A stretch of 42,093 nucleotides of DNA, from the IMG/VR virus record IMGVR_UViG_3300031463_000016, positions 1 to 42,093 of that record; one strand, 5' to 3'. The DNA comes from a virus. Under the pieces are notes generated by a model. The model was not told where the DNA came from. It did not search any database and saw nothing but the letters and a program-made list of their open reading frames with translations. Made by a program: the position numbers and the translations under genes. Positions 1-42,093 of this stretch are shown one piece after another; position 1 is the stretch's first letter, and each line of letters opens with the position of its first letter.

Positions 1-127
1 GCCACCCAGCGCGCCGATCGCGCGCCCCTGCACCGCCGCCGCCGCCGGCAGGTTCCCCGTGAAAGCGATGCTTTCCGGGTTGATCGGCACGTGGCCAAGC
101 AAAGGAACATTGACGCTCCCCAGGGTC
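1..127. repeat. Left copy of 127-bp terminal identity (assembly overlap of a circular genome)
   Basis: Bases 1-127 are identical to 41967-42093. Both copies fall inside one reading frame that stays open across the join, so the two ends belong together and the non-redundant length is 41,966 bp. Exactly 127 bases is the usual largest k-mer of a common short-read assembler, which suggests an assembly overlap on a circular or circularly permuted molecule rather than a biological terminal repeat. That last step is inference. Confidence 0.95.
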
Positions 128-789
128 AGATCGGATTGATCGCCTTCATAGCCACCGGTGCGGGTACCGGGCAGCCACGCCTTTTGGACGCCCGCCAATG
201 TCCCCGCCATCGCCTTCGGCAGCAGGTTGTTCAAGTAGACCTGGTAAGCGTCTTCGTTCACCCACCGAGTGTATTCATCGCTGGCCGCTTTATACTTGGC
301 CATCTCCGCCGGTGAGGCACCGGGGCGGGGTGGGGCAGGCGGCTCCGGGATCGGCGCCGTGTTCGCCTCGCCCCAGTGCTGGATGCCGCTCCCGGCCATG
401 TGCATCAGGTTGGACAGCGGATCTACGACCACGCCCGCCAGCTTCTGCAGTTGATTCACATCCCCCGGATTGATTTCAATCGCCTGCAGGCCCGTCGACG
501 TGAGATGGCTCACCGCGCGCTTGCGCGGGGTGGGGTAGACCGCGGCAATGGCCTGTTGTAATGGAGTCTTCGCGGCTGGGGTAGGATACACCGCCTCGAT
601 GGCTTTCCGTAACAATTCCGGGGACGGCGGTGCCGACGGTATGGACGCCGGAGCCGGTCCCTGCTGGAATTGCTGAAATTCATTGACATCCAGCGGTGCC
701 ACCTTCGGCAATGTCTTCGGTGTCGGTTGTCCCTGCTGCTGCTCCTGGTACTGTTGGAATTCTTCCGGGTCTAACTGTGCCTGTCCCAT
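1..789 (-). CDS. N-terminal part of 3076-aa polyvalent/internal-virion protein (continues at 42093..33525)
   Basis: This is the 5' end of the giant gene, split by linearisation. ATG at 789 follows a strong ribosome site (GGAGGTG) and starts 13 nt after the stop of the 623-aa gene. The frame is open to base 1 and in register with the frame running from 42093 to 33525, giving 789 + 8442 nt = 3077 codons including the stop. The first 229 residues shown here are rich in Gln and Pro, with short Gln runs, and contain a duplicated AVYPTP motif. No catalytic domain is visible in this part. A start read only from the right end of the window would wrongly be a TTG at 42068. Function is discussed under the main part. 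Confidence 0.9.
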   Translation of the reverse strand, partial: MGQAQLDPEEFQQYQEQQQGQPTPKTLPKVAPLDVNEFQQFQQGPAPASIPSAPPSPELLRKAIEAVYPTPAAKTPLQQAIAAVYPTPRKRAVSHLTSTGLQAIEINPGDVNQLQKLAGVVVDPLSNLMHMAGSGIQHWGEANTAPIPEPPAPPRPGASPAEMAKYKAASDEYTRWVNEDAYQVYLNNLLPKAMAGTLAGVQKAWLPGTRTGGYEGDQSDLTLGSVNVPLLGHVPINPESIAFTGNLPAAAAVQGRAIGALGG

Positions 790-802
790 CCGATCACCTC
801 CA

Positions 803-2674
803 TTATTTCCGCTTGGTCAATCGCACCTGTGGGCCATAGATATGTTGCAGTACCCGCTCGATCTCGGTATCCTGCCACCCTTTGGAGAGCGCATAGTTCA
901 CGGCATCATTGACGATTTGCCCCGGTGTGCCTTTGCCTGCCCGGATAATCTGCTGCATCATGGCCACATGCGGATCAGGGGAGATCTGCGGAGTGGCTGG
1001 CGCAGGGCTCGCCGCATACGCCGTGCCAGGTCGAGGCGTCGGCACCGCGGCGCCGGCACCAACCTGGGCACCTAGTGCGCCGGCATGACTGACCGGAGGG
1101 GTCACCACCGGACCGCCCACCGCTGGCGATCCAGATTGCAATGTCTTCATGCCGTTATCGTAATTCGTAAACAGCGTCTGCAAGCGTGCGGCATCCGCCG
1201 CCTGGGTCGCCGGATCGCCCACGTACACCGGTCGCCCATCGGCATCGATCTTCCATCGGCTGGACAGCGTCCGGATCTCATCCCCCACCGCCCGCAGGTA
1301 AATCGCCTGGTTATTCTGCGACAGCCGTGCCCAGTTGATGGCCTGCGACGCCTGCTGCTGCGCAGCGGTTTGCCCGAGCCGCGCCCGCTCGAGCCCCAGC
1401 CGCGACACCGCCGTCCGGGCGTTGGTCAGCGCCGCGTCGCCCGACTTCCCCATGTAGGCAATGCGCGCCTGCACCAGCTTCGGTTCCATGATCGTCTTCG
1501 CGCGCTGAAGCTGAGTGTTCCAGGCTTCCGTTTGTACCTGCTGGTTGGTCAGGTCTGATTTTGGCCCGGTGATATAATCTGTCTCCGCCATCGCCTTCGG
1601 CCCGTAGTTGCGTTGGGTCGATCCTCCCAGCGTACTCGAGGAAGAGAGCATCGTCTTCGCCACGCTCTGTCGTACCACCATCGGATTCCCGGCCTCGTCA
1701 AGGATGGGCTGTAGGTGGCTTTGCCCCGTTTTGGCATCGACAACCCATCGCATCGCCGGTACCAGCGGATCTTTGTCCTCCGCAGCATTTTTCTTCTCAC
1801 CCAGCGCGCGCAGGTATTCCGTCTCCTTCGCCGCGGGTTCCAACGCGTCGGAGATATAGCCCCACGCCTCCGGCGGAAGATAACTCTGGAGTTTGGAGAT
1901 AAACGCCCGATCAATCGTATCCGCCGGCAGCACCATCGGCGGGACCGGAGCGGATGGCGAATCATCAGGCGAGCCCTGCACCGAGGTAAGCAAGTCGCGC
2001 AGTGCGTTCGCGCGATCCGCCGCCATGCCCACCCACGGATTCCCCTCCGGAGTCGGCAGGAAGCGTGTGGGAACGGAAGGAGTGTCCGTCTTGACCGGAG
2101 CCGCCGCGGTGATCGTCGGCGGCTGCACGACGCGCGGTTGAAACTGGACGTGCTGAAGTGCCTCCGCCGCCGCCGTACGCCCGGCCTCCGTGCGTGCCAC
2201 TCCTTGTTCACCGCGGGCCAGCCCGAGCCGTTGCTTAAACTCATCCAGCAGCCAACCCGGCACCGCATCCGCTGCCGTGGTATCCCCACCCATGGCCCGC
2301 GTGATCAATGGCGCAATGATCGCCTGATCATGAATCGGCTTCACCAAGGAGAAGAGGGAATTAAACTGCTCCCGGTTCATGCCTGGCTGTGCAGAAGCCG
2401 GCAGGGTATAGCCCATCGCCCGATACGCATCCAGTTCAGGGGAAGAGACAGTATGCACCGCATCCCAGCGCGTCTGTTCCTGCTGCAATCCTTGCCGGCG
2501 AAGGTCCAACTCCTGGTTTGCCATATCAATCCCATGCTGCACTTGGATCTGATTCAGGAGATCCAGCGCCCGTTGACGAGCAAGGGCCTGCTGCCGTTCA
2601 TCCCCAGCCAGCCTTCCCGCCAGCGCCCCGGAAGCGCCCGTCGCTGCCAACCCTAAAAGCCTGCCAAAATCCAT
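803..2674 (-). CDS. Probable internal virion / DNA-ejection protein, 623 aa
   Basis: Starts at ATG 2674 behind GGAGGTGT; the longer upstream extension contains a dispersed repeat and lacks a ribosome site. The N-terminus is a Gly/Ala-rich segment (LLGLAATGASGALAG) that could insert in a membrane. It is followed by Gln/Arg-rich helical sequence, a Pro/Thr-rich linker, more helix, and a basic end (TKRK). No enzyme motif is visible. It lies between the 222-aa protein and the giant protein, the place where short-tailed phages encode the two or three proteins ejected with the DNA. Assignment rests on position, length and composition, not on a recognised family. Confidence 0.6.
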   Translation of the reverse strand: MDFGRLLGLAATGASGALAGRLAGDERQQALARQRALDLLNQIQVQHGIDMANQELDLRRQGLQQEQTRWDAVHTVSSPELDAYRAMGYTLPASAQPGMNREQFNSLFSLVKPIHDQAIIAPLITRAMGGDTTAADAVPGWLLDEFKQRLGLARGEQGVARTEAGRTAAAEALQHVQFQPRVVQPPTITAAAPVKTDTPSVPTRFLPTPEGNPWVGMAADRANALRDLLTSVQGSPDDSPSAPVPPMVLPADTIDRAFISKLQSYLPPEAWGYISDALEPAAKETEYLRALGEKKNAAEDKDPLVPAMRWVVDAKTGQSHLQPILDEAGNPMVVRQSVAKTMLSSSSTLGGSTQRNYGPKAMAETDYITGPKSDLTNQQVQTEAWNTQLQRAKTIMEPKLVQARIAYMGKSGDAALTNARTAVSRLGLERARLGQTAAQQQASQAINWARLSQNNQAIYLRAVGDEIRTLSSRWKIDADGRPVYVGDPATQAADAARLQTLFTNYDNGMKTLQSGSPAVGGPVVTPPVSHAGALGAQVGAGAAVPTPRPGTAYAASPAPATPQISPDPHVAMMQQIIRAGKGTPGQIVNDAVNYALSKGWQDTEIERVLQHIYGPQVRLTKRK

Positions 2675-2691
2675 CCCACACCTCCCACTGC

Positions 2692-2716
2692 TGAATCCTA
2701 AATCATGGTTTAGACA
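2692..2716 (+). repeat. Dispersed repeat A, copy 1 (short)
   Basis: Degenerate copy of the element ending TGGTTCAGACA that recurs at 19221, 27825, 28621, 31971 and 33470. Here it reads TGGTTTAGACA and overlaps the stop codon of the 222-aa gene. The other bases of the gap to the next ATG are the ribosome site. Confidence 0.7.
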
Positions 2717-3378
2717 TGCCACGGATTGCTCGGCGGTATCATCCGAATGGTTTTGCCCCCGCCAGAGCTGGCAGTCTGCGTGCCGCCGGTATTGATGACA
2801 ATCGGCATCGTCTGCGGTCGGGCCATCGCCTGCCCGATCTGCGCGAAGAGGTTGGCCATCGCCTGGCTGCTGTTGGTGGCCCGGTCATCGTATTGGTTGG
2901 CCAGGCTGCCATACGTCGCCGCCGCACTGTTGCCCATCGGCGAAACGAGACTGCCCAGCGTCCCCATGGCCCGTTCCTGCCGGTTCGCGACGTTGGCGGA
3001 CGCCTGTTGCCGGATGCCGGTCATCTCGTGCCCCATCGCCTCGGAGAGGTTGCGCATCACCGTGTCATAAATGGAACTGGATCCCGGCGTAAGTCCGCGT
3101 GCCCCGAGCTGCGCCGCGCCTTGGCGGAAGGCCTGCGTATAATCCTGTTGGGCGTTGCCCAACGCCGTGTTCATCGCCGCCTGGTCCGCCGTCGTCATGC
3201 CCCCGCCCATCTGCGCTTTCAGGGCTTGTAGGATGGCCGGCATGTATTGCTCCCAGGCGCGCGCATCCAGGTTGGCGAGCCGCGCTTGAGCATCCCGCAG
3301 CGCGTCGGCGTTGTTGGAATCCCCGTTACCGGCAATCAGGGAGCCGATGGCCCCCAGAATGGGAGTAATGTAATCCAT
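2710..3378 (-). CDS. Probable internal virion / injection-complex protein, 222 aa
   Basis: ATG at 3378 follows GGAGGG. The N-terminus has a short Gly/Ile-rich hydrophobic segment (ITPILGAIGSLIAG) and the body is Ala/Gln/Met-rich helix with many Asn and Gly, then a flexible Gly/Ser tail. This is the look of small pilot or injection proteins of podoviruses, which are secreted with the DNA and associate with membranes. It sits directly after the fibre gene and before the 623-aa protein. No motif proves the role. Confidence 0.5.
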   Translation of the reverse strand: MDYITPILGAIGSLIAGNGDSNNADALRDAQARLANLDARAWEQYMPAILQALKAQMGGGMTTADQAAMNTALGNAQQDYTQAFRQGAAQLGARGLTPGSSSIYDTVMRNLSEAMGHEMTGIRQQASANVANRQERAMGTLGSLVSPMGNSAAATYGSLANQYDDRATNSSQAMANLFAQIGQAMARPQTMPIVINTGGTQTASSGGGKTIRMIPPSNPWHV

Positions 3379-3392
3379 CGAAAAACCCTCCG

Positions 3393-4328
3393 TTAGGTCT
3401 TGGTCAAGGCCGCAGCCTGAATGGTCATATTGCCCCCGGCGCCACTCACATACCACCAGCGCGCGTTGAGATACGGGATATTGTTGCTGGAATACACGAT
3501 GGTATAACAGACATCGGTGGCCCCGCTGTAGGTAATGGTGTCCTGATTGATCAGCAGATTGTCATACCATAAGGTCAGTTGGGCCGTGCAGTTATAGACG
3601 CCTAGCCAGAGATACAGGGTGCGCGTGATGCTGGACGCCGGGGCCAGCAGATGAAAACCACTGCCCACGAATGTATTAAAATAGGACTTCAGCACATTGG
3701 AATAGGCCAGGACGTTATAATCCCCATCGCGCCAGGAACACGGGATGCCATCATAATCGTATGTCGTGGTGCCTGGCGAGTAATACAGCTCCGACAGCAC
3801 GTGCCCATTCCACTTCCGTGTACGGTTTACCGCATTGTTCAGCGGCCGCATGCCAATGTAGCCCCACTTAATCCAGTCGATATCGCCGATGGTCGAGAGA
3901 TTCAGCCCCGATGGAGGCACCAGACTCCTGGTGATCGTGGCCGCATTGGTCCCGGTCAGAATCGGTTTATTTTTGATATAGTCCAATTGGCCAGGGTCGC
4001 TCTGGGTCCAATCGGCCTGCACCGGCGTCAGGATCGTGGGCTTATTTTTGATGTAGTCAAGCTGGGTGGTATCGCTTTGCGTCCAGTTGGCTTGCGTCGG
4101 TACCAGGATGGTCGGCTTGTGCTGAATATAATTCGGCTGTGCGGCATCGGTCTGATTCCAGTCAGGTTGCACGCCACCTGCCGACACAATCGGCGAGCTG
4201 GGGCCCGCGCTGCGGTCCATGCGTTGCACAAGGCCCTGGGCGTAGCAAAAATACACCGCGCCTTGCCGGGTGTATCCCCACTCGCCTTCCTTCAACTCGC
4301 TCGGATACCGGATGAATTTCGTCGCCAT
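3393..4328 (-). CDS. Tail fibre-like protein with three 25-aa repeats, 311 aa
   Basis: ATG at 4328 overlaps the stop of the nozzle-like gene by one base (TGATG). After a short N-terminal part containing EGEWGYTRQG, three copies of a 25-residue unit with consensus WxQ(T/S)DxxQxxYIxxKPTIL occupy about 4160-3955. Such units are known from phage tail fibres and collagen-like or adhesin stalks. The C-terminal 170 residues are rich in Tyr, Trp, Asn, Ser and Thr and probably form a beta-rich receptor-binding tip. Role as host-binding fibre is inferred from the repeat type and position after the nozzle-like gene. Confidence 0.65.
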   Translation of the reverse strand: MATKFIRYPSELKEGEWGYTRQGAVYFCYAQGLVQRMDRSAGPSSPIVSAGGVQPDWNQTDAAQPNYIQHKPTILVPTQANWTQSDTTQLDYIKNKPTILTPVQADWTQSDPGQLDYIKNKPILTGTNAATITRSLVPPSGLNLSTIGDIDWIKWGYIGMRPLNNAVNRTRKWNGHVLSELYYSPGTTTYDYDGIPCSWRDGDYNVLAYSNVLKSYFNTFVGSGFHLLAPASSITRTLYLWLGVYNCTAQLTLWYDNLLINQDTITYSGATDVCYTIVYSSNNIPYLNARWWYVSGAGGNMTIQAAALTKT

Positions 4329-6979
4329 CAGCGCCACCCCTTGCCCAGGACGGTGGCCTGCACCTTCACGATCTCCCCGCCCGAGGCCGACGCGCCCGAG
4401 AGCACGAGTTGCCAGCGGGAAAGGTGGCCCATCCGGTCGGGTCGACGACGCAGAATCCCCGCCAGCGCCGGCGCCGCCTCGGCGGTCACCGTCTCCACGC
4501 TGGTCGAGGCGGCATCCGTCCCCCCGTTCCGTCGCAACGCGATCGTCAGCGCAGCCAGCGGGAGGTCGATGCTCATCAAGGCCTGAATTTGCTCGATGTC
4601 GCAATACTGCGCATCATCCGGCGCGTCGAAGGCTTTGGTGGCGAAGCTCCAAGGAATCGCCTGCCCGGTGTAGCCCTGGCCCGCGTCCGTGGTCCCGGTG
4701 TGGAGGCGGAAGAAATAGTCGCCATACGTCAGGTTGTCCCCCGCATAGAGGCCAGGAGTTTGGCAGTACGAGCCGTAAACCGCACACCCGCCCGGCACCA
4801 CGGCGTAGCGTGTCCAGCTATCGGTCTGCGGGAAATACACCAGCGCCAGGCTGTGGCACAGATGGCCCCCGCCGTTCAGCACGCAATCCATGCCGGTCTG
4901 CGCATAGCTGATCGTCGTGTCGGTCACCGCGGTGAGCAGAAAGACGCCGTCAAACCGCGGGTCACTTCCCCCCGTCTCAAAGCGGATGACATCCCCGGCC
5001 TGAAACGCATGCGCGCCCAGCGTCAGGGTCACGACGTTGCCTGCGCGTACGCCCGTGTTGCAGCGGAGCGGATCTGCCGGGAAGGTCAGCACATAGGCAT
5101 GTTCAACCGGATCGTAGACGGCGAATGCCGCCTCGCGCTGCGCCTGGCTGAATTCTGCCAGCGCTTCCGGGGGCAGCAATTGCACCGGCGACTGTTGCCC
5201 GTCATACGCCCACAGTGCTCCACTGTCGAGCCAGAGCAACCGGCCATTGACAACCTGAATGGTTTCATGGCGGATGCAGCCAATGGTGCGATCCAGGCAG
5301 ACCGGGACAAAGCTCGTCGCGTCCGTGCCCTCCGCACGGTAGAAGCCACGCCGTTTGAACACATGCACCTGCCCTTGAAATACAGCCAGACCGGTGATCA
5401 CGCCACCATCTTCGCCCCAGGTGTAGCTGAACCCATAGTAGGAGCTCATAGCCCGGATGCCCTGCAAGGGTGTCCGGTCAGGCATCTCCTCTGACGAAAA
5501 ATAGGTGGTGCTGCCGTTGGCGTAGACCATCCGGCGATTCCATGGGAGGAGCAGGTGGCAGCCGACCGGCGGAGCGTTGATGTATTCTTCCAGCGCGAGA
5601 ATTTCGCCCAGCTCTCCGCCCCACACCAGATCAGCGCTGGCCTCGCCATACAGCTTATATTCTTTCACCCGCAGGAAATTCAGGCCCACATGCCCACCGC
5701 GCGCGTACAGGTAGATCGCCGACGGCTCCGGCGTGTTATCATCCGCCTGGCAGTGCGCCGTCAGCGTCAGGGTGGTGCTGCCGGCCACCGTGGTATAGCT
5801 GGTCACCGGGGACGGACCGGATTCCTGCCCGTGATAGTCGTAGGTATACACCAGGTCAAAGCTGGTTTGTTCCGGCAGTGTGGCCTGTGCCACATTCGGG
5901 GTGAAGCTGTCCAAGTAAAAGGTAACGCCGAGATTCCCCCCGGTGATCTCCTGCCGAGCCGTTTTCGTACAGCCGGCGACCACGGTGAGCTTGAACGCCA
6001 CATAAGACACCGCATCCCGATTCGCCGCGGCGATCCCGGAGATGTCCACCGTTTTAGTCACCCAGGTGCCGGGCACATAGCCCGTTAGGTCAATAGTCAA
6101 CGCGTTGGCGAGGTCCGCCGCATACTTCGTGTAGCTCTCCCCAAATTCGAATTGCAGCGTGGGGGCCGTGCCCGCATAGTCGAGCATGAAGGTGATGTTG
6201 ATGGCCGTGGTACTCGACCAGTCCAGCGTCGGATCGCCCACCTTTTTGACCATGTAGCCGACCGGCGTGCCCAGCACCCCGGCATTTTCGACCAGCTCCA
6301 GCCCCAGGCTGTAGGTGTGGCTGTTGGTCGTATTCCGTGCCAGCACGAACTTGCGCACATCCGCCGCGTACGCGCTGGATTGCACCACCAGGTGCGGGTT
6401 GAATTCGGTTTCCGGCCCCCAGGTGTGCGCGCCCCCGGCCAGGTGCAGATGGAGCAAACCATTCTGGCTGCCGGCGCCAATGGGCACCTCCGAAAGTTTC
6501 GCCGTGCTGGCGCTAATCACCGGGGCCACGGTAGGGGCGAGTTGGTCGAGGAGCTCGGTCACGGTATTGCTCTGCAGATCCCAGCGCTTCACACCAGAGA
6601 AGCCATCGACTAGATAGACCAGATTGCCGTCGGCGTTGCTGAATTGTGCCATCCGCACCGGGGCCAGCGTCGCCACCTCGGTCGGGCAGATTTTCACGGC
6701 CTCAAAGCCCTGATTGGCAGTATCGCTGGCAATCACCAGGTCATCGATCACCGTGATCAGTCGAACCAGATCCGCGTTGACAAATTCAAAGAGGGAGCGC
6801 ATGGGAGCGCCATAGCCGGCGGGTCGGGCGGCATGGCGTACGCTGCCCTTCCGCAGGCGGATCGTCCCCCGGGTCGGCAAGGTATTGACACACGCCGGCG
6901 ACGCAGTGTCTGGAATCAAGCACGCATCCCGGTCCTTTCGCCATCCCCCACTAAAATTGTTTAACGTGACGATCTGCAT
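4328..6979 (-). CDS. Tail nozzle / tail-stabilisation-like protein, 883 aa
   Basis: ATG at 6979, three bases after the stop of the 205-aa gene; in-frame ATGs further upstream would overlap that gene and are rejected. The opening residues (NNFSGGWRKDRDACLIPDTASP) resemble the start typical of podovirus tail tube/nozzle proteins, in which the chain begins by describing N-terminal strands before propeller-like repeats. The body is beta-rich with repeated patterns such as RMVYANGSTTYFSS and HVFKRRGFYRAEG, suggesting beta-propeller blades. Length and order (two adaptor-like proteins, then this, then fibre) match the short-tail module. It would close the tail and form the DNA exit channel. Confidence 0.65.
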   Translation of the reverse strand: MQIVTLNNFSGGWRKDRDACLIPDTASPACVNTLPTRGTIRLRKGSVRHAARPAGYGAPMRSLFEFVNADLVRLITVIDDLVIASDTANQGFEAVKICPTEVATLAPVRMAQFSNADGNLVYLVDGFSGVKRWDLQSNTVTELLDQLAPTVAPVISASTAKLSEVPIGAGSQNGLLHLHLAGGAHTWGPETEFNPHLVVQSSAYAADVRKFVLARNTTNSHTYSLGLELVENAGVLGTPVGYMVKKVGDPTLDWSSTTAINITFMLDYAGTAPTLQFEFGESYTKYAADLANALTIDLTGYVPGTWVTKTVDISGIAAANRDAVSYVAFKLTVVAGCTKTARQEITGGNLGVTFYLDSFTPNVAQATLPEQTSFDLVYTYDYHGQESGPSPVTSYTTVAGSTTLTLTAHCQADDNTPEPSAIYLYARGGHVGLNFLRVKEYKLYGEASADLVWGGELGEILALEEYINAPPVGCHLLLPWNRRMVYANGSTTYFSSEEMPDRTPLQGIRAMSSYYGFSYTWGEDGGVITGLAVFQGQVHVFKRRGFYRAEGTDATSFVPVCLDRTIGCIRHETIQVVNGRLLWLDSGALWAYDGQQSPVQLLPPEALAEFSQAQREAAFAVYDPVEHAYVLTFPADPLRCNTGVRAGNVVTLTLGAHAFQAGDVIRFETGGSDPRFDGVFLLTAVTDTTISYAQTGMDCVLNGGGHLCHSLALVYFPQTDSWTRYAVVPGGCAVYGSYCQTPGLYAGDNLTYGDYFFRLHTGTTDAGQGYTGQAIPWSFATKAFDAPDDAQYCDIEQIQALMSIDLPLAALTIALRRNGGTDAASTSVETVTAEAAPALAGILRRRPDRMGHLSRWQLVLSGASASGGEIVKVQATVLGKGWR

Positions 6980-6981
6980 AG

Positions 6982-7599
6982 CTACCCCGTCAATTGTTTC
7001 AGCAGTGCCGCATAGTCCGCCGCCGCCTGCTGCGCGCGCACGTTCATCGATTCCGACGACGTCCGGATATAGCTGGCGATGAAGTACACCGCATGATGCA
7101 CCAGCAGCAGGTGAGCCACCTCCGGCAACGCCGGCGCCGGCCCCCCACTGGTCAGATAGGGATACTGGTCTGCATCGGCGTTTTCCAGCGGAATGACGAT
7201 CCCCCGGCAAGTGGCGGGCCCCGTGCCATTCGGCGGAGGATACAGGCCCAACTGCAGATCGTCCGACAGGTAGGAATACCGCGGGAGGCCTGCGGCCGCA
7301 TCCGCCCAGTCAGGGTTCACCGCCTGCAGCTCGTGCACGTCGACCTTCGGGCAGGGTTTGCGATTAGCCCCCCAGCGCACCTGGCTAACGTTGATCACAT
7401 CCGCCGGCAAGGCCGTCAGTGAATGTCCGTCAACGGTGTCCACCATGATGTCCCGCGCCAACAGTTGGGTATCTCGCGACGCCTTCACGTAGGAAACATT
7501 TAAGATGGCCAGCACGACAGCATTGGTCAGCCGCCCGGTGTCCGAGGGTTCCTCGTCAATGTCATGCCAAACACGATCAAGTAACGCTGCGACATCCAT
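6982..7599 (-). CDS. Head-tail adaptor-like phage protein, 205 aa
   Basis: Starts with the TGATG overlap at the stop of the 292-aa gene. The sequence opens with helices (LLDRVWHDIDEE), continues with a beta region containing TALPADVINVSQVRW and LSDDLQLGLYPPP, and ends in long helices. Phage adaptor proteins show this pattern: N-terminal helical core, then a strand section with an L-x-x-x-P motif. The neighbouring 292-aa protein shares the ALPADY-type motif. Together they are likely to bridge portal and tail nozzle. Family assignment is tentative. Confidence 0.5.
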   Translation of the reverse strand: MDVAALLDRVWHDIDEEPSDTGRLTNAVVLAILNVSYVKASRDTQLLARDIMVDTVDGHSLTALPADVINVSQVRWGANRKPCPKVDVHELQAVNPDWADAAAGLPRYSYLSDDLQLGLYPPPNGTGPATCRGIVIPLENADADQYPYLTSGGPAPALPEVAHLLLVHHAVYFIASYIRTSSESMNVRAQQAAADYAALLKQLTG

Positions 7600-8477
7600 C
7601 AGAACCGCCCTTCGCGTGCGACCCGCGCTTTACGATAGTCCGTGATAGCCTGCTTCCAATCTGCTTGCCCACCGGCGATCAGCGCCTGGTTCCCGATCTG
7701 CAGGCCGTATTTCATCGAGGCATAGCCGATCAGCCCACCTTCCGCGATGTCCAGCGCCGGAAGGTCGGTGTCCAGATCCAGCGTGCGCGGAGCCCGAGCA
7801 TCGTAGAACGCCAGCAGAGTCAAGGCGTCCGTGCTGGGTACCGGATACACCTGCAGGTGCGTGCTGTCGCGGAAGTGGTAGCGATCCGGTTGCCCGCTCG
7901 TGATACTCAGGTAGGCAAGATCGTCATCAATGACCAATGGCACCGGTTCAACATCCTGCCCGGAGAGCGTGCCTCCGTTCTCGCCATAGCCCGGCAGCGC
8001 ATCAAGGGTGAAGACGGTATCGTTGGTGACCGTCTTCACCGTGACAGCCACGTTGTAATACGCCACGCGGAAACCGGAAAGCGTGACCGTTTGCCCAACC
8101 GAGAGGGAATGCGGCATGCTGGCGGTGATGGTGGAACTGGCGCCATTGCCGGTGAGGTTCACCGACCGCGGCACATAATAGCGAGAGAGCGCCTGCAGGC
8201 GTCGATAATCCGCCGGCAGGGCATAGACATCCGTGCCCGGTGTCAACGGGATCTCCACGCCGCGGGTATAGATGCCACCCACTTCGGCCACAAACTTCCG
8301 CCAGGCCTCTTCCATCCAGATCTCGAAGGAGATGACGCTGGGCGCCGACGGGCCGCACAAGACTTGCGCGCGCAGCGCCAGCGCCCGGATGCTCCGGCAT
8401 CCCTCCGCCGTCTCCTGCGCCGGCACCGTCGCCGTCCGATAATACTGCCCCGCCACAGTTGCGATGGTGATGGTCAC
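7599..8477 (-). CDS. Adaptor / tubular-A-like tail protein, 292 aa
   Basis: Begins with GTG at 8477 overlapping the previous stop (GTGA) and ends in a one-base overlap with the next ATG. The central part holds PLTPGTDVYALPADYRRLQAL, an element common in head-completion and tubular A proteins, followed by an inserted beta domain (VGQTVTLSGF...) that looks Ig-like or ligand-like, then a C-terminal helical part (KQAITDYRKARVAREGRF) of the type seen in these adaptors. Expected place is between portal and nozzle. Confidence is limited by the lack of a firm family match. Confidence 0.5.
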   Translation of the reverse strand: MTITIATVAGQYYRTATVPAQETAEGCRSIRALALRAQVLCGPSAPSVISFEIWMEEAWRKFVAEVGGIYTRGVEIPLTPGTDVYALPADYRRLQALSRYYVPRSVNLTGNGASSTITASMPHSLSVGQTVTLSGFRVAYYNVAVTVKTVTNDTVFTLDALPGYGENGGTLSGQDVEPVPLVIDDDLAYLSITSGQPDRYHFRDSTHLQVYPVPSTDALTLLAFYDARAPRTLDLDTDLPALDIAEGGLIGYASMKYGLQIGNQALIAGGQADWKQAITDYRKARVAREGRF

Positions 8478-8827
8478 GGGAGTACCTCATACCAGATCGT
8501 CGCCGTCACGCCCGCCTGCGCCGTCCAGTTGGTCGACAGCTTCACGAACCGAGAACAGCCGGAGAAGATACAGCCATAACTGGCTGTCTGCCGCGCCGTT
8601 TTGATATTGTTGATGGTGTCCGCCGCCGACGGATACGGCACATAATGCCCGCCAGCCGCATCCCCGCATTCCAGCGAGGCGAAGCCGCCCCCCGTGGTGG
8701 CCGCCCCATTGACGAGGTAGCCCACCAGCAGCCGGGTTCCCTCCAGCATCTCGATCTCCACTGACGCCGGCGCGTTCGCCGCATCATGGCACACATTCAC
8801 CGGATTCGAAGGTCGCAATTCGTGCAT
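8474..8827 (-). CDS. Unknown small structural-module protein, 117 aa
   Basis: Start set at ATG 8827, which is six bases after a G-rich ribosome site; the in-frame ATG at 8833 would sit directly on that site. The protein is mostly beta-prone with several Gly and Cys residues (YGCIFSGCSRF) and has no recognised motif. It overlaps the following adaptor gene by four bases, so the two are translated together, and it lies after two strong hairpins. A head-surface or tail-associated role is plausible from position only. Confidence 0.6.
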   Translation of the reverse strand: MHELRPSNPVNVCHDAANAPASVEIEMLEGTRLLVGYLVNGAATTGGGFASLECGDAAGGHYVPYPSAADTINNIKTARQTASYGCIFSGCSRFVKLSTNWTAQAGVTATIWYEVLP

Positions 8828-8843
8828 AGCCATCCCCCCTGAA

Positions 8844-8900
8844 GAATAGGTCCGCTCACCTGGTGGGCCTATTCGTCAGGGGTGGGGTTGCCCCCACCCC
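8844..8900 (-). other. Two tandem hairpins in the intergenic leader
   Basis: In the transcript of the minus strand, a perfect 9-bp GC stem with a GCAA tetraloop (8900-8879) comes first. It is followed by a GAATAGG...CCTATTC hairpin (8874-8844). No T-run follows the first stem, so it is more likely an RNA-stabilising or processing structure than a terminator. The second hairpin encloses an AATAGG sequence related to the AATAGGTC motif of other leaders. Confidence 0.65.
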
Positions 8901-8905
8901 GGAAC

Positions 8906-9568
8906 TTACGCCGCGGTATACCACACCGTGACCTTCACCTTGGTTCCGCCGGTCATCGCCGCCCCGGTAACCCCGGCTTTGATGCCCTTGCTTGCCGTCA
9001 GGGGCCCGAGGAATCCCGCGCCCAGCGTGACATTGGCACTGTTCGGGCGAATGAACGCCCCGTTGGTCAGCGCCGCCACCGCGATCGAGGCGATATTCAC
9101 TGCCGCGCCGTTCGTGTCCGTCAGGTCGAGGCTGGTCCCCGTCGCCCAGACGCCGGTCACCTGCACGGAGAAGTCCACCGGCGTGAGGGTCACCCCGGCG
9201 GCATCCGGCAGCAGCACCTTGCCCGCGTTGGCTTCCGCCAGCGTGACAGTCACCGGCAGCAAAATCGCCGCTTTGGGCCGGTTGATGTCCGTTGCGCTGA
9301 CGGTCAGCGCGTGCAACTTCACCAGGTCAGCGTTGGTCACGCCGGCGGTGTCCAGCGCTGTCAGTTCCAGCCAGTTCCCTGCGGCCGTCCCCGCGGTGGC
9401 ATGGCGGAAGATCTTCCCGCCCGTCGAGAAATACAACGTCCCCACCGGCGGTTCGATGGTGAGTTCAGCAGCAATCGCCGCCGCGGTGGCCGATTCCCCG
9501 TCCAGCAGGATCACCCCATTGGCAAGCTGCAGCATGGTCACATTGGATGCACCCGGATATGGGTTCAT
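8906..9568 (-). CDS. Unknown beta-rich structural protein, 220 aa
   Basis: ATG at 9568 follows AAAGGAA; a GTG two codons earlier is possible. The chain is low in charge and rich in Ala, Thr, Val and Gly, with repeated short beta motifs (VTLAEANAGKVLLPD, NVTLGAGFLGP). This composition fits an outer-capsid or fibre-like phage protein. It sits just after the major capsid gene. No family is recognised. Confidence 0.6.
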   Translation of the reverse strand: MNPYPGASNVTMLQLANGVILLDGESATAAAIAAELTIEPPVGTLYFSTGGKIFRHATAGTAAGNWLELTALDTAGVTNADLVKLHALTVSATDINRPKAAILLPVTVTLAEANAGKVLLPDAAGVTLTPVDFSVQVTGVWATGTSLDLTDTNGAAVNIASIAVAALTNGAFIRPNSANVTLGAGFLGPLTASKGIKAGVTGAAMTGGTKVKVTVWYTAA

Positions 9569-9585
9569 ACGCACCGTTCCTTTCC

Positions 9586-9632
9586 GCTGGCATCAGCCAG
9601 CGTGAAGCGGAAGCCCCACCGGCTGGCGGGGC
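9586..9632 (-). other. Hairpins downstream of capsid gene
   Basis: Two stems follow the capsid stop: one at 9632-9613 (GCCCC paired with GGGGC plus inner pairs) and one at 9601-9586 (GCTGGC, 4-base loop, GCCAGC). There is no T-run. They may slow 3' decay of the abundant capsid message. Confidence 0.5.
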
Positions 9633-9648
9633 CTCCCTACATCAGCGG

Positions 9649-10566
9649 TTAGCTGCCGGTCGAGAAAACCAGCTCGCGCCAGTCGCGCATACCGTAGCCT
9701 ATCCCGAAGATCGCTTGATGCACGGTATCTTCCGAGCCATTCAGCTCGTATTGCTTCTGCTCCAGCTCCACGCTCGTCTCATAGACGAGTCCGGGATTAC
9801 CGGACACCTGCGTGTAGTTGGTCTGGAAGCCCCACGAGGTATCACTGGTCAGCGAGTCGCACCCTTCAATCTCGATGGATTTCCAGTTGCTGGCCAGCCA
9901 GTTGTCCGCGCGGTTGGCGGTGTCGGAGCGACCGACAGAGCGCAGCACTTCCCACGCGTCGCCCTCTTTCCCCACCGGCACCCACATGCGGATCGGCTTG
10001 AGGTGCATGCAGATGCCCTGATCATCTTTGATCTTCCGCACGCGGGTGATCCCATTGCGGACCGTGGTATGGGAGATCGGCCCGGTGATCAGGTTGCTGT
10101 CGACGCTGCCGTTCGCCAGCGGGTGGGTGGCGCTGAAAATTTTCACGCCGTCAATGAAGTCCGTGGTGAACCCCGTATTGACGAGCGAGAAGGCCAGCAT
10201 TTCTTTGGTATTGGCGGCCTGCACGACAAGCTGATGCGCCTGGGTATTCAATAAGTCGTACTTGAGGAACTTCTTATTGACCCAGGAATAGGATACCGCA
10301 GTCGCGAAAAAGGCCTGCGTGATGCGAGTCTTGAAGCGCGGGCTGATGGCCTGCGCGGTGATCACCTGGCCGTTGCCGTTCCACGAAGAAAACGGCCGGA
10401 TCCCGGCGAACGACTGCACATCGGAATAGAGTTTGTCCGTGGTTTTCACGGTATACAGCTTGGAGATCTGCGAAGGGATCTCTTTGGCCGCATTCATGAC
10501 CACGTCTTCGAGGCTTTTGAGATAGACCTCAATGGGGATATTATTTTGAATCAATGGCCCTGGCAT
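9649..10566 (-). CDS. Major capsid protein (HK97-fold, Mu gpT-like candidate), 305 aa
   Basis: ATG at 10566 lies after the strong site GGAGGTATTCA. The sequence has features of HK97-type coats: an N-terminal helix (YLKSLEDVVMNAAKEIP), an E-loop-like strand region, and the segment FSATHPLANGSVDSN, which resembles the xxxHP(L/N)xNG motif of Mu-like major head subunits. Length of 305 is right for that family. It follows scaffold and a decoration-like protein, as expected. The strong ribosome site and stable hairpins after the stop agree with high expression. The 225-base gap upstream (10567-10791) shows no gene and no convincing promoter. Confidence 0.75.
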   Translation of the reverse strand: MPGPLIQNNIPIEVYLKSLEDVVMNAAKEIPSQISKLYTVKTTDKLYSDVQSFAGIRPFSSWNGNGQVITAQAISPRFKTRITQAFFATAVSYSWVNKKFLKYDLLNTQAHQLVVQAANTKEMLAFSLVNTGFTTDFIDGVKIFSATHPLANGSVDSNLITGPISHTTVRNGITRVRKIKDDQGICMHLKPIRMWVPVGKEGDAWEVLRSVGRSDTANRADNWLASNWKSIEIEGCDSLTSDTSWGFQTNYTQVSGNPGLVYETSVELEQKQYELNGSEDTVHQAIFGIGYGMRDWRELVFSTGS

Positions 10567-10791
10567 TGAATACCTCCTTTGAAATACACTGCGACTGTCC
10601 AACCCGTCAGTGACATGGGCTTCCCAGCCAATGAAACGAGTAGGTCAGAGTGCCAGTTGGGCGCCGCAGGGTCTCATCAGGATGGGTGTCCGAATACCGG
10701 GCCATTGAATGAGAGTATCGTGCAAGCTGCTCCGCATGAGCGAAACGGCTGACCGTCAAATATGGAGCACGGGCGTCCCCACCCGGTGCAA

Positions 10792-11229
10792 TTAACTGAC
10801 TTCGGCCAATGCCTGCGAAAGCGTCGACGCGATTTCCACCCAGGCGTACTTCGTGCCGTCGGGTTCGGTGCCCACCTCTGCAAGCTTGAACAGCTTCTGC
10901 GTCAGGTTGGCGATGTCCACACTCTGCACGTTGGCGGCATTGTCGATCCCGACATAATCATCGATGTTGACCGGGTCATGGTCGCCAACATACAGCATCT
11001 TCGCCTGGATGCCCGGATAGGCCGGAACGATGTCGATCTTCTCGCCGACGGTATCGGTGAACGTGATCGCCCAGCCCAACGCTAAAACGGCATGATCAGC
11101 GCAGGCGGCCACCGTGGTGTCGCCGGCTTCCACGACGACGGGATTATCTGCCGTGACCGCAGCGCTGACCGCGCGACTGATATTGGGGATGCGATCCCCG
11201 AGAATGTTGCGAAATGCAAGAACACGCAT
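10792..11229 (-). CDS. Capsid decoration/cement-like protein, 145 aa
   Basis: ATG at 11229 follows GGAGGTAAACC. Small, beta-rich protein with a pattern reminiscent of capsid cement proteins (an early stretch of alternating hydrophobics, then a Gly-Glu turn, TVGEKIDIVPAYPG). Its position immediately before the major capsid gene is the usual place for such a protein. No motif is decisive. Confidence 0.45.
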   Translation of the reverse strand: MRVLAFRNILGDRIPNISRAVSAAVTADNPVVVEAGDTTVAACADHAVLALGWAITFTDTVGEKIDIVPAYPGIQAKMLYVGDHDPVNIDDYVGIDNAANVQSVDIANLTQKLFKLAEVGTEPDGTKYAWVEIASTLSQALAEVS

Positions 11230-11246
11230 GGTTTACCTCCCATGTG

Positions 11247-11280
11247 GAGTCACTGTGTGGAACAGGCGGGAGCCCGGCTA
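11247..11280 (-). repeat. Intergenic duplicate element, copy 2
   Basis: A 34-nt segment that begins, in the transcript, with the stop codon TAG of the 187-aa gene and continues with a small GC hairpin and the shared ACAGTGACTC. It is about 85% identical to 11879-11913, which has the same relation to the stop codon of the scaffold gene. Confidence 0.75.
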
Positions 11281-11841
11281 GACCGTCCCCGCCTCTTCCT
11301 CGAACACGTTAAAGGAGCGCAGCAAGGTCTGCACATCCTCACCAGGGTTCACGGCCTGCCCCTGCGTCGCCATCAGATGGCGGATCGGCTCCATCGCTTT
11401 CTCCACGATGTCTTTCTGGAAGCGCTGCTGGGCATGGTTAATCGTCTCCACTCCGATGACCAAATCACCGTAGAGCAAAAACCGATTGCCATCTTGGGAC
11501 ACGGAATACAGCTCCTCACGAAGCACATACCCTTCCCCCACCTTGGCCAGATGCACCCCTTTGTCCATCGCTTGTCGTAATCCATCCTGCTTGAACGGCC
11601 AGAAGGAGGCCACATAACCCGGATAACAGTCCACCCGAATGATGCCATCCGATTGATCGTCTGGCTCATATTCATCCGGCAGTGGGGGAGGCGCCTGCAG
11701 CGACGGAGTATCCACCGGCGGGTCCGACGGCAGTACGCCCTCCTCCACAAATTCATCCGACGGGGTGAGAATCAATCCGCCGGGAGTATCAATCTCCGGG
11801 GTGTCCGCTTGGGGCCCGGTTTTATCCAGTTGTTTGCTCAT
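11278..11841 (-). CDS. Unknown head-module protein, 187 aa
   Basis: ATG at 11841 follows GAGG. The first 65 residues are acidic and Pro-rich and probably disordered. The rest is a compact mixed domain (IIRVDCYPGYVASFWPF...). It lies between scaffold and decoration-like gene. It may be a second assembly factor or a head-surface protein. No family is recognised. Confidence 0.6.
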   Translation of the reverse strand: MSKQLDKTGPQADTPEIDTPGGLILTPSDEFVEEGVLPSDPPVDTPSLQAPPPLPDEYEPDDQSDGIIRVDCYPGYVASFWPFKQDGLRQAMDKGVHLAKVGEGYVLREELYSVSQDGNRFLLYGDLVIGVETINHAQQRFQKDIVEKAMEPIRHLMATQGQAVNPGEDVQTLLRSFNVFEEEAGTV

Positions 11842-11878
11842 CAGAAAACCTCATAATTTGAGTCATTGGCAACGGGGC

Positions 11879-11913
11879 GAGTCACTGTTTGGAATAGGGC
11901 CGGAGCCCGGCTA
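11879..11913 (-). repeat. Intergenic duplicate element, copy 1
   Basis: A 35-nt element starting at the stop codon TAG of the scaffold gene, with GCCGG-GCT-CCGGC able to form a short hairpin and ending in ACAGTGACTC. Partner of 11247-11280. The two copies probably arose by duplication of an intergenic segment together with a gene end. Confidence 0.75.
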
Positions 11914-12876
11914 ACCCGCCTTCTTATAATGATCGCGCGCCCGCTTGATTGCCTGCTCGTCGGTGATCCGCTCCCCGAACTGCGCCTTGATGCTCTGTGC
12001 CATGGCCATCACTTCGGGCGAGTCCGCCGGCGTCTGTTGCCGCGAACCATTGGGCACCTGCACCGCCGGCGGCTGTTGTGCCGGCGGGGTGGATGACGGC
12101 GGCGGGGCCTGCTGTCCCCAGAGAATATCCCCCCCCATCGCCAACGTCAGGGAAGCGACGGTGCGTCGCTGTTGATCAGCCGTCATCCCTTGCCACACCG
12201 GCGCTGGAACCACTTCCTGCACCTTCGCCGCCAGGGCATTGGCATCGACGCCGGATATCGCCTGCTCGGTCAGCATGGAATTGATCACCGGCTGATACAC
12301 CGAGGGCATGACCACATGCTGATCGAGGAGCTTCTGCAACGGGAGCAGCTCCTGCTTGGCAATCTCCATCGCCATCGTCTTGATCCGGGCATCTTCCTGG
12401 AAGGCTTGCGTCCAGCCACGCTTTTCCGCTTCCGCTTCGGCGAACCCCAGATCCTTGTAGAATTGGATGTAGCCTTCCGCATACGGTTGGCAGCGCTGAA
12501 TAATCGCCATCTGCTCGGCTTCCAACTGCTGTTCCGGGGTAGGGGCCGGTGCCGCGGGCGCGCTGGGTGCGGGGTGTGCCGGCTGGAAGCTCTCCGGATT
12601 AATGCTCTCATCGTCAGCCAGCGTGCGGAATTGCGCCGCGGTCGCCGGGTCCACCTGCCGGCGGAAAAATCCCAGCTCCCGCCCCTGCCTGCCAACCGTG
12701 CTATGCAGATCATGAAAGGCGGCTTCAAACTCGTCTATGGTGGCATACTTACCACCATAGAGCTTGGGTTCCTCGGGGGCAGCTCCCGGCGCCGGCGGGT
12801 CAGCCGGCGGAGGAGTACCACCAGGGGGATCGCTGGGCGGTGTCTGCTGCCCCAGGATATCTTGTTCGTCTGGCAT
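11911..12876 (-). CDS. Capsid scaffolding protein, 321 aa
   Basis: ATG at 12876 sits five bases after AGAGG. The N-terminus is Pro/Gln-rich and disordered. Then comes YGGKYATIDEFEAAF, close to the KYxSxxELExA motif of phage scaffold proteins. Long charged helices follow (QLEAEQMAIIQRC, LQKLLDQHV), and the C-terminus is basic and helical (AIKRARDHYKKAG), like the coat-binding end of scaffolds. Gene order portal-88 aa-scaffold-coat agrees. Confidence 0.7.
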   Translation of the reverse strand: MPDEQDILGQQTPPSDPPGGTPPPADPPAPGAAPEEPKLYGGKYATIDEFEAAFHDLHSTVGRQGRELGFFRRQVDPATAAQFRTLADDESINPESFQPAHPAPSAPAAPAPTPEQQLEAEQMAIIQRCQPYAEGYIQFYKDLGFAEAEAEKRGWTQAFQEDARIKTMAMEIAKQELLPLQKLLDQHVVMPSVYQPVINSMLTEQAISGVDANALAAKVQEVVPAPVWQGMTADQQRRTVASLTLAMGGDILWGQQAPPPSSTPPAQQPPAVQVPNGSRQQTPADSPEVMAMAQSIKAQFGERITDEQAIKRARDHYKKAG

Positions 12877-12898
12877 AATCACCTCTCGATTATGGAAG

Positions 12899-13165
12899 TC
12901 AGGAAGAAGCCTTCTTCTCCCGGATTTGCTGCAGCCGCACCTGCGGCCGCTGAAGAATCATGTCGAGCGTCTGCACCCGTGCCAGCTGTGCGACCAACAA
13001 ATAACGGGTTTCCTCATCCGCCAGCGCTTCCGGATCCAGTGTCAGGATCTGCCGTTCGAGTTTCCCTTTCCACTCCAGCAAGTCGGCGGCGTGAGCCTTC
13101 CAGCCACGACTGCGTAAGAGTCGGTCAAGGTCACCTTCGCTCATCATCAGCTCGATGTCCGTCAT
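12899..13165 (-). CDS. Unknown small protein after portal, 88 aa
   Basis: Starts with ATG overlapping the portal stop codon (ATGA) and ends 22 bases before the scaffold start. The sequence is almost wholly helical and charged (LLEWKGKLERQILTLDPEAL). The tight coupling to portal and scaffold suggests an assembly helper. A longer upstream extension in this frame is rejected since it would lie inside the portal gene. Confidence 0.7.
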   Translation of the reverse strand: MTDIELMMSEGDLDRLLRSRGWKAHAADLLEWKGKLERQILTLDPEALADEETRYLLVAQLARVQTLDMILQRPQVRLQQIREKKASS

Positions 13166-15057
13166 TGCCCCATCCCTCCCACGCCCGGCGGCAGCAGAAT
13201 CTGCTGGTGAGGCATGCCCGCTCCAGTTTCCGGCATCGGTACCGGCGCCGGTTGCACGGGCATCACCGGTCCGCCCGGTGCGCCGGCGGCTTGGGGCGGC
13301 GTCAGTTGCTCTTCGGTGCCAATGATCATTTCCGGATTGCGCATCCCCGCATAGTTGGTCAACCACTGCTTGCCCAGCGCATACACCCGCTTCGGGTCCG
13401 CGGTCACCAGCGCGGCCAGCACCGGGTTCCCGGTGAAGGCCATCAGCGTATCATTGGCCACCTTCGCCCGCGCCGCCAGGCTGGTCAACTCTTTCAGCCC
13501 CGCGGCATAGACGCGATAGCGGCCCCCCAGCACCTCGGACAAGGAATATTTGCTCTCCGGGCAGTAATCCCGGTACTGATCGAGGATCGCCTGCCGCCCC
13601 TGGAATTGATAGAGCATGTCCAGCCCGATCCGCGCATAGGCTTCGATGGGCCGGGACAACCGGTCGGTCATCAGGCCGCCGATCTCATTGCCCTGCAGCA
13701 AGGATTGGTTCAGCTCGAACGCCGTCCGCTGCTGGTCGAGAGTGCGCCCCAGCGCCACATCGTTCGTGCCCGTCAGCCGTTCCACCTCGGCATGCACTGC
13801 CTGATAAAGCGGGAGCGCCTGGTTCGGGCTGAAGCCGGGAATGAATGGCTTGATCTTCTCCAGATAGCTGTCATCCATCAGCGGCAACAATTTGCCCGGG
13901 CCCCGCTTTTTCTGTAGCATGGTCAGATCGTCTTCATTCATGCCGGCAGACACCAGCAATTCCGGGTCAATCCCGCGCATCATCCCCCATAGCATCATGC
14001 ACACCAGCAATGTCTTGGCCTGCTGCATGTCGGCGATCAGGTCGCCCAGCGAGTCGCCCAGCACGCCGAACTTGTCAGAGAATGGGCTGGCACTGCAGAT
14101 CGGGCGGGTACCCTGCAGGAAAAACCGCGTGCCCAGCCACCAGGGGTTCGGGATCGCGCGCAGGATGATCTTGCTTTTTAGGTGCATGGTGATGAGGTAA
14201 TCACCGCGCCCCGGTAACTGCCAGTAGAGCTCATGCAGGTAATAGGGCGAGGCATCCCGTTCACCCACCGGCAGCGACCCGGAGGAAACCTTCCGTTTCT
14301 GTTCATCCGGCGTCTGGGTGGCCTGCACATCCCCGGACCATTCCGCCAGGAGGCGCGCAGCCTGGCCTTGGTCATACTCAGTATTGGCGGTGATGTCGGC
14401 CCCCATGGCCGTTGTCTTCAGGTACACGCCACGGCTTTGCTGCCAGTTCGCGCTGTCCACCTGGAATGTCCCGATGTTTTCAATCGGGATGTACGACAAG
14501 CGCGGGTACTCGATAGGAAAGGGCGAAGAGACAGCCGCCATGGCCCCCACCGGTTCCACGAGCTGGCCGGCATCATCCAGCAAGGCCTCGGTGCGCGGTT
14601 GGAATTGCCAGTGGGTGCGCTGCTCCTGGTGGTAGGTCACGTAGAACGGCGCCACCCCGTCATCGAACGATGCCTGGAAGCCGCGGAAGAACTCATCCCG
14701 CACCATGCCTAGTTCGCTCTGCTGGTTCTCGAAGAACGTTTCCAGATCGCCGCTCATCTCCTTCGATTGCGCGCCTTGTCCCTCGACATGCACCAGCGGC
14801 GACGGCGTCAGCAGCGCATTCATCGCCCGCGAGAGCATGGATTGCCGGGCGGTTTTCAGCAGCTTGACCACGATCTCCGGGGCACCCTCCCACGGTTTGC
14901 TCTTTGGCGGATCGTCGCCGTCCATCAGCTTCCGATTCTTCTGGATAGTGGCGATGAACCGCGCGCGCCCGCTTTCGGCCTCCGCAATATGCATGGCCAG
15001 ACGCTCCGCCAGCGGCTCAACTTCGTCACGATTCAGTTGTATCAGTTGACTGTCCAT
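13162..15057 (-). CDS. Portal protein, podovirus type, 631 aa
   Basis: ATG at 15057, 15 bases after the TerL stop. The length, the helical N-terminus (EPLAERLAMHIAEAES), the sentence-like order of a clip-to-stem region, and the segment IVVKLLKTARQSMLSRAMNALL are typical of the larger portals of short-tailed phages. The C-terminus is Pro/Gly-rich (PVQPAPVPMPETGAG) and probably flexible. As the dodecameric ring at one capsid vertex it docks the terminase during packaging and the adaptors afterwards. Position next to TerL supports the call. Confidence 0.8.
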   Translation of the reverse strand: MDSQLIQLNRDEVEPLAERLAMHIAEAESGRARFIATIQKNRKLMDGDDPPKSKPWEGAPEIVVKLLKTARQSMLSRAMNALLTPSPLVHVEGQGAQSKEMSGDLETFFENQQSELGMVRDEFFRGFQASFDDGVAPFYVTYHQEQRTHWQFQPRTEALLDDAGQLVEPVGAMAAVSSPFPIEYPRLSYIPIENIGTFQVDSANWQQSRGVYLKTTAMGADITANTEYDQGQAARLLAEWSGDVQATQTPDEQKRKVSSGSLPVGERDASPYYLHELYWQLPGRGDYLITMHLKSKIILRAIPNPWWLGTRFFLQGTRPICSASPFSDKFGVLGDSLGDLIADMQQAKTLLVCMMLWGMMRGIDPELLVSAGMNEDDLTMLQKKRGPGKLLPLMDDSYLEKIKPFIPGFSPNQALPLYQAVHAEVERLTGTNDVALGRTLDQQRTAFELNQSLLQGNEIGGLMTDRLSRPIEAYARIGLDMLYQFQGRQAILDQYRDYCPESKYSLSEVLGGRYRVYAAGLKELTSLAARAKVANDTLMAFTGNPVLAALVTADPKRVYALGKQWLTNYAGMRNPEMIIGTEEQLTPPQAAGAPGGPVMPVQPAPVPMPETGAGMPHQQILLPPGVGGMGQ

Positions 15058-15072
15058 ACGACCTTCACCAGG

Positions 15073-16650
15073 TTATGAATTGGTGGCTTCCTTGCCCCAC
15101 CCCATTTCCTTCAGCAACTTGTCCACTGCCGGCGCCTCATCCGGCTTCTGCGCCTTCGCGTCCGACTTCGGCAGATTGGTCTGCGCAAGGATCAGTAAGG
15201 CTTGCGTGAGCATGTCCACCTGGTCCTTATAACTGCCGTTCGGAAACTTGGCCGCCTCCGTGATAAACCCATCCACCCAGGTCATCAGGCTGGGATGCGG
15301 CAAATACACATTCCCGGATTCGACAACCGGCGAGACCGCCGCGCAGCGGGTTACCTTGTCCCCATGCGGCTCGATCTCTTTGATCCCGGCGATCCGTTTC
15401 CGGAGCATCTCGATAGCCGCTGGCCCATTGGCCTTATCCTCGATCAGCTTCTGATAGACCTTTGGCCATTTCTGCGACATCTTCAGGATGGCATCGATGC
15501 TGCCAATGAAGGTCATCAAATCGGCCACCAGGTCCAGCAGGTAAATATTTGGCCCACGCCGCGCCAGCACGCCACCGCATACCCGGCTACTGCCAGCCGT
15601 CCCCTTAAAGGCCAGGTCCCAGCTCTGCAACGCCTGGTCAAACCGCTCGGGCAAGGCCACCTGCGGGCAGGTGAACATCTCGCCATTCTCCAGCCGGAGC
15701 ATCACCGGCGCCGGCGGGGGTGACTTCGTCGGATACCAGAACCGCCACCAGAACCGTTTGAGGATGCCCCCACCCAGCGGCGCCGGCTCCTGTTGGTACT
15801 GCCCGGCATAGGCATACGACCCAAGGGCCACTTGTTGCGCAGCCAGTTCCGCCTTGCCTTCCCGCTCCTCCCACAGCATACTCCCGGCTTCGCGCACCAG
15901 CTCCTTGCCACTGATCGGGAAGGAGTACACCACGCGCTGGGTGGGCTCTGCCTGAATCTTCAAGTGGGTATAGCCCTGCTCCAACAACATGCCGGTCGGG
16001 TCTTGCTCGTGCAGTCGCTGCATGATGACGACGATCGCGCCTTTTTTCTTATCATTCAGGCGCGTGGTGAACGTCTGCCGGATCCACTGGTTGGTCGATT
16101 CGCGCTGCGTGTCGGACAGCGCTTCCATCGGGTTCAACGGGTCATCGAGCACCAGGATGTTTCCGCCTTTCCCGGTGGCCGTCCCCCCGACGCTCGTGGC
16201 GATCATCATGCCCAGCTTGCTGTTGGCAAATTCCGTCTTCTGGTTTTGATCCCAGAGCAGCTTATAGCGTGCCTTCCACCGCGATTGATACCACGGCGAC
16301 TGGATGAGATGCCGGCGCAGCACGCTGTGCATGATGGACAGGCTGGAAGAGTAGCTGGCAAACAGCCAGCGCATTTCCGGCTTGATGATCCACGCCCACG
16401 TCGGCCACATCACGCTCGTGATCAGGGATTTCATATACCGCGGCGGGATGTTAATCACCAACCGCAGGATGTCCCCGGAGAGCACCGCTTCCAGATGCTC
16501 GGAGATCAGCGGAATATGCCAGTTGTCAAGGTACTCAGTGCCAGGCTCCAGCACATGCCAGGCCTGTTTGATATACTCGTATAAAGATTTCTCGGCTAGT
16601 TTGAGGTCGATGTCAGCTAACGTTGGTAACTGTCTCGGCGAGAAGTTCAC
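15073..16650 (-). CDS. terL: Terminase large subunit, 525 aa
   Basis: ATPase and nuclease of DNA packaging. The deviant Walker A INIPPRYMKS (residues 67-75) and Walker B ILVLDDP (165-171) are those of the Terminase_6 class with PPRxxKS. The RNase H-like nuclease begins at SWDLAFKG (Asp345) and ends with a KDQVDMLTQ segment. Translation starts at GTG 16650, overlapping the end of terS by 38 bases; no better start lies nearby and GAGG is present upstream. The overlap suggests coupled translation of the two subunits. Confidence 0.93.
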   Translation of the reverse strand: MNFSPRQLPTLADIDLKLAEKSLYEYIKQAWHVLEPGTEYLDNWHIPLISEHLEAVLSGDILRLVINIPPRYMKSLITSVMWPTWAWIIKPEMRWLFASYSSSLSIMHSVLRRHLIQSPWYQSRWKARYKLLWDQNQKTEFANSKLGMMIATSVGGTATGKGGNILVLDDPLNPMEALSDTQRESTNQWIRQTFTTRLNDKKKGAIVVIMQRLHEQDPTGMLLEQGYTHLKIQAEPTQRVVYSFPISGKELVREAGSMLWEEREGKAELAAQQVALGSYAYAGQYQQEPAPLGGGILKRFWWRFWYPTKSPPPAPVMLRLENGEMFTCPQVALPERFDQALQSWDLAFKGTAGSSRVCGGVLARRGPNIYLLDLVADLMTFIGSIDAILKMSQKWPKVYQKLIEDKANGPAAIEMLRKRIAGIKEIEPHGDKVTRCAAVSPVVESGNVYLPHPSLMTWVDGFITEAAKFPNGSYKDQVDMLTQALLILAQTNLPKSDAKAQKPDEAPAVDKLLKEMGWGKEATNS

Positions 16651-17203
16651 GTAACTGCCTCAATTTCTCGACGCTCATTTGATCGAGGTTCACTCCACTG
16701 TCTTCAGTACGAATCGGCGCCCCATCCGGATCGCCACCCACCTTATGCACCTTCGGGAACAGCCCCAGGTGATCACCCAGCAGCTTCAACGGGTTCGTCC
16801 GGTCGTGCAGCTCAATGGAGATCACCCGCCCCTCTTTGGTATCGCGCTGCACAATCTTTTTGATCGCCATCGCCTGGGCCGCGGTCAACTCGCTGGACGG
16901 CTTCACCACTACGCCACCATCTTTGTCCCATTTGACAAACGTGAGCGGATCAGCAAACGCGAGCTGCTTGAGCCCGATCAGCACCTGGCTGGCATTCACC
17001 GATGCCCGGGCGGAATGTGCCGCCTCCAACAATTCGATTTCTGCCAGGATATGAGGTTTTGTAAGGTTCTCCGCCGCCATCGCCGCCGCGGTGTGCGCAC
17101 TATACCCAGCGCGAATCGCCGCTGCCGTCCCGTTATGGTCGACCACATATTCCTCGGCGAATCGCTTCTGCTTGCCGGTAAGTTTTACGGCTGTGTCGGC
17201 CAT
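16613..17203 (-). CDS. terS: Terminase small subunit, 196 aa
   Basis: ATG at 17203 follows GGAGA. The N-terminal domain is the Terminase_2 type: LTGKQKRFAEEYVVDHNGTAAAIRAGYS, an HTH that binds the packaging site, followed by AAAMAAENLTKP. The middle has the usual KxLLGDHLGLF segment that precedes the C-terminal portal/TerL contact part. It overlaps terL by 38 bases and is second in the late operon. Confidence 0.88.
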   Translation of the reverse strand: MADTAVKLTGKQKRFAEEYVVDHNGTAAAIRAGYSAHTAAAMAAENLTKPHILAEIELLEAAHSARASVNASQVLIGLKQLAFADPLTFVKWDKDGGVVVKPSSELTAAQAMAIKKIVQRDTKEGRVISIELHDRTNPLKLLGDHLGLFPKVHKVGGDPDGAPIRTEDSGVNLDQMSVEKLRQLRELLAETVTNVS

Positions 17204-17215
17204 AACGGTCTCCGG

Positions 17216-17563
17216 TTAAATCTCTTCCAAACGGGTATATGGCTGTGTTGGTTGGCCGGGATGCGGGAAATCAATCGGCCTCAATTTGCGTGGGGTACTG
17301 GTCAGGTCAATGTGCACGCCAGGAACAAACGTCAGCGCTTCGGCGACTGCATACGATCCGTCAGGATTCCGCTGCTGCGTAGTCGCTTGCACGATGCATC
17401 CGCCGGCGACATTACAGACCTTGGTGGATTTCATCCAGCCTTGTTCCTGGGAAGAGGCTTTGCAGAGTAACGCAAACGTGTCCCCATCTCCATAAACTTG
17501 CAGGTCGGGAATGTGCTGTTTCGCCCCACGCACCTCGGTGATTTGTAAATCTTTTTCCGGCAT
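17216..17563 (-). CDS. First gene of late operon, unknown phage protein, 115 aa
   Basis: ATG at 17563 is chosen after GAGGATATT; a longer reading would run into the leader terminator. The sequence is a small mixed-fold protein with QVYGDGDTFALLCKAS and a conserved-looking TTQQRNPDGSYAVAEALTFVPG, recalling proteins found next to terS in other phages. Function unknown. It starts only 21 bases after the T-run of the leader terminator, so its expression reports read-through. Confidence 0.75.
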   Translation of the reverse strand: MPEKDLQITEVRGAKQHIPDLQVYGDGDTFALLCKASSQEQGWMKSTKVCNVAGGCIVQATTQQRNPDGSYAVAEALTFVPGVHIDLTSTPRKLRPIDFPHPGQPTQPYTRLEEI

Positions 17564-17583
17564 AATATCCTCGCTGACCAAAC

Positions 17584-17627
17584 AAAAAAACGGGCTGCTT
17601 CCACCTCGAAAGGAGAGAAACAGCCCG
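17584..17627 (-). terminator. Intrinsic terminator inside late leader
   Basis: Eleven-pair stem (CGGGCTGTTTC / GAAGCAGCCCG, one G-U pair) followed by seven Ts (17590-17584). It lies about 40-80 nt after the late start point and before the first late gene, so it blocks late transcription and also ends the integrase transcript unless it is bypassed. Confidence 0.9.
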
Positions 17628-17640
17628 CTCAAAGCGAACC

Positions 17641-17648
17641 GACCTATT
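17641..17648 (-). promoter_or_regulatory. AATAGGTC leader element, late operon
   Basis: The octamer AATAGGTC is read in the leader 13 nt before the terminator stem. The same octamer stands 12 nt before the terminators at 23961 and 33447. Candidate antitermination or RNA-binding site; the role is inference. Confidence 0.5.
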
Positions 17649-17670
17649 CAGTTACGGTCCAGATAATCCC

Positions 17671-17698
17671 ATTATACCCCCAAACAAAACCATGTCAA
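17671..17698 (-). promoter_or_regulatory. Late promoter
   Basis: Perfect sigma70 boxes on the minus strand: TTGACA at 17698-17693 and TATAAT at 17676-17671, 16-bp spacer. Predicted start near 17664. It lies just after the integrase stop and reads toward terS. It is the only strong promoter seen ahead of the structural genes. Confidence 0.88.
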
Positions 17699-17710
17699 TA
17701 CAAACCGAGG

Positions 17711-18676
17711 CTATAACCCGACCGATTTAGCAGCATTGTCCCGCCAGAGGTCGCCTTCCCGGATGTACTTGTCCAGCGTCTCCCGGCGTTTATGGCCGGT
17801 CTGACGCATGATGGTCCGGTCCCCCACCCCGGCCGCACTCGCCGCGGTGGCTAGCCCCGCCCGCATGCTGTGCCCGGAGAAGATGCCAGGATCCAGCTGC
17901 GCGCCCACCGCCGCCGCCTTCACCGCCCGCGCCACCCCGCGCCCGGAGAGCCGCCCGAGCAGCCGGCCATGCCGGTCGATACCCTGGAAGACAGCGCCGG
18001 CCGTAATCCCTGCCGCGGTGAGCCAGGCTTTGAACGCCCGCACCGGACACGTTTCCAGATTGGCCCCTTTCGGGATACCGATCAGCCTGCCCTTGCCTTC
18101 CTGGTCCGTCTTCGAGCGTCGAATGGTGATGCGCAACCCTTCCGGGCGTTCCTCGATGTCGGCCAGCTCCAGCGCCACCAGCTCCGACCGCCGGAAGGCG
18201 CCGGCAAACCCCACCAGCAGGATCGCCCGATCGCGCACCCCGTGCAGACTGTTCGGCAGCCGCATCACCATCTGCCGCAAGTCGGCCAGCAGAATCGGGG
18301 ATTTGCCCTGTTGCGCGGTCCCCACTTCGCGCCGGATCCCGGCCACCGTTGCGTCGACCATCACACTGCGGGTGGGCGGTTCCATGTCGTGCAGTTGGTG
18401 GATGTAGCGGATCGCCGCGCGCCGGCGTTCGATGGTCGACACCTTCAGCCTGCGGTCCGCCAGCGCCGCCAGGTACTCGCATACTGTTCGCACCTCCGCC
18501 GGCAGCGGGTGCAGATCGGCGTCCGCACACCAGGTACAGAAATCCGCCCAATCACCCTCATACGCTCGCCGGGTGGATGCCGCCTTGCTCCGCTTGGCAT
18601 ACTCCGCCGCCCGACTCTCCGGCACCGCTGGCGGGCTGGGGATGCTGGCCAGCACTGGAAGATGCTCGGTGCTCAT
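17711..18676 (-). CDS. int: Tyrosine recombinase (phage integrase), 321 aa
   Basis: ATG at 18676 overlaps the upstream stop (ATGA). The N-terminal SAM-like arm/core-binding domain is followed by a catalytic domain with all expected residues: Arg162 (AFRRSEL), Lys179 (RRSKTDQ), His249-x-x-Arg252 (HSMRAG), His275 (TGHKR) and Tyr284 (LDKYIRE). It would join the phage attachment site to a host site, which makes the phage temperate. The sequence has the compact form of XerC/phage or integron-like recombinases without a long arm-binding domain. attP was not identified; it should lie near 17633-17710 or 19074-19220. Confidence 0.93.
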   Translation of the reverse strand: MSTEHLPVLASIPSPPAVPESRAAEYAKRSKAASTRRAYEGDWADFCTWCADADLHPLPAEVRTVCEYLAALADRRLKVSTIERRRAAIRYIHQLHDMEPPTRSVMVDATVAGIRREVGTAQQGKSPILLADLRQMVMRLPNSLHGVRDRAILLVGFAGAFRRSELVALELADIEERPEGLRITIRRSKTDQEGKGRLIGIPKGANLETCPVRAFKAWLTAAGITAGAVFQGIDRHGRLLGRLSGRGVARAVKAAAVGAQLDPGIFSGHSMRAGLATAASAAGVGDRTIMRQTGHKRRETLDKYIREGDLWRDNAAKSVGL

Positions 18677-19008
18677 TTGTCCCTCACCATAGCGGTCAAT
18701 TCTTCCGCAGTATACACCGGGAGATCCCCGCCCCCCGGACAAGAAACATATTCACGCCCGGTGGCTTCCAGCTCCTGCCGGAATAATGGCTCTGCCGCAA
18801 TCCCTTCCGCCTCGCACAGCCGTATCAAATCGCCAAATGCCAGACTTATCTCCTTGGCGCGATCATGCATCATGGAGGCATGCCCGTCCTGTTCCCAGGA
18901 AGTCCCCGGATTGGTCGTAAATTGCGGATTCAGATCGATGATCTTCTTCGCGCGTGCAATCCGCTGCAGTGTCTCCTGCTCGCTGTTTTGTCGCCCGTCA
19001 GCGCCCAT
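18673..19008 (-). CDS. Unknown protein co-transcribed with integrase, 111 aa
   Basis: ATG at 19008 follows GGAGGGCGACATA and the stop overlaps the integrase start by four bases. The protein is helical and charged with no recognised motif. Being first in a two-gene operon with int under an operator-bearing promoter, it may be a recombination directionality factor or regulator, but it does not show a clear HTH. Confidence 0.65.
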   Translation of the reverse strand: MGADGRQNSEQETLQRIARAKKIIDLNPQFTTNPGTSWEQDGHASMMHDRAKEISLAFGDLIRLCEAEGIAAEPLFRQELEATGREYVSCPGGGDLPVYTAEELTAMVRDK

Positions 19009-19029
19009 TATGTCGCCCTCCAACGTCAG

Positions 19030-19065
19030 TCTGGTGTCCAATAATGCGCCTTCTTGGACACCAGA
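19030..19065. promoter_or_regulatory. 12-bp inverted repeat operator over int-operon start point
   Basis: TCTGGTGTCCAA (19030-19041) and TTGGACACCAGA (19054-19065) are exact reverse complements with a 12-bp spacer. They lie just downstream of the -10 box and cover the expected start point. A related half-site (GTGACACCAG) lies near 19116. The arrangement is that of a repressor operator. Confidence 0.75.
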
Positions 19066-19067
19066 TG

Positions 19068-19076
19068 ATTATAGCA
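19068..19076 (-). promoter_or_regulatory. Extended -10 promoter for the 111-aa gene and int
   Basis: TGCTATAAT at 19076-19068 is a perfect extended -10. No good -35 is present at the right distance (TATATA). Start point expected near 19061, inside the operator. Confidence 0.7.
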
Positions 19077-19145
19077 CACTCCCCCCTCGATATATATAAG
19101 CAACCCGAAATTTCTTGTGACACCAGCCCCCCAAAAGGCCATCGG

Positions 19146-19171
19146 AGGGAACGCCCGCCGCGGCGTTCCCT
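19146..19171. other. Perfect 10-bp hairpin in intergenic region
   Basis: AGGGAACGCC and GGCGTTCCCT with a six-base loop, without a T-run. It lies in the gap between the int-operon promoter and the terminator of the replication operon. The rest of this gap (19077-19220) shows no gene; it could hold the attachment site, but no proof is visible. Confidence 0.5.
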
Positions 19172-19220
19172 GTTGCGCTGACCCGTCGGCCATCGACCAA
19201 CGCGCGCCACCTACACCGAC

Positions 19221-19262
19221 AAATCCCCAAATCCGCTAATCAAGTGAATCCCGGTTCAGACA
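19221..19262 (+). repeat. Dispersed repeat A, copy 2
   Basis: Copy of the AATCC-rich element ending GGTTCAGACA, with the shared internal AATCAAGTGAATCC also found at 28631 and 33490. It abuts the T-run of the terminator. Confidence 0.85.
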
Positions 19263-19295
19263 AAAAAACGCCCCCAGCCACAGCGACCGGGGGCG
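19262..19295 (-). terminator. Terminator of the replication operon
   Basis: CGCCCCC...GGGGGCG stem (19295-19269) followed by seven Ts (19268-19262) on the minus strand, 22 bases after the stop of the 65-aa gene. Confidence 0.9.
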
Positions 19296-19317
19296 AGGAA
19301 AAACAGGAGTGAGCGGC

Positions 19318-19515
19318 CTAAATCCATTTCTGAATGCGCAGGGGCAAGGTAGGAATCACGCACAGGTACAGCGAGAAGACCCCGGCCTGGCGTTGGAGAT
19401 CCCAATAGAGGCCAATCCAACAATCGCGCGGTTCCCACAGCAAAGAGATCCAGTAATCGCCCAGCACAAGCCGAAAGAATCGATGTTCAGTTTTGGTCGG
19501 TGTTTCGTATAGCAT
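19318..19515 (-). CDS. Small Trp/Tyr-rich protein, 65 aa
   Basis: ATG at 19515 follows GGAGGCCGT and a terminator comes 22 bases after the stop, so it is a true last gene of the operon. The protein has DYWISLLWEPRDCWIGLYWD and ends in a hydrophobic, Pro-containing strand region. Small phage proteins with a WxGxYW-type motif exist in many phages, and their function is not known. Confidence 0.75.
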   Translation of the reverse strand: MLYETPTKTEHRFFRLVLGDYWISLLWEPRDCWIGLYWDLQRQAGVFSLYLCVIPTLPLRIQKWI

Positions 19516-19529
19516 ACGGCCTCCGAGAT

Positions 19530-19871
19530 TCAGAGAAAATAATCATCCACCATGTCGTAAATCATGCTGCCATATTTGGCCGCAAAAAACGGCATCGCCA
19601 GGAAGAACAGCGTCAACGCCGTGGAGATCATCACGACTATCGGCGGAGACTCTTTTTTATAATGCGAACAATTACGGTTAGTACAGTGAATTTCCAGGAG
19701 TGCCCGCCCAAAGATTTTGATGCCCGGCTGGCCTTTGCCCGGTTGCAATTTCAACACGGTATGGCATTCCGGGCAGACGATTTCTTTCACCCCTTCCGGC
19801 AACGGAGTGATCATGACCGACTGATTTCCGGAGAGCGATTCTTTCACAAAGTCAAGACAAGACAATGACAT
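19530..19871 (-). CDS. Zinc-ribbon membrane protein, 113 aa
   Basis: ATG at 19871 follows GGAGG. Residues about 33-36 (CPEC) and 63-68 (CTNRNC) form a zinc ribbon like those in Com-type phage proteins. A transmembrane segment near the C-terminus (VVMISTALTLFFLAMPFFAA) anchors it. A zinc-binding domain facing the cytoplasm and tied to the membrane is unusual for a regulator. Possible roles are translation control or a membrane effect; neither is proven. Confidence 0.7.
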   Translation of the reverse strand: MSLSCLDFVKESLSGNQSVMITPLPEGVKEIVCPECHTVLKLQPGKGQPGIKIFGRALLEIHCTNRNCSHYKKESPPIVVMISTALTLFFLAMPFFAAKYGSMIYDMVDDYFL

Positions 19872-19878
19872 ACTTCCT

Positions 19879-19917
19879 CCTCTGCGAATCTCTGCGTCTC
19901 CGCGTTGCTGCGGTGAA
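19879..19917 (+). repeat. Dispersed repeat B, copy 1
   Basis: Copy of the CTCTGCGTCTCCGCG...CTGCGGTGAA element, also at 23449, 30876 and 40233. All four are in the same plus-strand orientation. Here it is intergenic between the 183-aa and 113-aa genes. Confidence 0.9.
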
Positions 19918-19923
19918 AAATCG

Positions 19924-20475
19924 TCAATCCGGAATACGCCAGAGAAATCCTAAAAAGCGCCGCGGTGGTTTCTCCACCGGCGCCGGCAGCGCTTTCGTCC
20001 ACTGCAGGCGTTCCTGCAAGGCTAGTGCATCCGCATGCATTTTGGCGATCAGCCCCTGGTGCTGTTCATTCACCCGGGTGAGCACATGAACTTCCACTTT
20101 CAACTCGACATTTTCCAGACGTAACCGTGCGAGCTCCGCCCGCTCATCCTCCGTCAGCAAGGGCGGGGAGGGCGACGCTCCCGCGGAGCCTAGTTCCTCC
20201 GCCTGGACGTCCTGGACAACCGGCGGAATGTCCTGGACATCTTCCCCTCCTGTTTCAGGGAAGGGGGCCGGGGGGGTAGGTAATTCACCGGGCAACACAT
20301 CCGGCAACAGCACCAACCACGCCCCCTCCTGCTTCACCGCCAGCAGTTCCACCTCGATCCCGGCCACGGGAACCGTGAACGGTTCCCCTTTCGCGCGCTG
20401 AATCCGCTTCGTCAGCGCGTCGAGATTCATCCCCAGCGCAGCGGCCGCATCACGTTTCGTCATCTCCCTGGACAT
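19924..20475 (-). CDS. HTH plus coiled-coil protein, 183 aa
   Basis: ATG at 20475 after GGGAGG. The N-terminus MTKRDAAAALGMNLDALTKRIQ reads as a helix-turn-helix. The middle is Pro-rich and carries a duplicated VQDIPP/VVQDVQ encoded by two copies of GTCCTGGACA. The C-terminal half is a coiled coil (ARLRLENVELKVEVHVL) ending in a basic RRFLGFLWR tail. The plan (N-terminal HTH, long coiled coil) resembles KfrA- or MerR-type DNA-binding proteins. It may be a regulator or late activator; this is inference. Confidence 0.65.
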   Translation of the reverse strand: MSREMTKRDAAAALGMNLDALTKRIQRAKGEPFTVPVAGIEVELLAVKQEGAWLVLLPDVLPGELPTPPAPFPETGGEDVQDIPPVVQDVQAEELGSAGASPSPPLLTEDERAELARLRLENVELKVEVHVLTRVNEQHQGLIAKMHADALALQERLQWTKALPAPVEKPPRRFLGFLWRIPD

Positions 20476-20531
20476 CAGGACATACCTCCCCTGGACATGT
20501 CCTATCGATTCGCCGGGAGCAGGGAAAACTC

Positions 20532-21017
20532 CTATCCCGCTTCGTCGACGAGTTCAGGATGGCAGATGGTACAGGGAAGGGTGTCATGGTGCGCGCAGAT
20601 CTGCCGGAGTTCATCGTCAGGCGGGAGAGCAAAATATTTCGAGATACTGAGAAAGCGTTGATGGCCACAGGGCGGGTACAAGTAGGTCTTGTAAAATTCA
20701 GTGTCATCGATCCAGTAGCGATCGGCCACCAGCACGAGAGGACCGAACCAGCGCAGCTGGGCGTCTGTCGTCCGCCGAATTAGATCCTGAAGACAGCCTG
20801 GGTCAGGCAAGCAGGAGTCGATACGGGGAGCAAGATAGCCAACCCCGTTGACGTGCAATTGCGTGGCCATTTGGTACAGCATGTACATCCTCGCTTCATT
20901 GCTGTACGGATTAGAGAGCATAGCGTGTATGCTATATTCCCCATCCTGCCGGTAAACTATACGTGCCTGTGCCGGTTCGAGCACAGATTCAAACTCAAAG
21001 AGCAACAGCTTGTCCAT
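20532..21017 (-). CDS. Unknown protein with C-terminal Cys/His cluster, 161 aa
   Basis: ATG at 21017 overlaps the RuvC-like stop (TGATG). The chain is mixed alpha/beta, with CGHQR near residue 118 and ICAHHDTLPCTICHPE near the end, a set of Cys and His that could bind zinc. It lies where lambdoid phages place resolvase and late antiterminator, so it is one of the candidates for the late regulator. Nothing in the sequence proves it. Confidence 0.6.
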   Translation of the reverse strand: MDKLLLFEFESVLEPAQARIVYRQDGEYSIHAMLSNPYSNEARMYMLYQMATQLHVNGVGYLAPRIDSCLPDPGCLQDLIRRTTDAQLRWFGPLVLVADRYWIDDTEFYKTYLYPPCGHQRFLSISKYFALPPDDELRQICAHHDTLPCTICHPELVDEAG

Positions 21018-21529
21018 CAAATCACCTTCCTATGCGGTGAACGTCCCCTACGGTGAACAACAAACCGCCCCTGCAACGCCGCCACCGCCCCCCCGATCGC
21101 GTCGGCGCAATGCTCCCCGTCTGGATCGGCCAGCGGGACTGCCTGCAACGGTGCCACAAACCGAAGATTCGCCATCCGGATCATCATCGGCTTCGTCGCC
21201 CGTCCGCTCCCCGTCAATGCCAGCTTGGCGGTACCGGGCGCCACTGTCCCCAGCCAGGCTAACCCCATCCGGCGGGCCATGTCTTGCAGGATGCCGATCC
21301 GCTGCAGCTGCGCCCTCCGGATGGAGTTCCCGCGTGCATCATGCCCCAACGGTTCTTCGCAACTTACCCCCGCCTGCAGGCGCACGGCGAAGGCGAAGAG
21401 GTAATCCAGCGCCTCGTCTCCCTGGTCAGTGCCAAACGCCACATCCGACCAGGCCACCAGGTGCAACCCCTGCAACACGGCGCCAGCCCCCTGCGCGCTG
21501 GGGTCGAAATACAACACGGCATCAGCCAT
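21017..21529 (-). CDS. RuvC-like Holliday-junction resolvase, 170 aa
   Basis: RNase H-fold endonuclease pattern: Asp9 in LYFDPSAQGAG, Glu58-Glu59 in CEEPLG, the loop APGTAKLALTGSGRATKPMM (compare VxPxxVKxxxTGxGxAxKxxM of RuvC), and Asp143 in EHCADAIGGAVAAL. It would cut branched DNA made during replication before packaging. ATG at 21529 overlaps the stop of the replication gene (TGATG). Length agrees with phage RuvC-like enzymes. Confidence 0.8.
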   Translation of the reverse strand: MADAVLYFDPSAQGAGAVLQGLHLVAWSDVAFGTDQGDEALDYLFAFAVRLQAGVSCEEPLGHDARGNSIRRAQLQRIGILQDMARRMGLAWLGTVAPGTAKLALTGSGRATKPMMIRMANLRFVAPLQAVPLADPDGEHCADAIGGAVAALQGRFVVHRRGRSPHRKVI

Positions 21530-22632
21530 CAGGCCACCCCCGCCAGCACTTCGCGGACGGCGTGCAGCTCGTCATCAGCAGGCCGTTCGCCATACTGGTC
21601 AATCACCGTGGTGATCTCGCGAATCATCTGCTCGATCCCGCCCCGGATGCTCGGACGTTGCAGCCGTTTGAGCAGTGCAGCGCGCGTGAGGGGTTCATCA
21701 TCGAAATACAACGCCAGGATCTCGGTGAGCTTGTGCCCGCTATCCTGGGCCAGCAGGGTCAACCGCCGGAGCTGCTCTTCCAGCGTCGGCACCCAGCGGG
21801 AGGACATGGGCAGTTCATATTGCAGGTTGGTATTCAGCCACCGGTAGCAGATCGCCACGTGGGGATATTGGAAATCCTCCGGGGTGATTTCCCGGTAGTC
21901 TTTGTCCTGGCTGGCCGGTTTGATGAGCATTGCCGGGTACGGTGGTTTGATCTTCCGTATCGGTGGCGTCAGCCCAATCATCGCCGCTGGCGACTCGGGG
22001 GCGTCAACAGGTTGGCTATCGCCCATCGAAGGAGAAAAAGACAAAGAGGGAGAAAAAAGAGTCCCGGATTCCTGTGGCCCTGTCTCGTATATAGAGCCGG
22101 TAGTATTTTGCTCAGTATTCTCTGAAGAAGTATTCTCTGTATAAGGTAGATCATTGGCGAGTTTCCCGCAAATGACCCCCGTTTCATTGGCGACTTTCCC
22201 GCAATTCCCATGTGCAGGTTTTTCGCAAATGATCCCCTCCCCTTCCACTGGATCATTTGCGACTTTCCCGCAAATGATCACGGCGTCCATCAGGGTGAGC
22301 AGCGCATCGAGGTTGAAGCGGAAATGCATGGTGGGCACCAACTTGCCGCCTCCGCCGGGCGCCTGCATCACCTGCGCATTGATGATCTTCAATTCTTGCA
22401 GTTTCAACCGGCAGCGTTCCTGCTGTGCCCGCGAAAGCGCCGTTTCCTGCTCGATCAGTGCAACCGATTTGTAAAACCAGCCGTCCGTCCGTCGCCCTTT
22501 GTTGGACCAGAAGAGGAGATGCTGGCAATAGATCGCCGTGGGGATGTCCCCCAGCGCGCGCGCCACCTCCGGGCTGTAACACCGGTTCGGCGTCATCGCC
22601 TGTTCAATCTGTTTCCGTCGTGCTTCCGTCAT
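21529..22632 (-). CDS. Replication initiator-like protein with internal origin, 367 aa
   Basis: The first 110 residues look like a winged-helix replication domain (SPEVARALGDIPTAIYCQHLLFW, then ALSRAQQERCRLKLQELKII) and are similar to the whole 111-aa upstream protein. Residues about 118-160 contain a fourfold ICGKVAND-like repeat, which is the translation of the iteron cluster. The remainder holds a Pro/Ser linker and a C-terminal helical domain. Phage replication proteins such as lambda O have this plan: an N-terminal origin-binding domain, the origin inside the gene, and a C-terminal helicase-loader contact. ATG at 22632 overlaps the preceding stop (ATGA). No helicase or primase gene is seen, so the host replisome must be recruited. 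Confidence 0.7.
   Translation of the reverse strand: MTEARRKQIEQAMTPNRCYSPEVARALGDIPTAIYCQHLLFWSNKGRRTDGWFYKSVALIEQETALSRAQQERCRLKLQELKIINAQVMQAPGGGGKLVPTMHFRFNLDALLTLMDAVIICGKVANDPVEGEGIICEKPAHGNCGKVANETGVICGKLANDLPYTENTSSENTEQNTTGSIYETGPQESGTLFSPSLSFSPSMGDSQPVDAPESPAAMIGLTPPIRKIKPPYPAMLIKPASQDKDYREITPEDFQYPHVAICYRWLNTNLQYELPMSSRWVPTLEEQLRRLTLLAQDSGHKLTEILALYFDDEPLTRAALLKRLQRPSIRGGIEQMIREITTVIDQYGERPADDELHAVREVLAGVA
22114..22279. other. Candidate replication origin: iterons and AT-rich flank
   Basis: Within the replication gene, TTTCCCGCAA-type cores occur at 22162, 22195, 22219 (variant TTTTTCGCAA) and 22264. Three are flanked by inverted arms; the best is GATCATTTGCG-7 bp-CGCAAATGATC (22251-22279), a perfect 11-bp inverted repeat. 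One side (22090-22145) is locally AT-rich and carries an 11-bp direct repeat AGTATTCTCTG (22114, 22129). This is the layout of lambda-type origins. Function is inferred. Confidence 0.65.
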
Positions 22633-22964
22633 GGCCGTGACTCCTCATCCAGCAATTTCACCAGCGGGCCAAAGTCCAGCTGTATTTCCTGTTCACCCAG
22701 CAGATTGGGCTGAATCGTGATGATGCCCAGCGCCTGCAAAAGTTGGCGGCATCGGGATTGTTCGCTCGGAAGCATGGCCGTGGTCGTATAGATGGCGTCG
22801 GCGGTGGGCATCGGTTGCAGCCCTTTCCGCCGCTCGTCGTAATGGTCGAGTAAGATCTGGTGATAGACCGCCGCCGAGATGTCGCCCCCCAGCGCCCGCG
22901 CCACATGCTGGTTATAACTGCGATGCGGCTCCAACAACATCGCCAACAACTGCTCGTGTGTCAT
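22629..22964 (-). CDS. Winged-helix paralogue of replication protein N-domain, 111 aa
   Basis: ATG at 22964 follows GGAGG. The sequence matches the N-terminal domain of the next protein over its length: P(H/N)R(S)Y...VARALG(G)DI, a middle with six-residue spacing, SEQSRCRQLLQALGIITIQ versus RAQQERCRLKLQELKIINAQ, then FxxLxxLLDxE. It lacks the linker and C-terminal domain. It could modulate initiation by sharing the origin or by forming mixed dimers. Overlaps with both neighbours (ATGA) show coupled translation. Confidence 0.7.
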   Translation of the reverse strand: MTHEQLLAMLLEPHRSYNQHVARALGGDISAAVYHQILLDHYDERRKGLQPMPTADAIYTTTAMLPSEQSRCRQLLQALGIITIQPNLLGEQEIQLDFGPLVKLLDEESRP

Positions 22965-23158
22965 ACGCCCTCCAAACAACTATTCGATAGAATCATAGCA
23001 GGAAATCCAGGGTAATACAAGCGAACGTTTGGAAAAATAGACGTTTGTCTTTCCCCACCAACGACACGAGGCAGGGACACATGTCCCGGACATGTCGGCC
23101 ATGTCCCAGGACACTCTGTCCCTGCCTCGATAAGCAGGTTCCCCTCTGCACTTTTCAT
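22961..23158 (-). CDS. Possible 65-aa leader protein containing palindromic repeat
   Basis: ATG at 23158 lies after GGAGGG with an eight-base gap, and the stop overlaps the next ATG (ATGA), as in the rest of the operon. But its first third is encoded by the 63-bp palindromic element, and an extended -10 promoter lies inside it, so it may be a by-product. No known family. Confidence 0.4.
   Translation of the reverse strand: MKSAEGNLLIEAGTECPGTWPTCPGHVSLPRVVGGERQTSIFPNVRLYYPGFPAMILSNSCLEGV
22992..23020 (-). promoter_or_regulatory. Promoter of the replication operon
   Basis: TTGTAT at 23020-23015 and extended TGCTATGAT with the -10 box at 22997-22992, 17-bp spacer. The start point would be near 22985, 21 bases before the 111-aa gene. 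A direct repeat ACGTTTG (twice, 23025-23050) just upstream could be a control site. A second TGCTATGAT occurs at 23300-23292. Confidence 0.65.
23067..23129. repeat. 63-bp palindromic element (13-bp arms)
   Basis: CGAGGCAGGGACA (23067-23079) and TGTCCCTGCCTCG (23117-23129) are exact reverse complements; the interior holds several TGTCC/GGACA words including TGTCCCGGACATGTC, repeated at 41103. Looks like a REP or MITE-type palindromic repeat carried from a bacterial genome. Between 23159 and 23379 there is no convincing gene; two GGACAGCGACA words (about 23180, 23233) and an 11-codon ORF (23250-23215) with a ribosome site are seen. Confidence 0.75.
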
Positions 23159-23379
23159 CGTGACCACCCTCCGAAAATGTCGCTGTCCAACAGCACGGAG
23201 CAAGGCCACGCTTCTCAAGTTAGCCGGTGATTGTCGCTGTCCGTGGACATTTTTTCTCCTGTCCACTTGACGAACGACACCGCACGGCAGTATCATAGCA
23301 TCGGTTTTGGGTAGAGATGCGATGAACTGTCGCAGTCAGTGCGTGACCAGCACTCCGTTCATATGAAAGCAAGTATGAG

Positions 23380-23409
23380 AAAAGCTCGGTGCGCTAACAC
23401 CGGGCTTTT
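23380..23409 (-). terminator. Bidirectional terminator after membrane-protein gene
   Basis: Twelve-pair stem AAAAGCTCGGTG / CACCGGGCTTTT with one G-U pair and a six-base loop. A-rich and T-rich ends allow action on both strands. It lies 15 bases after the stop of the 126-aa membrane protein. Confidence 0.8.
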
Positions 23410-23423
23410 CACGTTTTAAGAGC

Positions 23424-23804
23424 TTAACTTAAATTTGGAATATGCATCCCCTCTGCGGACCTCGGCGCCTCCGCGTCTCTGCGGTGAAAAGATGACCGAT
23501 CCTCCACCGGCTCCCCGCGCATCGCGCCAGTCAGCACCAGCAGCACCAGACAGGTGAACCCTACCAGCACCCACTGCAGCAGCAGCCGCGACCAGTCCAA
23601 CGCCACCCCCACCGCCGGGCCATCGAGGGCGCCCTGGCTGTCCTCGATCACCGCCGGCGGGGGCACCGTGATGAGCGCATACCCGGCGGGCCGGCGCATG
23701 TGCGTCCCCACCCGATCATACGTCACACTCCACGGGGGATAGAGCCCCATCAACAGCATGACGAGTAACGCCCCATACACAAACCGACGCTGAGTACTGG
23801 TCAT
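23424..23804 (-). CDS. Small two-TM membrane protein, 126 aa
   Basis: ATG at 23804 follows GGAAGG. Transmembrane segments at about residues 7-24 (FVYGALLVMLLMGLYPPW) and 72-92 (LLLQWVLVGFTCLVLLVL), with a short polar loop between. The last 25 residues are encoded by dispersed repeat B and were probably added by its insertion. It stands alone between the replication operon and the control region with its own promoter and terminator, a place where temperate phages carry lysogeny-expressed genes; superinfection exclusion or host conversion is possible. Confidence 0.65.
   Translation of the reverse strand: MTSTQRRFVYGALLVMLLMGLYPPWSVTYDRVGTHMRRPAGYALITVPPPAVIEDSQGALDGPAVGVALDWSRLLLQWVLVGFTCLVLLVLTGAMRGEPVEDRSSFHRRDAEAPRSAEGMHIPNLS
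23449..23489 (+). repeat. Dispersed repeat B, copy 2
   Basis: Plus-strand CTCTGCGG...CCTCCGCGTCTCTGCGGTGAA. It forms the 3' end of the membrane-protein gene, encoding FHRRDAEAPRSAEG on the minus strand. Confidence 0.9.
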
Positions 23805-23885
23805 AATCACACCTTCCATGCCGAATCCGCAAATCACCCAAAAACGTTGACAACAAAATGTCGCCCACCCGCAACAATTACACGA

Positions 23886-23906
23886 ATACCATGGTATACT
23901 ATAACA
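23886..23906. promoter_or_regulatory. Back-to-back extended -10 boxes around a 12-bp palindrome
   Basis: Plus strand TGGTATACT (-10 at 23895-23900) and minus strand TGTTATAGT (-10 at 23903-23898) overlap. The perfect palindrome ATACCATGGTAT (23886-23897) covers the minus start point. The minus promoter would drive the membrane-protein gene, the plus one a short leader RNA. Confidence 0.55.
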
Positions 23907-24004
23907 CAGGATCAGGACGATCCCGGTAAGCAAACCAGTCAATAGGTCGGCGATTTTTTGAAACCGTCGTGCGCCCAGCGTAGAGCTGGCGCCGGCGGTT
24001 TTTT
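23907..24004 (+). ncRNA. Candidate ~97-nt leader or small RNA
   Basis: Predicted product of the plus promoter at 23895-23900. It begins near a GGATC-AGGAC-GATCC hairpin, contains AATAGGTC at 23941-23948, and ends in the strong terminator at 23961-24004. No plus-strand reading frame of note. It could be a stable small RNA, or an attenuated leader for transcription into 24 kb and beyond. Existence is inferred only. Confidence 0.35.
23961..24004. terminator. Bidirectional terminator with AATAGGTC 12 nt upstream (plus strand)
   Basis: Stem AAACCG...GCGCC...AGC / GCT..GGCGC..CGGTTT with a five-base loop and six Ts on the plus strand; the minus-strand reading also gives a U-rich end. It closes the HTH gene at 24012 on the minus strand. 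On the plus strand AATAGGTC ends 12 nt before the stem. Confidence 0.85.
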
Positions 24005-24011
24005 GCGTTGG

Positions 24012-24251
24012 TTACGACTCGCTGTCCGTGATTTCTTTGCGCAAGGATTCGTCAACCCGCGATTTGCCGGCAGCGGCACGAAGGGTCAGCTCTTTTTCGA
24101 TACTCTCGCGGGAGACAACGGTGGCCCGTTCCCCGGCTTGCATGGCGGTAAGATGGCCTTTTTTGATCAGACGATAGATGTAGCGACGATGCAAGCCCAG
24201 AACTTCGGCGGCTTTAGAGACGGACACCCAGTCTGGTAAATCGAGTCTCAT
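24012..24251 (-). CDS. Excisionase-family HTH protein, 79 aa
   Basis: Start at ATG 24251, which coincides with the predicted transcription start, so the message may be leaderless like that of lambda cI from its maintenance promoter; a GTG at 24269 is rejected since it lies in the promoter. The domain WVSVSKAAEVLGLHRRYIYRLIKKGHL is the MerR-like HTH_17 motif of excisionases and small repressors, followed by a wing and VSRESIEKEL. It may control the divergent promoter pair. Which of the two HTH proteins is the repressor cannot be read from sequence. Confidence 0.8.
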   Translation of the reverse strand: MRLDLPDWVSVSKAAEVLGLHRRYIYRLIKKGHLTAMQAGERATVVSRESIEKELTLRAAAGKSRVDESLRKEITDSES

Positions 24252-24257
24252 AACTAG

Positions 24258-24286
24258 ATAGTAAAGCACATATGAGGCGTAGTCAA
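24258..24286 (-). promoter_or_regulatory. Leftward promoter of the switch
   Basis: TTGACT at 24286-24281 and TACTAT at 24263-24258, 17-bp spacer. Predicted start near 24251, on the ATG. Operator copy 1 lies in the spacer. Confidence 0.75.
24265..24276. promoter_or_regulatory. Operator copy 1 (CACATATGAG)
   Basis: CACATATGAG at 24267-24276, between -35 and -10 of the leftward promoter. Fits CWCATATGWG shared with copies 2 and 3. Confidence 0.65.
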
Positions 24287-24332
24287 GAGGGGTACCACTC
24301 GAATGCAGAGCAAGTTAGGGCAAATCAACCCC

Positions 24333-24360
24333 TTGACATAGGGCACATATGGGCTATAAT
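24333..24360 (+). promoter_or_regulatory. Rightward promoter of the switch
   Basis: Consensus boxes TTGACA (24333-24338) and TATAAT (24355-24360), 16-bp spacer. Start near 24367, about 70 bases before the XRE gene. Operator copy 2 lies in its spacer. Confidence 0.88.
24343..24353. promoter_or_regulatory. Operator copy 2 (CACATATGGG)
   Basis: CACATATGGG at 24344-24353 between the -35 and -10 boxes of the rightward promoter, one mismatch to copy 1. Binding here would block polymerase. Confidence 0.65.
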
Positions 24361-24373
24361 AGGAGTGATAATA

Positions 24374-24386
24374 CTCATATGTGTCC
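24374..24386. promoter_or_regulatory. Operator copy 3 (CTCATATGTG)
   Basis: CTCATATGTG at 24374-24383, the reverse complement of copy 1, just after the start point. Its centre is 32 bp (about three helical turns) from copy 2, suitable for cooperative binding. Confidence 0.65.
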
Positions 24387-24435
24387 TACCGTAGACATTG
24401 TAGCCGGTTGGCGACACAGAAAACAGGAGCATGCA

Positions 24436-24747
24436 ATGAGCAAAGAAAATACCGCCAGCATCCAGGACCTGCTGCAGGATCTGAAAGCCAAACGCCGCGC
24501 CATTGGCAAAAACCAACAGGAGCTCGCCAAAGAAGTCGGCATCAGCCGCTCCTATCTGTCCGCCATCGAAAACGGCCACGCCGAACACGTGGAACTGCAG
24601 CTTGCCATCAAGCTGCTCCGCGCTGTCGGCTATGACGGCTCCGTGGTCACCGAGCCGCTAACCGCCAGTCACAAAACCGGATCCGTGATGATCACCTGCA
24701 AAAAATGCGGGGCCTCCTGCGTGGTCGACTTCACCCAGCGCGCATGA
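24436..24747 (+). CDS. XRE-family regulator with C-terminal Cys motif, 103 aa
   Basis: ATG at 24436 lies six bases after AGGAG; the earlier in-frame ATG at 24349 lies within the promoter. Classical HTH: LKAKRRAIGKNQQELAKEVGISRSYLSAIENG, followed by a helix typical of Cro/CI DNA-binding domains. The last 20 residues add CKKCGASC, which may bind zinc or form an interface. It heads the plus-strand operon and lies next to three shared operators, so it likely represses or tunes its own promoter. Confidence 0.85.
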   Translation: MSKENTASIQDLLQDLKAKRRAIGKNQQELAKEVGISRSYLSAIENGHAEHVELQLAIKLLRAVGYDGSVVTEPLTASHKTGSVMITCKKCGASCVVDFTQRA

Positions 24748-24757
24748 ACCCCCGGCT

Positions 24758-24799
24758 GGGACGGTGCCGGCGGTCGCTCCTTCCTGCCGGCGCCGTCCC
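24758..24799 (+). other. Strong GC hairpin after XRE gene
   Basis: GGGACGGTGCCGGC pairs with GCCGGCGCCGTCCC (one G-U). No T-run follows. It may attenuate transcription, stabilise the RNA or separate XRE expression from the methylase genes. Confidence 0.6.
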
Positions 24800-24880
24800 A
24801 CCCGGGTGCTCATACCCACCGGACGGTCGAACCGGGAGCATCCGACGGCGGACAATCCGCCAGCACCTCGCATGAATCAC

Positions 24881-24920
24881 GCCTGGCCGGCACCTTGGAC
24901 ACTGGACACGCCGGCCAGGC
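24881..24920 (+). other. Perfect 11-bp hairpin touching the ribosome site of dam
   Basis: GCCTGGCCGGC (24881-24891) and GCCGGCCAGGC (24910-24920) pair exactly. The stem ends at the base before AGGGGG (24921-24926), the ribosome site of the methylase gene. Translation control by a stem adjacent to the site is possible. The loop contains TTGGACAC, like the int-operon operator arm. Confidence 0.6.
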
Positions 24921-24931
24921 AGGGGGATAGA

Positions 24932-25771
24932 ATGACGGAAGTAGCACGAAATCCAAAACCGTCCCTGCGCTGGGCAGGAGCCAAATGGACGCTGGCCAGT
25001 TGGATTGTTGGCAATATGCCCCCTCATAAGGTGTACTGCGAACCCTACTTTGGCAGTGGCGCCGTCTTCTTCACCAAGACGCCATCGAAATATGAAACCA
25101 TCAACGATCTCGATTCCCGCGTAGTGAACCTCTTCCGCGTGATGCGCGATCGGACACAGGAATTGCTCACCGCGGTGGAACTCACCCCGTATAGCCGCGA
25201 AGAATTTTACCTGAGTATGCAGCCCGAACCGCCAGACTGTTCCGAGGTGGAGAGTGCACGCCGCTTCTTGGTCCGCACCTGGATGGGATTTGGGGCGAAG
25301 GTCGCCTGCCGCAATGGCTGGCGGTGCTGTATCAGTCCCGTGGTGAACAAATACTGTCCCGATGTCTGGAACGATCTTCCAGAGCGGATCAGCGCGATAG
25401 TGCAGCGCCTGAAACATGCCCAGATCGAGTATGGCCCGGCCGTGGAATGCATTCGCCGCTATAACAAGTCAACGGAGATCCTGATCTATGCTGACCCGCC
25501 CTACCCACTTTCCACCCGCACCGACCGCCTATATTCGCATGAGATGACGGATGAGGAACACAGCGAGCTGCTGGATTTGCTGGATCGCCACCCAGGCCCC
25601 GTGCTGCTTTCGGGTTACCATTGCCAACTCTATAACGAACGGCTGTCCCATTGGAAGACACTCGAACATTCGGCGTTTGCCGAGCGTGGCAAGTCAACGG
25701 TGGAAGTCCTCTGGCTGAATCCCCGCGCCGCCGGCGCCCTCCATCCCCGCCTCTTCCAGGAGGAGAACTGA
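24932..25771 (+). CDS. dam: DNA adenine N6-methyltransferase (Dam/D12 class), 279 aa
   Basis: Start at ATG 24932 after AGGGGG. Order of motifs as in the D12 class: motif X SLRWAGAKWTLASWI, motif I VYCEPYFGSGAVFF (AdoMet binding), target-recognition part in the middle, and motif IV ADPPYPLSTRT (DPPY catalytic) near residue 188. It adds a methyl group to adenine in a short site, often GATC, though the target cannot be read. Together with the Dcm-like gene it would mark phage DNA and guard it from restriction. Stop and next start overlap by one base. Confidence 0.88.
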   Translation: MTEVARNPKPSLRWAGAKWTLASWIVGNMPPHKVYCEPYFGSGAVFFTKTPSKYETINDLDSRVVNLFRVMRDRTQELLTAVELTPYSREEFYLSMQPEPPDCSEVESARRFLVRTWMGFGAKVACRNGWRCCISPVVNKYCPDVWNDLPERISAIVQRLKHAQIEYGPAVECIRRYNKSTEILIYADPPYPLSTRTDRLYSHEMTDEEHSELLDLLDRHPGPVLLSGYHCQLYNERLSHWKTLEHSAFAERGKSTVEVLWLNPRAAGALHPRLFQEEN

Positions 25772-26199
25772 TGCCCGGACAACTGGATACCCTTGGCTAT
25801 GGCAATTTACAGACCGAGGCCTTCCATAATGCCGTCCCGGATGGCGCGATCATCGTGGATGTCCGCCGCGCGCCGGCGTGTAAGTGGAACCAGGGCTATA
25901 ACAAAGCCGAGCTGCAGCGCGCCTTTACCTTGCGCGGGATGCTCTATATCTCCCTGCCGCGGTTGGGAAATCCCTACCACACGTTGAAGGAATTCAAGGA
26001 GCACGCCGCCGAGCTCTTCGCCCAGCGCGATATCAACGCCACGCTGAATATGATTGTCGAATGGCTCAAGCTGGGCCGCACCGTGGTGTTACTCTGCGCC
26101 GAAAAAGATCACCGCCGCTGCCACCGCGACCCCATCGCCGCCGAGCTCGCCACCCGTATCTCTGGCTTGGCTGTCCTCCACCTGGAGGTGCAGCCATGA
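25771..26199 (+). CDS. DUF488 family protein, 142 aa
   Basis: ATG at 25771 follows AGGAGGAG and overlaps the methylase stop. Family features: LDTLGYGNLQTEAF at the start, VDVRRAP in the core, and LLCAEKDHRRCHR, the CAE...CHR signature near residue 112. The biochemical role of DUF488 is not known. The Cys-Glu and Cys-His pair suggest a metal or redox site. It lies between Dam and Dcm genes with overlaps on both sides, which hints at a link to nucleic-acid modification or protection. Confidence 0.88.
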   Translation: MPGQLDTLGYGNLQTEAFHNAVPDGAIIVDVRRAPACKWNQGYNKAELQRAFTLRGMLYISLPRLGNPYHTLKEFKEHAAELFAQRDINATLNMIVEWLKLGRTVVLLCAEKDHRRCHRDPIAAELATRISGLAVLHLEVQP

Positions 26200-27881
26200 G
26201 GTGGGCATCCGTCTGCAGTGGCATATCTGCCCCGTCCGTGGCCTGGGCTCCCCTGGGCTGGCGGGAGTGTTGGAGCTCGGAGATCGATCCCTTCTGCCGT
26301 GCGTTGCTGCAGTATCACTATCCGGAGGTAACTCTGTATGATGACTTCACCACCATCGACAAGCCCGAGTCAGTTGATTTGCTTATTGCCGGAACCCCCT
26401 GCCAATCCTTCAGCGTCGCCGGCCAGCGGGCGGGATTGGATGATGCGCGCGGTGTCCTGGCCCTTGAGTATCTTAAGTTGGTTGGCCGAGTCCGCCCCCG
26501 TTGGGTGGTTTGGGAGAACGTCCCCGGTGTCCTGTCGAGCTGGTCAGATGCGGAGGAAGACGAAGAAGGCAACATCTGGCAAACGAACGATTTTGATACA
26601 TTCGTCAACGCTCTGGGAGAACTCGGGTATGGGTGGGCCTACCGAGTGCTGGACGCTCAATACTTCGGAGTGGCCCAGCGCCGGCGCCGTGTGTTCGTTG
26701 TCGGATACCTTGGAGACTGGCGACCTGCCGCCGCGGTACTTTTTGAAGCCCATTGCCTGTCAGGGTATCCTGCGCCGAGCAGAAGCGCGTCATCGGAAAT
26801 TACCGGAACACTTGACACAGGCGCTGGCTGCCGTCGCGGAAAAGGAATCAACCCATCCGCTCTCTGCACCACCGCGTTAAACACTAGAGGCCAACGGAAT
26901 GATGGTACAGTAGAAACGTTCGTCATCAATCCGCTCACCACAGACCCCTATGCCGATAATGGCACGCAGGAAGATCAACTCATTGTCTTTGATACGCAGC
27001 AAATTACGAGCGCTGCGAACCGGGCAAGTGTGCGGCCAGGGCAACCGGCGCCGACGTTGAATGCCGCACCCGGCTTGCGGATTGCCGGAACACTGCCAGC
27101 ATCCGGAAAAGCCGCAGGAAGTGCGACACAACAGGATGCCGAGTGTAATTTGCTCATCAGTCATACGCTCCGGGGTGAAGGTTTTGATGCGTCGGAAGAT
27201 GGCACTGGGAGAGGAAGCCCGTTGATAGTCACACACCAATGTGCCGGGACACTCGGAAGTAATGCCCGTGGCGGATTGCGAACGACCGATCTTGATGGGA
27301 TCGGCGCGTATGTAACCGCCTTTGGATGCAAAGATTCAACCGTGGCCACTGGGAAGGATGTCTCCCCAACATTACGCGGGATGCAGCACGTCAAATCACA
27401 AGCCAATGGAGGCGGGCAAGTCGCCGTGGTCATCGGTGGGCGTGATCGTGGAGACGATGGGCGAGGGTACGGACGTGAGCCGCATATTAGCAACCTGCCG
27501 GCATGCGACGCCACTAAACCGGATAGGGTATTGGGGCCGCAGTTAGTTGTTCGCCGCCTGACGCCACGTGAGTACGAGCGCCTGCAGGGATTCCCCGACG
27601 ATTACACCCTCATCCCCACGTACCGCCGGAAAATGCGGGCCCATGAAGTGATGCAGATGGCGTGCTACCTAGGAATACCGATCGATGAAGCATGCAGGAT
27701 TGGCGCGACTCCCGATGGTCCACGCTACCGCGCTATTGGCAACAGCCAGGCCATACCGGTAATTTTCTGGATCGGTGAGCGAATAGACACTATCGAGAGG
27801 ATACTCAGTCAGATGCGATCTCCAAATAACGAATCCCAAAATCCTTTAATCCTTAAATCCTGGTTCAGACAAGAAAGGTAA
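26196..27881 (+). CDS. dcm: DNA cytosine C5-methyltransferase, 561 aa
   Basis: ATG at 26196 overlaps the preceding stop (ATGA). Motif I ASVCSGISAPSVAW, IV GTPCQSFSVAGQ with catalytic Cys, VI VWENVPG, VIII QRRRRVFVVG, IX RRLTPREYERLQGFPDD and X YRAIGNSQA are all intact. A long target-recognition section lies between VIII and IX (about 26750-27540) with TLRG/TLGSN repeats known from phage enzymes. The last residues (SQNPLILKSWFRQER) are encoded by dispersed repeat A, so the natural end probably lay earlier. Recognition site unknown. Confidence 0.92.
   Translation: MRWASVCSGISAPSVAWAPLGWRECWSSEIDPFCRALLQYHYPEVTLYDDFTTIDKPESVDLLIAGTPCQSFSVAGQRAGLDDARGVLALEYLKLVGRVRPRWVVWENVPGVLSSWSDAEEDEEGNIWQTNDFDTFVNALGELGYGWAYRVLDAQYFGVAQRRRRVFVVGYLGDWRPAAAVLFEAHCLSGYPAPSRSASSEITGTLDTGAGCRRGKGINPSALCTTALNTRGQRNDGTVETFVINPLTTDPYADNGTQEDQLIVFDTQQITSAANRASVRPGQPAPTLNAAPGLRIAGTLPASGKAAGSATQQDAECNLLISHTLRGEGFDASEDGTGRGSPLIVTHQCAGTLGSNARGGLRTTDLDGIGAYVTAFGCKDSTVATGKDVSPTLRGMQHVKSQANGGGQVAVVIGGRDRGDDGRGYGREPHISNLPACDATKPDRVLGPQLVVRRLTPREYERLQGFPDDYTLIPTYRRKMRAHEVMQMACYLGIPIDEACRIGATPDGPRYRAIGNSQAIPVIFWIGERIDTIERILSQMRSPNNESQNPLILKSWFRQER
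27825..27872 (+). repeat. Dispersed repeat A, copy 3
   Basis: AATAACGAATCCC...TTAAATCCTGGTTCAGACA. It forms the 3' end of the cytosine methylase gene and runs to the ribosome site of the Lar-like gene. It shares AATAACGAATCC with copy 6. Confidence 0.9.
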
Positions 27882-27885
27882 CCCG

Positions 27886-28404
27886 ATGGCTGAAGCATTG
27901 AAACCGTGCCCATTCTGCGGGCAAACAACCGGCTATGATCCCTCGGATGAGGATTGTGATTTTATTTGTTCGCACTGCGGAATGATCACGTTATTCGTAG
28001 GCACGCCCGAGGAGACACGCGCGAAGTGGAACCGGCGGGCATCGGATGAGCATACCGATACGCTTGATCTGATGCGGGATGAGTTCCTGCGGATCATTGC
28101 AGTGATGAAAGGGGAGAAATCTCCATATCATGACGAGGTGATCGGGATGTGTGAACGGGCGATAGCGAAGATCCACCAGCATGTGCCCGTGATCGTGCAA
28201 CGCGATATCGCCGAGCGGGATCGTGATGTGCTGCTCTGCCTCATCTACAACGCGGAAGAGCACATTCCCGCGGAATTTCTCACCGACCCGCGCCTTGAAG
28301 CAATCAAACGGAAGAATCCCAACGTGATTCCGTATAGATATCTGGAAGAGACGGAATCGCCAACTCCACCAATGACAAGAGAGGAGCAAACCCATGAACC
28401 GTAA
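27886..28404 (+). CDS. Lar-like restriction-alleviation zinc-finger protein, 172 aa
   Basis: The first 50 residues match the Lar pattern: LKPCPFCG, then ICSHCGM, and TRAKWNRRA at the end of the domain. Lar proteins of phages relieve type I restriction, by modulating host methylation. The remaining 120 residues are helical and charged and not recognised, so it is longer than typical Lar. Its site after two methylases supports an anti-restriction role. ATG at 27886 after AAAGG. Confidence 0.75.
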   Translation: MAEALKPCPFCGQTTGYDPSDEDCDFICSHCGMITLFVGTPEETRAKWNRRASDEHTDTLDLMRDEFLRIIAVMKGEKSPYHDEVIGMCERAIAKIHQHVPVIVQRDIAERDRDVLLCLIYNAEEHIPAEFLTDPRLEAIKRKNPNVIPYRYLEETESPTPPMTREEQTHEP

Positions 28405-28624
28405 GAAAAAACCAAATCTACTCACCCTCCAGCGCCAATGCGACGCCTGGAATGATCGCTATCCCATCGGCACCAAGGTGATCGTCACCAAGGACGTGAG
28501 TGGTGAAGTCGAGACGATCACCCGATCAGACGCCCAGGTGCTATCCGGCCACACCGCCGTCATCTGGCTGGAAGGCATTACCGGCTGTTATGAGCTGGAG
28601 CGTGTCCGTCCAGTGAATCCCTAA
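28394..28624 (+). CDS. Unknown small protein, 76 aa
   Basis: ATG at 28394 overlaps the Lar-like gene by 11 bases, with GAGGAG upstream. Basic N-terminus (MNRKKKPN) and a compact beta-rich part (YPIGTKVIVTKDVSGEVETITRSDAQVL...AVIWLEGITGCYELERVRPV), similar in layout to small SH3-like phage proteins. Function unknown. Confidence 0.8.
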   Translation: MNRKKKPNLLTLQRQCDAWNDRYPIGTKVIVTKDVSGEVETITRSDAQVLSGHTAVIWLEGITGCYELERVRPVNP

Positions 28625-28653
28625 ATCCCAAAATCAAGTGAATCCTGGTTCAG
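28621..28653 (+). repeat. Dispersed repeat A, copy 4
   Basis: CTAAATCCCAAAATCAAGTG...TGGTTCAGACA, following the stop of the 76-aa gene and ending just before the ribosome site of the next gene. Confidence 0.9.
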
Positions 28654-28672
28654 ACAATGAAAGGAGAACCCG

Positions 28673-29416
28673 ATTGCTGAATCATCAGCAACCCGACGAC
28701 TGATCAAATTTAAGAAGTCGAAGGATAACAAATTCCATATCGAGTTTCAGGTGATGAACCGGAAGGGCGAATGGGATCTCTACACCATGGAGTGCGGAGA
28801 ATCCCCCCACCCGGCCCTGCTGAAACAACTCGATCAATTGCGCCCCTACGTGCTGGAATTGCTCGAACTTGACAATGATCCGGTGGATCGCATCGAGATG
28901 AAGGGCGTGTCGCTCAGCTACACCGACGGCACGGACATTATGGGCGCCACCCTGATCGCCAGCCGCCGCCTGTATCAGTCCAACACGAATCAGAATGTCA
29001 CCACCGGCCATCGCTTCGAGCGCTACCCCAGCGGCCAGTCCACCGGCGATGATAAGCAGCTTCTCCCCCTCGGCTGTGCCCAGGTGATCAATGCCCTGTG
29101 CACGCTGGTCGACGGCTACATTGACGGCGACCGCGCCCAAATGACCATCGCTGACATCGACGCGCCGGCGGAGTCCACCGAGGCCGAGGGCCTGCAGGCG
29201 CTCCAGGGATTAGCGCACCTGGGCAAATGCGCGGAGCTCACCGCACAATTGTGCACCATGACCGAGCATCAACTGACCTACAGCCTGCGCATGGCCCTGG
29301 ATGCGAACGAAAACAAGCTGGCGCTGATCATCATGGACGCGATGAAGGACCGCTTCCCGGAGGCATACGGAATACTGGCCACCGAATACGCCAGAAAGTT
29401 CACCGCGGCAGCATAG
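28673..29416 (+). CDS. Unknown phage protein, apparently with ATT start, 247 aa
   Basis: The frame is open from ATT at 28673, six bases after AGGAG; the first regular starts in frame are GTG 28751 and ATG 28754, without a ribosome site. The stretch in between reads like protein (LIKFKKSKDNKFHIEFQV) and makes the first strand of a fold that recurs in phage proteins of this size (MNRKGEWDLYTMECGESPHP...). Residues HGFERYPSGQSTGDDKQLL-like loops and a C-terminal helical domain follow. The C-terminal part (AHLGKCAELTAQLC onward) looks like a separate helical domain. Function unknown. Confidence 0.75.
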   Translation: MAESSATRRLIKFKKSKDNKFHIEFQVMNRKGEWDLYTMECGESPHPALLKQLDQLRPYVLELLELDNDPVDRIEMKGVSLSYTDGTDIMGATLIASRRLYQSNTNQNVTTGHRFERYPSGQSTGDDKQLLPLGCAQVINALCTLVDGYIDGDRAQMTIADIDAPAESTEAEGLQALQGLAHLGKCAELTAQLCTMTEHQLTYSLRMALDANENKLALIIMDAMKDRFPEAYGILATEYARKFTAAA

Positions 29417-29435
29417 CGCCGGTAAGTTGTGACCG

Positions 29436-29461
29436 CCACCAGATCCCGGAGGTTCTGGTGG
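29436..29461 (+). other. Hairpin before 95-aa gene
   Basis: CCACCAGA / TCTGGTGG exact 8-bp stem with a 10-base loop, just before the ribosome site AAGGAG. Confidence 0.55.
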
Positions 29462-29478
29462 TAAAGGAGAATGAGTAG

Positions 29479-29766
29479 ATGCATGTAAAGCGATCAGAGC
29501 AAAGCACAGAATGCACCCGCGACCCGATATTTCTCTTTCAGCGCAAGGATTGGGTGGATGTTGAAATAGATGAGGAATATGGTGAGCCGAAAGAGGACAG
29601 CACTTTAGCGTGGGTGACCGAGCGCGTCTTTATGTCGCGTGCCGAGGGTGAGGCATATGGAAAAGAGCGTGAGTATGATTACCCTGACGGCTGGCGCGTG
29701 TACTGCGTTCCATGCGAAGGGCAGTTAGCGCGATTGTTAACCAAGTACGGGGATGAGGAATTGTAG
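29479..29766 (+). CDS. Unknown acidic protein, 95 aa
   Basis: ATG at 29479 after AAGGAGAATGAGTAG. Acidic protein with VDVEIDEEYGEPKEDSTL and a C-terminal YPDGWRVYCVPCEGQLARLL. The WxVYxV pattern resembles small phage proteins that add an acidic surface. No function is proposed. Confidence 0.75.
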   Translation: MHVKRSEQSTECTRDPIFLFQRKDWVDVEIDEEYGEPKEDSTLAWVTERVFMSRAEGEAYGKEREYDYPDGWRVYCVPCEGQLARLLTKYGDEEL

Positions 29767-29790
29767 CTCATTGGAAGAAAGGAGCAACCA

Positions 29791-30924
29791 ATGCAAGCAA
29801 ACCCGAATATCTGGTGGGATCAATTCTGGCATATTACCACCGGCTGCACCAAATGCACTCCCGCCTGTGAGAACTGCTGGGCCACCGGCTTTTGCTGGCG
29901 CATGGCCCATAACCCGAACCCCACCCTGCAGAAAACCTTCGCCGGCGTGGCGTCTGATGCGCACACCTGGACCGGGAAGATTAACCTGAATGAGCATGAG
30001 CTGGATCGCCCGGCCACCTGGAAAAAGCCCCAGCGCATTTTCGTTGCCCCCACCGGCGATCTCTTCCACCCGGATGTCCCGGATCAGTGGATATTAAAAG
30101 TGCTGTCGAAAATGGATAGAAATACACACCATACATTCATGATGTGCACGAAACAGATTGCCAGAGCCAATACCCTTTTAAAAACCGCTTCAGGAATGAT
30201 GAAATATGCGAGAAATATCTGGCTGGGTGCGACGATCTACGATCAGCCGAGCGCAAACCGCATCATCCCTCTGCTGTGTGACACTCCAGCCGCCGGCTAT
30301 TTCCTCTCCTGTGAGCCGGTGCTGGGTGAGATAAATCTGCTCTCGATCATGCAGCCGAATGAGTCAGATTGGGATCTGGTAAACTGCCGTGATCACGAAG
30401 GCGAACCGGAAGAATTCATCGAAGAGTGTGAGGCGGAATGCGACTGGATCAACTTCGGGCATGACCTGGTGAAGAACCCGAAATATCGCGAATGGGAGGA
30501 ATGGCGCGAATCGCTCGCCCGGAGTTTCTCCCTGCACCGCCAGATTGATTTTGTCATCGCCGGCGGAGAAACCGGAAAACGTTCCCGCCCATCCCATCCC
30601 GATTGGTTCCGCATGCTCCGGGACCAGTGCGACTTTGCACACGTTCCCTTCTTCTTCAAGCAGCACGGCGATTGGCTGGAAGTAGATTGGCACACCGAAG
30701 CCACTCACGCCATGGCCCAGCATAAAGGATCATTCCAGAAGTTACAGCATAAACCGTGTAGCCTTGACCGTGCCCCATCAGCACCAACAGGATTCATTGG
30801 ACTGAAAAAGGTAGGGAAATCAAACGCCGGCCACCTATTAGATGGCAAAGAGCACCACGAGATCCCGCCCGATCTCCTCTGCGCGCCCTCTGCGTCTCCG
30901 CGTCTCCGCGGTGAAAGGAATTAA
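29791..30924 (+). CDS. DUF5131 (phage Gp37/Gp68-like) protein, 377 aa
   Basis: The start WWDQFWHITTGCTKCTPACENCWA matches the family signature, with Cys residues spaced CxxCxxxCxxC, which may hold an iron-sulphur cluster as in radical-SAM proteins. Later blocks GDLFHPDVPDQWI, IWLGATIYDQ, LSCEPVLG, FVIAGGETGKRSRPSHPDWFRMLRDQC and FFFKQHG are all family-typical. The role is unknown, but the gene is frequent in phages and lies near methylases. Residues after about 365 (CAPSASPRLRGERN) come from dispersed repeat B. Confidence 0.9.
   Translation: MQANPNIWWDQFWHITTGCTKCTPACENCWATGFCWRMAHNPNPTLQKTFAGVASDAHTWTGKINLNEHELDRPATWKKPQRIFVAPTGDLFHPDVPDQWILKVLSKMDRNTHHTFMMCTKQIARANTLLKTASGMMKYARNIWLGATIYDQPSANRIIPLLCDTPAAGYFLSCEPVLGEINLLSIMQPNESDWDLVNCRDHEGEPEEFIEECEAECDWINFGHDLVKNPKYREWEEWRESLARSFSLHRQIDFVIAGGETGKRSRPSHPDWFRMLRDQCDFAHVPFFFKQHGDWLEVDWHTEATHAMAQHKGSFQKLQHKPCSLDRAPSAPTGFIGLKKVGKSNAGHLLDGKEHHEIPPDLLCAPSASPRLRGERN
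30876..30917 (+). repeat. Dispersed repeat B, copy 3
   Basis: CTCTGCGCGCCCTCTGCGTC...CCGCGGTGAAAGG. It supplies the last codons of the DUF5131 gene and the AAAGG ribosome site of the ASCH gene. Confidence 0.9.
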
Positions 30925-30928
30925 ATAC

Positions 30929-31390
30929 ATGCACGCCCTATCCATCCGCCAGCCCTGGGCCACCGCCATCGCCCTCGGCCTCAAAGATATCGAGAATCGC
31001 ACCTGGCCCCCCTATGACGGGGCTATCGGCCAGCTCGTCGCCCTCCACGCCGCGCGCACCATCGATGACGCCGGCGCACCGCGCTGCCGCCAGCTCGCCC
31101 TCCGCACCTTCCACCAGCGCGGTCAGCAGCCGCACTTCCCCTTCACCACGGCGGACGTGAACCCGGTCACCTACCCCACCGGCTGTATCATCGCCGTCGC
31201 CCGCCTGGTCCGTGTCATCACCGATTCGAAATCCCCCTGGTTCGAAAAGGATCACTACGGCTGGGTATTCGAAGATCCTACCCCCATCCGCCCCATCCAG
31301 ACGTCCGGACGTCTCGGCCTCTGGCAACTCCCCCCCGGCGTCGAATCAGAAATCCTTCGCCGCATGGCCGAAGTCCAGGCAAAGCGATAG
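30929..31390 (+). CDS. ASCH-domain protein, 153 aa
   Basis: ATG at 30929. ASCH/PUA-like fold: MHALSIRQPWATAIALGLKDIENRTW is the family's opening block, followed by VALHAAR, CIIAVARLVRV, WFEKDHYGWVFEDP and a LGLWQLP end. ASCH proteins bind RNA or modified nucleosides; some cut or change modified bases. With DUF5131 and methylases upstream it may sense or handle modified nucleic acid, which is inference. The ribosome site comes from repeat B. Confidence 0.92.
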   Translation: MHALSIRQPWATAIALGLKDIENRTWPPYDGAIGQLVALHAARTIDDAGAPRCRQLALRTFHQRGQQPHFPFTTADVNPVTYPTGCIIAVARLVRVITDSKSPWFEKDHYGWVFEDPTPIRPIQTSGRLGLWQLPPGVESEILRRMAEVQAKR

Positions 31391-31434
31391 AAACCAGACC
31401 GTTTCCATACCAAAACCATACCAGAGGTAATAAC

Positions 31435-31980
31435 ATGAAAATTGGAACACGTTCCTTGCTGTTCGGGGTGCATCATTGGCTCTGGCATCCCCTGACCGTT
31501 TTCCTTGCATGGCGGCAACTGTATGGCTGGCCGTCATGGCGTGAATTCGTCTGCATCATCGTCCACGATTGGGGATACTGGGGAAGCCCGGATATGGATG
31601 GCGAAGAAGGGGAATTGCACTGCGTTCGTTCGGCGGATTTAGTATCGAGGCTCGGCGGTGAGTATTGGCACCTCGTGGCATTGCACAGCCGCCACTATGC
31701 CCGGTCTGTCCGTATGGCACCGTCGCGCCTCTGCTGGGCCGATAAGTTGAGCCATGCATATTACCCGATCTGGCTATACCTGTGCCTTGCCCGCCTGTCA
31801 GGTGAGTTGGCTGAGTATCGAAAGAATTCCTCGAGCTCCGGGTTTGCTCCGTTGGAAATGTCAGACTGGGAATGGTTCAGACAGATCCGCGAGAAGATGA
31901 AAGAGGTAGGATTGCATCAGGACCCGCAAAGGATGAGCTATATGTCATCACAGCAAGACCTACCACAAAGCGAATCCTAA
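31435..31980 (+). CDS. HD-like metal-binding protein, 181 aa
   Basis: ATG at 31435. Conserved-looking His/Asp pattern: VHHWLWHP, then HDWGYWG, LHSRHYAR, and CWADKLSHAYYP. This H...HD...H...D order fits an HD-domain-like phosphohydrolase, though the fold is not certain. N-terminal hydrophobic region (LLFGVHHWLWHPLTVFLAW) may be membrane-near. Last gene of the plus-strand operon; its end is partly encoded by repeat A. Confidence 0.7.
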   Translation: MKIGTRSLLFGVHHWLWHPLTVFLAWRQLYGWPSWREFVCIIVHDWGYWGSPDMDGEEGELHCVRSADLVSRLGGEYWHLVALHSRHYARSVRMAPSRLCWADKLSHAYYPIWLYLCLARLSGELAEYRKNSSSSGFAPLEMSDWEWFRQIREKMKEVGLHQDPQRMSYMSSQQDLPQSES

Positions 31981-32012
31981 AATCCTCAAATCCTTAAATC
32001 ATGGTTCAGACA
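31971..32012 (+). repeat. Dispersed repeat A, copy 5
   Basis: GAATCCTAAAATCC...TTAAATCATGGTTCAGACA, overlapping the stop of the HD-like gene and followed by the terminator. Confidence 0.9.
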
Positions 32013-32015
32013 ACA

Positions 32016-32048
32016 ATGCCCCGGCCACCTCCCAGGCAGCCGGGGCAT
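32016..32048. terminator. Hairpin between convergent operons
   Basis: ATGCCCCGGC / GCCGGGGCAT, exact 10-bp stem with a 13-base loop between the convergent plus-strand operon and lysis cassette. T-runs are weak on both sides, so efficiency is uncertain. Confidence 0.7.
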
Positions 32049-32077
32049 CTCCTTCCGTGCAGGGTGAAGGAAACCGG

Positions 32078-32386
32078 TTATTGTTTCGCCGACGCCGGCG
32101 CCGGCACCTCCACTTCTTCGATGAACAGCCGCGTGGTTTCGTTGGCCTTCACCGTGATCTTCACGCCGAACAACCGGATCACCGGCAGCGTGATCGCTTC
32201 CGTGTCCGTGAAGGCCCCGTCGCCCGGTTGCTTGTCCATCTGATCGGCCAGGAAAACGAGGCCTTCGGCCATGGCCACCGCTTCCGGGGTCTTCAGGGGA
32301 ATGATCAATGGAGTAATTTCCACATCCTGCGCGCCATCTGCATTGACATCCAGCTCAATTTTGAGAACCAGTCGTTTCTGTTTCAT
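32078..32386 (-). CDS. Unknown protein at the end of the lysis cassette, 102 aa
   Basis: ATG at 32386 follows GGAGGTGCAATCC and overlaps the two-TM gene by 32 bases. Beta-rich (RLVLKIELDVNADGAQDVEITPLIIP...) and without a signal peptide or membrane segment. It could be a spanin-like or regulator protein, but no motif supports this. Confidence 0.65.
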   Translation of the reverse strand: MKQKRLVLKIELDVNADGAQDVEITPLIIPLKTPEAVAMAEGLVFLADQMDKQPGDGAFTDTEAITLPVIRLFGVKITVKANETTRLFIEEVEVPAPASAKQ

Positions 32387-32579
32387 TGGATTGCACCTCC
32401 TTCGGTGATTTCAGCAGCCAGAAAAAGCTGCCGTCGAATGCCACCCAGATCACCGCGGCGAACCCTTTGACCGCCGCGCCGCCGGGAATCGGTAAAGGGT
32501 CGCTGATCGCCAACCCTTTACAGAGGAGACCGAGGAACATCAGCAGCGCCTGCAGCCATTGCCAATGTGAAGCCTTCAT
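32355..32579 (-). CDS. Two-TM holin candidate, 74 aa
   Basis: ATG at 32579 after GGGAGGGACGG. Hydrophobic helices at about 8-24 (WLQALLMFLGLLCKGLAI) and 36-56 (AVKGFAAVIWVAFDGSFFWLL), a short turn with Pro, and a polar charged C-terminal tail (KSPKEVQSNETETTG). Size and layout match class II holins. Gene order after the amidase supports it. Confidence 0.65.
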   Translation of the reverse strand: MKASHWQWLQALLMFLGLLCKGLAISDPLPIPGGAAVKGFAAVIWVAFDGSFFWLLKSPKEVQSNETETTGSQN

Positions 32580-32603
32580 CGCCGTCCCTCCCGTTGAAAA
32601 TAA

Positions 32604-33161
32604 TTAGTGATGCGCGGCCAGGATCTCCCCCACCCGCGCCCGAAACGCCGCCCACGGATACCCCGACGGGTCCACCTTCCGATGCCCGCCGTTCTTCGTC
32701 CAGATTGCCCGATTTCCCTCAATCCAGCAGGCCACATCTCTATGCCCAACCAGCCGTGCCAATGGCAGACCGTAACGCTTCAGTAGCGTCGCGCAGAGCT
32801 GCGCGCAGGCCTCGACTTGCGCCGCCGGCCAGGGTTCATCGCCCAGGTTCTCCTGCTCGATGCCCAGCGAGAACGCGTTGCACCAGAGCTGCCCGTTCCA
32901 ACACGATTCCCCGGCATGGAAGGCGATGGTGTCGGTGGGCACCATCTGCCGGATGGCGCCGCTTTTGTCGATGTAGAAGTGGACGGAAACCTTTGTGTCA
33001 GTCTCGCCCATCAAGGTGGGGATGTCGCCGGCCGCATGGCCCCCGGTGTGATGCAGCACAATGATCTGGGGCTTGCCCTTGAATTTGTCCCCCAGGTACT
33101 TCGCATACTTCGGAAACGCCACCGGCACCCCGTCAAGCAGTGTGATTTGACTCACGATCAT
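32604..33161 (-). CDS. N-acetylmuramoyl-L-alanine amidase (Amidase_2), endolysin, 185 aa
   Basis: Cuts the lactyl-amide bond of peptidoglycan. IIVLHHTGG carries the first zinc His, SVHFYIDKSGAI the core strand, FSLGIEQEN, then LVGHRDVA with another zinc ligand and the RKVDPSGYPW end of the site. No cell-wall-binding domain or signal peptide, so it depends on holin for export. Start at ATG 33161 with GGGAG close by; a GTG at 33155 is an alternative. It overlaps the holin-like gene by 29 bases. Confidence 0.9.
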   Translation of the reverse strand: MIVSQITLLDGVPVAFPKYAKYLGDKFKGKPQIIVLHHTGGHAAGDIPTLMGETDTKVSVHFYIDKSGAIRQMVPTDTIAFHAGESCWNGQLWCNAFSLGIEQENLGDEPWPAAQVEACAQLCATLLKRYGLPLARLVGHRDVACWIEGNRAIWTKNGGHRKVDPSGYPWAAFRARVGEILAAHH

Positions 33162-33387
33162 TCTCCCTTCGACAAATATCATCCATGGAGTGTTGGAGCG
33201 ACTGCAGACTGTGTTCAATGGCTTTGAAACTGGCTGACCATTGCACCACAAAGTCCATCAGCTTCTCTTCGCGGGCTTTGGCATCATCCAGTACCTGCTT
33301 CATGAACTGACGACCAATGAGCAGGATCAACACGGCCAGTCCAAAACCACCATATTTCGAGACAACCTCGATCAGTCCAGCTTCCAT
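33133..33387 (-). CDS. Single-TM holin-like protein, 84 aa
   Basis: ATG at 33387 after GGAGGTACGG. N-terminal transmembrane segment (YGGFGLAVLILLIGRQFM) followed by a charged amphipathic C-terminal helix (DDAKAREEKLMDF). This is the form of BhlA/UviB-like and other class III small holins. First gene of the lysis cassette, directly after the leader terminator, and coupled to the amidase by overlap. Confidence 0.7.
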   Translation of the reverse strand: MEAGLIEVVSKYGGFGLAVLILLIGRQFMKQVLDDAKAREEKLMDFVVQWSASFKAIEHSLQSLQHSMDDICRRENDRESNHTA

Positions 33388-33403
33388 CCGTACCTCCCTA
33401 CAG

Positions 33404-33447
33404 AAAAACGGCGTGTCCACCCTGGTGTCCCAGGACAAACACGCCGT
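33404..33447 (-). terminator. Terminator in lysis leader
   Basis: Nine strict pairs ACGGCGTGT / ACACGCCGT, extended inward by G-U and G-C pairs to about 18 pairs with a four-base loop, followed by five Ts (33408-33404). It stands 17 bases before the holin ATG, so lysis genes need read-through. Confidence 0.85.
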
Positions 33448-33459
33448 CCAAAACGACAT

Positions 33460-33467
33460 GACCTATT
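33460..33467 (-). promoter_or_regulatory. AATAGGTC leader element, lysis cassette
   Basis: AATAGGTC ends 12 nt before the lysis-leader terminator, the same arrangement as at 17641 and 23941. Candidate antitermination site; inferred. Confidence 0.5.
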
Positions 33468-33469
33468 CG

Positions 33470-33518
33470 AATAACGAATCCTTGAATCCTAAAATCAAGT
33501 GAATCAAGGTTCAGACAA
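33470..33518 (+). repeat. Dispersed repeat A, copy 6
   Basis: AATAACGAATCCTTGAATCC...AAGGTTCAGACA, between the stop of the giant gene and the AATAGGTC element. Confidence 0.9.
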
Positions 33519-33524
33519 GAATCT

Positions 33525-36500
33525 CTATTCCCCCTGTCCCCCCGTTGTCCTTCCCCTGTCCTGGGACATTTTCCGCAACATGTCCCCCACCCCTTCCCGC
33601 GCGGAATCAATCCGCTGGAAGTACTTGAGGGCGTTCCCCAGCTTCACGGCGCCGGCAGGGCCGAGATACTTACGAAAACCCTCCTGCTCCGACGGCGTCA
33701 GGCCATGGTACGGGTCCATCGCCTGCACCGACAGCCGGAGGCCTTTCACATGCCCGCCCAACTGCTGGTATTCTGCGGTATATTTCTGGATCGCCGCCTG
33801 GTCATTGTAGCGGATCGCCCGTTTCAGGTTCCATAATGCGTTCGACTTGTCAGAGAGGAAATCACCGGCGGTTGTCGGTTTCCCGAGTTGCTCGATGTAC
33901 AGTTGGCGTGCCCCCAGGATATCGTAGTACGCGGCCTCTTCCGGGTCCGCCGTGTAGGTCAGCAGGCTACCCGGCATCCACGTTTCCCAATAGGGCATCC
34001 GCTGCGGCTTTCCCATCAGCGCATCATATTCCGGCTGCAGGGTAATGGCATTTGCGGCGTGCTGCCACGGATCCCGGATGCTGTGCGGTTCAAAGACATT
34101 CGGGAAGAGCGCCTTTTTCCCGGTGAGTTCCGCCGCCAGCTTCCACCCCGGGTGAATCCCCTGGGCCACTTTGTTGACCGGGCTCTGGACATTGTGGCTG
34201 AGTATCTGTCCCAATGTCCGCTTGCCGGACAGGACATCGCGGATATCATGCGGGGCATTGTCCAGCCCGAACCATTCCAGGAAGTCGGTCACCGCGCCCA
34301 GCCGGTCGAAATACCGCACGGTGCCGTCTTTGTCACGTCCCAGGACAAGGTGCGGGCGTCCCTGGACATCGTCCGGTAGGTCCCGCTCTTCGTCAGGGTG
34401 GACAAGCTGGTTATACACGTGCAGGATAGAGAGCGCCCCCACCAGCCCCAACAGCCATTTTCCCAGCGCCAGCGCCGTCCGCGCCGTCGCCCCCGTCATG
34501 GTCCCGCCCAGCGTGCGGAGCAGTTTGCCGTCATTGCTGGCATTCCGCAGGATGCGGATCTCTCGTCCCAGGTTCACTTCATTCCAACTCCAGAATGGCA
34601 TGAGGTGCGCGCGGAGCTCCTGCCCCAGGGCAGTGATGGAATCATAGGCCCCCATCAGCTCATTGGAGAGCTTATAGGCCCGGTCCTTCGGATCGTGCAG
34701 TGCGTTCACCTCTTCCGGGATCGACGCCCCATAGTTCTGCAGGCGCCATTTACTGGGGCTGGCCTCGATCTTCTGGAGGTAATCCAAATAGGTCGCATAG
34801 CGCAGGATGGCTTCCCGGTAATCAGTCACCATCCGCGCGGCTGTCCAGTACCGTGTCCAGGCCCGCGCCGGCATGTCCTGGACACGTTGACGCTGCAGGA
34901 GGTGGACAAATTGCGCCAGTTCGTTGACTTGTCCCATCTCCTGCGCCTGCAGTGTCCCCTGTGTCCCCCCCCGGTCCATCCAGTCCCGCAGGGTGGGGGT
35001 GGCCTGGCGGCTATCGCGGAACATCGCTAGCAGCTCCCGCGCCGCCTGTGGGATGTACCGCACTGCCGACGGGTTCACCCGGAGGACAACTTCCAGGTCG
35101 CCGCTAGTATTGCGCAGGTTGTATTTCGCCAGCCGCCGCGGCATCAACAGCACGCTCTGTTTCCACGCGCGTAGCGTTGCCCGGCTGAATTGCGCCAGCG
35201 CGCTGTCCTCCCGCGCCGGCAGCACGGCATCCAGCGTCTTCGCCAGTTCCATGGGGATCACGTATTCCTGGAAGCGCCCGCCGACGGCCTGGATTTTCTT
35301 CAGCTCCTCCACCGGGATGTTGAGGGTTTCCAATCCCTGCGCGATCGCTTCTGCCGCCAGTTTGTTCGGAATGCTGTAGGTGGCGAAGTTGAAGAAGCCT
35401 TCCCGCACCGCCCACGCCGTGTAGCCCTCCGGGATGAGCCGGTGCCAGTCCATGACGTGTTCATAGCCGTTCTTTTTGCTGATAACGATGGCCTGCTCTT
35501 TGAGCTGGGCGACAATATCGTAATTGCCTTCGATGGCCAGCAGCGTGTCGGCCACCGCCATGTCATACATCATCTGGCTCATCACCTGGTATTCCACCCC
35601 CAGGTAATCGGTGGAGATATCCCCTTCATACCCGGTCCGCCGTTGCAGGTAGCCACGGTGAATGTTCACCTGTAGCTTCCGGTTGCCGGCGGCGATGGAC
35701 TGCTGGGCATCGGCATAATCCAGAATCAGGTGCCGGAAATAGTCTTCGCGGGTGAGTCGGTCGGCCACGTCGAACGCGACCAGGCTCATGTTCTCGATAT
35801 ACTTCCGCCGCAGATCCTCCCAGATGGCTTTTCGCCGGCCCAGCGAGGCCTGCACCGCCGGGTGCCCGTTGGTCATCTCGGACAACCGGGCGTGTTCATG
35901 CGCCAGTGTGTGCTCGTCAAAGCCAAAGGGCAGCCGCACTTTCTGCTTTTGCTCCTGCTGCTTTTTCAAGGTAGCCATCAGATCGTCCATGATCACCTGC
36001 CGGCTGAAGAGGGCAAAGGAATCGGCGTCCAGCCCCTCGGTGATGTCCCGCAGGGTCTCCAGCGCCTTCCGCGCCTGCACTTCGTGCTGCGCCCCCAGCC
36101 AGCGCAGCGCCTCGTGTGCCTCCGCGTACTGCCGCCCCCGCGGCAAGTCCGGGTAAATCCGCGTCATTTGGTGGAAGAGCCGTTCCGTGAATTCCTGCAT
36201 CCGCTGAAGCCACGGGGTTTTGCTCACCGCCGCCGCCGCATACCGCTTTTCGATCTCCGGGTTCTCAAAGGTAAACCCGCCCTCGGGAGGGCGACGCTCC
36301 TGCGGAGCCTGTGGGGCCTGCGCCATCTCCTCCCGCACCTGAATGCCATGCAATGGATGCCCCAGATAGAGATCCATTTCAGGCACACGCTCGCCCGTGG
36401 AGAGAATACCATCAGTATTGTAGATGAGCGCATCCGTGATCATCTTGGCAGATTTCAACGCCTGGACTGTGGCTTTGAATTGCGGGATGCTGGCATGATC

Positions 36501-39500
36501 TTTCACAAAGGCGGTGGCAAACAGGGCACGCCCGCCCCATTGGCGCATGCGCCCGCGAATCCAGGGGATGGCCGTCTCGGCGGAGCGGAATTGCCCGAGT
36601 GGCACCCGCTCGATGGCGCGCACGTTGCCGTCGGCGCCAAGATACGTGAGGATGAGATGATCATCCGCATGGTAGAGCTGCTGGGCATGATTCACCAGCG
36701 CGCGCACATGATCAAAATAGGCCGCAGGTTCCAGGAGATTCTGCCCGAGCTCCGGGTGGGGGAGGGAGGGCGTCAGGATGGGATCCGGCGCCGTGGGATC
36801 ACCCACTTCCACTTCCTGGAATTCGGGATGTGCGGGGGTGGAGAGGCCGATCTTATGATGATCGATGATGATGTTCGCCCAGTTCCCCGGGAGGGACGCT
36901 TGGACGTTGGCAATGGTCAAGTAATCGTCAGCGCTGGGTGTGACATGGCCACTCGGATGATTGTGCAGCAACACGTATTTCGTGGCGCCGAAGCGGGCCA
37001 TCGCACGCCCCAGGCTGGCGATATGCCGGCGTTGGGCAAGACGGCGTTCGAGGATCTCCTGCGGAGTAGGGGTACTGTGATATTTCCCCGCGCGAAGGCG
37101 ATGGGTCGGATAGAGGAGGGTCGCGCCGGGCAGGTGGGCGGAGACGCCACTTTCGAAGACGATTTCGCCGGCGTCGTTCAGCGCGATGAAGCGGAGTGTC
37201 TCGAAGGCAGGATTGCGGTAAATCTGCGCCAGCGCCCCCAATTCCTCCGGGGAGGAGACAACCCGGCCAATTAAGTCGGTGTGTCCGGTTCGGGCGAGGT
37301 CCGCGACTGGGGGGGTAATGCCGACCCCCAGCACTTGATAGCTGGAGGAGTTTCCTTCCCGAAGCCCCGGTCGATCAGCGCCTGCGTGCCCGCCTCCATC
37401 TCCTCCGGCGTGAACGGGAGTCCCGTTTCCGGATTCACGGGCAATGCCGGCGAGGGTCTCGGCAATGGATTGTCGTTCTTCGGCTCGCTGTCCGTCATGA
37501 TACGGCTCCTGCTGCATCAGCATCTGATCGAGCTGATCGCGCACTGGATCCATTATACCACCGCGGCCACCAGGCGCAAGAGCCGTTTCGCCTACGTGTG
37601 TCGCGTGCGTGGGTAATGGCGCCGTGGGGTCCGGTAAGGTAATGGGGGTTCGATGTGCAGGCCCGAACGGTCCCGCTCCGAGCGTCGGATGTGTCGTTCC
37701 GCGGGGCAGGTGCAATCGATCACGCGACATGGTCACCCACCGCCGTACATCCTCATCCAGTCCGGGGATTTCGCTCACCGTCTTCAATGCGCGATCAATC
37801 CCCAGCAGGGTACGCTGGGAGGGCTGGCGGGTATACCGCTCGATGGCGGCCAGCGCGGGCCGTAAGGCAGTGGGCACCTGCCCGCGGGCTTGCATCCGCT
37901 GCGAGATCTCTCGCAGATCGCCACGCAGCACGCCTTCCACGGTCAACGTTTTGTCCACCGCCAGCGGGTGGGGTGGGGGCGGGGTTAATGCGCCGTCCTC
38001 CGTCGCGTAGGAGGCCGAGGTTTCGCGGAAGAGGCCCCCGGTGTCCTCTGGAGTCGGGGCCAGCAGGGATGGCCCGCCAAACGACGGCGCCACCTCGGTA
38101 CCACCCAGCGTGCCCGTGGTGTCCGTCCGCGTCCATTTCGCCTCGAGCTCCCGGAGGAGATCGCGCACGAGCTGCGCACCATCGATGCCGGTCACCTCGC
38201 CGAAGAGGCCCACCTGTTGCGGGTTGCCCTTCTTCTCCACGCTGTCCACGAAGGCATTGAAGAATTCCAGCAGCTTCCGCCCGGAGCGTTTGTGACGGTC
38301 AAAGAAGCCCAGCACTTCGCGCGCCAGCGGGGTGAGGCCATCATCCTGCAGGCCCATGGTCACCTGCTGCAGTTCATCCTGGATCTTCACGCCCCGTTCG
38401 GCCAGGTGCAGGTAGCGCGACACGGCGTCTACCATGTCCTGAATCACCGGGGTCACGTTCTGCAACTGGCCGGCGTCCATCTTCCGCCGGATGGCCACCA
38501 TCCGCGGGGCCGCGCCCAGCAAGGCATTGGTCACATTCCGCGCCGGGTTGTTCGGATCTTCGAAAATGGTTTCCACCAGGTTCGGCGCATTGTAGGCGAG
38601 CTTGAACAGTGCCGCCTTCACGCGCCGGATCCCGTCCTGGCTGAGTGTACCATCCGAAGTCATGATTTCTTCGCGCTCGGTTGCCGGGATAACCGCCTGC
38701 ACGAACTGCCGGATGAAATTCCGGTTCGCCACCGTGTTGATTTCGCCCGTCTCATTCGGCACGAAGGAAGAAAGAATATCGGCCTTCGCCAGCCGCTCTG
38801 CGTCTCCGGTGGCCAGCTGCACCACGCCCATCCCGCCCGTCGATTTTTTGTCGGTATCGCGCGCGAAGGATACCAGCGCTTCCGGCGTGTCCCACTGCCC
38901 GATGCGCACCAGCACCGGCTGCCGCGCCTGGCGGATCTGCGCCTCTGTCAGCCCGTAGATCTGCGCCCGACGCAGGAGGAATTCCCAATACGCTTTAGCC
39001 TTGTCTGGGTGTGACTGGAAGAGCGTCTTCAGCATGATGGTCCGCCCATTGCCGGCCACCACGCGCCCATCAGGGGTGATCGTCGGCGCACCATCATTGG
39101 CTTTCCCACCGCCATCGCCCACGACTTCCCGCGGATCAAAAGTAGCAATAAAGTGGCGGATTTTTCCTTGTTCACCAGGTTCCGTCAAATCGCGGAGTTG
39201 CAATGGTTCGGAGAAACCAGCACCATGCCGTGCATCCACCTCGAAATCGGTGGTATGCGAGGTGATCAGATCATCCGCCTCGACAATCGCCCAATGCACC
39301 GGCGCCATAGTGCCGGTGACATTTTTCACCGTGTCCGTCTCACCGACGGCGAGAGCCAACGGGCTGACGTGCGCCCCGAGCGCCTGGCGGAGGGTCAATT
39401 CCTCGTCGCGAGAAATCACCGGCGATGTCTGCGCCGCCGCCACTGCCCCCTCGACATCCCCGGTACCCTGTGATACAGTGGGGGTGGAGGGTGAACCGAT

Positions 39501-42093
39501 GCTATGCAGAGCAGGTGCCCCGGCACTGGTCGCCGGCAAGATCGTCCGCGGCGTCTCCAATGGGGATAAGTCCTGGACAGAAGACTGGACCGCCGGCGGC
39601 TGGGCCAGATCCTCGGTCACGTTCGCCGCATTCCTGGCCGCACCGCCCGCCCGCTTGGACGATTTGCGCGCTGCCGGCGTCCCCGAGGCCGATGGCCGCG
39701 GGGTGGGGATGCTGTAGAGATTCCCCGGATACTTCTGCGCCTTCCCCTGCAATTCCAGCATCACCAGCGCCGCACTCACTTGCGCCGGCGAAAGTCCGCT
39801 CTGCTGCACGATGGAATCAATATGCATCGGTTCCGTCCCTAACGTCGCCAGCACCTGCGCATCAGGCGTACCCGTATTCGTCGGGAGTACCGGAGTATCC
39901 GGCAGCTTCTCGGCGGTGTACAGGTTTCCCGGGCTTCGTTTCACCTTCCCGCCTAATTCCATCATCACCAGGTGAGAACTCACTTGCGCCGGCGTGAGTC
40001 CCGACCGTTCGATAATCTGGTCCACATGTGTCGGTTCCGTGCCGATGGCATCCAGGATGCGCTGTTCCGCCGACGTGGCACGGGCTTCCAGCCCGTGGCT
40101 ATCATCCACCCCGCCCCCACCAACAGCGCTGGTCACCCCCGGCGCCGGCGAGACTGCAGGCGGTGCTACCAAGGGTACCGGCGCCGATGGAGTCAGCGCC
40201 GGCAACGCCAACGGCGCCACCCCCGAAGAAATCCCCTCTGCGTCTCCGCGTCTCTGCGGTGAAGAGGTATGCATCCGCGGTGAACCAAACGCCTGCGGGA
40301 AGAGGCCTTCAAACCGCTGTAGCATGAACGCCGCGTCCGCAGGGTCATGGTATTGTGCCGCCGCTTGGCGGATGGCTTCCAACAGGATTGCCTGGGCATC
40401 CCAGCCCTTCTCCTGGGCAATCTCATGCGCGCGCCGGATTTGGGCATAGGCGAGCTGCTGCCGGCGGGTCATCTCCGCCGGGTTTGTCGCCTCACCAATG
40501 TCGGTGATGGCTCGATGCATCCCCTGTGCTAGCCCTTCCGGGGTTTCCCCCCGGAGCTCGAGGAGTTCCTGCGCGTTCTGAAAGGCATGCACATCATCCA
40601 ACGCCGGCGAGGTGTCGCCGATCCCGAAGAGGCGGTTTTGCTGTTCCGGCGTCAGCGTGCCTTCCATCCCCTCGATCTCATGCATCGCCGCGGCTACTGA
40701 CTCCGGGCTGGCCGTCGAACTATTGGCCGTCCGTTGCAGTCGGTTATATCGCGCCGCGCCTGCAGGCCCAAAGAGTTGCACTTCAATGTCTTTGTCTGCT
40801 GCCGTCAGCGTCTCCGCCATGCCTGCCAGTTCGTCGGGGTTCATCTCATACAGTGGTTTCGTGGAAATCGCCCCGCCTTGCGCGCCACCCCCCGGTTGTG
40901 CTGGTATACCACTACTCACCATCGAGTTGCGCTGCTGGCGCGACGTGGGGGCCACGGGCACGGGCAAATGATCGGTGGCTGGGGTGGCCGGTGTCTCGGT
41001 TAAGACCTCTGCCGGCAGATCCTCCCCACGCACCCGCATCAACGTCGAGAGTTGATACCCCACCGGCGCCGAGTCGCCGGCGTGCTGGACATAGCCGATG
41101 GGTGTCCCGGACATGTCCGCCCGAATGTCCACCAGCGTCCCCGGTCGCCGGTTGCCGCGTGGACCAGCCATCACGGACATACCCGGCTGAAGCGGCTGCG
41201 CCTCCGGCAACGGGATGTCCTGGACATCCGCCAAAGGGACATAATCTGTCCCTTTGGTCAATCCGGTCCCTGCAGTCCCCGACACGTCCGGAGGAGGCGG
41301 TGGGGGAGGTGAAGAGGTAAAAGTGTCAGTGGGCGGTGGTGGCGCCGCAGTGGCCGCACCAGCCCCCGGCATCCGCACCACTTGCCGCGGACGCAGGATC
41401 TTCGGCACGGATTCCAGCAGGCTCACCGGTTGCCCTTTGTCCCGGAGCTGCTCCCATGTCCACAGCACTTCATCCTGGAAGAGGTGGCTCACCTTGTCCG
41501 GATCGATCACCGCGTTGCCGTCCGCATCGACGGCCACCGCGCCTTTCCGCTTGAGGTAATCCTCCGACGCCCGCAGGATCTCCGCCGGCGTCGCGTCGCC
41601 CTTCAACCCCAGCTTCAACTGTGCCACTTTGCGCATAGCCACGGCAGACAGCGCCGGCGTAACGCCTTCCGCCACCCCGCCCAGGGTCCCCAGCACCGCG
41701 CCCCCAGCCGCGCCCGATTTCGCCGCCTGCAGGTACTCCGCCACGGTGGGTTCGACGTAGTGGCCGTTCACCATTGGCGCATTGCTGCGCGCCTGCAATA
41801 CCCCATAGGCCGCGCCGAAGGGCATGCCTTCCACACCGCGTTGCATCGCGCGCACGGCTGCCTGCTCATACCAGGGGGCAGCTTGCACGGCAGTGTCCAG
41901 CGCCTTGGCCGTTTGTAATGTGGCGGCCACCCGGGGAGACGCCTGCGCCAGCGCCTCGAGCCCCGCGCCACCCAGCGCGCCGATCGCGCGCCCCTGCACC
42001 GCCGCCGCCGCCGGCAGGTTCCCCGTGAAAGCGATGCTTTCCGGGTTGATCGGCACGTGGCCAAGCAAAGGAACATTGACGCTCCCCAGGGTC
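33525..42093 (-). CDS. Giant polyvalent virion protein, main part (ddrB/ParB-like, winged-helix, RadC-like JAMM, LPD38-like)
   Basis: Residues about 221-3076 of a 3076-aa protein whose ATG is at 789 across the circular join. Domains in order: Pro-rich linker; two similar winged-helix-like units (about 897-948 and 964-1015, each ending in PGNLY), like the DprA C-terminal domain; a ddrB/ParB-like region (about 1134-1519) with VVAGNGRTIMLK near 1231; a RadC-like JAMM domain (about 1812-1986) with HNHPSG followed by SADD, matching the HxH...SxxD metal motif; a following segment that may be a second, degenerate JAB fold; then a long helical C-terminus resembling the polyvalent-protein LPD38 region, with a hydrophobic stretch near 2755-2785. 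Such multi-domain proteins are known to be packaged and injected by phages, where they act against host defences or on entering DNA. Its place as the last gene of the head/tail block fits an ejection protein. Exact functions are inference. A dispersed repeat (40233-40264) is read in frame. Confidence 0.85.
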   Translation of the reverse strand, partial: TLGSVNVPLLGHVPINPESIAFTGNLPAAAAVQGRAIGALGGAGLEALAQASPRVAATLQTAKALDTAVQAAPWYEQAAVRAMQRGVEGMPFGAAYGVLQARSNAPMVNGHYVEPTVAEYLQAAKSGAAGGAVLGTLGGVAEGVTPALSAVAMRKVAQLKLGLKGDATPAEILRASEDYLKRKGAVAVDADGNAVIDPDKVSHLFQDEVLWTWEQLRDKGQPVSLLESVPKILRPRQVVRMPGAGAATAAPPPPTDTFTSSPPPPPPPDVSGTAGTGLTKGTDYVPLADVQDIPLPEAQPLQPGMSVMAGPRGNRRPGTLVDIRADMSGTPIGYVQHAGDSAPVGYQLSTLMRVRGEDLPAEVLTETPATPATDHLPVPVAPTSRQQRNSMVSSGIPAQPGGGAQGGAISTKPLYEMNPDELAGMAETLTAADKDIEVQLFGPAGAARYNRLQRTANSSTASPESVAAAMHEIEGMEGTLTPEQQNRLFGIGDTSPALDDVHAFQNAQELLELRGETPEGLAQGMHRAITDIGEATNPAEMTRRQQLAYAQIRRAHEIAQEKGWDAQAILLEAIRQAAAQYHDPADAAFMLQRFEGLFPQAFGSPRMHTSSPQRRGDAEGISSGVAPLALPALTPSAPVPLVAPPAVSPAPGVTSAVGGGGVDDSHGLEARATSAEQRILDAIGTEPTHVDQIIERSGLTPAQVSSHLVMMELGGKVKRSPGNLYTAEKLPDTPVLPTNTGTPDAQVLATLGTEPMHIDSIVQQSGLSPAQVSAALVMLELQGKAQKYPGNLYSIPTPRPSASGTPAARKSSKRAGGAARNAANVTEDLAQPPAVQSSVQDLSPLETPRTILPATSAGAPALHSIGSPSTPTVSQGTGDVEGAVAAAQTSPVISRDEELTLRQALGAHVSPLALAVGETDTVKNVTGTMAPVHWAIVEADDLITSHTTDFEVDARHGAGFSEPLQLRDLTEPGEQGKIRHFIATFDPREVVGDGGGKANDGAPTITPDGRVVAGNGRTIMLKTLFQSHPDKAKAYWEFLLRRAQIYGLTEAQIRQARQPVLVRIGQWDTPEALVSFARDTDKKSTGGMGVVQLATGDAERLAKADILSSFVPNETGEINTVANRNFIRQFVQAVIPATEREEIMTSDGTLSQDGIRRVKAALFKLAYNAPNLVETIFEDPNNPARNVTNALLGAAPRMVAIRRKMDAGQLQNVTPVIQDMVDAVSRYLHLAERGVKIQDELQQVTMGLQDDGLTPLAREVLGFFDRHKRSGRKLLEFFNAFVDSVEKKGNPQQVGLFGEVTGIDGAQLVRDLLRELEAKWTRTDTTGTLGGTEVAPSFGGPSLLAPTPEDTGGLFRETSASYATEDGALTPPPPHPLAVDKTLTVEGVLRGDLREISQRMQARGQVPTALRPALAAIERYTRQPSQRTLLGIDRALKTVSEIPGLDEDVRRWVTMSRDRLHLPRGTTHPTLGAGPFGPAHRTPITLPDPTAPLPTHATHVGETALAPGGRGGIMDPVRDQLDQMLMQQEPYHDGQRAEERQSIAETLAGIARESGNGTPVHAGGDGGGHAGADRPGLREGNSSSYQVLGVGITPPVADLARTGHTDLIGRVVSSPEELGALAQIYRNPAFETLRFIALNDAGEIVFESGVSAHLPGATLLYPTHRLRAGKYHSTPTPQEILERRLAQRRHIASLGRAMARFGATKYVLLHNHPSGHVTPSADDYLTIANVQASLPGNWANIIIDHHKIGLSTPAHPEFQEVEVGDPTAPDPILTPSLPHPELGQNLLEPAAYFDHVRALVNHAQQLYHADDHLILTYLGADGNVRAIERVPLGQFRSAETAIPWIRGRMRQWGGRALFATAFVKDHASIPQFKATVQALKSAKMITDALIYNTDGILSTGERVPEMDLYLGHPLHGIQVREEMAQAPQAPQERRPPEGGFTFENPEIEKRYAAAAVSKTPWLQRMQEFTERLFHQMTRIYPDLPRGRQYAEAHEALRWLGAQHEVQARKALETLRDITEGLDADSFALFSRQVIMDDLMATLKKQQEQKQKVRLPFGFDEHTLAHEHARLSEMTNGHPAVQASLGRRKAIWEDLRRKYIENMSLVAFDVADRLTREDYFRHLILDYADAQQSIAAGNRKLQVNIHRGYLQRRTGYEGDISTDYLGVEYQVMSQMMYDMAVADTLLAIEGNYDIVAQLKEQAIVISKKNGYEHVMDWHRLIPEGYTAWAVREGFFNFATYSIPNKLAAEAIAQGLETLNIPVEELKKIQAVGGRFQEYVIPMELAKTLDAVLPAREDSALAQFSRATLRAWKQSVLLMPRRLAKYNLRNTSGDLEVVLRVNPSAVRYIPQAARELLAMFRDSRQATPTLRDWMDRGGTQGTLQAQEMGQVNELAQFVHLLQRQRVQDMPARAWTRYWTAARMVTDYREAILRYATYLDYLQKIEASPSKWRLQNYGASIPEEVNALHDPKDRAYKLSNELMGAYDSITALGQELRAHLMPFWSWNEVNLGREIRILRNASNDGKLLRTLGGTMTGATARTALALGKWLLGLVGALSILHVYNQLVHPDEERDLPDDVQGRPHLVLGRDKDGTVRYFDRLGAVTDFLEWFGLDNAPHDIRDVLSGKRTLGQILSHNVQSPVNKVAQGIHPGWKLAAELTGKKALFPNVFEPHSIRDPWQHAANAITLQPEYDALMGKPQRMPYWETWMPGSLLTYTADPEEAAYYDILGARQLYIEQLGKPTTAGDFLSDKSNALWNLKRAIRYNDQAAIQKYTAEYQQLGGHVKGLRLSVQAMDPYHGLTPSEQEGFRKYLGPAGAVKLGNALKYFQRIDSAREGVGDMLRKMSQDRGRTTGGQGE
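40233..40264 (+). repeat. Dispersed repeat B, copy 4, inside giant gene
   Basis: CCCTCTGCGTCTCCGCGTC...TGCGGTGAA within the coding sequence; on the minus strand it is read in frame as SPQRRGDAEGI. Absence of a frame break shows that the insertion was tolerated in a linker. Confidence 0.9.
41103..41118. repeat. TGTCCCGGACATGTCC word in giant gene
   Basis: Sixteen bases sharing TGTCCCGGACATGTC with 23082-23096. Part of a cluster of TGTCC/GGACA words between 41085 and 41290. Confidence 0.7.
41231..41257. repeat. 11-bp palindrome in giant gene
   Basis: CCAAAGGGACA, five bases, TGTCCCTTTGG: perfect inverted repeat, in frame. It lies four bases after ATGTCCTGGACAT (41215-41227), which also occurs at 20228-20240. 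Confidence 0.75.
41967..42093. repeat. Right copy of 127-bp terminal identity
   Basis: Exact copy of bases 1-127. Position 41967 corresponds to 1 and 42093 to 127. It lies in the coding sequence of the giant virion protein and should be removed once when the genome is circularised. Confidence 0.95.

Follow-up and report, generated by a model that had tools for sequence, protein, structure and literature searches.

What is the role of the octamer AATAGGTC in the leader between a strong promoter and the first late gene of this phage, and why should the same octamer recur ahead of terminators elsewhere in the genome? The window, by which we mean the whole 42,093-base contig that was analysed, has an exact 127-bp direct terminal repeat (1-127 = 41967-42093), and thus corresponds to a complete, circularly mapped genome of ~41,966 bp; its G+C content is 60%. 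The phage is temperate, and its gene content includes an integrase, excisionase-like and HTH_3 regulators, an O-like replication protein, a RuvC-like protein, terminases, portal, capsid, a 2847-codon giant ORF, an amidase endolysin, and several methyltransferases. The giant late ORF, on the minus strand, spans the contig-end junction, and the circular map provided by the terminal repeat therefore takes the late operon from 17563 to 1, on from 42093 to 33525, and then through an octamer and terminator into the holin and endolysin genes.

Several other organizational features were observed. The region at 24258-24390, between the excisionase-like and HTH_3 genes, is probably the lysogeny switch; it contains divergent promoters at 24286 (minus) and 24333 (plus; early operon), and three copies of a CACATATGAG-like sequence were noted, at ~24269, ~24345 and ~24374. 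The early operon (24764-31390) codes for two DNA methyltransferase-like proteins, a DUF488 protein, a Lar-like antirestriction protein, a DUF5131 protein, and a PHROG 3193 protein. Within the O-like replication gene, at 22149-22279, there are several ~27 bp repeats of the CATTTGCGACTTTCCCGCAAATGA type, both direct and inverted, which by analogy with lambda O are likely to form an iteron-type origin; the O-like protein and a 111-aa protein encoded just upstream (21529-22964) resemble paralogues at their N-termini, and a 58-nt repeat is present at 22534 and 22872. Two families of dispersed repeats are also evident. Members of one, ~47 bp long and of the type GTCTGAACC..GATTCACTTGATT..GGATT, are located at 19222-19268, 27831-27877, 28616-28662, 31963-32016 and 33477-33523 and are mostly intergenic, the last of them lying between the stop codon of the giant gene and the lysis copy of the octamer; the other, of the type CTCTGCG-TCTCCGCG-TCTCTGCGGTGAAAA, is found at 19879-19919, 23450-23490, 30877-30917 and 40225-40273, partly within genes. 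A check for an att site overlapping a tRNA revealed no tRNA near the integrase.

The octamer AATAGGTC occurs five times in the genome (0.57 expected), a count reached in none of 100 shuffles, at 17641-17648 (-), 33460-33467 (-), 23941-23948 (+), 8845 (+) and 34787 (+). A search for hairpins followed by T-runs identified four terminators below -20 kcal/mol, at 17630 (-), 33448 (-), 23960 (+) and 19295 (-). Three of these, with energies of -26.8 (late), -30.4 (lysis) and -29.3 (plus) kcal/mol, are the strongest T-tailed hairpins in the genome and each follows an octamer; the fourth, at 19295 (-22.3 kcal/mol), has none. The octamer ends 10 nt (late) or 11 nt (lysis and plus) before the closing pair of the terminator, and is separated from the start of the T-run by 50, 51 and 50 nt, respectively. 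The first-pass annotation had placed the octamer before terminators at these three sites, and the association proves to be stronger than it stated; the constancy of the spacing that it described also holds, with a length of 10-11 nt instead of the 12-13 nt given there.

Its suggestion that chance is less likely is borne out as well. When the 60 nt upstream of eight terminators were subjected to dinucleotide shuffling, 5000 shuffles produced not one case of an 8-mer common to at least three terminators at a single offset (+/-1), and the same was true of as many as three 6-mers shared in this manner; ignoring the offset, an 8-mer was held in common in 12 of 5000. None of seven other phage genomes treated by the same procedure has an 8-mer common to three terminators at one offset. 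From the genome count, the shuffles and the seven control phages we reject a chance origin of the octamer-terminator pattern.

The two remaining copies lie elsewhere. That at 34787 (+) falls inside the giant minus-strand ORF. The copy at 8845 (+) was rejected as an example of the element, being an arm of a hairpin of its own with no T tail and on the strand opposite to the late mRNA. This strong hairpin, AATAGGTCCGCTCACCTGGTGGGCCTATT (8845-8873), adjoins a GGGGTGGGG..CCCCACCCC hairpin and is positioned just upstream of the gene at 8833-8474, where the late mRNA shows the complement, GACCUAUU.

The late leader is arranged as the first-pass annotation described, with promoter, octamer, terminator and first late gene in that order. 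A consensus scan found a TTGACA-16-TATAAT promoter with perfect hexamers (12/12) at 17671..17698 on the minus strand, and the octamer (17641..17648, minus strand), 22 nt from the -10, occupies approximately +16 to +23 of the late transcript. The stem-loop and T7 tail of the leader terminator (17584..17630, minus strand) end ~20 nt before the first late ATG. The first late gene (17216..17563, minus strand) encodes a 115-aa product with no function assigned, which has up to 81-86% identity, over part of its length, to proteins in Firmicutes-type phage contigs; genes for the small and large terminase subunits are next. An ACCG arm further upstream in the late leader could pair with CGGT in the spacer, and is absent from the other copies.

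The lysis copy of the octamer (33460..33467, minus strand) follows the giant late gene (stop codon at 33525) by ~60 nt and precedes a stem-loop and T5 terminator (33404..33449, minus strand). The first gene behind it (33133..33387, minus strand) codes for a small membrane protein that is a probable holin, having a weak PHROG match and preceding the endolysin, an N-acetylmuramoyl-L-alanine amidase (32604..33161, minus strand) that matches PHROG lysis families with E-values to 1e-24. The octamer and terminator of what had been called the lysis leader are present, but no promoter was recognisable at this copy, which on the circular map is inside the late operon, between the giant-gene stop at 33525 and the holin.

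The third copy (23941..23948, plus strand) precedes a stem-loop and T6 terminator at 23960..24004 on the same strand, and lies ~40 nt from a candidate extended -10 promoter, TGGTATACT (23892..23900, plus strand), which is a sequence match with no good -35. Here too the octamer and terminator exist as the first-pass annotation had them, but no sense gene lies directly behind its plus-strand leader. A transcript that passed the plus terminator would first run antisense to the gene at 24012..24251 on the minus strand, which encodes an excisionase/HTH_17-like regulator (Pfam HTH_17, 4e-9; NCBIfam excise, 2.9e-9), and only beyond that gene could it arrive at the promoter of the early operon (24333).

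When the three elements were folded to a consensus, the first structure given was not the terminator but a hairpin spanning bases 8-28, which starts at the last base of the octamer and in which the spacer pairs with the terminator's 5' arm. All nine pairs of this helix form in the late and lysis copies, around a UUG loop, and eight of the nine in the plus copy, around a UUUG loop; a simple terminator scan also flags the same two hairpins. The late antiterminator hairpin, CGGTTCGCT-TTG-AGCGGGCTG (17621..17641, minus strand; 9/9 pairs, -10.0 kcal/mol), leaves bases 1-7 of the octamer unpaired, and its 3' strand doubles as the terminator's 5' arm. The corresponding lysis hairpin is CATGTCGTT-TTG-GACGGCGTG (33440..33460, minus strand; 9/9 pairs, -8.9 kcal/mol), and that of the plus copy is CGGCGATTT-TTTG-AAACCGTCG (23948..23969, plus strand), which is weak (8/9 pairs, -4.0 kcal/mol). 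The plus copy is the weakest of the three, with one mismatch and a stability that, taken alone, is no better than that of shuffled sequences. The antiterminator and terminator hairpins are mutually exclusive in all three elements (9/9, 9/9 and 8/9 pairs, in the same register). The distance from octamer to terminator is therefore fixed because the alternative hairpin begins at base 8 of the octamer and uses the terminator arm.

Such pairing is rare in control sequences. Random genomic spacers placed between the octamer and the real terminator reach it with frequencies of 0.00044 (late), 0.00073 (lysis) and 0.0024 (plus). A 9/9 helix in any register is found at only one of 36 control terminators from seven other phages, and terminators of this genome that have no octamer form only five and six pairs in any register.

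The late and lysis elements can be aligned from the octamer to the U-run with a score that is matched in none of 500 shuffles, and this likeness makes a common origin possible. The two copies may be duplicates, in which case the spacing does not represent three independent events. The differences between them are nevertheless informative. All 18 of 18 cells of the antiterminator are paired in the late-lysis comparison, with three pairs differing at both positions and two at a single position, and pairing falls to 33-56% when the partner is slid by one to three columns; the covariation shuffle control is weak with two sequences (54 of 500 shuffles). Bases 25 and 26 are shared by both hairpins, and are G25 C26 in the late copy and C25 G26 in the lysis copy. 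Their antiterminator partners change from U11 and G10 (late) to G11 and U10 (lysis), and their terminator partners from C55 and G54 (late) to G56 and C55 (lysis), so that the matched changes preserve both of the mutually exclusive helices. Judged from two to three sequences only, this preserved pairing in both helices appears to be the mark left by selection for a switch.

Folding of successively longer prefixes shows the antiterminator appearing at base 28 (late and lysis) or base 30 (plus), to be replaced by the terminator from approximately base 56-60. In the complete element the terminator is the more stable form, by 12.3 (late), 8.5 (lysis) and 11.4 (plus) kcal/mol. When a covariance model was derived from the three elements and run on the genome, it recovered exactly those three (E-values of 2e-14 to 3e-12), and everything else was noise.

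We consider it probable that a single RNA attenuator, ~65 nt long, is present at the three sites, and that read-through is released by a factor that binds its antiterminator form. What can be read directly from the sequence is the motif with its spacing, the pair of mutually exclusive hairpins and the compensatory changes in both; the manner of operation that we propose is conditional. The element would consist of AAUAGGU, the 9-bp antiterminator (bases 8-28/29, UUG loop), the rest of the strong terminator, and the U-run, in that order. The antiterminator would form first during transcription, and the terminator, being more stable by 8.5-12.3 kcal/mol, would then displace it, making termination the default. 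Because the terminator is clearly favoured at equilibrium, read-through would require something that holds the antiterminator in place. A factor, most likely a small phage protein from early lytic growth, would bind the unpaired AAUAGGU together with the antiterminator hairpin, and would keep the terminator stem from reaching the U-run, resulting in read-through. Such control would act at each site on its own, on the late operon, on the lysis cassette that ends that operon, and on the plus-strand transcript directed toward the early operon. AAUAGGU, with the U-rich loop, is the sole strictly shared and unpaired sequence, and its natural reading is thus as the recognition site of an RNA-binding factor; that every controlled terminator has its own copy, one of them inside the late operon, favours local attenuation over processive control. 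Counted against a switch is that the terminator wins at equilibrium, so that nothing is gained without the factor. A cis-acting antitermination site, the kind of element postulated in the first-pass annotation, is therefore still the best reading, but a free-standing octamer at a fixed distance gives way to an overlapping antiterminator hairpin.

Known local attenuators provide the closest parallels. RAT is a short hairpin that overlaps the 5' arm of an intrinsic terminator at the controlled site, the two being mutually exclusive (PMC3369936, PMC9981650), and in both LicT/BglG RAT and ANTAR systems the bound antiterminator shortens the terminator stem and parts it from the U-run (PMC3369936). 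The element described here shares with the RAT leaders (BglG/LicT/SacY) an antiterminator hairpin that is mutually exclusive with the terminator. However, the RAT stem has two asymmetric internal loops and RAT controls sugar genes, whereas here the helix is an uninterrupted 9 bp (late and lysis) with a UUG loop, and is fronted by an unpaired AAUAGGU; no CAT_RBD protein (PF03123) was found in the phage genome by a search that gave matches in control genomes. As in the ANTAR leaders (nasF, amiE, eut), the antiterminator overlaps the proximal arm of the terminator, and several leaders with the same element form a small regulon (eutP, G, S, A), but ANTAR requires two hairpins, P1 and P2, with A1/G4 in their loops, and here there is a single hairpin with UUG or UUUG. 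An ANTAR (PF03861) search gave no match in the phage, and none in the control set either; hmmscan of the early proteins likewise detected no ANTAR. The element would work like RAT and ANTAR leaders, yet by the form of its hairpin belongs to neither. Comparison with the Rfam 15 covariance models gave no match at gathering scores, just noise with E-values of 0.2-10, in agreement with the first-pass annotation, which did not recognise the octamer and its spacing as a known site, and among the papers listed in a literature search none described AATAGGTC in a phage leader.

Processive antitermination of the lambda Q/AlpA or put type, in which RNA polymerase would be altered near the late promoter by a factor or by the RNA itself, with the octamer acting as a loading or pause element, is an unlikely alternative, although it has attractions. 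A strong late promoter with an intrinsic terminator at once behind it and the late operon beyond is the arrangement at lambda pR' and in Q and AlpA systems, the octamer is at ~+16 to +23, the late operon is long with a second terminator ahead of lysis, and other phages with a related first late gene (L013-L015) also have a terminator leader. But the DNA element that loads Q and AlpA is located between the -35 and -10 (PMC7969949), and the octamer keeps a constant distance to the terminator, not to the promoter (22 and ~40 nt from the -10 in the late and plus copies, with no promoter seen at lysis). AlpA acts independently of terminator sequence, and the present element goes with each individual terminator. 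Under processive control so many copies would be needless, the antiterminator complementarity would be left unexplained, and no Q family protein (PF06530, PF03589) was found in the genome, although a very divergent Q could escape the search. HK022 put is similarly an RNA element near the start of a phage transcript that overcomes intrinsic terminators, and acts over at least 10 kb (PMC9378689). It is ~70 nt long with two stem-loops and works on RNA polymerase with no protein factor, whereas here the hairpin belongs to the very terminator that it would prevent; no such layout is seen in the element, whose main stable folds are the antiterminator and the terminator that overlaps it. Since each controlled terminator carries its own copy, local attenuation resembling RAT and ANTAR fits better than the lambda nut/qut or HK022 put type with which the first-pass annotation drew a comparison.

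Three other explanations are still less probable. The element might simply strengthen or insulate termination, as a copied terminator cassette with a pause or factor site and no regulated read-through; all three terminators are very strong, and the late and lysis elements are alike beyond the octamer (above 500 of 500 shuffles), as copies of a cassette would be. We regard this as improbable, since a permanent stop between a promoter with perfect hexamers and the first late gene, only ~20 nt from the latter, would shut off the virion genes, and the compensatory changes preserve the antiterminator as well as the terminator. A DNA-bound antiterminator at a fixed distance from the terminator, with the octamer as all or part of its operator, has a precedent in AimR of the SPbeta-group phages, which in phi3T acts on one nearby terminator and loses function upon a change of distance (PMC10769878), and the spacing is constant in this phage as well. 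The operator bound by AimR is DNA, however, and the evidence here points to RNA pairing, which a DNA-bound factor would leave unexplained; the octamer is not palindromic and has no second half-site in the three copies, so that we think this quite improbable. Slightly less credible again is translation-coupled attenuation, with AGGU as a weak ribosome-binding site, the UUG of the loop starting a leader peptide, and the ribosome opening the terminator. Each of the three copies has TTG at position 17 or 18 of the element; the frame that begins there continues open into the first late gene in the late copy (138 codons), runs for 93 codons in the plus copy, and stops after 17 codons, just beyond the terminator, in the lysis copy. 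Against this, AGG and UUG are ~10 nt apart, the match to the 16S tail is short, the three frames encode no common peptide, and GGAG-type sites precede the ATG in many genes of this phage.

Returning to the RNA attenuator released by a binding factor, we recognised no known antiterminator protein in the genome. The early proteins encoded at 20532-21017, 19924-20475, 18673-19008 and 19530-19871 gave no informative match to the library families, and AlphaFold models of two early proteins, made with no alignment, had pLDDT values of 42 and 53. The factor may be of host origin.

Relatives of the phage are distant. Searches of viral_contigs with the large terminase subunit gave nothing closer than relatives at 37-38%, and with the portal, the capsid and a 161-aa early protein gave no relatives; the terminase search of genome_contigs gave no confirmed relative, and in a sample of 398 genomes the best matches were 45-53% over part of the length. 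The octamer was rejected as a general viral terminator motif, none of 239 octamers examined preceding a T-tailed hairpin better than -13.2 kcal/mol. Two pattern scans of 2.9 million viral contigs for an octamer with a T-run at the distance seen here returned 73 and more than 118 stretches, with no octamer-plus-terminator among the matches listed, and an excess at one gap length is attributable mostly to one homologous coding sequence. The covariance model gave matches at chance level only in 60 relative loci and in overlapping samples of 398 and 299 genomes, the best match outside this phage (L259, E = 0.005) having no octamer, and the element was absent from the distant relatives of single genes that were examined. 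Three contigs with relatives of the first late gene (L013, L014 and L015) have a leader with an intrinsic terminator, upstream of position 3001 and with no octamer; L013 and L014 have a promoter-like stretch too, and the sequence upstream of the terminators is unrelated. Leader terminators thus appear to recur before the first late gene, and the octamer element seems so far to be peculiar to this phage. Another first-late-gene relative, the Firmicutes-type phage L247, has terminators at 5969, 8166 and 8311 that share a near-identical stem-loop, (G)CAGTTAGCTTTTGCTAGCTGCT, and one of these three is preceded, in addition, by an overlapping hairpin of 9 bp.

Nature has supplied the element in triplicate, with compensatory differences, and it is thus well suited to direct testing in plasmid reporters. 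A tentative extension is that the late and lysis genes are run, in place of a single processive antiterminator as in lambda, by a small regulon of terminator-local switches, all answering to one undescribed phage RNA-binding protein that recognises AAUAGGU and the UUG-loop hairpin; we think this somewhat doubtful. To our knowledge, the lambda-like phages studied so far control their late genes by processive modification of RNA polymerase. A separate RNA switch for each transcription unit would, if true, be another means of timing virion assembly and lysis; it would give lysis a gate of its own where the late operon ends, and would suggest a new antiterminator protein that binds RNA.
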